Assembly (NCBI GenBank): GCA_023544645.1
Contig: JAMJFO010000036.1
Coordinates: 1-36,286 of the forward strand
Origin: Desulfobulbaceae bacterium
GTDB taxonomy: Bacteria > Desulfobacterota > Desulfobulbia > Desulfobulbales > Desulfobulbaceae
Direction: 5' to 3'
Length of the DNA stretch: 36,286 nucleotides
Part shown: one piece after another, positions 1 through 36,286 of the stretch
Layout: every line of letters begins with the position of its first letter
How positions within the stretch are numbered: the stretch's first letter is position 1
Translations under genes and position numbers: made by a program
The notes under the pieces: model-generated
What the model saw: the letters and a program-made list of their open reading frames with translations, nothing else
What the model was told of the DNA's origin: nothing
Database searches by the model: none

Positions 1-432
1 ATTGACCGCTTCAGCGATCAGCTGGACATCCGGGTAAGCGATACCAACCGCTACGACCTCATGGCTTCCTGCGACGCCGTTGTCGCCGCCTCTGGCACGG
101 TCATCCTGGAACTGGCCATCCTCGGGATACCGACAGTGGCCACCTACCGGGTCACTCCCAGAACATATTTCCTGGGCCGGATGCTGACCCGTCTGGAGCA
201 TTTTACCCTGGTGAATCTCATCGCCGGACGATCCATTATCCCGGAACTCCTGCAGGACCAGGTAACGCCGGTCAATATCGCCCGCGAACTGGCGCTGATC
301 ATAGAGGCTGAGGACGTGCGCCGGAAAATCCTGCACGGAATGGCGGAAGTACGGCAACTCCTCGGCAGCCCAGGTGCCTCCAGGCGGGCGGCGGAAATAG
401 CGATGGCCCTTATCAACAGTCATGAGCGATAA
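1..432 (+). CDS. lpxB: Lipid-A-disaccharide synthase, C-terminal part (5' end outside window)
   Basis: The reading frame is open from base 1, so only the last 143 residues are seen. LpxB condenses UDP-2,3-diacylglucosamine with 2,3-diacylglucosamine-1-phosphate at the inner face of the cytoplasmic membrane, making the lipid A disaccharide. The segment near residues 20-50 of the fragment (CDAVVAASGTVILELAILG, then IPTVATYR) is the typical GT-B C-terminal donor-site region of LpxB, with the SGT.xLE pattern and the downstream membrane-associated helix region (FLGRMLTRLEHFTLVN). The stop overlaps the start of the next gene by 11 bases, so the two are probably cotranscribed. The family assignment is firm. 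The N-terminal half cannot be assessed. Confidence 0.9.
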   Translation: MDRFSDQLDIRVSDTNRYDLMASCDAVVAASGTVILELAILGIPTVATYRVTPRTYFLGRMLTRLEHFTLVNLIAGRSIIPELLQDQVTPVNIARELALIIEAEDVRRKILHGMAEVRQLLGSPGASRRAAEIAMALINSHER

Positions 433-703
433 CGAACCAATCCATATACCCATCGATGGCACCCTGGATCTGCACGCCTTCCGCCCTTCGGACATCAAGT
501 CTCTGGTGCCGGATTACCTGGAGGAATGCCGGGAGGCCGGGATCTATAATGTACGGATAGTGCACGGCAAGGGCATCGGCAATCTTCGCCGCACCGTCCA
601 TGCGGTGCTGCAAAAACTGGACTATGTTCTATCCTACCGCCTTGCCGGTGAGGATGGGGGGTCATGGGGTGCGACCCTGGTCACTCTGCGTCGGGATCCT
701 TGA
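422..703 (+). CDS. Small Smr-domain protein
   Basis: A 93-residue protein made almost entirely of an Smr (small MutS-related) domain. The N-terminal LDLHAF element matches the LDLHG-type motif, and the HGKGIGNLR segment around residue 50 matches the HGKG-x-G-x-L signature. Smr domains are known as nucleic-acid nickases or ribosome-collision nucleases in MutS2 and SmrB. A stand-alone Smr of this size is common and of uncertain substrate. The gene starts inside the lpxB 3' end (11-base overlap), which implies translational coupling. Its 3' end overlaps a convergent gene by about 23 bases. Domain identity is seen in the sequence; any nuclease role is inference. Confidence 0.85.
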   Translation: MSDNEPIHIPIDGTLDLHAFRPSDIKSLVPDYLEECREAGIYNVRIVHGKGIGNLRRTVHAVLQKLDYVLSYRLAGEDGGSWGATLVTLRRDP

Positions 704-1211
704 CCTGAATGGGCTCCAGTAGCCCCTGTGACGAACCCAGCTGCCGCACAGCAAGCATGAAGGCGGAGGGCATGGGAATGGTCCGTTCCTCCTGCAGCAA
801 CCCTACGGCTCTTGCCCGGAGGAGCGTGGGCAATGAATTTATCCCTTCTTCATGATCGCACAGGGTCTGCATGCGCAGGGCATCGGTAAGATAGGGCGCC
901 ATGTCCGGAAGAATCCCGGCCATGGCCCGCAACTCCTGTTCAACCACGTCGATATGTTTACGGGCAAACTCCCGCGACTCCCTGTCGCCGGCCGGGGTGC
1001 CGAACAGATCGCTGACAATGCACCCGACCAGGCGGCTGAAGTCCTCGGGAGCCCAATCCTGGTACTTTTCCGCCAGTTTTTCCTTCAACTGCCCGAAAAG
1101 AGCGAGCTGGACTGTGCCCACGGCTTCACGCATGACCGGGATAATCCTGCTGTCGAGACGTTCCTCCGACTGCTGATCACAGGCATGGCCATTATTTTGC
1201 AGTTCCTTCAT
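681..1211 (-). CDS. Conserved-looking hypothetical protein
   Basis: A 176-residue soluble protein with no family that I recognise. It is mostly helical in character and acidic overall, with no signal peptide or membrane segment. The ATG overlaps the stop of the upstream DUF493 gene in an ATGA arrangement (1208-1211), and this coupling is the best evidence that it is a real gene. Its 3' end overlaps the convergent Smr gene by about 23 bases. It probably belongs to the leftward run nagZ - TM2 - DUF493 - this gene. No function is proposed. Confidence 0.7.
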   Translation of the reverse strand: MKELQNNGHACDQQSEERLDSRIIPVMREAVGTVQLALFGQLKEKLAEKYQDWAPEDFSRLVGCIVSDLFGTPAGDRESREFARKHIDVVEQELRAMAGILPDMAPYLTDALRMQTLCDHEEGINSLPTLLRARAVGLLQEERTIPMPSAFMLAVRQLGSSQGLLEPIQVKDPDAE

Positions 1212-1498
1212 AATACCACCCTGACCGTTGGGTCTTCCGGCAGGACCCTGTACAGCTCCAAACGGCGCTCCTCACTGTGCACGACCAGTTCCAGGGACAT
1301 CGATATATAGCGTCCGCTGCTGCTGACATTTGACCTGGTCAAGGTATAATGCTGTTCATGCACCTGGTCCGCCACCAGTTTGGTTATTGCCATGGCAGAC
1401 TCACCGATGATCTTGTACTGCCAGGGACAGGGATAGTCAATTTTCGGCCTGCAGGCCTGGTCAATTGACTGCATGGGAATTTTTTTCATTTTTTTCAT
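1208..1498 (-). CDS. DUF493 (YbeD-like) family protein
   Basis: The conserved part begins at YPCPWQYKIIGES and ends with the VRVVL C terminus. That is the layout of the DUF493/YbeD family: the opening P-x-P/W-YK(V/I)(I/M)G strand, the S.GRY.S(M/V)S strand, and a final DPTVRVVL strand matching the IVRMVL end of E. coli YbeD. This is a small ferredoxin-like alpha/beta fold, and its biochemical role is not settled. Several in-frame starts exist. The ATGs at 1498 and 1489 follow an AGGA, whereas the longer start at 1552 would overlap the preceding TM2 gene. The 3' end overlaps the next gene by four bases (ATGA). Confidence 0.8.
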   Translation of the reverse strand: MKKMKKIPMQSIDQACRPKIDYPCPWQYKIIGESAMAITKLVADQVHEQHYTLTRSNVSSSGRYISMSLELVVHSEERRLELYRVLPEDPTVRVVL

Positions 1499-1520
1499 TT
1501 TTCCTGTTTGCCGATTCGAC

Positions 1521-1937
1521 TCATGTTGCCGGAATATTCCTTCCCACCTCACCGTTGATCAGGGTGATCTGGTCATTGAGTGTCCACATATCATATATAA
1601 TGCCGATCCCGAACAGCCCCACCGTAAGCAGATAAAGAATGCCGGAAATCCATTTTCCCATGTACATCCGGTGCAGCCCGAATACACCGAGGAAGACCAG
1701 CAGAATCCAGGCGACGGAATAATCGACTTTACCGGGGATAAAGCGGATATCGGCATCCCGGTCCATTGACGGGAGCAGGAAAAGATCGACGATCCAGCCG
1801 ATGAACAACAGGCCGAGAGTGAAAAAATAGATGGTGCCGGAAATGGGCTTGCCGTAATAAAAACGATGGGAGCCCAGGAAACCGAATATCCAGAGAATGT
1901 ATCCGATCACCAGGTTGTGGGTTGACTGCTTTTCCAT
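1521..1937 (-). CDS. TM2-domain membrane protein (two TM2 units)
   Basis: A 138-residue integral membrane protein with two consecutive TM2 units. Each has a helix, a G-x-HRFY-YGK or G-x-HRMY-MGK turn, a second helix rich in G, L and F, and an acidic/hydroxyl exit (IVDLF and IYDMW). The duplication is visible by comparing FLGSHRFYYGKPISGTIYF with FGLHRMYMGKWISGILYL. TM2 proteins are widespread and functionally undefined in bacteria. A GGAG lies seven bases before the chosen ATG. The first 31 bases overlap the nagZ 3' end, so expression is probably coupled to nagZ. Confidence 0.88.
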   Translation of the reverse strand: MEKQSTHNLVIGYILWIFGFLGSHRFYYGKPISGTIYFFTLGLLFIGWIVDLFLLPSMDRDADIRFIPGKVDYSVAWILLVFLGVFGLHRMYMGKWISGILYLLTVGLFGIGIIYDMWTLNDQITLINGEVGRNIPAT

Positions 1938-2977
1938 GGCGCATCTCCAGCAATTTTTCGTTTAAGAGCGGCAATCCGGCCCAGGGAAGAGAGGATTTCC
2001 CTTTCACCAATGCGGCCGCTTTTGATAAGTTCCGCGACTGCTCCAACCCCCCTGGACACAATATTTTTTTCTCTGACCAGGTTGTTGCCGACAATAACCA
2101 GATCAACACCGGCAAGGACCGCCATCTGCACGGCCTCTTCAAATCCCCAGCGATCGGTGATGGCCTTCATCTGCAGGTCGTCCGAGACGACCACTCCTTG
2201 AAAACCGAGTTTATCACGCAGCAGGCCCGTTATCAAGGGCCGGGAAAGAGTGGCGGGCAGCGCATCATTATCCAGGCCCCTGTGAATGACGTGGGCGGTC
2301 ATGACCGCATCCCCGAAACCCGCTGCCATAAGCAGGGAATAGGGCTCGAGCTCCTGATCCTCCCAGCAATCCGTGATATCAACAAAACCCAGATGCGAAT
2401 CGGCCGCGGCGCTGCCATGACCGGGAAAATGTTTGATACAGCAGGCAATTCCTTTTTCATGATGCGCGGTGATGAACCGCAGGGCATGGGCGACAACCAC
2501 CTTGGGGCTCGAGCCATAACTCCGTTCATAACGGCCGATGATCGGATTCGCGGCATTGAGATTGAGATCAACCACCGGGGCCAGGTTGAAATTTATCCCG
2601 CATTCCCGCAGCGAACCGGCAATAATATCGGCCTGCCGGCGCACCTGTTCAGGATCGCCGTCATCGGCCAGCCTGCCGGCGGATATCGTTGCCGGGAAGC
2701 CATCCGCTTCTTTCAACCGGCAGACCATTCCCCCTTCCTGGTCAACCGCTATAATGAGCGAGTTGCCTGCATAGCGCTGCAGATCACCGGTCAGCTCACG
2801 CAGCTGGGAGGGTGAATCGATGTTCTGCCTGGAGCCGTCGACATTGCGGTCAAAAAGGATAACCCCCCCCAGTCCGTCGCGCTGCACGGCTTCAATGACC
2901 GGATGGTCCCGGTCCACCGACATCCCGTCAAAGCCGGCCAGAAACAGCTGTCCCAGTTGTAAATCCAGCTCACTCAT
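1907..2977 (-). CDS. nagZ: Beta-N-acetylhexosaminidase (glycoside hydrolase family 3)
   Basis: A 356-residue GH3 enzyme of normal NagZ length with no signal peptide, as expected for the cytoplasmic enzyme. NagZ removes N-acetylglucosamine from anhydromuropeptides during peptidoglycan recycling. Visible signatures are AVDQEGG near residue 78, the family hallmark KHFPGHG at 182-188 with its catalytic His, and VVVSDDLQM, where Asp266 is the expected nucleophile. The start is preceded by GGGAGG at a somewhat long distance. It heads a leftward run with TM2 and DUF493 genes. Identification is strong. Confidence 0.93.
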   Translation of the reverse strand: MSELDLQLGQLFLAGFDGMSVDRDHPVIEAVQRDGLGGVILFDRNVDGSRQNIDSPSQLRELTGDLQRYAGNSLIIAVDQEGGMVCRLKEADGFPATISAGRLADDGDPEQVRRQADIIAGSLRECGINFNLAPVVDLNLNAANPIIGRYERSYGSSPKVVVAHALRFITAHHEKGIACCIKHFPGHGSAAADSHLGFVDITDCWEDQELEPYSLLMAAGFGDAVMTAHVIHRGLDNDALPATLSRPLITGLLRDKLGFQGVVVSDDLQMKAITDRWGFEEAVQMAVLAGVDLVIVGNNLVREKNIVSRGVGAVAELIKSGRIGEREILSSLGRIAALKRKIAGDAPWKSSQPTTW

Positions 2978-3172
2978 ACTTCGCTACCATCCTCCCAACC
3001 GCAAAAGTAGATGCATGATCACTCCCCGCAGGGCAGCGACCGGGGCAAAGGGGAAAATACAGACAGACGATTGAAAGTCCGGAAGTAAAAGAGCAGGCCG
3101 AAGATCCTTGATCATGGCCGGTGCAAGCGGGATCCATCCTGCCATGTCGGGATTTTGAAAAAAATGGAGCGG

Positions 3173-3580
3173 CTATTCGGCCTCGGCCAAAGTTATGGAC
3201 AGGGGTATGGCGTGCCTGCTCTTTTCCTGCTGCGCGGTCGTTCCCAGCTTCCAGTCAGTGCAGGAGGCAACTCCTGCCAGCTTTTTTTCAATGTCTCTGA
3301 CCAACCCCTTGATATTAATGACCGGATGGCGGCTGAAAACTTCCGGCAGTCCGTAGGTCAGACTGCAGACCAGACAGCATCCCGGCCGCTCATGCAGATC
3401 AAGATTGAACCGCAGGGTCCGGGAATCCTTGTCATATCCGTGGTAACGGAGCTTGATATCATACGCGCCCTCGGCGGCATCCCCGAACAGCGCCTCAAAA
3501 AAATCATTGGTACGTTCCGGCGGGAACAGTTCGGCCAGTACTTCATCGGGAAACAGTGCTTTCAGTGTCTGATTATTCAT
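3173..3580 (-). CDS. Small conserved protein of unknown function
   Basis: A 135-residue soluble protein. The pattern LFP-x(5)-LFP-x-ERTNDFFEALFGDAAEGAYDI, then CCLVCSLTYGLPEVFSRHPVIN, resembles a short family I remember from Desulfobacterota genomes. Those proteins sometimes carry a misleading eukaryotic homeobox name through annotation error; this is recollection, not a search result. The two Cys in CCLVC could bind a metal, but there is no second pair. It is divergent from the helicase gene across a 124-base gap that should hold both promoters. No function is proposed. Confidence 0.75.
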   Translation of the reverse strand: MNNQTLKALFPDEVLAELFPPERTNDFFEALFGDAAEGAYDIKLRYHGYDKDSRTLRFNLDLHERPGCCLVCSLTYGLPEVFSRHPVINIKGLVRDIEKKLAGVASCTDWKLGTTAQQEKSRHAIPLSITLAEAE

Positions 3581-3704
3581 ATCGTTGTCATATCTTGTTT
3601 ATTATGGAAGGCAATCCTGAATATGAACATGGAATGATAACCAGACCATCATTGTGTGTCAACATCCATTGCGCGTCACAATCCACTATGGTACAAACTC
3701 TTCC

Positions 3705-5909
3705 ATGCAGCGCGAACTCTTTCCCCATAACGACAATGCCACCCTGCGCCCGGGTTCACCCATAAACCGTGAAGCCCTTAACCAGGCCCAGTATGATGCC
3801 GTCACCCACGGCAGCGGACCGCTCCTGGTCATTGCCGGGGCCGGAAGCGGCAAGACCCGCACCCTGGTCTACCGCGTCGCCTATCTCATAGAACAGCAGG
3901 TGGAGCCGGAATCAATTCTCCTGCTCACCTTTACCCGCCGGGCGGCCCAGGAAATGCTCCAGCGGGCAGGCCGCATTTCAGACCAGTCCTGCCGACGGGT
4001 GATGGGGGGGACCTTTCACGCCACCTCCAACATGCTGCTTCGCCGGCACGGGCACCACCTGGGTTTCAGCCCCGGCTTCACCATCATCGACAGGGGTGAT
4101 GCCGAGGGCATCATCAATCTGATAAAATCGTCCCTCGGCCTGTCCGGCGCGGGCAAACGCTTTCCCACCAAGCGGATGATCATGAACATCCTGAGCGGGG
4201 CGGTCAACAAGTCACGCTCCATCGAAGACCTGGTGTATGATCAGCATCTGCACCTGTCCGAATTCCTTGAAGACCTCTACAGGATCCAGGACCATTACGC
4301 CCGCTTCAAGGTCGATCACGGCCTCATGGATTACGATGACCTGCTGGTCAACTGGCACCGTTTGCTGACCGAATCCCCTGAGGCAAGGCGCGAGGTAACC
4401 TCCCGCTTCAGTCATATCCTGGTGGACGAGTACCAGGACACTAACCTGCTGCAGGCCGAGATAGTCAGACTGCTGGCCCACGATCACGACAATGTCATGG
4501 TGGTCGGCGACGATTCCCAATCCATCTACAGCTTCCGGGGCGCCGATTTTTACAACATCATGCGCTTTCCGGACCAGTTTCCCGGCGCCACGGTCATCAA
4601 ACTCGAGGAAAACTACCGCTCAACCCAACCCATCCTCACCCTGACCAACTCAATCATCGCCTGCGCCGAGGAAAAATTCACCAAAACCCTGTTCACCTCC
4701 GTCTCCGGGGGAGTAGCGCCCGTTCTTTTTACCGCCCGCAATGAAGGCGGAGAAGCCCGCTTTATCGTCGACACCATGGACCGGCTTATCAAGGAGGGCT
4801 CTGACATTTCAGACATTGCCGTGCTGTTCCGCTCCGGCTACCACTCCTACAAACTGGAAATGGAATTGACCAGCAGGTACATCGACTTTGAAAAACGCGG
4901 CGGCCTGAAACTGACCGAATCGGCGCATATCAAGGATGTGCTCTCATTCTTCCGGGTCCTGGTCAACCCGCTGGACAACCTTTCCTGGAACCGGATTCTG
5001 CTGCAGCTGGACAAGGTCGGCCCCAAAACCGCCCAGAAAATCCTCGACTATCTGAAAAACAGTGACGACCCCATCGCGGCATTGAGCAGCTACAAACCAG
5101 GCAGAACCTGGCAGGAAGGCTTTACCCGACTGGCCGGCCTCATGCGCGACCTGCTGCGCCCGGATCTCACCCCCGCCGGTCAGTTTGACCTGGTGTTGGA
5201 ATACTATGAACCTGTCCTGGAAAAAGTATACTACGACGACTACCCCAAGAGGAAAAAAGACATCGATCAGCTCAAAAGCATTGTCGCCGGTTACGGCGAC
5301 CTGCAGTCACTCATCGATGACACGACCCTGGACCCGCCGGAAACCGGACAGGATCTGCCGTCCAGCCCGGACAGCGAGTCCGGAAAACTGGTGTTGTCCA
5401 CCATTCACTCGGCCAAGGGGCTTGAATGGGACACAGTTTTTGTCATCGGCCTGGCTGAAGGCCGGTTCCCGCACCAGAACACAACTCCCGGAGAACAGTG
5501 GGAGGAGGAACGCCGGCTGCTCTATGTTGCCGCCACCAGGGCAAAAAGAAACCTGTATTTCACCTATCCCCAGGAACTGATTTCGCCGGACCGTCAGGTC
5601 ATGCGCACTGTCATGTCCCCTTTTCTGCGTGAGATCAATCCCGGTCTTTATATTCGGGAATCAGGCAGCCCGACGCCCGCATTTGGCGGTTTCGGCAGCG
5701 AATTTCCTTCTCCCCGGACTTCCGGGATCAAGCCGCCGTCAAGACCACGGACCGCTGAACTGGCGGTCGGCGCACAGGTGCGGCACCCTTTTTTCGGACG
5801 CGGCCAGGTCAAGAATGTCCCCGGACCCCGGCGGGTGGAGATCTCCTTTGACCGGCATGGCGACAAGATCCTCCACCTTGACTACGCAAAACTGGAGATC
5901 ATCGCCTGA
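3705..5909 (+). CDS. UvrD/PcrA-type 3'-5' DNA helicase
   Basis: A 734-residue superfamily 1A helicase. All motifs are readable in order: Q-motif region NQAQYDAV, Walker A GAGSGKT at 45-51, motif II DEYQDTN, motif III GDDSQSIYSFRGA, motif IV near ENYRST, motif V STIHSAKGLEWD, and motif VI YVAATRAKR. The C terminus (VGAQVRHPFFGRGQV to LEII) is a Tudor-like tail of the PcrA/UvrD type known to bind RNA polymerase. The protein should act in repair or replication-conflict resolution. An upstream extension to 3654 is open, but MQRELFP at 3705 gives the natural N terminus. The TGATG overlap shows coupling to folC. UvrD and PcrA cannot be told apart here. Confidence 0.93.
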   Translation: MQRELFPHNDNATLRPGSPINREALNQAQYDAVTHGSGPLLVIAGAGSGKTRTLVYRVAYLIEQQVEPESILLLTFTRRAAQEMLQRAGRISDQSCRRVMGGTFHATSNMLLRRHGHHLGFSPGFTIIDRGDAEGIINLIKSSLGLSGAGKRFPTKRMIMNILSGAVNKSRSIEDLVYDQHLHLSEFLEDLYRIQDHYARFKVDHGLMDYDDLLVNWHRLLTESPEARREVTSRFSHILVDEYQDTNLLQAEIVRLLAHDHDNVMVVGDDSQSIYSFRGADFYNIMRFPDQFPGATVIKLEENYRSTQPILTLTNSIIACAEEKFTKTLFTSVSGGVAPVLFTARNEGGEARFIVDTMDRLIKEGSDISDIAVLFRSGYHSYKLEMELTSRYIDFEKRGGLKLTESAHIKDVLSFFRVLVNPLDNLSWNRILLQLDKVGPKTAQKILDYLKNSDDPIAALSSYKPGRTWQEGFTRLAGLMRDLLRPDLTPAGQFDLVLEYYEPVLEKVYYDDYPKRKKDIDQLKSIVAGYGDLQSLIDDTTLDPPETGQDLPSSPDSESGKLVLSTIHSAKGLEWDTVFVIGLAEGRFPHQNTTPGEQWEEERRLLYVAATRAKRNLYFTYPQELISPDRQVMRTVMSPFLREINPGLYIRESGSPTPAFGGFGSEFPSPRTSGIKPPSRPRTAELAVGAQVRHPFFGRGQVKNVPGPRRVEISFDRHGDKILHLDYAKLEIIA

Positions 5910-7261
5910 TGGCGGCAGCAGAAAAGTTACGTTACCGTGACGCCTGGAACTTCCTCGACCGGCTGCAGTTCTTCAAGATAAAGCTCGGCCTGGACTCGAT
6001 GAACGCATTCATGGCATCGCTGCACAACCCGCACCTGGAATTTCCGTGCATCCATATCGGCGGCACCAACGGCAAGGGTTCCGTCGGCGCCACCCTGCTC
6101 TCGATCCTGACCACAGCCGGGTATAAGGTGGGCTTTTACACGTCACCTCATCTTTCTTCCGTACGGGAAAGATTCAGGATTGGCGGCACATTCATATCCC
6201 GGGATGAATTTGCCGCCCAGGCGGACAGGATCATCAACATTCTCAATGGACGCCAGATAACCTATTTTGAATTTACAACAGCCATAGCCCTGCTCTGGTT
6301 TGCAGACCGGAAAGTGGATCTGGCCATTCTCGAAGTGGGCCTGGGCGGCAGGCTGGACGCGACCAATATCGTCACCCCGCTGGTCTCGGTCATCACCAAT
6401 GTCAGCATGGACCATGAGCAGTATCTGGGCAATACCATCACCGCGGTCGCCGCGGAAAAGGCAGGCATTATCAAGCCCGGGGTCCCGGTGGTAACCGGAA
6501 CAACCGATAAGGAAGCGCTGAAAACCATCGTTGATGCGGCGGAAAAACGTGGCAGTCCATTGTATGTTTCAGGCCGTGACTTTACCGGTGCACCGGTACA
6601 GGGAAACAGATCGCTGTGGTCCTACAAGGGAATTCAGTATATCACGGATGAGGCGCTTCCCCTGAACATGAAGGGGCAGTACCAGGTTGACAATGCCTCT
6701 CTGGCCCTGGCAGCCCTTGAGGTTATCAACGCACGTTTCCCGGTCACCGCGCCGCAGATTCGCCAGGGACTGGCCGGAACGTTCTGGCCGGGCCGGCTGG
6801 AGGAATTCTGGTGGCAGGGATTCAAACAGGTTTATCCCCAGCCGCCCCCGGATACTTCATCGGCCTGTCACTTCCTGCTGGACGGCGCCCACAATCCCGA
6901 CGGGGCAACGGCCCTGAAGAAGTCCCTGGAGCAGGATTTTGTCCATGAGCGACTCATCCTTGTCTGGGCATCCATGGCGGACAAGGATGTTCTTTCGACC
7001 CTGATGCAGATCGCGCCCCTGGCCGATACCATTATATTTACCCGACCCGACCAGGAACGTTCGGCAAAACCGGCAATGCTGATGAACATGCTGCCTGATT
7101 CCCTGCAGCAGAGGACCGTCTGTATTGACCAGGTCGACTCCGCCCTCGACCACGCGATGGCAGAATACACGCCGGGCGCCATGATCTGTGTCGCCGGGTC
7201 CCTTTATCTGGTGGGCCGGGTCCGGCAGATCCTCTGCGGCGAACAGGTGGACGACCAATGA
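5909..7261 (+). CDS. folC: Bifunctional folylpolyglutamate synthase / dihydrofolate synthase
   Basis: A 450-residue Mur-ligase-family enzyme. It adds glutamate to dihydropteroate and to reduced folates with ATP. The P-loop HIGGTNGKGSV is near residue 50, followed by the omega-loop TSPHLSSVRERF, the LEVGLGGRLDATN segment, the MDHEQYLG metal-site region, and FLLDGAHNPDGA at the C-terminal domain boundary. Length and motif order are normal. The start overlaps the helicase stop by one base, and the 3' end overlaps the HNH gene by four bases (ATGA at 7258-7261). Identification is strong. Confidence 0.95.
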   Translation: MAAAEKLRYRDAWNFLDRLQFFKIKLGLDSMNAFMASLHNPHLEFPCIHIGGTNGKGSVGATLLSILTTAGYKVGFYTSPHLSSVRERFRIGGTFISRDEFAAQADRIINILNGRQITYFEFTTAIALLWFADRKVDLAILEVGLGGRLDATNIVTPLVSVITNVSMDHEQYLGNTITAVAAEKAGIIKPGVPVVTGTTDKEALKTIVDAAEKRGSPLYVSGRDFTGAPVQGNRSLWSYKGIQYITDEALPLNMKGQYQVDNASLALAALEVINARFPVTAPQIRQGLAGTFWPGRLEEFWWQGFKQVYPQPPPDTSSACHFLLDGAHNPDGATALKKSLEQDFVHERLILVWASMADKDVLSTLMQIAPLADTIIFTRPDQERSAKPAMLMNMLPDSLQQRTVCIDQVDSALDHAMAEYTPGAMICVAGSLYLVGRVRQILCGEQVDDQ

Positions 7262-7578
7262 AAAACAAGGGTTATTTCAGCATTGACTGCATCGACGAGA
7301 GAATCATCAAGGCAGAGCGCGCCAAGGCCAGAAGTTTGCGCAAAACCAGGTGGTGGCAGCAGAAAACAGCCTCCGGCACCTGCTATTACTGCGGCCGCAA
7401 GGTCGGTTACGCCAATCTGACCATGGACCATATCATTCCTCTTTCGCGGGGCGGACGATCCACCAGGGACAACCTGGTTCCCTGCTGCAAGGAATGCAAC
7501 ACCAGGAAAAAAGGATCCCTGCCGGTGGAATGGGAAGAGTACCTGCAGACCCTTGACAACGCAGGCAAAACACCCTGA
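7258..7578 (+). CDS. HNH endonuclease family protein
   Basis: A 106-residue protein with a clear HNH fold. It has a zinc pair CYYC at 42-45, the core DHIIPLSRGG with the catalytic DH at 57-58, Asn72 in DNLVP, and a second zinc pair CCKEC (76/77 and 80) followed by N. Most of the first 35 residues are basic and could contact DNA. HNH proteins next to housekeeping genes are common and are usually of unknown target. Here the gene is translationally coupled to folC, and it ends 13 bases before a convergent gene. The nuclease fold is seen; its cellular role is unknown. Confidence 0.88.
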   Translation: MKNKGYFSIDCIDERIIKAERAKARSLRKTRWWQQKTASGTCYYCGRKVGYANLTMDHIIPLSRGGRSTRDNLVPCCKECNTRKKGSLPVEWEEYLQTLDNAGKTP

Positions 7579-7591
7579 CCGGAATTTCGGA

Positions 7592-8959
7592 TCAGCTCAG
7601 AAAATCTCCCAGGATTTCCATCACCCTGTCGGATTCAAAATAGGAGGTGTGCAGATTCAAGGACTCAAACTGGATGATCGGCTCGGGAGCAAGGCAGCTA
7701 TCGGGATCCTGGAGAAAGATCTTCCCCCCTTTTTGCGCAACCTTCTGCAGCCCGTCGTTAATGTGCAGGTCTGTCCCGCTCAGGATGACGACCGCCAGGT
7801 TGCTGCCAAAAACCTCGGCAGCCGAACTTAACAACTTGCTTGCATCCAGCAGTCCGCTCTCCATTTTCATGGTGGGAACAGCGAACCCTCCTTCCGCGGT
7901 GATTTCCCAGGAACCATGCCAGTAGGTGATCCCGCACTGTGAAGCCAGCATGGGAAAACCTGACCTGAGGGGCATGGGGTTCAAAACCGTCATTTTTTCA
8001 AAGTATTTGACAAGCTGGGGGGTTACTCCCGGATAGAGATCAAGAAAAACAAGGCTGGCAGAGGATTCGTTGCTGTTGATGCACCCCAGCATCTTCTGCA
8101 GCTCGATGAGGCTGCCGACGCCTCCCAGCACAATGAAAAGCTTTTTGGCCGGCCCGCCCAGCGGCATTTTGTAGTCGGCCATGGCCGGAGGCCTGGTCCG
8201 TTTAATATTCTTCAGCCTGATCTCCTTGATTTTCTCCGTCAATCGCCTGAGCCGTTTGCTGACAATATTCCACGTTTCAGCATCATTGGGCTTCTCAACC
8301 AGATCGACTGCTCCCAGACAGAGATATTCCATCATGGTCGGAAAATTCCGTTCATTGAAGCTGCTCATCAGGACAACGGGCACCGGGGTGCGGATCATGA
8401 TGTGCTTCAGGGGCATGGTTCCGCTTTCCACCGACAGATTGACATCCAGGGTCACCAGGTCGGGGTTCTCTCTTTCCAGGAACTGCAGCGCCTCCTCCAC
8501 GTTGGAAGCCTTGCCGGCAATCCTGGCTCCCAGTTCCTCGTCGAACAGCTTGACCAGCGCCTTGGTAAATATCTTGGAGTCATCGACCACCAGGACATTG
8601 AGGGGTTTGATCTGGGAAGATAAAGAAAGGGTGTCGCTCTGTTCATCGATGAAGCGCATGGCTTCCATGAGCAGAAAGTTCCATGACTCGTGGATTGTCT
8701 TTTCGTTCGTCTGGCCCGGAGTAAAGGTAAATGTTCCCCCCGGGCAGCACATGATCTCGATAAAAGCCTTCTGCCCGGAAATGGTTCCGGTCTCGGCATG
8801 CACCACCTCGCCCCTGGCAAAATAGATAACGCCGTGAAAATTATCCCCCCGGACCTCCAGCTTCCTTTCATATCGCTCCAGGCAGGCAAGCTGCACGATA
8901 TCGGCAAGCGTTATTCCCTCCAGGTAACCGTTGAAGACTTTTCCGGGCGATTCAGTCAT
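7592..8959 (-). CDS. PATAN-REC-CheB-like fusion with degenerate esterase site
   Basis: A 455-residue three-part signalling protein. Residues about 8-110 are a PATAN/DUF4388 domain (GYLEGITLADIVQL, IYFARGEVVHAE). Residues 120-245 are a receiver with acidic pair Asp126/127, phospho-acceptor Asp172 in TLDVNL, Ser/Thr switch MSS and Lys223 in EKP, so it looks phosphorylatable. Residues about 273-453 align with the CheB methylesterase domain. By eye, the catalytic Ser, His and Asp positions carry Gly280, Asp307 and His399, so demethylation is unlikely. A TTG 12 bases upstream is an alternative start. It is divergent from the chemosensory operon and probably an adaptor in it. Confidence 0.82.
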   Translation of the reverse strand: MTESPGKVFNGYLEGITLADIVQLACLERYERKLEVRGDNFHGVIYFARGEVVHAETGTISGQKAFIEIMCCPGGTFTFTPGQTNEKTIHESWNFLLMEAMRFIDEQSDTLSLSSQIKPLNVLVVDDSKIFTKALVKLFDEELGARIAGKASNVEEALQFLERENPDLVTLDVNLSVESGTMPLKHIMIRTPVPVVLMSSFNERNFPTMMEYLCLGAVDLVEKPNDAETWNIVSKRLRRLTEKIKEIRLKNIKRTRPPAMADYKMPLGGPAKKLFIVLGGVGSLIELQKMLGCINSNESSASLVFLDLYPGVTPQLVKYFEKMTVLNPMPLRSGFPMLASQCGITYWHGSWEITAEGGFAVPTMKMESGLLDASKLLSSAAEVFGSNLAVVILSGTDLHINDGLQKVAQKGGKIFLQDPDSCLAPEPIIQFESLNLHTSYFESDRVMEILGDFLS

Positions 8960-9530
8960 ATAACCAATCAAAAACAGAATTTTATGTAGGCACAGTGCGC
9001 ATGGACTGTTTGTTCAATCAGGAAAAACTGCCGCATGCATCAGTATTGCCGCGAATCATTTTTGTTCGGCAGGGCCAAACATGGTATATTATAAAGAATT
9101 CGGGTAAATACTCAATGAAAGAGTGAAAAAAAAGAAAAAAAGACCGGTGTTCAGCACAACCGGAGCGGTATTGAACAAACCCTGTCGTAATCTTTGGTTT
9201 TGCTGAATTAATCATGTTTTTCAACCGCAATGTCGGCTTCCGGGACGGATAACATGATATTCGTCAAATTATCCAAGAACAATGTTGACTTATTTTTGGT
9301 ATTATTCATATAATCAATAGAATTTATACTCTCGATTTGATTCAGTATATTAACTCGTGTCCACCCAGAAACGAGGATTTTTGTTCGAGATCAAGGCATG
9401 CGAAAAAAATTACCGCAGGCATATAGATGATATTCTGAGGATAATTTTTTGAGCATAACGCAGAGATCGGGCAAAAAGACCGTTTCTGGACGGGCACTAA
9501 CTCACTATGCAACATGTTTAAGCCGACCTG
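8960..9530. other. 571-base AT-rich divergent intergenic region
   Basis: This region separates the leftward PATAN-REC-CheB-like gene from the rightward chemosensory genes. It is clearly AT-richer than its surroundings and has no convincing coding frame. A 70-codon minus-strand frame inside it has no family resemblance and no good ribosome-binding site. It contains one strong sigma70-like promoter on the plus strand, listed separately, which leaves a 5' leader of about 210 bases before the REC-PATAN gene. Confidence 0.7.
9285..9314 (+). promoter_or_regulatory. Sigma70-type promoter for the chemosensory genes
   Basis: TTGACT at 9285-9290 and a perfect TATAAT at 9309-9314 are separated by 18 bases in an AT-rich stretch. 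Transcription would begin near 9321, giving a leader of about 210 bases before the start codon at 9531. This is the best promoter match seen in the locus. Its use is inferred only from consensus. Confidence 0.6.
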
Positions 9531-10226
9531 ATGGGTATAGACAGAATCCTCATAGTCGATAATGACATAAAACTGTTGAACAGCCTGAAATCAGGACTGG
9601 ACAAGTTTCGCCAGTTCAAAATACTGACTGCTTTTGACGGGATGCAGGCCCTCGCAATCCTCAAGAGGGAGAAGGTTTCCATCCTGGTTACCTGCTTACG
9701 AATGAGAAGAATGGACGGGCTGGAACTGCTGGCCGAGGTGACCAGGGAATACCCCAACATTCTTTCCATTGTAACAACCTCGCTCAGCTTCCCGCTCACC
9801 AAGGATGTCCAGGGCGACAGCCTGTTCAGTTACCTGAACAAACCGTTCAACCACCTCAGACTGCACAGTGAAATACTCAAAGTACTGGACTGCCTGGACG
9901 AGATTAATTTCAAATCCGGCATTTACCTGACTTCCATGCTGCCGCTTATCAACCTGGAACGAAAAACCTGCCTGCTGGAATTCAGCGCCGGCAGGGACCG
10001 TAAAGGATTCTTCCATTTTGACAACGGCGTCATCTGCGATGTCCGGTGCGACGATCTGGCAGACAGTGAGGCCCTGGAAAAAATGCTTTTCTGGGGACCG
10101 GGTCAGTATTGGTTCAAACCCCTTCCCGATGATCCGGCGGTCACGGAATTTCATGGCAGTCTTGCCCAGATGCTTGGCGAGGGCGACGGATTCAAGGACC
10201 TGGACCGAAAAATAAAAAAAAGATAA
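9531..10226 (+). CDS. Receiver-PATAN protein with Cys in place of phospho-acceptor Asp
   Basis: A 231-residue protein. The N-terminal receiver keeps the acidic pocket (IVDNDIKLL, Asp10 and Asp12), the Thr switch (VTT, 81-83) and the Lys (YLNKPF, Lys104). The phospho-acceptor position in LVTCLRMRRMDGLEL is Cys55, where canonical receivers have Asp (TDLRMPGMDG). Residues about 120-215 are a PATAN/DUF4388 domain (FHFDNGVICDVRC, QYWFKPLP). In cyanobacteria, PATAN-receiver proteins regulate type IV pilus motility, so a motility output is a reasonable inference. The ATG has only a poor ribosome-binding site. This is the first gene of the rightward chemosensory set. Confidence 0.85.
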   Translation: MGIDRILIVDNDIKLLNSLKSGLDKFRQFKILTAFDGMQALAILKREKVSILVTCLRMRRMDGLELLAEVTREYPNILSIVTTSLSFPLTKDVQGDSLFSYLNKPFNHLRLHSEILKVLDCLDEINFKSGIYLTSMLPLINLERKTCLLEFSAGRDRKGFFHFDNGVICDVRCDDLADSEALEKMLFWGPGQYWFKPLPDDPAVTEFHGSLAQMLGEGDGFKDLDRKIKKR

Positions 10227-10579
10227 ACAATATCCTGAATCCGATGAGCGTTCGAGAAGGGTGCATATGCAAGGCGGCAACGATGTTGATAATACTGATG
10301 GTATATCAACGAGTTGACAACACAGCAGATGCGCCCTTATCGGGCGCCCCGCAGGGCGGCGGGGTGAATCCGGACAACAACGGTTGATTCAAGTTATTGT
10401 GTTAAACAACAAGTACTTACCTATGAAAATGGCACGAAGCCGTCACGGATTCAGGAAGATGATCCAACTGCGTACAGGAGCCCGCCTTTACCCGAGATAA
10501 ACCGTTGGACATACCTTGATACTATTATGATAAACACCTATTTTACTGCGATTTCACCGTCGTACACATGGAGGGTTCG
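10227..10579. other. 353-base intergenic region with palindromic element
   Basis: This gap lies between the REC-PATAN and MCP genes. Its left third is an imperfect palindrome of about 82 bases, listed separately. Right after it is a short GC hairpin with arms CCCCGC and GCGGGG near 10347-10364. The remainder has no coding signal until the GGAGGG that precedes the MCP start at 10580. A TGGCAC at 10435-10440 lacks the matching -12 GC element and is not a sigma54 promoter. Confidence 0.6.
10257..10338. repeat. 82-base imperfect palindrome (possible REP/MITE-like element or terminator)
   Basis: The outer arms AAGGGTGCATATGC (10257-10270) and GCAGATGCGCCCTT (10325-10338) are complementary at 12 of 14 positions. 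The centre has a perfect 7-bp stem, GTTGATA (10285-10291) with TATCAAC (10304-10310). The nested symmetry could form a long cruciform or RNA hairpin 30 bases after the REC-PATAN stop. Such elements are often dispersed in a genome. There is only one copy in this window, so I cannot tell whether it is mobile. Confidence 0.6.
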
Positions 10580-12964
10580 ATGAGCAGCGGAAAGTCTGGC
10601 TCAAGGTTTGCTCGCCTCAGTTCAAAAATACTCTTGTCAATGGGGGGCGTTCTTCTCCTGTTTGCCCTTGTCATAGGCTTTCATTATGTCATCATGCTGC
10701 CCCAGGGCTCAGGGACCGCCAAGACCTCGGCCCGGGGAGACCTGCTGGCGGAACAGATGAAAGCATCGCTGCTGGAAGCGCAGAAGTATGAAAGCCTGTT
10801 CCGCTTGGACCCGGACCCTGTCTCCGTGGCCAAACACCAGGCAGCGGTCACGCAACTGCTTAGCTTTACCGAAAAATTTACCAAAACAGCCCGGGAAAAA
10901 AATGACCGTAAAAGTGTTGCCACGGCGGAGAAAATAATCAACTCCGCCCAGGAGCTGGATTCCGAGTTTCTCGATCTCGTTCAAGCCACAGAAACAAAAG
11001 GGATCAGCAATGCCTTCGGTTTACGGGAAAAACTCGCCGACGCGGGCCGGGAACTGGAAAAAGCCATAGCAAGAAACGAGGCTGGCACGCTTGCGCTGTC
11101 CCTTCTGCGGCTCCAGAGTTTTGGCAAGGAATACCTCAGGACCAACAGCACGATTGAACTCCGGAACCTGCGCGCGGAGATCAAGGATTTCAACCGGCTG
11201 TTAACGGACACCGCAATTGAACCTGTTGAAGCCCAGGTGCTCCGAAAAGGCCTCAGAGAATTCAATTCCGCCCTGGACCGGCACCAGGCGGTCAGCCTTG
11301 CCACCGGTGACCGCAGCCTGTCCGCCACTCTCAGCAAAGAGCAGGTTCGGCAGGCGGATGCCATGCGCACGGCCATGGACAACCTTGAGGACGTCATCAA
11401 CAGGATAAACGTTCCCGATGCCTTGCCCATGGCCCTGATCATCAGGCAGCATGAAGCAAAATACCTGTTGACCGGCGATGGAAATGATACGCGGCAGGTT
11501 ATTGAAGCTCTTGAAACCTTGACCGGATCATTCAATAACTCTTCGATCCTCCAGAAACATAAGGATGAAATTCTCGCGGCTGCGTCAGCTTACAGGGATG
11601 CCTTTACCGCCCTGGTCGATCAGGATGCGGAGATCAGCGAAATTCTGGCCAGATTGAACGCCATTTCGTCATCCATTGAGACCCAGATCGACACTATTGT
11701 TGCCAGTGGTCCGGGATCAGGAAAACCCCTGCCCTTTGCCGGCAGCGGGAACAATATGGCCATGACAGGCGCTATTGCCGGGCTGGCAGTGATTCTCATA
11801 GGCCTGCTGGTTGCGGTCTTTCTGGGAAAATCAATTTCAGCTCCCATTGTCAGCATGTCCAATATCATCCGCCGGATAACCGCCAACAAGGATTTCAGCG
11901 TGGAAATCCCGGTCAGCAGTCACTATGAAATCGGCGTGCTGGCCAGGGAGTTGAATGCGCTTCTCCGATTACAGGAAAGAGCACATAATCAGATTACGAT
12001 ACAATCAGGACTGTCGGAAAAATTTAACCAATTTAGCGACATCGCCCATGAGCTGCGGCAAGAAGTGGAGGAGATCGGCGGGATAAGAAGCAGGATGAGC
12101 GGTTCGGCCGCAGGCCAGCATGAACTGTTAGACAAGATTAACACTGCCCTCACCCGGTTAAGCGGCGCTGCCGATACCATGAACCAGATGTTTCAGCAGT
12201 CTGATGAACAGAACCAGCTGATAACGGACGCTGTTGAACACATAGGGAAATCCGTCGAAACAACGGTTGAAGGCATAAAGGCCATTACCCGTTCATCGTC
12301 CCAGTTCTCGGATATAGTAACACTGAGCGCCGAGATTACCGAGCAGACCAGCCTTCTGGCTCTCAATGCGTCGGTTAAGGCCGCAAGAGCAGGTTCACAC
12401 GGAAAAGAATTTGCCGTTATTGCCGACGAGATCGCGAATCTCGCCCAGCGTTCTGAAGAAGTCGCCCGGGAAGCCGGCCAGTTAACACTGGATCTGGACG
12501 CTAAAGTAGATGAGGCCATACAGCTTGGCGACGAATCGAAAAAATCCCTGGATCAGGTTCACGAGGCGGGCCGCCTCAACCTGTCGACAGCCCGGGAACT
12601 GGCAATTCAGACAGACCACATCAACAGCAGCGCCGGTGAACTCGGTGATTTAGTCAAGGACCTGGCCGCGACCGCCAATGAAATAGAAGCCATGGCAGAC
12701 GATCAGGCGTCAGGATGCGCGGCCGCCCTTGAATCCGTTGAATTACTGATGGAAACATCTTCAGCCATTGCCGGCGCAGCACCGGAAGGGGATGACAGCG
12801 TCGACACCACGCTAAAGCAGGCTGTCAATAACATTGCCGTTTCCCTGAACAACCGGGATGAAGGCGGCACGACCGAAGCGGATCGCCCGGATGATGCGCC
12901 GACAATACCTGACGAATCCGGGGAGGCCGAGATCGATGACCATGGAAACCCCTTGAAAAAATAA
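10580..12964 (+). CDS. MCP-like chemoreceptor with divergent signalling tip
   Basis: A 794-residue transducer. TM1 is about residues 13-37 (ILLSMGGVLLLFALVIGF). A mainly helical periplasmic region runs to about 390, followed by TM2 near 391-417 (AGLAVILIGLLVAVFLG), a HAMP domain (APIVSMSNIIRRI), and a cytoplasmic coiled coil. The signalling tip (QTSLLALNASVKAARAG, then FAVIADEIANLAQRS) is recognisable but altered: the usual EAARAGE reads KAARAGS. The last 55 or so residues are acidic and look disordered. The ATG at 10580 is chosen because GGAGGG ends four bases before it, although an in-frame ATG lies 12 bases upstream. It probably feeds the CheA-like kinase just downstream. The ligand is unknown. 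Confidence 0.88.
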   Translation: MSSGKSGSRFARLSSKILLSMGGVLLLFALVIGFHYVIMLPQGSGTAKTSARGDLLAEQMKASLLEAQKYESLFRLDPDPVSVAKHQAAVTQLLSFTEKFTKTAREKNDRKSVATAEKIINSAQELDSEFLDLVQATETKGISNAFGLREKLADAGRELEKAIARNEAGTLALSLLRLQSFGKEYLRTNSTIELRNLRAEIKDFNRLLTDTAIEPVEAQVLRKGLREFNSALDRHQAVSLATGDRSLSATLSKEQVRQADAMRTAMDNLEDVINRINVPDALPMALIIRQHEAKYLLTGDGNDTRQVIEALETLTGSFNNSSILQKHKDEILAAASAYRDAFTALVDQDAEISEILARLNAISSSIETQIDTIVASGPGSGKPLPFAGSGNNMAMTGAIAGLAVILIGLLVAVFLGKSISAPIVSMSNIIRRITANKDFSVEIPVSSHYEIGVLARELNALLRLQERAHNQITIQSGLSEKFNQFSDIAHELRQEVEEIGGIRSRMSGSAAGQHELLDKINTALTRLSGAADTMNQMFQQSDEQNQLITDAVEHIGKSVETTVEGIKAITRSSSQFSDIVTLSAEITEQTSLLALNASVKAARAGSHGKEFAVIADEIANLAQRSEEVAREAGQLTLDLDAKVDEAIQLGDESKKSLDQVHEAGRLNLSTARELAIQTDHINSSAGELGDLVKDLAATANEIEAMADDQASGCAAALESVELLMETSSAIAGAAPEGDDSVDTTLKQAVNNIAVSLNNRDEGGTTEADRPDDAPTIPDESGEAEIDDHGNPLKK

Positions 12965-13075
12965 GTTGAAAAGGTTCTGCATATAGTAGGTCCGAAAGCG
13001 GACATGGTAAACATTCCGATCAGGTATGCACTTGAAAAGTAAAACAAACAGAATTGGAATTCCAGGAACACATTA

Positions 13076-16000
13076 ATGGTCGATTCAGCCAGATTCGCAA
13101 CGTTTACTGAAAAAGCGAAACAAAATATTGATCAGATCAAGATCGGTCTGCTCAGACATGACAGGCATCCCAAAGACCGGGAATTCCTCAACGATATATC
13201 CAAGTCCGTCCATTCCATCAAAAATGCGGCTCTGGCGGCCAATTTGCCGCGGATCACCGAACTCTGCCATAATCTGGAAAACCTCATCAACCTGATCAAA
13301 GAAGAAAAAAAAGAACTTCACCAGGAAATTATCATCACCATTGCCGCCTGCAAGGATCGCCTGATCAAATTCATTTTTGAGCTGGAAACCGTTCAGATGG
13401 AACGGGCCAAGGTCAAAGACCTGGTCAACCGCATTCAACAGCACATCGATGACTACAAGATGGCAGAGTTCCCTGAAACCGCGCCTGCACTTTCAGGGGT
13501 TGATTCCTCGGCGGAACCGGAACCTGCTCCTTCAGCGGAAGTCGAATCATCGCTGCTGCCCGAAGAGGTTATCAACAAGGACTATGACAAGGAATTATTT
13601 CAGATCTTCATCGGTCAGGTCCAGGAAAACATATCACTTCTGCGCACCCTGACAGATAGTTTTCCCGACGCCTCCAACCAGACAAAAATTATCAGCCAGT
13701 GCTCCGATCTGGCTGGAAAGCTGCAGTCTTCGGCCAACTACATGAGTTATAACCGGCTGGCCGATTTTTATCTCCAATGGGTTGCAGAACTTGAAATGGC
13801 CGGGGTCGAGCTGTCAATGGGGAACCCTGTTAACCTTGATTTCATGGATCAGAATATCAAAAAGATTGCGGAACTGTTCCCGGAGATCAATGATGTGCCG
13901 GCTGATCCCGCCGAGCTGCAAAAAGCCGAGGAACCATCCATTCAAGCGTCTGCCGAGCCGAATTACAAGGAAGTAGAATTTTCCGCCGATGCCGATGACA
14001 TGCAGGAAATGTTCGGCACCCTTGACGAAATCGAAGACGAAGAATTTGAAGGGGAGGAAGAGCCCATTGCCGCCCTCTCCGGTGAAATCTCCCCTGAAGA
14101 AGAGGAAGCCATGGCCGCCGGCGAATCGTCCAAGCCCCTGGCGGTCAGGAAACAGGCCCGCGGAAAAAAAACCATCGAAATAGATTCTTCATTCCTCGAA
14201 GATGAAAAACAAAGCGAGGGTTATGACGAAGAGCTTTTTCAGATCTTTGTGCAGCAGCTGCAGGAAAACATTTCTCAACTGCAAAATCTCACTGACAGCT
14301 TTGCCGGCGAACCCAACAAATCCAATATCATTGACAAGTGCTCCAACCTGGTGGGCAAGCTCCAATCATCGGCCAACTACATGGGCTATGAACGGCTGGC
14401 GGAATTTTACCTGCAATGGATCGCCGAGCTTGAAATGACCGGGGTGGAACTTTCCATCGGCAGTGACATATCATTCGACTTCATGCAGGAAAAGATAGAC
14501 CGGATTGTCGGACTGTTTCCGGAAGCCGGCGGTTCGCCATCCGCCCGGCCCCAACAAATACCAGCAGAAAAAGCACCGGTCCCTGAGCCGGTCATCGCCC
14601 GCGAAGAGATTTCCGGACCTGATGCCGAGACTGCTTCTCCCGATGACCACGAGGTTGCAAAGGTTGCCGGCGAAATACCCGTTCCAGGAACCGCGGCAGA
14701 AATTTTTGAAGATAATGAAGAAGAAGACGAAGAAGAGCCCCTGGCTGAAGGAATTGAACCGATTGCCGGACTATCGGATGAAGAGCTTGTAGAGGCAGAC
14801 GGAATCACCGGCGCCATGTTCGATGAACAGCCGGAAACCGCCGATACCGAGGAACCGGAGCGCGGCGAGTTCAGCGAAGCAGTGGATGAAAAACTGGAAA
14901 GCTTCTTTGCCGACATCAAGGAGCCGGAAAGCGATGAAGATCTGGAGTCATCCTTCATGGCCATCGCCTCACTCAGCGAGGAGGAACCCGAAGAAGAAAC
15001 TCCGTCCGGGGAAATTGCATCCATCGCCGGTTTATCCGATCTGCAGGAGGACGAACCCGAGGAAACCGTTGATTCACTGTTTGAAGAAAATCATGGGGTA
15101 GTCGCCGAAGAAGCGAAAAGCGGGGAATTCAAAGACGACCTGGATGAAGAGCTGGACAGTTTCTTCGCCGATCTCCAGGAATCGCCTGAAGAAGACAGGG
15201 AGACTTCCTTCACCGGGATTGCCTCGGTCAGTGAAGAGGGGGGAGAGCCGCCTGCCCCGGCAGCAAAAACACCTGCTTCCGCTGATGTTGATGCAAACGC
15301 CTTGTTTGATGAGGAAAAAGAAGAGGAGCCCCTGGCTGATGGTGTTGAACCGATTGCCGGTGTTCCAGATGAAGAAGCTGAAGGCTTCGGGGAAATAAGC
15401 GGCGCCCTGTTCGATGAACACCCGGCAGCCCCCGCGGCTGAGGAACCGGAACGCGGCGAATTCAGCGAAGCAGTGGATGACCAGTTGGAGAGCTTCTTTG
15501 CCGACATCGAGGAACCGGAAGGCGATGAAGACCTAGAATCATCCTTCATGGAGATCGCCTCATTCAGCGGGGATGACCAGGAAGAAGAAACCGTTTTCAC
15601 GGCAGAACCCCCCGGCTCCCCTGTTGCTGATGAACTGTTTGCCGAAGAAGAGGAAAAGGAGCTTCCGACTGCGGGAACTGAAGGGTCTGGAGATGCGTCA
15701 GCAGCATTGTTCGAGCGGGAACCGGACACCGAATACGGGGCGGAAACAACAGAAGCAGAGATTGCGGCTCCGGCAGCCGACGACATCCTTGAGGGCATCG
15801 ACGCCTTTTTTGATGAAGAACACGAGGCGGAGCCGGATGCAGAACCGCCGGTGGAAGCGCCGGTGGCCAGAGAAGTATCCGAAGATTTTGAAGCAATTTT
15901 CACTGAAACTGAATCTGAGGAATCCGCGGAAGCTTCACTTACGCTGCCAAGAGAAACGGGAGCTGAGGGTTTGGAAAGTGCCGCAGAGGAAGAGGTTGCG

Positions 16001-18037
16001 GGTCCGGCGGCCGATGACATCCTTGAGGGCATTGACGACTTTTTCGATGAAGATCACGAGGTAGAGCCGGAAACAGAACCGCCCGAAGAAGTGCCGGTGG
16101 CCGGTGAAATGTCCGAAGACCTTGATGAGGAAACGGCTTTTTCCGAGGAAGAAATTGCCGATGAAGATACAGTCGCGGCCCATCCCGGAGAATTACTGAG
16201 TGATGAAGAACTGCTCGAGGAAATTGAAGGACCTACAGTCGGGGAACAAATACCACCTCAGGCACAGACACTGCTCTCCGAGTTTGAAGGCGCGGAGGAA
16301 GTTCTTTCCTCCCTGCCGGAGGATCAACAGGCCGAAGAGGAGTTGTTCAGAAAGCTTGAAGGCGCCATTTCTGCAGAGGAAGAAAAGGCGGAAGATATTG
16401 AAGACCTGTCGGTTGATGAGGATATATTTGATGAGTCTGAAACAGCTGAAGCACCAGCAGAAACTCCGCCCCAACGCCGGGAGCTGTTCCAGAAACTGAG
16501 CCACGCCCTGCAGTCACTGGAAGAAGAATCCGAGTTCGAGGATTCTGAAGAAGTTGCGGCAGAACCGGCAACCCCATCGCCTGAAGCGGAATTTGACCAT
16601 ACACTTTTTGACAGGCTCATCAGCGCGCTCGAAACTCCATCGGAACAGGCGGAAATATCCGGTGCCAGGCCCATGGATCATGTCCTGGAAGAAATTCTAT
16701 CCAGCAAGCCCGTTAAAGCGGAGCATGCCAAACCCGTTGCTGACACCCTCCCCGGAAAACTGGCGCCTTCAGAGATCAGGCAGATTATCCGCATGGATAC
16801 CGATAAGGTCGATCACCTGATGAACCAGTTGGGGGAGTTGAACGCCAACCGCTCCACCCTGATCCGCCTCCAGGCCGAAATGGACGACCTGCATCATCAT
16901 TATCGTGAAATGGACGGCTTGAGTAAACAGGAGCTTAAACCGTTAAAAGACCTTATTTTCCGTCTTGGTGATACCAGCACATCCCTGCACAGACTTTCCA
17001 GCGAAATCCGCGAAGGCATCCTGAAGGTGAAAACAGTCCCCATCGGATTGCTTTTCGACCGCTATCATCAATATATCAACACCTTGGCCGCTGCTGCCAA
17101 CAAGCAGGTTGAGCTGGAAATTGCCGGTGCAGATACCGAGCTGGAGAAAGTTGTTGCCGATGAAATTTCCGAGCCGCTGTCCCACCTCATCAGCAATATG
17201 GTCGAACATGGCATCGAACCGGTTGCCGAACGGAAACAGCTTGGTAAAAACGAAACAGGAAAAATAGAGCTGAAAGCTTATCATCGGGACAATGAAATCG
17301 TTATCAAGATCATGGACGATGGCCGAGGACTCGATATTGCGCAAATAAAGGCCAGAGCGTTGGAACAGGGCCTGTTTACAGGTGACGAACTGTTCAAAAT
17401 GTCTGACAGCGACCTCAAACGCCTTATTCTGCATCCGGGATTCTCAACCGTTGTGGACAAAGGAGAAAAACCCGATTATCGCGGCGAAGGATTGTATATC
17501 GTCAACAAGAGTATAGAAAAACTCAAGGGAAACATCGACATCAGATCCAGAAAAGGCAAAGGGACTCTTCTCCAGATCAGTATCCCGCTGAACCTGTTGG
17601 TCATTAAGGCGCTGAAGACCAGGGCCGGGAAAGAAATCATGGCCCTTCCCGTCAACTGTATCGATGAAATCCTCAAGGTGCGCAACGATGATATCCATGA
17701 AGAGAACGGCCGCAGGATCATCACGATCCGTGACACGACTCTGCCTGTTTTCAGCCTGACGGAGATTTTCAATATCGAACCTGTTGCGAGGCCGGATGAA
17801 CGGACGTATATCATCATTGTCAAGGCTGAAGGGCGATCCATCGGCCTGATCGTTGATGAAACCCTTGGGCTGGAAGAGATCGTCATCAAACCCCTTGGCG
17901 AATTTCTCCGCCGGAAAAGCGGATTTTCCGGGGCAACAATTATCAGTGACGGCAACATCTCCCTTATCCCGGATATTGCCGAATTGATGCGCATTGCGGC
18001 AGAACATCAGCCCATTGTTGAAGAAAGCATGGCCTGA
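13076..18037 (+). CDS. Giant CheA-like histidine kinase with acidic repeat linker
   Basis: A 1653-residue protein, over twice the usual CheA length. Residues 1-130 are an Hpt/P1 domain with phospho-site His46 in SVHSIKNAA. Two related modules (about 167-270 and 380-485, both containing GKLQSSANYM) are Hpt-like but lack His at that position. Residues about 490-1225 are an extremely Glu/Asp-rich linker with internal repeats. From about 1231 come the dimerisation helices, the ATPase (N-box HLISNMVEHGIE, DDGRGLD, PGFST, RGEGLYIV) and a C-terminal CheW-like domain from about 1500. The kinase should phosphorylate its own His46 in an MCP array. AGGA lies eight bases before the ATG. The output partner is not evident, since no intact CheY is nearby. 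Confidence 0.9.
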   Translation: MVDSARFATFTEKAKQNIDQIKIGLLRHDRHPKDREFLNDISKSVHSIKNAALAANLPRITELCHNLENLINLIKEEKKELHQEIIITIAACKDRLIKFIFELETVQMERAKVKDLVNRIQQHIDDYKMAEFPETAPALSGVDSSAEPEPAPSAEVESSLLPEEVINKDYDKELFQIFIGQVQENISLLRTLTDSFPDASNQTKIISQCSDLAGKLQSSANYMSYNRLADFYLQWVAELEMAGVELSMGNPVNLDFMDQNIKKIAELFPEINDVPADPAELQKAEEPSIQASAEPNYKEVEFSADADDMQEMFGTLDEIEDEEFEGEEEPIAALSGEISPEEEEAMAAGESSKPLAVRKQARGKKTIEIDSSFLEDEKQSEGYDEELFQIFVQQLQENISQLQNLTDSFAGEPNKSNIIDKCSNLVGKLQSSANYMGYERLAEFYLQWIAELEMTGVELSIGSDISFDFMQEKIDRIVGLFPEAGGSPSARPQQIPAEKAPVPEPVIAREEISGPDAETASPDDHEVAKVAGEIPVPGTAAEIFEDNEEEDEEEPLAEGIEPIAGLSDEELVEADGITGAMFDEQPETADTEEPERGEFSEAVDEKLESFFADIKEPESDEDLESSFMAIASLSEEEPEEETPSGEIASIAGLSDLQEDEPEETVDSLFEENHGVVAEEAKSGEFKDDLDEELDSFFADLQESPEEDRETSFTGIASVSEEGGEPPAPAAKTPASADVDANALFDEEKEEEPLADGVEPIAGVPDEEAEGFGEISGALFDEHPAAPAAEEPERGEFSEAVDDQLESFFADIEEPEGDEDLESSFMEIASFSGDDQEEETVFTAEPPGSPVADELFAEEEEKELPTAGTEGSGDASAALFEREPDTEYGAETTEAEIAAPAADDILEGIDAFFDEEHEAEPDAEPPVEAPVAREVSEDFEAIFTETESEESAEASLTLPRETGAEGLESAAEEEVAGPAADDILEGIDDFFDEDHEVEPETEPPEEVPVAGEMSEDLDEETAFSEEEIADEDTVAAHPGELLSDEELLEEIEGPTVGEQIPPQAQTLLSEFEGAEEVLSSLPEDQQAEEELFRKLEGAISAEEEKAEDIEDLSVDEDIFDESETAEAPAETPPQRRELFQKLSHALQSLEEESEFEDSEEVAAEPATPSPEAEFDHTLFDRLISALETPSEQAEISGARPMDHVLEEILSSKPVKAEHAKPVADTLPGKLAPSEIRQIIRMDTDKVDHLMNQLGELNANRSTLIRLQAEMDDLHHHYREMDGLSKQELKPLKDLIFRLGDTSTSLHRLSSEIREGILKVKTVPIGLLFDRYHQYINTLAAAANKQVELEIAGADTELEKVVADEISEPLSHLISNMVEHGIEPVAERKQLGKNETGKIELKAYHRDNEIVIKIMDDGRGLDIAQIKARALEQGLFTGDELFKMSDSDLKRLILHPGFSTVVDKGEKPDYRGEGLYIVNKSIEKLKGNIDIRSRKGKGTLLQISIPLNLLVIKALKTRAGKEIMALPVNCIDEILKVRNDDIHEENGRRIITIRDTTLPVFSLTEIFNIEPVARPDERTYIIIVKAEGRSIGLIVDETLGLEEIVIKPLGEFLRRKSGFSGATIISDGNISLIPDIAELMRIAAEHQPIVEESMA
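14733..14983 (+). repeat. Intragenic repeat copy 1 in the CheA linker
   Basis: This encodes EEPLAEGIEPIAGLSDEE through the ERGEFSEAVDEKLESFFADI segment to SSFMAIASLS. The second copy lies exactly 591 bases (197 codons) downstream and is strongly similar at DNA level, especially from 14851 on. This points to an in-frame duplication rather than convergence on acidic sequence. A looser third version of the ESFFADI module begins near 15118. Confidence 0.75.
15324..15574 (+). repeat. Intragenic repeat copy 2 in the CheA linker
   Basis: This matches copy 1 at a constant offset of 591 bases: EEPLADGVEPIAGVPDEE, ERGEFSEAVDDQLESFFADI, SSFMEIASFS. Further downstream, near 15776 and 16010, a different pair of modules (ADDILEGIDxFF) repeats. 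The linker therefore consists of several short repeated helical motifs set in acidic spacer. Confidence 0.75.
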
Positions 18038-18085
18038 AATTTTTACAGGATTGCACAGGCTAAATGAAAATGCGGACACAAAACC

Positions 18086-18178
18086 ATGATTGATCAAGGT
18101 AATGAAAAAATGGTTTCAGACAACCATGCAGCAGACGCCATCGCTGCCGAAGCAGGTCGCGGAAGGATCAACATATGA
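18086..18178 (+). CDS. Possible 30-residue peptide upstream of the ParA gene
   Basis: A short frame of 30 codons whose TGA overlaps the ATG of the ParA gene (ATGA, 18175-18178). It encodes an ordinary soluble composition (MIDQGNEKMVSDNHAADA then IAAEAG...) with no recognisable domain. Its start has only a weak ribosome-binding site, while ParA has its own GGAAGG. It could be a coupling leader peptide or chance. The overlap is the only real evidence. Confidence 0.3.
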   Translation: MIDQGNEKMVSDNHAADAIAAEAGRGRINI

Positions 18179-19104
18179 TCATCACCTGTGAAAAATGCAA
18201 CGCCAGGTATGACCTGGATGTCTCAAGCATCCGCAAGCCTTCTTTCAAAGTCCGCTGCGCGCAGTGCAACCACGGGTTCACGGTTCACAAGCCGGCGGAA
18301 CCGGAAACGGATATTTCCCTGAGCGAAGCAGTGCGGCCGGATCATGACCACCTGGTTGTCTCCATCAGCAACCAGAAAGGAGGTGTGGCCAAGACATCCA
18401 CCTGCATGAACCTGGGCCTGTCCCTCTCAAAACTGGGTAAAAAAGTTCTGCTGATTGATTTTGATGTACAAGCCAACCTGACCACTTCCCTTGACCTTTC
18501 GCCGAACCTGCCGTCCTTCTTTGATGTTCTCAATTCGGGGATCGAAAATATCAGCCGGCACATCCATGAAACCTCAATCCCTGACCTGAACATCCTGCCC
18601 GCCAACAGCAGGATGGCCCTGCTGGGCAAGCAGTATATGCATACACCCAACTTTGAATTCATGCTGCGCGACAGTTTGAAATGGGTGAATAACAGCTTTG
18701 ATTACATCCTGATCGATACGCCGCCGGCCATAGGCTACTGTACCCTGAATGCCCTGATGGCATCGGACCATGTCATTATCCCCACCCCCTGCGAGTATCT
18801 CTCCATGCATGGAATCCACAAGATAGAGGAGATTATCCGGATCGTCAAAAGGCGGACGGGGAGCAATATCGACTACACCATCCTGATAGCCATGCATGAT
18901 CCGCGTAGTGTTGCTTCCAGGGTCATCTTCAAAAAGATCGGGGACATGTTCAAGGATAAGGTTTTCAAAACCACCATCGAGCTGGACGAAAAAATAAAAG
19001 AATCGCAGATCCTGCATCAACCGGTCCATATCTACGACCCGAAAAGCAGCTCCGCCAGACAGTACATGGAACTGGCGCAGGAATTCCTTGACCGGACATC
19101 CTGA
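18175..19104 (+). CDS. ParA-family ATPase with N-terminal MJ0042-type zinc ribbon
   Basis: A 309-residue protein. Residues 1-40 are a zinc ribbon with CEKC (5-8) and CAQC (28-31), typical of the MJ0042 family. After a short acidic linker comes a ParA/MinD-type ATPase: deviant Walker A NQKGGVAKTST at 66-76, Walker A' LLIDFDVQANLT, and Walker B YILIDTPPAIG. ParA-like ATPases placed within chemotaxis operons are known to position or segregate receptor arrays (ParC and PpfA), and this is the likely role here. GGAAGG eight bases before the ATG supports the start. A ParB-type partner is absent, as expected for such cytoplasmic positioning systems. The zinc ribbon on the N terminus is unusual. Confidence 0.88.
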   Translation: MIITCEKCNARYDLDVSSIRKPSFKVRCAQCNHGFTVHKPAEPETDISLSEAVRPDHDHLVVSISNQKGGVAKTSTCMNLGLSLSKLGKKVLLIDFDVQANLTTSLDLSPNLPSFFDVLNSGIENISRHIHETSIPDLNILPANSRMALLGKQYMHTPNFEFMLRDSLKWVNNSFDYILIDTPPAIGYCTLNALMASDHVIIPTPCEYLSMHGIHKIEEIIRIVKRRTGSNIDYTILIAMHDPRSVASRVIFKKIGDMFKDKVFKTTIELDEKIKESQILHQPVHIYDPKSSSARQYMELAQEFLDRTS

Positions 19105-19267
19105 ACAATTTCATTTTCCCAAGGCTCTGTAATATCCTTACCGGGTTCCAGTGGCAATCACATATACTCTTGCCCTGATAGATGATATAGTGACTGAAAT
19201 AGCAGTATAATCCTGTTTTCCTCAATACCGCACCCAACTGTGCCGACTATGGTGATCCACTGAATCC

Positions 19268-20053
19268 ATGCTTTCCGTTAAATTAACAAAAGAACGCTCC
19301 ATGCTCTTGTATGCGGCCTGGAAGGCCCTGCTTTTTGCTTTTCTGCTCACCTTTGCCATAAGCTTTGCCGCCGGGATCATCCTGATTACAATAATAGACA
19401 TCAGCCCTGAAGCCATATATCAGATTTCCAGCAAACGAATATCGTATATTTTTCCTGTTATTGAATCCGGCGTTAAAGCAGGCATCGATCCCGGGCTGCT
19501 GATATTTCTCTGGAACTCGCTGGGGGCACTGGCCACCATCTCCTTTATTTATACCGCAACATTTTTTGATCCCCACAAAATCTCCCGGTTTCCCCGGGGA
19601 CTGCGCAAAATATTCTGCGGCCGGACCAGGATGAAGATTTTCTGTTTTCTGCCCGGCTGCCAGCCCATTGCCGAAGAATCCCTGCGCAGACTGTATGTCT
19701 GGCTCATGGTCCCACTGCTGGGCATGATACTGCTCGGAGTGGAGACCGGATTCTCTGTTTCCACCTCGACATTTCTTTTTGATTCCGCACCCCTTGCCTT
19801 CATATCATTGCTGCCGCATGGAATCATCGAAATCCCTGCCATTGCCCTGGCCGGAGCGGTCAGTTTTTCCGCCCACCTGCTGATGCAGGAGGAAACACCT
19901 GAAACAATGACAGATGAAATGTTTGGCAGGATTGAAGCCCATAAAAAAGAACTGCCAATCATGCTTATCGGATTTTCAGTTCTCCTCAGCCTGTTCTCCG
20001 CGGGCCTCATCGAAGCCCATGTAACAGGGAGGATCATGGCTTTGCTGAGTTGA
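19268..20053 (+). CDS. SpoIIM/DUF95-family integral membrane protein
   Basis: A 261-residue polytopic protein with about five hydrophobic segments. The signature LLPHGIIEIPAIALAGAV near residues 178-195 is the hallmark PHG-x-x-EIPA-x-x-LAG of the stage II sporulation M (DUF95) family, which is widespread outside spore-formers and of unclear function there. In spore-formers SpoIIM belongs to the engulfment peptidoglycan machinery. No sporulation context exists here. It follows the ParA gene after 163 bases on the same strand and may or may not belong to that unit. No clear terminator separates them. Confidence 0.85.
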   Translation: MLSVKLTKERSMLLYAAWKALLFAFLLTFAISFAAGIILITIIDISPEAIYQISSKRISYIFPVIESGVKAGIDPGLLIFLWNSLGALATISFIYTATFFDPHKISRFPRGLRKIFCGRTRMKIFCFLPGCQPIAEESLRRLYVWLMVPLLGMILLGVETGFSVSTSTFLFDSAPLAFISLLPHGIIEIPAIALAGAVSFSAHLLMQEETPETMTDEMFGRIEAHKKELPIMLIGFSVLLSLFSAGLIEAHVTGRIMALLS

Positions 20054-20247
20054 ATTCAGGCACGGAAGGTTTACCCTGCCCCTTTCAAAACAAGGTTGAA
20101 AACACTGATAAAATTCGGCCAACTCCCCTCTGTTTACTGCCTGACTGAAAATCGTCTGGCAAATAACGCTGTATTCTGGTACAAAGAATCTTCATGAATG
20201 TAGCCTAAGCTTGCAAAGCACCAGGCTAACAATCACAAATCCCGAGT

Positions 20248-20324
20248 GGGCGGGTAGCTCAGCTGGATAGAGTGTTGGCCTCCGAAGCCAAAGGCCGCGG
20301 GTTCGAATCCCGCCTCGCCCACCA
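20248..20324 (+). tRNA. tRNA-Arg (anticodon CCG), CCA encoded
   Basis: A full cloverleaf of 77 bases. The acceptor GGGCGGG pairs with CTCGCCC with one G-U. The D-arm is GCTC...GAGT. The anticodon stem TTGGC/GCCAA carries loop CTCCGAA (anticodon CCG). The variable loop is AGGCC, the T-arm is GCGGG/CCCGC with TTCGAAT, the discriminator is A, and CCA is encoded. It sits at the left edge of the toxin-antitoxin island, the usual position of an integration target. Confidence 0.95.
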
Positions 20325-20334
20325 AAAAATAAAG

Positions 20335-20369
20335 AAAATCCGAGAAGTAACAAGCTTCTCGGATTTTTT
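20335..20369 (+). terminator. Rho-independent terminator of tRNA-Arg
   Basis: A perfect 13-bp stem: AAAATCCGAGAAG at 20335-20347 pairs with CTTCTCGGATTTT starting at 20355. The loop is seven bases, and a T-run continues past the stem. It lies 10 bases after the CCA end. Confidence 0.85.
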
Positions 20370-20890
20370 GTTTTTTCCCAAAATACCCCCTTTTTTGCCC
20401 CCGAGTGTCCCATGAGTGTCCCAAGTATCACCACGTGTTACCACGTAGAAACGATGGGTTGTCCCAAGTGTCCCATGTGTCCCGTTGACGAGCAGTTTCA
20501 CAAAAAAAAATTGCGCTGTCCGCAACCATAGAGTATCTTTGAGTATTTTCCGCTGTGCGGTTGTACCCGAGAGTAGACTGCCGCACAGTAACCGCCTCGT
20601 GGAATGATGCGGAATAGCTGGGCCCTTGTGGTCCTTGAATTTTAGGAACCTTGTGGCCGCCGATTCTTGACGGCCCCTTGCTTGCCTGACGCCGGTAGCC
20701 CGCTAGGCAAGTGAACGTTTGCGACACACACTTTTTTCACCGGCGGCAATCCACCGGAATACACTCGAACCCCATCAGGCGCCACCCACGCTAGAGGTGC
20801 GCCCGCCCATACCTTGATCAATTTTCTTCAAGTCTAAGCGCTTTCATCTCTTTCGAAGCGCAAGCCTCCGTATTATCCTCTTCCGCTTGC
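20370..20890. other. 521-base region without a convincing gene, left end of the island
   Basis: The left part carries the GTGTCCCA repeats listed separately. The middle has minus-strand open frames without any family resemblance. Just before the AbrB fragment, a minus-strand frame of 30 codons (stop at 20818-20820) with plausible codon use (KEMKALRLEEN at its end) is cut by the duplication junction at 20902. It may be the 3' end of a lost gene. Nothing else is supported. Confidence 0.5.
20405..20484. repeat. Five GTGTCCCA-type direct repeats, possible integrase arm-binding sites
   Basis: GTGTCCCA occurs at 20405 and 20416 (11-base spacing). Variants TTGTCCCA, GTGTCCCA and GTGTCCCG occur at 20459, 20468 and 20477 (9-base spacing). 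The cluster starts 80 bases past the 3' end of tRNA-Arg. Short direct repeats at near-helical spacing beside a tRNA 3' end resemble arm-type sites of tyrosine integrases. No integrase gene is present to confirm this. Confidence 0.45.
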
Positions 20891-21073
20891 TCAGGGAAGC
20901 TGTTCATCAAATTCATCGATTGAGGGTGGGGTAATGCTTTTTAAAATTACAACGTCTTTGTCGCCAACAACGATGAACTGGGAACCAGCTTTTAAATTTA
21001 GATTTCTACGAATATTCTCCGGAATTACGACTTGCCCTTTTGACGACATTTTTGTGGTGGATACGTTTGCCAT
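20891..21073 (-). pseudogene. Truncated AbrB-family antitoxin (duplicate copy)
   Basis: The first 53 or so residues are the same AbrB/SpoVT swapped-hairpin DNA-binding domain as the full copy at 21790-22053 (TTKMSSKGQVVIPENIRR). Identity stops at the shared DEFDE, after which it reads QLP and ends, so the protein is 60 residues instead of 87. The C-terminal part expected to contact the toxin is missing. The promoter, palindromic operator and GGAGG ribosome-binding site are all duplicated too. The fragment may still bind the operators. Confidence 0.8.
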
Positions 21074-21342
21074 GATGAGCCTCCAAAAATATATCTTTCT
21101 TACATGTAAGATTATACTGCGACTGACTCCAAATGGCAATACTGGGATCATTTTAGATATGAAGTTTTTTTGGGAAAAGTTGTTCCGGCGGTTAAACTCA
21201 TGTCAAAGAGCATTTCGGCGGCCGGCGGCTCTCGCGGGCGGCCCTCAACAAGGCGTTTCGCCAGGTCGAAAAAGATATGGAAGGCTGGGAGGAGGTCGAC
21301 TCTGCCAAGATCCGGGAATGGTAATCCGGACCGGCAGTCCGC
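20902..21342. repeat. Direct repeat, copy A (about 440 bases)
   Basis: Nearly identical to 21882-22321 at an offset of 980 bases, with a handful of substitutions and one one-base indel (near 21285). It includes the abrB 5' part, its promoter and operator, and a plus-strand gene-end fragment. The left junction lies inside the abrB coding sequence. Confidence 0.9.
21099..21139 (-). promoter_or_regulatory. Promoter and palindromic operator of abrB copy A
   Basis: Read on the minus strand: TTGCCA (21139-21134), a 17-base spacer and TATAAT (21116-21111), followed at once by the perfect palindrome CTTACATGTAAG (21099-21110), where transcription should start. Identical to the arrangement at copy B. 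Confidence 0.65.
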
Positions 21343-21388
21343 ATACGTTCACGACCTCAAGTAAACTTTTCTTGTTCCCTTCTATCCT

Positions 21389-21793
21389 TTATTTTAAATA
21401 GTTATCGACGAATTGGCGTGGTTTCAAAATCTCAATATCTTTATAGCCAGATAACTTGAGTAAGTGTTTGTCACCACTGACAATCATCTTGCTTTGACTG
21501 GCTATTGCGCACTCAATAAATTTGTTGTCGTCTGGATCTTCGCATACTGTCTCGGAAATACCTTTTGTCCCAACAAATTCCCCGAAAATCGTGAATAGCT
21601 CAATTATTGGCTCAATGTTTACCGATGGATATGTAGACGAAAGTTCATATCTAACTCTTTGATATTATTCAATTATCTGTTCTGTCAGGACAATTCTGAC
21701 TTTTGATTGCCTCCACGACTTGAGTATTTGCGATGGAGGACCACCGAAAAAAATGCCGGAAATGAAAACATTGGTATCCAGAACAATTTTCAT
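21389..21793 (-). pseudogene. PIN-domain toxin (COG1569-like) broken by a nonsense codon
   Basis: A 134-codon frame. Its start overlaps the AbrB antitoxin stop (ATGA, 21790-21793). The product begins MKIVLDTNVFISGIFFGGPP and continues, after one in-frame TAA, through EDPDDNKFIECA and SGDKHLLKLSGY to FVDNYLK. Those are the PIN ribonuclease acidic motifs (Asp6, the DPDDNKF Asp cluster, the Asp of SGD). The TAA is codon 43 (21665-21667), just after TEQIIE, where family members normally read E-E/Y-R. Only one base separates GAA from TAA. The rest of the frame is intact, so the inactivation looks recent, or it could be a sequencing error. Confidence 0.85.
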
Positions 21794-22053
21794 TTTTTAC
21801 TCCGGACGTTCTTTATTGCCTCCGTAATATCAGCTTTTTTCAGTCCAGCCTTTTTCCCATCCTTCCTTGCTTTGGCGATGAGTTCATCAAATTCATCGAT
21901 TGAGGGTGGGGTAATGCTTTTTAAAATTACAACGTCTTTGTCGCCAACAACGATGAACTGGGAACCAGCTTTTAAATTTAGATTTCTACGAATATTCTCC
22001 GGAATTACGACTTGCCCTTTTGACGACATTTTTGTGGTGGATACGTTTGCCAT
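21790..22053 (-). CDS. AbrB/SpoVT-family antitoxin
   Basis: An 87-residue antitoxin. The N-terminal swapped-hairpin DNA-binding domain reads VSTTKMSSKGQVVIPENI and ends near DKDVVILK. The basic C-terminal helix region (LIAKARKDGKKAGLKKADI) is the usual toxin-wrapping tail. GGAGG six bases before the ATG at 22053 decides the start over longer open options. Its stop overlaps the PIN toxin start, the usual antitoxin-first operon. It should autoregulate through the CTTACATGTAAG palindrome in its promoter. With the toxin gene broken, it may be an orphan antitoxin. Confidence 0.88.
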   Translation of the reverse strand: MANVSTTKMSSKGQVVIPENIRRNLNLKAGSQFIVVGDKDVVILKSITPPSIDEFDELIAKARKDGKKAGLKKADITEAIKNVRSKK

Positions 22054-22321
22054 GATGAGCCTCCAAAAATATATTTTTCTTACATGTAAGATTATACTGC
22101 GACTGACTCCAAATGGCAATACTGGGATCATTTTAGATATGAAGTTTGTTTGGGAAAAGTTGTTCCGGCGGTTAAACTCCTGTCAAAGAGCATTTCGGCG
22201 GCCGGCGGCTCTCGCGGGCGGCCCTCAACAAGGCGTTTCGCCAGGTCGAAAAAGATATGGAAGGCAGGAGGAGGTCGACTCTGCCAAGATCCGGGACTGG
22301 TGATCCGGATCGGCAGACCGC
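21882..22321. repeat. Direct repeat, copy B (about 440 bases)
   Basis: The matching copy of 20902-21342. Copy B continues into a complete abrB, so it is likely the parental one for that gene. For the divergent plus-strand fragment, copy B has a one-base deletion relative to A (GGCAGGAGG against GGCTGGGAGG near 22264), which shifts its frame. Confidence 0.9.
22079..22119 (-). promoter_or_regulatory. Promoter and palindromic operator of the abrB-PIN operon
   Basis: On the minus strand, TTGCCA (22119-22114), a 17-base spacer and TATAAT (22096-22091) form a near-consensus sigma70 promoter. The 12-base perfect palindrome CTTACATGTAAG (22079-22090) sits at the expected start point, ahead of the GGAGG and ATG at 22053. 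This is the expected place for antitoxin autorepression. Confidence 0.7.
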
Positions 22322-22498
22322 TCAAATTGGAAACGCATAGGGAATTGGACAGTGGCTATGATGCCGTTGTGGCATGTTAGTACCGGCCTGGTCGAGCTTC
22401 GCCTCCGGCGGAGCTCAGGCTCAAGGGCTGACATTTGACCGCATTCTTGTCTTTAATGTATTTTTTAATGTTTTCATGATAACCTCCTCTCGAAGTAG
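22120..22498. other. Region of gene debris between two toxin-antitoxin modules
   Basis: It contains the right part of repeat copy B, including a plus-strand gene-end fragment. In copy A that fragment reads as about 40 residues, ALNKAFRQVEKDMEGWEEVD then SAKIREW and a stop. I do not recognise the family. Next to 22498, a minus-strand AGGAGG with an ATG (22478) opens only an 18-codon frame, probably the cut start of another lost gene. No intact gene is seen. Confidence 0.45.
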
Positions 22499-22676
22499 TC
22501 ACGTTTTCTCTGTTCTGCAATGTGAATAGCCTGTTGAGGAGTTTTTTGTGTTTTTTTCAGCCGCTTCCATGCCAAATATTGCCGCCGCCCTCTCGGCAAC
22601 TCGCTGCAGATCATAACCCAGGGCCTTCAATTCATAGCGCCGATCCGATGCCTCGCCGGCTTCGAATAATATCTTA
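22499..22676 (-). pseudogene. Remnant of a Y1 (REP-associated/IS200-like) transposase C terminus
   Basis: A 58-codon minus-strand frame, EAGEASDRRYELKALGYDLQ then RVAERAAAIFGMEAAE. It matches the segment I know from the C-terminal part of REP-associated Y1 transposases (ERRYELKxxGYDLDRVAERVA-x-x-FG). After a run of seven A (near 22546) the frame becomes uninformative, and the catalytic HUH and Tyr region is absent. It abuts the stop of the ParE/RelE toxin gene, so it marks an insertion or deletion scar. Confidence 0.55.
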
Positions 22677-22997
22677 TCTCAAATTTCGTTGCTGAAGTAT
22701 TTCCGGGATATTCCGCCTGCCGTCAAGGATGCAATGGATAAAAACATCTGCTTCGATGATCTGGTATATAATGCGGTAGACTTTCACATGAATTTCGCGA
22801 TATTCATATACGTCAATTCGGTGAAGCTCTGGAGGATAGTGACCTTTTCCCGGATTAAATGACAGGTTTTGGCAAGCTGTTTCAATTTCTGAAAAAATTT
22901 TTCCCGCGTTTTGCGGGTTTCCGGATTTTTTTATATAATCACAGATTTCAAAAAGATCTTTTTCCGCATCAGAAATGACATAAACATTATATTTCAT
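22674..22997 (-). CDS. ParE/RelE-superfamily toxin
   Basis: A 107-residue protein. The N-terminal strand and helix (YNVYVISDAEKDLFEICDYI) and the later strands (VKVYRIIYQIIEADVFIHCI) then DGRRNIPEIL follow the ParE/RelE fold, with the Arg-containing C-terminal segment. Members either cleave ribosome-bound mRNA (RelE) or poison gyrase (ParE); the sequence looks closer to the ParE side, but I cannot decide. The start overlaps the antitoxin stop by four bases (ATGA, 22994-22997), a standard antitoxin-toxin operon. It appears intact. Confidence 0.85.
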   Translation of the reverse strand: MKYNVYVISDAEKDLFEICDYIKKSGNPQNAGKIFSEIETACQNLSFNPGKGHYPPELHRIDVYEYREIHVKVYRIIYQIIEADVFIHCILDGRRNIPEILQQRNLR

Positions 22998-23275
22998 TCA
23001 GATTGGTTTCTCAGAGTTTTTTTCAAGTCGCTGAAAACTTCAGCAACAGGCCTGTAATCTCCCTTTCTAAGGCTATTTTGGCTTTGGGCCAGCATTTTCA
23101 ACATGGCGAGGCTTTCCTGGGTCTGTTCATACTGGACAAGATCCTGAAGAATCGCTTTGGCTTCCCCATTTTGGGTGATAATCATGGGCTGCCGGCTATT
23201 AACGATTTGTCGGACGATTTCCGAAGCGTGTGCTTTAAAATAGCTGATGGGCTTAACAGATTCACTGAGTTTCAT
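22994..23275 (-). CDS. Phd/YefM-family antitoxin
   Basis: A 93-residue antitoxin. The N-terminal Phd/YefM DNA-binding fold is clear: SVKPISYFKAHASEIVRQI, then PMIITQNGEAKAILQDL. The C-terminal half is a helical tail for toxin neutralisation. The start at 23275 is chosen because GGAG lies six bases before it; a longer frame to 23302 lacks such a site. It is coupled to the ParE/RelE toxin gene by an ATGA overlap and probably represses its own promoter in the gap to its right. Confidence 0.88.
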   Translation of the reverse strand: MKLSESVKPISYFKAHASEIVRQIVNSRQPMIITQNGEAKAILQDLVQYEQTQESLAMLKMLAQSQNSLRKGDYRPVAEVFSDLKKTLRNQSE

Positions 23276-23302
23276 GTTGTTCTCCACAATTGATTTGACC
23301 AT

Positions 23303-23590
23303 AATTTAGCCCATATTAAGATCTATGTCAAGGTGTAACCGTGAAACCGGCTGCTGGATCATGTGGGTCGATCTGCAAATGCTTAAATGCTGATATTTAA
23401 ATGTTATATTAAATGTTGTCGGACCAAGCTAACATAGTGCATTAAAAGAGGAAGAATCATTAATATAGCTGTTTCGGAAGCTTAGAGCTTTAAGAAAAGT
23501 AAGTAAAGGGGACGCTCTAGTAGGAAAAGGGGCTCTTAAGAAATTCAATTGTTTGCCCATTTCGGCTTATATCCAATTGAAATCATTTGT
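23303..23590. other. 288-base AT-rich intergenic stretch
   Basis: This lies between the Phd-ParE and MazE-MazF modules, both read leftward. It should hold the promoter of the Phd module. No coding frame, repeat or hairpin that I can defend is visible. Confidence 0.5.
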
Positions 23591-23938
23591 TTATTCTCTT
23601 ACAATCGCCCTAACTTTTGCCAGTGCGTCACTCGTCACAGTTTTCGGTGCTTTTTCCGCAAACTGAACGCCCCTTTCTGTAAAATCAATCATCTTCACCT
23701 GCTGACACAACACAACGCCTGTGACCTTTTTTCCATTAAGGGGTACTTCAAAACCATGCCCCCTAACCCTGCTTGTGATCGGCGCAACCATAGCCAACAT
23801 AATTTTTTTATTGAAAGGGGTTGGAGAAAGGACAATAGCAGGCCTTTTACCCTTTTGCTCATGACCCGCTGCAGGGTCAAAATTAGTCCACACAACATCG
23901 CCGCGTTTTGGAATATAAGTTTTTTCAACCACTTTCAA
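23591..23938 (-). CDS. MazF/PemK-type mRNA interferase toxin
   Basis: A 115-residue toxin with the MazF signature: PKRGDVVWTNFDPAAGHEQK then GKRPAIVLS, followed by LAMVAPITSRVRGHGFEV and VVLCQQVKMIDF. The conserved Arg/Thr (GKRPA, PITS) active-site elements are present. The best start is a TTG at 23938 that overlaps the antitoxin stop as TTGA, the equivalent of the usual ATGA coupling. A GTG six bases later (23932) is the alternative. It cleaves mRNA at short sequence sites in known relatives. It appears intact. Confidence 0.88.
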   Translation of the reverse strand: MKVVEKTYIPKRGDVVWTNFDPAAGHEQKGKRPAIVLSPTPFNKKIMLAMVAPITSRVRGHGFEVPLNGKKVTGVVLCQQVKMIDFTERGVQFAEKAPKTVTSDALAKVRAIVRE

Positions 23939-24192
23939 AGTTCCTTGCCTACCGGTTCTGCGTTCAACCATTCTTTGTCTTCATCATCAAGCTTCATTAA
24001 ACTGGGTTTACATTGCTTAAGAAGATCATCAAGCTTATATTCCTTCTTCCCCTCGATCGGTGTAATGACAATTTTTCCGTTAACGGCTTCAATATTAACC
24101 TCTTGATCAAGACGAAGATCGACGGATTCAACAACGGCTTTTGGAATCCTTGTTGCCAGGCTGTTACCCCATTTTTTAATTGTCATGTGCAT
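23935..24192 (-). CDS. MazE-type (AbrB-fold) antitoxin
   Basis: An 85-residue antitoxin. The N terminus MTIKKWGNSLATRIPKAVVE is the standard MazE/AbrB opening, with strands ending near GKIVITPI. The acidic C terminus (KLDDEDKEWLNAEPVGKEL) is the toxin-binding tail. GGGAG seven bases before the ATG at 24192 supports the start. Its stop is overlapped by the toxin TTG. It should neutralise MazF and autoregulate. Confidence 0.9.
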   Translation of the reverse strand: MHMTIKKWGNSLATRIPKAVVESVDLRLDQEVNIEAVNGKIVITPIEGKKEYKLDDLLKQCKPSLMKLDDEDKEWLNAEPVGKEL

Positions 24193-24516
24193 AATTTATC
24201 TCCCTTGCTCAAAACTTAAAGATTGTCCATGTTGTCAATATAGTGCTTCAAAACAAATGTGTCAACAATGTCTAAACATTTTTCTGTTTTCGACCGACAA
24301 GCATCCGCGAACAAGTTTCAGTTGCAGCGATTGAAAAATGAGTCATAAAATCGTACCGAAAAATTCCATCTTCCGTGTGAGAATCCGTGTGTGAAAAATG
24401 TTCCAAAATAGCCTGTTTTGTATAAAATAGGAAAAAATGTGTAAAATTTAAACCTAATAATTTCATCATGTTGCCGAGCATTGGAGGTTGTGTGAGCTCG
24501 GAGCAATTTGCCTACG

Positions 24517-24556
24517 AATCCGTAGGCCGGGGGTTCGGATCCCTCCTGGCGCGCCA
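24517..24556 (+). tRNA. 3' tRNA fragment (tRNA-Arg-like), probable integration scar
   Basis: From AATCCGT onward this reads as the 3' half of a tRNA: anticodon 3' strand TCCGT, variable loop AGGCC, T-arm GGGGG/CCCTC with TTCGGAT, acceptor strand CTGGCGC, discriminator G and CCA. The expected 5' acceptor GCGCCAG and D-arm are absent upstream, so it cannot be a functional gene. The GCGC-G-CCA end resembles tRNA-Arg of the argU type. It differs from the intact tRNA-Arg(CCG) at 20248, so the two are not simply attL and attR of one element. Confidence 0.6.
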
Positions 24557-24563
24557 GAAAATC

Positions 24564-24597
24564 AAGCACTTAGCCTTCTTTGATTAAGTGCTTTTTT
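24564..24597 (+). terminator. Rho-independent terminator after the tRNA fragment
   Basis: A perfect 9-bp stem, AAGCACTTA (24564-24572) with TAAGTGCTT (24585-24593), a 12-base loop and a T-run to 24597. It follows the CCA end by seven bases, as expected if the 3' part of a tRNA transcription unit was carried along. Confidence 0.8.
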
Positions 24598-25398
24598 GTT
24601 TCCGTGTGTGAAAATGTGCGGAAAAATCTCACAAGCAAGACTATGTCGTATATGACGGGACAACAACGGATATTATTCCAATCGATTGATTTTATTATGT
24701 TACCTCAACACGGCAGTTAAGTTGTTTGCGGCCGGAGAAACGGACTGAGAATCAGTAGGTCCGGGCTTCAGTAAGCGTTGTTTATCATAGTGTATACAAA
24801 CAGAAACACAGTGACCGAATTGATAAAAGAGGTAATTGAAGGATATCGCAGATAATCTTCAATAAGATCTGCCCGCTCAGGATAATATCTTGCCACTGGC
24901 AATCCTACCAGGTTTTGATCGGTTCACTGAAGAGTATCTACAATTTACGAGCTTTGGCATTGGAAATTTAATGATCGGTTAACTCATCGTTGCTTTTAAC
25001 TTGACATGTCCAGCAGAAAGTTTTAAAAAATATAATTTTATGAATTTTCTCCAACCATCCCATAGATTGACCACGCTGATAACCATTCTTTTCCTCTCAT
25101 CGCGAAATTTTGCGCGCAAGTATGCGCCTGCCTCTCTGACACCGCCCTGAGTGACCGTTTCCTGCCGGAAGAAATCGGCGACGTTCAGTTTTCAACTCCC
25201 TGTCTGAATCTCCAACCAACGGTTTTTTCAAAGACGTCACCTTTTCCTTAACGGTTATGCTTCGTGTCGTTCCGGCGGAAACGTTTTTCTTTCGTGTAAA
25301 ACATTCGCGAAACATGAACGACGGCCCGGATGGTAAAAATTACAAAGAGTCGGTCTGCGGCAGCTTCTCACCCGGCTTTTGCTCAAAAAATGGAAATT

Positions 25399-26784
25399 AT
25401 GCCCTATCAATCAACAAAGAGGATTCCGCGCGATAAATGCGGGGTCTTCGGCATTTTCGGTCATCCCGAGGCCGCGAGACTGGCCTATTTTGGTCTCTAC
25501 GCCCTGCAGCATCGCGGTCAGAAAAGCGCAGGAATCGTCAGTCATGATGGCTACCGGACATGGATGCACAGGGGAATCGGTCTGGTGCCCGTCGTATTTA
25601 CCGAAGAAAATCTCCTGTACCTCAAAGGGAGCACTGCCCTGGGCCATGTACTGGACTCCTCCGGCGACATTGCAACGGTCGACGTCCAACCCTTTACCGC
25701 CACCCATAAGGGCCGCGCCATATCAGTAGCCCATAACGGCAGTATCACCAATATCCGGGAATTGCGCCAGGAGCTGCAGGCGCAGGGCGCCATCTTTCAC
25801 TCGGCAACCGACAGCGAGGTTGTTGTCCACTTTCTGGCACGGTGCGGCGACATGGGTCTTGACGCGGCACTGCAAACTATTTTCAGCAAAATCAAGGGCG
25901 CGTTTTCCCTGCTGCTGCTGGTGGACGATACCCTGGTCGCTGTCCGTGATCCCCGTGGATTCCGCCCCCTCTGTCTCGGGCGCCTTCACGACGGGGGGTA
26001 TGTAGTCGCTTCGGAAACCTGTGCCCTTGACCTCGTCGAGGCTCAATATCTGCGGGACATCGAACCCGGCGAAATTCTGCTGATTGACTCGAACGGCCTC
26101 CGCTCCGTTTCCCTTGAAAGGGATCACCCGCGCTTCTGCATTTTCGAGCAGGTCTACTTTGCCAGGCCCGACAGCAATATCTTCGGCATCAATGTCTACC
26201 AGAGCAGGAAACGAATGGGCGAGGCGCTCGCCGACGAACGCAGGATAGATGCCGACCTGGTTATGCCCTTCCCCGACTCGGGCACCTGTGCCGCGCTCGG
26301 CTATGCCCAGGCCGCCGGTATCCCCTTTGAAATGGGGATCATCCGCAACCATTACATCGGCCGGACATTCATTCAGCCGACTCAATCCGACCGCGCCTCC
26401 GCCGTTCGCACAAAGCTCAATCCGGTTCGTTCCTTTCTGCGCGGCAAACGGGTGATAATTGTTGACGACTCGGCCATCAGCGGCGCCACCGTCCAAAGCA
26501 AGATGGATGCCTTGCATGAAGCGGGGGTAAAGGAAGTGCATCTGCTGGTGAGCTGTCCGCCGATTCAATTCCCCTGCGCCTACGGAATCCATTTTCCGGC
26601 CATGGACCGGCTGCTTGCCCATGGAAAATCCATTGACCAGATATGTAAATATCTTGGCCTGGATAGCCTGCATTATCTCAGTCTGGAAGGAATGACAGCG
26701 GCTGCCGGCGGCGGAAGCAATGCCTATTGCAAGGCATGCATGGATGGCATGTACCCGCTGGCGATCGATCCGGACATGGAGTGA
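25399..26784 (+). CDS. purF: Amidophosphoribosyltransferase (glutamine PRPP amidotransferase)
   Basis: A 461-residue enzyme of the first committed step of purine synthesis: PRPP plus glutamine gives phosphoribosylamine. The Ntn nucleophile is Cys14 in RDKCGVFGIFG, after a short propeptide that must be cleaved. This is the B. subtilis-type, Fe-S-containing class. Cys positions match the known cluster ligands: CIFEQVYFARPDS, the Cys of FPCAYGI, and CKAC near the C terminus. The PRPP loop VDDSAISGATV differs from the usual VDDSIVRGTT but keeps the DD and the GxT pattern. Starts at 25390 and 25330 are also open; 25399 gives a normal propeptide length. Confidence 0.93.
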   Translation: MPYQSTKRIPRDKCGVFGIFGHPEAARLAYFGLYALQHRGQKSAGIVSHDGYRTWMHRGIGLVPVVFTEENLLYLKGSTALGHVLDSSGDIATVDVQPFTATHKGRAISVAHNGSITNIRELRQELQAQGAIFHSATDSEVVVHFLARCGDMGLDAALQTIFSKIKGAFSLLLLVDDTLVAVRDPRGFRPLCLGRLHDGGYVVASETCALDLVEAQYLRDIEPGEILLIDSNGLRSVSLERDHPRFCIFEQVYFARPDSNIFGINVYQSRKRMGEALADERRIDADLVMPFPDSGTCAALGYAQAAGIPFEMGIIRNHYIGRTFIQPTQSDRASAVRTKLNPVRSFLRGKRVIIVDDSAISGATVQSKMDALHEAGVKEVHLLVSCPPIQFPCAYGIHFPAMDRLLAHGKSIDQICKYLGLDSLHYLSLEGMTAAAGGGSNAYCKACMDGMYPLAIDPDME

Positions 26785-26854
26785 TCCCGCTGAAAATATC
26801 TGTTTCTCTTCTCTCAACTGCCAATCACTGCAGGCCATCAATAAGGAGTATTTA

Positions 26855-28951
26855 ATGTACAAAAAAGTAACAATCGAACTGGGCGGCAGGCCTCTGACCG
26901 TTGAAACAGGCCGCCTGGCGAAACAGGCCTCGGGCGCGGCCCTGGTCACCCACGGTGAAACGATCGTACTGGTAACCGCTACCGCCGCGCCGGAGCCCAA
27001 GACAGACATCGATTTCCTGCCCCTGACCGTCGAATATCAGGAGCGGTTCTACTCGGTGGGCAGGATTCCGGGCAGCTATTTCCGGCGCGAGATCGGGCGG
27101 CCGACCGAAAAGGAAACCCTGACCTGTCGATTCATCGACCGGCCGATCAGGCCTCTCTTTGCCGCGGGTTACAGCAATGAAACCCAGGTCATCGCCACCG
27201 TACTCTCGGCCGACAAGCAGAATGATCCGGACCTGCCGGCCATGCTGGGCGCCTCCTGCGCCCTGGAGCTTTCCCACATTCCCTTTCTCGGTCCGATAGC
27301 CGGCGTCCGGGTCGGCTATGTCAACGGCGCTTACGTTCTCAACCCCACCCCTGAACAGATGGACGACTCCCGCCTCGACCTGATTGTCGCCGGTTCGCGC
27401 AAAGCGGTGGTCATGGTGGAAGGCGGGGCCGACAGCCTTACCGAGAAGGAAGTCCTGGACGGTATTTTTTTCGGCCATCAGGCCCTGCAGCCATTGCTTG
27501 ACATCCAGGAGGAATTGCGGACCGCGGTCGGCAAGGCAAAGATGACCATAGTCCCTCAGCCCATTAACGAGGCCCTCGAAAAACGGGTGGAGGAACTGGC
27601 TTTCGATCCCATGCGTGAGGTTATCACCACCAAAGACAAGATGGAACGGCAAAGCCTTTACCAGGAAAAGCAACACTTGGTAATCGAGTCGTTGGCCGCG
27701 GAATCCCCCGAGTGGCCGGCAACAGAGATTAAGGCCGCTCTCAAGGGACTGAATAAACGAATGATGCGCGATCGGATCGTCAAGGAAAAAGCCAGGATTG
27801 ACTGCAGGAGCATGGACGAGATCCGGCCGATCAGCAGCGAGGTGGCGGTGCTGCCCCGGGTCCATGGCTCTGCCCTCTTCACCCGCGGCGAAACCCAGGT
27901 CATCGTCACTGCCACTCTCGGTAGCGGCGGGGATGAACAGCGGGTCGAATCGCTGGATGGCATGGCCTTCAACCCCTTCATGCTCCATTACAACTTCCCG
28001 CCCTATTGTGTCGGAGAAGCGCGCTTCCTGCGCGGCCCCAGCCGCCGCGACATCGGTCACGGCGCCCTTGCGGCCAGGGCCATCCGTGCGGTATTGCCGG
28101 ACCGTGAAACCTTCCCATATACCTTGCGGATCGTCTCCGAGGTCACCGAATCCAACGGTTCATCTTCCATGGCCACGGTCTGCGGCGGCAGCATGGCGCT
28201 GATGGATGCCGGGGTGCCGATCAGGAAGCCTGTGGCGGGCGTAGCCATGGGGTTGATCATGGATGGGAACCAGATTGACATCCTTTCCGATATCCTTGGC
28301 GACGAAGACCATCTCGGCGACATGGATTTCAAGGTGTGCGGCACCGATGAAGGCATCACTGCCCTGCAGATGGATATTAAGATCGAGGGAGTTTCAAGGG
28401 AGATCATGGGCAGGGCTCTTGAGCAGGCCAGGGCCGGGCGGCTTCACATTCTGGACAGGATGCGGGAATCCATCGCCACGTCCCGGCCGGAATTGCCGGC
28501 GCAGGCGCCCAGGTTTTTCGCCCTGCAGATCAACCCGGACAAAATACGTGACCTCATCGGCCCCGGCGGCAAGGTAATCAAGGGATTGAGCGCCGAATTC
28601 GGGGTCAAGATCAATGTCGATGATTCCGGCAAGGTCAGTATCTTCGCGCCGGACGACACGACCGGAGCGGCCGTAACCGAGCGGATCAGGGCCATTACCG
28701 AGGAAGCGGAGATCGGCAGGATCTATCAGGACACTGTCCGTAAAATTGCCGATTTCGGCGCCTTTGTCGAAATACTGCCCGGCACCGACGGCCTGGTGCA
28801 CATCTCCGAGCTGGCCGACCATAGAGTGGAAAAGGTCTCGGATATGCTGCAGGAAGGCGAAGCAGTCACCGTCAAGGTGCTCGGCATCGATGCACGCGGC
28901 AAGATCCGTTTGAGCATCAAGGCGGCAGCAGCAGCGGAAAGCGTTGGATGA
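26855..28951 (+). CDS. pnp: Polyribonucleotide nucleotidyltransferase
   Basis: A 698-residue PNPase of normal length. It degrades RNA phosphorolytically from the 3' end and is a usual part of the RNA degradosome. Domains in order: first RNase PH core (residues 1-210, FYSVGRIPGSYFRREIG), a helical domain, second RNase PH core (RGETQVIVTATLG, GPSRRDIGHGALAARA, the SNGSSSMATVCGGSMAL active-site segment, DILGDEDHLGDMDFKV), KH domain (IRDLIGPGGKVIKGL) and S1 domain (VEILPGTDGLVHISELA). AAGGAG upstream of the ATG at 26855 fixes the start. The common neighbour rpsO is not upstream here; purF is. Confidence 0.97.
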   Translation: MYKKVTIELGGRPLTVETGRLAKQASGAALVTHGETIVLVTATAAPEPKTDIDFLPLTVEYQERFYSVGRIPGSYFRREIGRPTEKETLTCRFIDRPIRPLFAAGYSNETQVIATVLSADKQNDPDLPAMLGASCALELSHIPFLGPIAGVRVGYVNGAYVLNPTPEQMDDSRLDLIVAGSRKAVVMVEGGADSLTEKEVLDGIFFGHQALQPLLDIQEELRTAVGKAKMTIVPQPINEALEKRVEELAFDPMREVITTKDKMERQSLYQEKQHLVIESLAAESPEWPATEIKAALKGLNKRMMRDRIVKEKARIDCRSMDEIRPISSEVAVLPRVHGSALFTRGETQVIVTATLGSGGDEQRVESLDGMAFNPFMLHYNFPPYCVGEARFLRGPSRRDIGHGALAARAIRAVLPDRETFPYTLRIVSEVTESNGSSSMATVCGGSMALMDAGVPIRKPVAGVAMGLIMDGNQIDILSDILGDEDHLGDMDFKVCGTDEGITALQMDIKIEGVSREIMGRALEQARAGRLHILDRMRESIATSRPELPAQAPRFFALQINPDKIRDLIGPGGKVIKGLSAEFGVKINVDDSGKVSIFAPDDTTGAAVTERIRAITEEAEIGRIYQDTVRKIADFGAFVEILPGTDGLVHISELADHRVEKVSDMLQEGEAVTVKVLGIDARGKIRLSIKAAAAAESVG

Positions 28952-29018
28952 CCGGAAGCCGGGTTCGTACCGCCAATCACGGAAGTTGTTACCTGACCTG
29001 AATACAAGGAGGACACGA

Positions 29019-30398
29019 ATGGATATAACATACAGCAAGCGTCCCCATGACGGCCTCTCCTGTGTAAACCGGCTAAAGATCTTTACCGCGCGGCAATTGG
29101 AACAAATACCGCAAGTGCGCCGCCTGCCGGAAACGACTCGCCGGGCGATCCGCATCGTGGCCAGGGTATTGCCGTTTCGCGTCAATCGCTATGTTGTCGA
29201 TGAACTGATCGACTGGGACAACATCCCGAATGACCCCATTTTTCAGCTTATCTTTCCTCAGCCCGGCATGTTGGCCCATGAGGATTTCGAACGAATCGGG
29301 ACATTGATGGACGCGGACGCTCCACAGAGTGATGTGGAGCAGGCGGTGCGGGAAATCCGCCTCCGGCTCAACCCCCATCCCGCCGGTCAGCATTTGCTCA
29401 ACATTCCGGAGCTCGGCGACAACCGCCTCGCCGGCATGCAGCACAAATACAGGGAAACGGTGCTTTTTTTTCCCCGGCAGGGACAAACCTGTTTCTCTTA
29501 CTGCTCTTTCTGCTTCCGCTGGCCGCAGTTCATCGGCGACGAAAAACTGCGATTCGCGGCCAGTCAGACCGATCTGCTGCAACGTTATTTAATGAAGCAC
29601 CGGGAAGTATCCGACCTCTTGCTTACCGGCGGCGATCCGCTGGTGATGCGGACAAAACGTCTTACCTCCTATCTGCTGCCTCTACTGAGCGACGAATTCG
29701 CCCATGTGCAAACCATCCGCATCGGAACCAAGGCGCTGTCCTTCTGGCCCCACCGCTTCGTGTCCGACCCGGATGCCGCAGAACTGCTGCAATTGCTGGA
29801 ATGGCTGGTAAAAAACGGCAAACATGTGGCGATCATGGCCCATTTCAATCACTGGCGCGAGCTTTCGACCCCCATGGCCCGCGAAGCAATTCGTCTGGTG
29901 CGGAGCACGGGCGCGGTGATCCGCAGCCAGTCGCCATTGCTTGCCCATATCAACGACGATGCCGAAGTATGGGCGCGGCTGTGGCGGGAACAGGTCAGGC
30001 TGGGTATCGTGCCCTACTATATGTTCGTGAAACGCGACACTGGCGCAAGCCGGTATTTCCGGGTACCTTTGGCGAAGGCCTTGCAAATATACCGCGAGGC
30101 AGTCACCAAGGTGTCGGGGATCGCGCGCACGGTTCGCGGGCCGTCCATGAGCGTTGGACCCGGAAAAATCGAGGTGCAGGGCGTGGCGGAAGTACAAGGC
30201 GAAAAGGTTTTCGTGCTTCGTTTCATTCAAGGCCGCAATCCCGATTGGGTGCAACGGCCATTCTTTGCCCGCTACGACAAGCACGCCACTTGGCTTGACC
30301 ACCTTCGTCCCGCTTTTGGCAAGGATGAATTCTTCTTTCAGCCCGAATACCGAAACATGGTGGATAACGCAAAACTTCAAAATATCGATGCTGCTTAG
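29019..30398 (+). CDS. KamA-family radical SAM protein (lysine 2,3-aminomutase-like)
   Basis: A 459-residue radical SAM enzyme. The 4Fe-4S/SAM motif CxxxCxxC is Cys158, Cys162 and Cys165 in [15 protein letters not shown], followed by LLLTGGDPL. The segment [15 protein letters not shown] has a GPGK that may correspond to the PLP-binding Lys of lysine 2,3-aminomutases. This family includes beta-lysine formation (AblA/KamA) and EF-P modification (EpmB). The protein is longer than EpmB, and no ablB or efp is adjacent, so the substrate is undecided. AAGGAGG before the ATG at 29019 sets the start. prfC begins seven bases after its stop. Confidence 0.85.
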
Positions 30399-30405
30399 TA
30401 AAACG

Positions 30406-32037
<1,632 letters not shown>

Positions 32038-32088
32038 CAGTGCTTCATTCATGACACAACCCTGAACGATAAAGGAGGAAAGAATACA

Positions 32089-33687
32089 ATGATAGCCAAA
32101 TCCATCAAATTCGATCAGGAAGGCAGAGATACAATCCTCAATGGCATCAATACACTGGCCGACGCCGTCAAGGTGACCCTTGGTCCCAGGGGACTCAATG
32201 TAATTATTGAAAAATCTTACGGCGCTCCTCTCATCACCAAGGACGGTGTCACGGTCGCCAAAAATATAGAGTTGTGCGACAAGTTCGAGAACATGGGCGC
32301 CCAACTGGTGAAGGAAGTCACCGCTAAAACTTCGGATGTTGCCGGTGACGGGACCACCACCGCAACCGTGTTGGCCCAGGCTTTCTACCATCAGGGCATC
32401 AAGCTGACAGCTGCCGGGCACAACCCGATGGAAATCAAGCGCGGCATGGATCGAGCCGTCGAAACCCTGGTCGGTGAGCTGAAGAAGCTTTCCAGGCCGG
32501 TCAGTGATCCCGGGGAGATTGCGCAGGTAGGCACTGTCTCGGCCAACAACGACAAAGCCATTGGCGACATAATCGCCCGGGCCATGGATCAAGTCGGCAA
32601 AGAGGGGATCATCACCGTCGAAGAGGCCAAGGCCATGGAGACCAGCCTGGAGACGGTTGAAGGAATGCGGTTCGACCGAGGTTATCTTTCCCCTTATTTT
32701 GTTACCGATCCGGCAAACATGGAAGTTACCCTCGAAAATCCCCGCATACTTATTCATGACAAGAAGATCTCCACCGTGAATGTTCTTCTTCCCGTACTTG
32801 AACAGGCCGTTGAGTCAGGCCGGCCGCTGCTGATCATCGCCGAGGATGTCGAGGGAGAGGCTCTGGCCACCCTGATGACCAACAAGCTCCGAGGGGTTCT
32901 CAACATCTGCGCCGTCAAGGCTCCCGGATTCGGTGACCGCCGCCAGGCCATGCTGGAAGATATTGCCGTTCTCACCAACGGCACGGTAATTTCCGAAGAA
33001 CTCGGTTTCAAACTCGACCAGACCACCTTTGATCAGCTCGGCACCGCCAAGCGGATCATTATCGACAAGGACACCACCACTATCATTGAAGGTGGCGGCA
33101 AGGAAGCCGACATTCAGCGTCGCGTCAGGCATATCCGCAGCCGGATCGAGGAAGCCGCCAGCGACTATGACCGCGAAAAGCTGCATGAACGTCTGGCCAA
33201 GCTGGTCGGAGGTGTTGCCGTGATCAAGGTGGGAGCAGCGACCGAAACCGAGATGAAAGAGAAGAAATCCCGCGTTGAAGACGCACTTTGTGCAACCCGG
33301 GCCGCAGTCGATGAAGGGATCGTCCCTGGCGGCGGCGTCGCGTACCTTCGCGCAATGGGTGCCCTCGACCAGCTCATTCTACCCGCCGATCAGCAGTTCG
33401 GCGTCGACATCATCAGGCGCGCTCTCGAAGAACCGATCCGTCAGATCGCCCGGAATGCGGGAAAGGTGGGTTCCATAGTGGTGGAGAACGTAAGGAGTGG
33501 GGAAGATTCTTACGGCTATGATGCGGCCGCCCATGAATACACCGACATGATTGCAGCCGGTATCATCGATCCGACCAAAGTCGTCCGCTGCGCCCTGCAG
33601 TACGCTGCCTCCATCGTCGGCCTGATGCTGACCACCGAGGCCATGATCTCCGAACAAACAATTTCGTCGTCAGATGATTCGGAATGA
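32089..33687 (+). CDS. groEL: Chaperonin GroEL paralogue lacking the GGM tail
   Basis: A 532-residue 60-kDa chaperonin. ATP-site motifs are intact: [31 protein letters not shown] with Asp87, and [15 protein letters not shown] then IVPGGGVAY with the ATP-hydrolysis Asp. The C terminus ends TISSSDDSE instead of the Gly-Gly-Met repeats typical of housekeeping GroEL. There is no groES upstream; prfC is there instead. It has AAAGGAGG 10 bases before the ATG. It is probably an extra GroEL copy that uses a GroES made elsewhere, or that has a specialised role. Confidence 0.93.
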
Positions 33688-33712
33688 CTTATGTAAATCT
33701 GTCCAGCGACAT

Positions 33713-35785
33713 ATGAAACAGACTAAAACCATGACCAACACAACGGAAACTGAGGAAAGGGCGCATCTTGAGAATGTGCGGATAAAGCTGCGTGCCGCTA
33801 TGGTGCAGATCGATTCAAGACTGAGGGATCAGGCGGCAAAAATTCAGGAGCAGAAAAACTATTTATGGGAACACCGGACGGACATGGATCACGTCGAAAA
33901 GATATCGACGCGGCAATCCGTGGAACAGACGGTCCTTGCCGGCGAAAACGTTCTTGCCCGTAAAAAAAGCCTCCGGAAACTCCTCATGTCGCCCTATTTC
34001 GGGCGGTTCGATTTCATCCGGAACGGCCAGGAACAGCCGGTCGCGGTTTATGTCGGCATTCACACTTTTTTCGACGAGGAGCAGAAAAAGTACCTGATTT
34101 ACGACTGGCGCGCACCCATCGCGACGATGTTTTACGATTACGAAACAGGCAAAGCTCGCTACGAATCCCCGTCGGGCGAAATATCCGGCAGGATCGAATT
34201 GAAGCGCCAGTTCCGCATCCGCGACGGGCGCATGGAATTCATGCTGGAGAGTGCGCTGAATATCCTGGATGATGTCTTGCAGGAGGAACTCAGCCGGGCC
34301 TCGGACGACCGGATGAAAAATATCGTTGCCACCATCCAGCGGGACCAGAATGCCATCATCCGCAATGAGGATGCGCAAGCCCTGATCATCCAGGGAGTGG
34401 CAGGCTCGGGAAAAACCTCCATCGCCCTTCACCGGATAGCCTTCCTGCTGTACAGGTTCAAGGATACCTTGACTTCCAAGGATATACTGATCATTTCACC
34501 GAACAAGGTCTTTGCCGATTACATTTCCAATGTGCTGCCGGAACTCGGGGAAGAAAATATAGCCGAAACCGAAATGGAGGTTCTGGCGGATGAATTGCTT
34601 GACCATAAATTCAGGTTCCAGACATTCTTCGAACAGGCGGCCCTGCTTTTGAAAAAAAACGACGAGAATCTGCAGCGCCGGATACAGGAAAAGTCTTCGC
34701 TCGATTTTCTCAAAAAGCTCGATGAATATGCCGCCCATCTTGCAAAAACGAGTTTCCGCCCCGAAGATGTACGGATAAACGGCTATGCGATTTCAGCCGG
34801 GTTCATCGAAGAATGTTTCAAAAAATACCGAGCCATGCCGGTTGCCAAGCAATTGCGCGAAGTCGCGGCAGAAATCGAGCACAAAATCGGTATATCTCAG
34901 AACTATGACCTGACCGGTGGAGAACGGGCGGAGCTGAAGGCATCGCTGAAAAAGATGCATAAGGGATCAACCATTCGTGCCACCTATAAAAATTTTTTCG
35001 CCTGGCTGGGGAAGCCGGAGTTGTTCAAGCCGGCGAAAAACTCGATTCTTGAATACGCGGACGTGTTCCCACTTATCTATCTGAAGATGCGCCTGGAAGG
35101 GGTCAACGGGGTGCGCAGGGAAATAAAACACCTGGTGATCGACGAAATGCAGGATTATACCCCGGTGCAATACGCGGTTATCGCGAAGCTGTTCCCCTGC
35201 AGGAAAACCATTCTGGGAGATGCAAACCAGTCAGTTAACCCGTTCAGTGTATCCACTTCGGAGGAGATCCAGAAGGTATTCCGACAGGCGAACTGCGTGA
35301 AACTGTGCAAAAGCTACCGGTCCACCTGTGAAATCACCCAATTCGCGCAGCGTATTTCGCCAAACCCCGACCTGGTGGCGATTGAGCGCCACGGGGACGA
35401 GCCTCGCGTCCTGGGTTTTCAGAGCAGGATGGAGGAAACAGAGGGCATACAACGGCTCATTGATGAATTTTTCGATCATGATTCCCACACCTTGGGAATC
35501 ATCTGCAAAACACAGGACCAGGCGGACCAACTCCACCAGGCCATCCATGCCGGAGAACACAAGGTGCGGTTACTTACCTCGCGGAGCTCGGCTTTCTCAA
35601 AGGGAATAGTTCTCTGCACGGTATACCTGGCAAAAGGCCTGGAATTCGATCAGGTGATTGTTCCCTTTGCCACCGCTGATAACTACGCGACCGACATGGA
35701 CAGAAACCTGCTGTATGTTGCCTGTACTCGGGCCATGCACAGTCTTACCCTGACATATGTCAGTACGGTCACCCGGTTTATTTAA
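33713..35785 (+). CDS. HelD-type UvrD-like helicase/ATPase
   Basis: A 690-residue superfamily 1 ATPase. The N-terminal helical arm (residues about 10-90, coiled-coil character) is followed by YDWRAPIATMFYDY, the Walker A GVAGSGKTSIALHRIAFLLY near 229, a large insertion, then VIDEMQDYTPVQYAVI (motif II), LGDANQSVNPF (motif III), CKSYRST (motif IV), YLAKGLEFDQV (motif V) and YVACTRAMHSL (motif VI). This is the HelD layout. HelD removes RNA polymerase from DNA, reaching the secondary channel with its N-terminal arm. The start is uncertain: ATGs at 33674, 33713 and 33731 are in frame and none has a good ribosome-binding site. It follows groEL closely. Confidence 0.87.
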   Translation: MKQTKTMTNTTETEERAHLENVRIKLRAAMVQIDSRLRDQAAKIQEQKNYLWEHRTDMDHVEKISTRQSVEQTVLAGENVLARKKSLRKLLMSPYFGRFDFIRNGQEQPVAVYVGIHTFFDEEQKKYLIYDWRAPIATMFYDYETGKARYESPSGEISGRIELKRQFRIRDGRMEFMLESALNILDDVLQEELSRASDDRMKNIVATIQRDQNAIIRNEDAQALIIQGVAGSGKTSIALHRIAFLLYRFKDTLTSKDILIISPNKVFADYISNVLPELGEENIAETEMEVLADELLDHKFRFQTFFEQAALLLKKNDENLQRRIQEKSSLDFLKKLDEYAAHLAKTSFRPEDVRINGYAISAGFIEECFKKYRAMPVAKQLREVAAEIEHKIGISQNYDLTGGERAELKASLKKMHKGSTIRATYKNFFAWLGKPELFKPAKNSILEYADVFPLIYLKMRLEGVNGVRREIKHLVIDEMQDYTPVQYAVIAKLFPCRKTILGDANQSVNPFSVSTSEEIQKVFRQANCVKLCKSYRSTCEITQFAQRISPNPDLVAIERHGDEPRVLGFQSRMEETEGIQRLIDEFFDHDSHTLGIICKTQDQADQLHQAIHAGEHKVRLLTSRSSAFSKGIVLCTVYLAKGLEFDQVIVPFATADNYATDMDRNLLYVACTRAMHSLTLTYVSTVTRFI

Positions 35786-36023
35786 TACCTGGATCCGTGA
35801 GGTGGGTGATAAGTAATCGCTTTTTTCGGGTGCGCTAAAAAAACAGGGCCGCGCTGCGAATTTCCACTTTCTCTTCGCCTTATAGAGCACTTCCAACCAC
35901 AAAATCAAGCCATTTTCTCGACTTGTCGGCTTCCTGGGCCATCACGCCAGAAAAATCGTCCTCCGCTTCCCCTGCAATCCCCAAATCACCCTGTTTTCGA
36001 GCGGACCACTCCAACTACCCATT
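35786..36023. other. Intergenic stretch next to a transposase gene
   Basis: About 240 bases between helD and the minus-strand transposase end. It probably contains the terminal part of the insertion element, but no inverted repeat or terminus could be defined, because IS91-type elements lack conventional inverted repeats and the other end is outside the window. Confidence 0.4.
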
Positions 36024-36286
36024 CTACAGCGAATGCGCATCCACCCAGGGCTCATCGTAACCCGGCCAGCCATCATCGACAATCTCATCTTTTCTCCGGG
36101 TATCATCGCCACCTTGCACTTTTATTGCTCCCAAAACCAATGGCGGTGGCCATCTCATGGAAAATTCCTCCCACAGTTCCAGATGCACCAGAATCTTCCT
36201 GATCACATCAGGCTGCACAATGAAGCTGATAATCTTCATCTCCGCATGACACCGGGGACAGGAAAGCGGGTCAACCTCCCATATCT
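36024..36286 (-). mobile_element. IS91-type transposase, C-terminal end (5' part outside window)
   Basis: The minus-strand frame is open to the window edge and encodes WEVDPLSCPRCHAEMKIISF then IVQPDVIRKILVHLELW, and ends in DDGWPGYDEPWVDAHSL. I recognise CPRCxxxM-x-I-I-x-FI-x-x-x-x-VI-x-KIL-x-HL-x-LW and the DDGWPGY end as the usual C terminus of IS91/Y2-type transposases. Only about 87 residues are visible, so completeness is unknown. The annotation rests on remembered family endings. Confidence 0.7.

Follow-up and report, generated by a model that had tools for sequence, protein, structure and literature searches.

A chemosensory locus in a relative of cable bacteria appears to be the reduced descendant of a larger system

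Can a receptor and a CheA that are encoded without CheW, CheR or CheY, next to signalling proteins with altered residues, form a pathway that works through binding rather than through phosphotransfer and methylation? This question is raised by a locus in the window that we analysed, a stretch of 36,286 nucleotides from a Desulfobulbaceae bacterium (GCA_023544645.1, contig JAMJFO010000036.1). The initial annotation proposed such wiring from five genes, and Pfam placed all five at the positions it had given, with the domains it had named (Table 1): a PATAN-REC-CheB-like protein (CheB*), a REC-PATAN protein, an MCP encoded together with a CheA that has P1, P3, P4 and P5 domains, and a ParA-type ATPase. 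The zinc ribbon of the ParA was likewise recovered by Pfam, and its Walker A motif reads KGGVAKT by direct inspection of the sequence. A SpoIIM-like neighbour had no match in the compared loci and was rejected as part of the locus. The absence of cheW, cheR and a separate cheY from the window was also borne out. On the window contig, PF01584 matched only the CheW-like P5 domain within CheA, and two CheW queries from complete loci gave no tblastn match above 35 bits in the window. One CheY query matched only the REC of CheB* by tblastn, and CheR matches were found on other contigs only. No remnants of CheW, CheY or a stand-alone CheB were detected between the window genes (tblastn, E 1e-4, >35 bits).

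Table 1. Coordinates of the locus features in the window and the basis of each assignment.
Feature	Position	Strand	Basis
CheB*, PATAN-REC-pseudo-CheB	7592..8959	-	Pfam, orthologue alignment, structure model
REC-PATAN protein	9531..10226	+	Pfam (PATAN marginal), fusion identity, residue reads
MCP, HAMP and MCPsignal, altered signalling tip	10568..12964	+	Pfam, tip alignment
CheA, 1653 aa	13076..18037	+	Pfam, alignments
CheA His-less helical repeat 1, SSANYM motif	13589..13888	+	alignment, model, weak P1 profile match
CheA His-less helical repeat 2, SSANYMGY motif	14225..14524	+	alignment, model
CheA P3-P5, N box and G1 kept, G2 box altered	16781..17992	+	Pfam ranges, alignment vs complete loci
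ParA-type ATPase, N-terminal zinc ribbon	18175..19104	+	Pfam, orthologues in genus

When the gene order was sought in related genomes, as the annotation had suggested, the gene set proved to be conserved in congeners beyond chance, and ParA orthologues were present in 7/7 genomes of the genus, the window's included. Complete loci, which encode a REC-PATAN-REC-CheB fusion, an MCP, CheW, CheY, a HAMP protein, CheA, CheB and ParA, were found in one congener (G006) and in other genera (G014, G022, G024, G030 and G032, and G008 on two contigs). This complete form is present in cable bacteria, of which the window bacterium is a relative. Six genomes of the genus (G000 to G005, window included) have a reduced form. 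In a tree built from the locus's own genes and rooted on other genera, these six grouped in a single clade beside G006 (support 1.000), and the window branched off first among them (0.995). By parsimony, a single loss event would have removed CheW, CheY, the stand-alone CheB, the HAMP protein and half of the fusion. By these comparisons, the window locus descends by reduction from a larger chemosensory locus of cable bacteria and their relatives.

We examined CheB*, in which Pfam identified PATAN (DUF4388), REC and CheB domains. Its reading frame opens at TTG 8971; ATG 8959 is the better fit to orthologues. Numbered from the TTG, Gly284, Asp311 and His403 occupy the places of the Ser-His-Asp triad. 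The annotation, whose Gly280, Asp307 and His399 are the same residues numbered from the likelier ATG, was right that the catalytic triad is missing. A REC-linked CheB fold is supported by Pfam and by Foldseek, in which the model of CheB* matched the CheB methylesterase structures 6ymz and 1a2o with target-normalised TM-scores of 0.83 and 0.80. CheB* shares the REC-CheB fold of these enzymes but differs from them in its extra N-terminal PATAN and its missing nucleophile and His. The nucleophile position was Gly, and the His of the triad was gone, in 13/13 aligned sequences including the window, and the residues at the Asp position vary among related loci. The receiver of CheB* is canonical, with its DD, D and K in VVDDS, TLDVN and EKP.

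Across 44 related loci, the Ser-His-Asp triad was intact in 3/92 CheB domains, while the phospho-acceptor Asp of the adjoining REC was kept in 92/92; these 92 proteins include near relatives and are not independent, and the most diverged are hard to align. Two of 46 loci were left out of this count (L108 and L109), both of which matched weakly and in the receiver only; they come from a Bacteroidales MAG and Lysinibacillus. The same alignment procedure recovered Ser-His-Asp in 8/11 control CheBs from other loci and in 3/3 other CheBs of the window genome. Two of the control failures (L030 and L034) had ESGY/EGGY motifs resembling those of the family's fusion type, and the third was L022. Thus, methylesterase chemistry appears to have been mostly lost and phospho-control of the CheB proteins retained. 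As the annotation had supposed, the altered CheB state is not the drift of a single genome, and these alignments indicate that the dead CheB is old, predating the reduction of the locus. CheB* itself is probably a phosphate-switchable protein whose enzyme site is gone and which acts by protein binding, perhaps on pili, and not by receptor methylation.

The REC-PATAN protein lacks the phospho-acceptor Asp in the window, as proposed: Cys55 (TGC 9693-9695) occupies the site, and the acidic pair reads DN. It is 58.7% identical to the N-terminal 225 residues of the 620-residue REC-PATAN-REC-CheB fusion in congener G006 and, by this alignment, is the equivalent of the first part of the fusion. The annotation had suggested checking whether Cys55 is conserved along with the other altered residues. 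This residue is private to the window: Asp was found at its position in 4/4 reduced congeners in which the gene was seen, as well as in the sister G006. Congeners share the gene set and most altered states, but not Cys55, and for this residue close orthologues do have the canonical Asp that was named as evidence against the proposal. The view that all the oddities form one linked set was rejected for Cys55. The PATAN profile (PF14332) scored 64.2 bits in CheB* and 25.1 bits in the REC-PATAN protein, which is marginal at a cut-off of 25; Pfam gave no PF14332 match in the G003 orthologue or in the G022 fusion. PATAN was marginal or missed by Pfam in several REC-PATAN orthologues.

The MCP tip is indeed altered, reading QTSLLALNASVKAARAG in the window versus QTNLLALNAAIEAARAG in complete relatives. 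Lys604 (12377-12379) stands at the position of a Glu in complete loci, and this change is common to 6/6 reduced genomes. The CheA runs from an Hpt P1 with His46 through two His-less repeats and a long acidic linker to P3, P4 and P5. The two His-less Hpt copies of the annotation were recovered as two repeats without His, modelled as helical bundles (repeat 1 VIA ranges about 171-271), whose match to the P1 profile was weak (probability 18.6%). These repeats are ancestral and are also present in CheAs from loci in which cheW and cheY are retained. In the kinase core, the alignment with complete loci shows a change of the G2 box from GRGVGMD to YRGEGLY, and the box was lost in 5/5 reduced CheAs read. 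The Gly of HxxKG is Asn or Asp in 6/6 reduced genomes, and the P1 His is Arg in 3/6, all of them congeners of the window, which keeps its own. The kinase of the reduced-clade CheA looks eroded. The window CheA may still be an active kinase, because His46, the N box and G1 are kept. For the pair G003-G005, P4 had a dN/dS of 0.17, as constrained as the outputs, which argues against a simple loss of ATP binding. The proposal of binding rather than phosphotransfer and methylation thus holds in part: the general loss of the methylesterase triad agrees with it, but the words "rather than phosphotransfer" do not fit the canonical receiver of CheB* or the phospho-His of the window CheA, which only three congeners lack. 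Pseudomonas ChpA is a CheA-type protein with several Hpt-like domains. The window CheA resembles ChpA-type proteins in that its kinase core is preceded by several helical-bundle modules, but it has a His in P1 only and SSANYMGY repeats, and the G2 box is lost in its clade.

We hold with moderate confidence that the locus arose by a single reduction of a complete system with phospho-gated pseudoenzyme CheBs, of which a scaffold, binding proteins and an action on the pilus motor would remain. In the complete system, an array of receptor, CheW and CheA would phosphorylate CheY and two or three CheB homologues at their intact receivers, and the homologues without a methylesterase site may bind through PATAN and the inert CheB fold. 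The window lineage has lost CheW and CheY, together with the stand-alone CheB and the fusion's REC-CheB half, which leaves it with the receptor and CheA, a pair of PATAN proteins, and ParA. The MCP-CheA complex would now serve chiefly as a scaffold, its kinase output weak or absent, and would be positioned by ParA. The His-less repeats and P1 of CheA may dock the two PATAN proteins, and the motor of the type IV pilus would be the target of their PATAN domains. CheB* could still receive phosphate, either from what activity CheA retains or from another kinase, and the REC-PATAN protein of the window would work without phosphate.

It is unlikely, in our judgement, that this is an ordinary pathway in which only local genes were dropped and the MCP and CheA are served by CheW, CheR, CheB and CheY from other che clusters. 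Such clusters could complete the pathway in trans: 12 of the 13 CheW-domain matches in the window genome lie on four other contigs, four CheR matches also lie on other contigs, canonical CheBs are encoded on C11, C68 and C116, and the window CheA has its P1 His46. However, G005 (88% complete) has no CheW domain except the P5 of the locus CheA, a search of the reduced genomes for an orthologue of the locus CheW found none (28% identity in the best-scoring match), and the MCP tip and the CheA G2 box changed in the clade that lost CheW. We consider it quite improbable that the remaining genes are drifting towards pseudogenes after the loss of CheW, CheY and CheB. Decay would fit the fast evolution of the MCP and CheA (dN/dS of 0.42 and 0.34 for G003-G005) and the stepwise loss of the P1 His, the G2 box and the Asp now replaced by Cys55. 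In contrast, CheB*, REC-PATAN and ParA had values of 0.18, 0.13 and 0.16 in the same pair, about the level of UvrD (0.17-0.30 in other, more distant pairs), and by this measure are under purifying selection; in each of the five reduced genomes for which the whole locus was read, every one of the five genes is an open frame, and the gene order is kept across divergent species. Least probable is that the altered CheB sites do other chemistry. The stand-alone CheBs of complete loci would fit this reading: at the position of the His, 20 named proteins have Glu (G006 has Asp), preceded by Ser, Thr or Asn and followed by Asp, a pattern that resembles conserved substitution and not drift. However, CheB* is the sole CheB left in the window and has the invariant Gly and a varied Asp position.

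As did the annotation, we infer an output to type IV pili. The window genome has two PilT-family matches and no FliG_C match, and none of the locus genes was recognised as a pilus gene. PilT-family matches were present in 71/73 family genomes, with or without the locus. FliG_C was found in 3/22 locus genomes versus 36/51 others (Fisher p 7.9e-6, a value that ignores kinship in a set dominated by few genera). In the passages that describe them, cyanobacterial Pix/Tax-type systems (PixG, PixE, LsiR) have a chemotaxis-like array with PATAN-receiver outputs, as here. Those passages describe no PATAN-REC-pseudo-CheB fusion, and the window locus differs in having PATAN on CheB homologues, in having lost CheW and CheY, and in its zinc-ribbon ParA. 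ParC and PpfA are ParA-type ATPases that position arrays. They and the window locus are alike in that a ParA-family ATPase is encoded beside a chemosensory CheA; the window ParA is unlike them in its N-terminal zinc ribbon, and its positioning role is putative. According to parts of one source, FrzS of Myxococcus is a pseudo-receiver without phosphorylation residues that binds in type IV pilus control (PMC11580455), which resembles the role proposed for the Cys55 receiver; FrzS has a coiled coil and no PATAN, and the likeness to REC-PATAN is one of proposed function. Campylobacterota CheB without REC, as treated in parts of two papers (PMC9239204, PMC9321776), is the reverse case. For cable bacteria, an excerpt of a further paper states that gliding allows life in redox gradients (PMC12449579). 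Dead CheB proteins and cable-bacteria CheA appeared in no title or abstract of the open-licence literature searched, which is weak evidence of absence, and neither did cable-bacteria chemosensory genes.

CheB is a textbook response regulator with an enzyme output. The contrast between the few intact triads and the universal REC Asp in related loci suggests that the CheB fold is able to act as a switchable module for binding. We tentatively propose that the systems of cable bacteria and their relatives may have swapped methylesterase adaptation for phospho-gated pseudo-CheB binders and that in the window's genus CheA may be a pseudokinase scaffold. If this is true, regulated binding would carry the signal of a receptor array that lacks a CheW of its own and, in certain species, also lacks any phosphorelay. 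Within the window's genus, the loci grade from the complete one of G006 to reduced ones that either keep or lack the phospho-His, which lets the limits of stripping a chemosensory array be probed.

The window locus is a real, conserved variant, and the system is of a known kind. The window, 36,286 bases long, is the entire contig C83, one of 153 that make up a 3.85-Mb genome, and the five genes of the locus lie where the initial annotation had placed them. That annotation had omitted His46, the phospho-His in the first Hpt of CheA (within SVHSIKN), the canonical receiver (VVDDS, TLDVN, EKP) of CheB*, the PATAN-REC-pseudo-CheB protein, and a CheW-like P5 domain at the end of CheA. Its CheB* residue numbers are four lower than ours because it counted from the ATG favored by orthologues and not from the TTG that opens the frame. 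With His46 in the CheA P1 and a canonical CheB* receiver, the window retains both residues required for a phosphotransfer step, His46 and the CheB* Asp.

Features of the window and of compared loci
Feature	Sequence	Position	Strand	Remarks
GH3, UvrD, Mur ligase, HNH genes	window	1907-7578		adjoin CheB*; likewise in G001, G004, G005, and complete G006
CheB* (PATAN-REC-CheB)	window	frame from TTG at 8971 or ATG at 8959	minus	
REC-PATAN	window		plus	first of four genes in this order
MCP	window		plus	second
CheA (1653 aa)	window		plus	third; repeats at residues ~172-271 and ~384-483
Zinc-ribbon ParA	window		plus	fourth
SpoIIM-like membrane protein gene	window	19268-20053		after ParA; no match in loci compared
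tRNA-Arg (ccg), then ~5 kb	window	20248-25330		three ORFs scanned in the ~5 kb, no Pfam match
Stand-alone CheB	L051	12678-13715		catalytic His is Glu
Two REC-PATAN-like proteins	L061 (C68, window's genome)	12873-14343		canonical Asp; pair adjoins CheA and CheB with intact triad in the C68 che cluster
Solitary CheB*	L069 (genome G061)	3790-5160		59% identical to the window's

Through ORF maps and tblastn, we found a larger locus in the congener G006 and in G014, G022, G024, G030, and G032, genomes of other genera. It comprises a REC-PATAN-REC-CheB fusion (~600 aa), MCP, CheW, CheY, a HAMP protein, CheA, CheB (~345 aa), and ParA; in G008, also of another genus, these genes are split over two contigs in a partly rearranged order. 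ParA is followed in G014, G022, G024, G030, and G032 by genes for ABC transporters, an NMT1-like protein, PilZ, TauE, and CheB*, and there is a second HAMP protein. In G006, ParA is at the contig end and CheB* is divergent at the opposite end, like in the window. The PATAN domain had a Pfam match in the G006 fusion (32.7 bits) and none in the G022 fusion. CheB* (E 1e-60) and ParA (E 1e-50) each occur in 21 of the 73 family genomes, 20 of them shared. CheA, CheB, ParA, transporter genes, and CheB* also lie together on named genome contigs of Candidatus Electrothrix and Electronema (cable bacteria), Desulfobulbus sp. F5, and a Desulfocapsa MAG, within fetched flanks that stop short of CheW/CheY. 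Thermodesulfatator and Thermodesulfobacteriaceae MAGs have a related layout, with three tandem CheB homologues followed by CheY and CheA. Around the solitary CheB* of G061, tblastn found no REC-PATAN, MCP, CheA, or ParA on the 19.5-kb contig, and there was no ParA genome-wide at E 1e-50.

The window layout of CheB*, REC-PATAN, MCP, CheA, and ParA recurs in the congeners G001, G003, G004, and G005, and ORF maps and tblastn found no CheW, CheY, CheB, or HAMP protein in these loci or in the window's. The G002 locus, spread over two contigs, has CheB* and MCP-CheA-ParA with none of the lost genes in between; its REC-PATAN was not seen. Over the first 225 residues of the G006 fusion, the window REC-PATAN shows 58.7% identity, and it therefore corresponds to this fusion minus its REC-CheB half. 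In a tree of the locus genes CheB* and ParA, rooted on other genera, G000 (the window's own genome) to G005 split from G006 and the others with support 1.000, and the window branched off first within the reduced clade (0.995). The corresponding supports were 0.998 and 0.979 for CheB* alone and 0.887 and 0.860 for ParA alone.

The suggestion that the oddities matter together was borne out for CheB and the receptor tip. All 13 CheB* sequences, the window's among them, have Gly at the nucleophile position, with the His lost as well. The Glu of the MCP tip NAAIEA, which we take to be the equivalent of Tsr E385, a trimer-contact residue, is Lys in all six reduced MCPs and Glu in the seven complete MCPs aligned. 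Among CheB-domain proteins of the named loci L064-L107, in counts that are non-independent because near relatives are included, Ser-His-Asp was found in 3 of 92 (L098, L103, and L107, all three matching the fusion's CheB half), while the adjoining receiver kept its Asp and Lys in 92/92 and both acidic residues in 91/92. As controls, the same procedure found the triad in 3/3 other CheBs of the window's genome and in 8 of 11 CheBs from other loci; the loci were gathered by CheB* motifs, so that CheB* is a selected sample and their other CheBs are not. A dead CheB appears to be old and general in related loci. In 20 named stand-alone CheBs the catalytic His is Glu and Ser/Thr/Asn and Asp stay, which looks as if a new site had been selected.

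Further changes accompany the reduction. The Gly of CheA HxxKG is Asn/Asp in 6/6 reduced loci, and all five reduced CheAs read have lost the GRGVGMD motif of the G2 box (YRGEGLY in the window, which retains the N box and G1). P1 still has its His in G000, G001, and G002 but carries Arg instead in G003, G004, and G005. The initial annotation had proposed wiring by binding instead of standard phosphotransfer; on this point it was right in part only, as the window retains both residues and the P1 His is lost in just three congeners. Cys55 of REC-PATAN did not hold up as a shared trait, since the receiver has Asp in 4/4 reduced congeners and in G006; the change is private to the window. The equivalent fusion receiver has Asn in six loci of other genera, so that the Asp was lost at least twice.

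The two His-less CheA repeats carry a near-invariant SSANYM(G)Y and are common to complete-locus CheAs. In the predicted model they are helical bundles, with high confidence. P1 matches CheA P1 structures (1tqg, Z 17.4), and the structure matches covering the first repeat are generic bundles only; a profile comparison of repeat and P1 was in register, with Gly facing His46, and gave a weak match. These results point to ancestral modules, not a sign of recent rewiring, that are probably docking sites.

For the close pair G003-G005, dN/dS was 0.18 for CheB*, 0.13 for REC-PATAN, and 0.16 for ParA, and 0.34 for CheA (0.17 in its P4 segment) and 0.42 for MCP. UvrD of the same neighborhood gave 0.17-0.30 in other, more distant pairs, where dS is near saturation and ratios are rough. 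By this measure, the locus is still under selection, with tight constraint on the output proteins and loose constraint on the sensor side.

The main alternative to the scaffold reading proposed below is that CheW and the other missing parts come in trans from other che clusters. The window's genome does encode such components. The sole CheW domain of G005 is the P5 of its locus CheA, which argues against this alternative, but that genome is 88% complete; we consider the alternative less likely than our reading. A CheR search of the 73 family genomes gave matches in 56, including all 13 whose locus was read (G000-G006, G008, G014, G022, G024, G030, and G032), and none on the locus contigs of those 13. 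Thus, receptor methylation through a distant CheR is possible.

FliG_C matched once in G006 and not at all in G000-G005. PilT-family matches occur in all seven genus genomes, though this holds for 71/73 family genomes as well. Cyanobacterial PATAN regulators bind PilB1 and PilC, according to passages of two papers (PMC12288463, PMC7690835). By this analogy and distribution, a pilus output of the window system would be plausible, if unproven. Four PilT-family matches were found in 11 of the 13 genomes of genera g9 and g14 (G014, G022, G024, G030, G032, and G086-G093) and in G011; the other two g9/g14 genomes have two and three, and in nearly all of the remaining family genomes the number lies between one and three.

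We propose that the pseudo-CheBs of the complete system would act by phospho-gated binding. The window system would be a pared-down form of it: its receptor-CheA complex may serve mostly as a scaffold for the two PATAN proteins, and ParA would place the receptor-CheA-PATAN complex.
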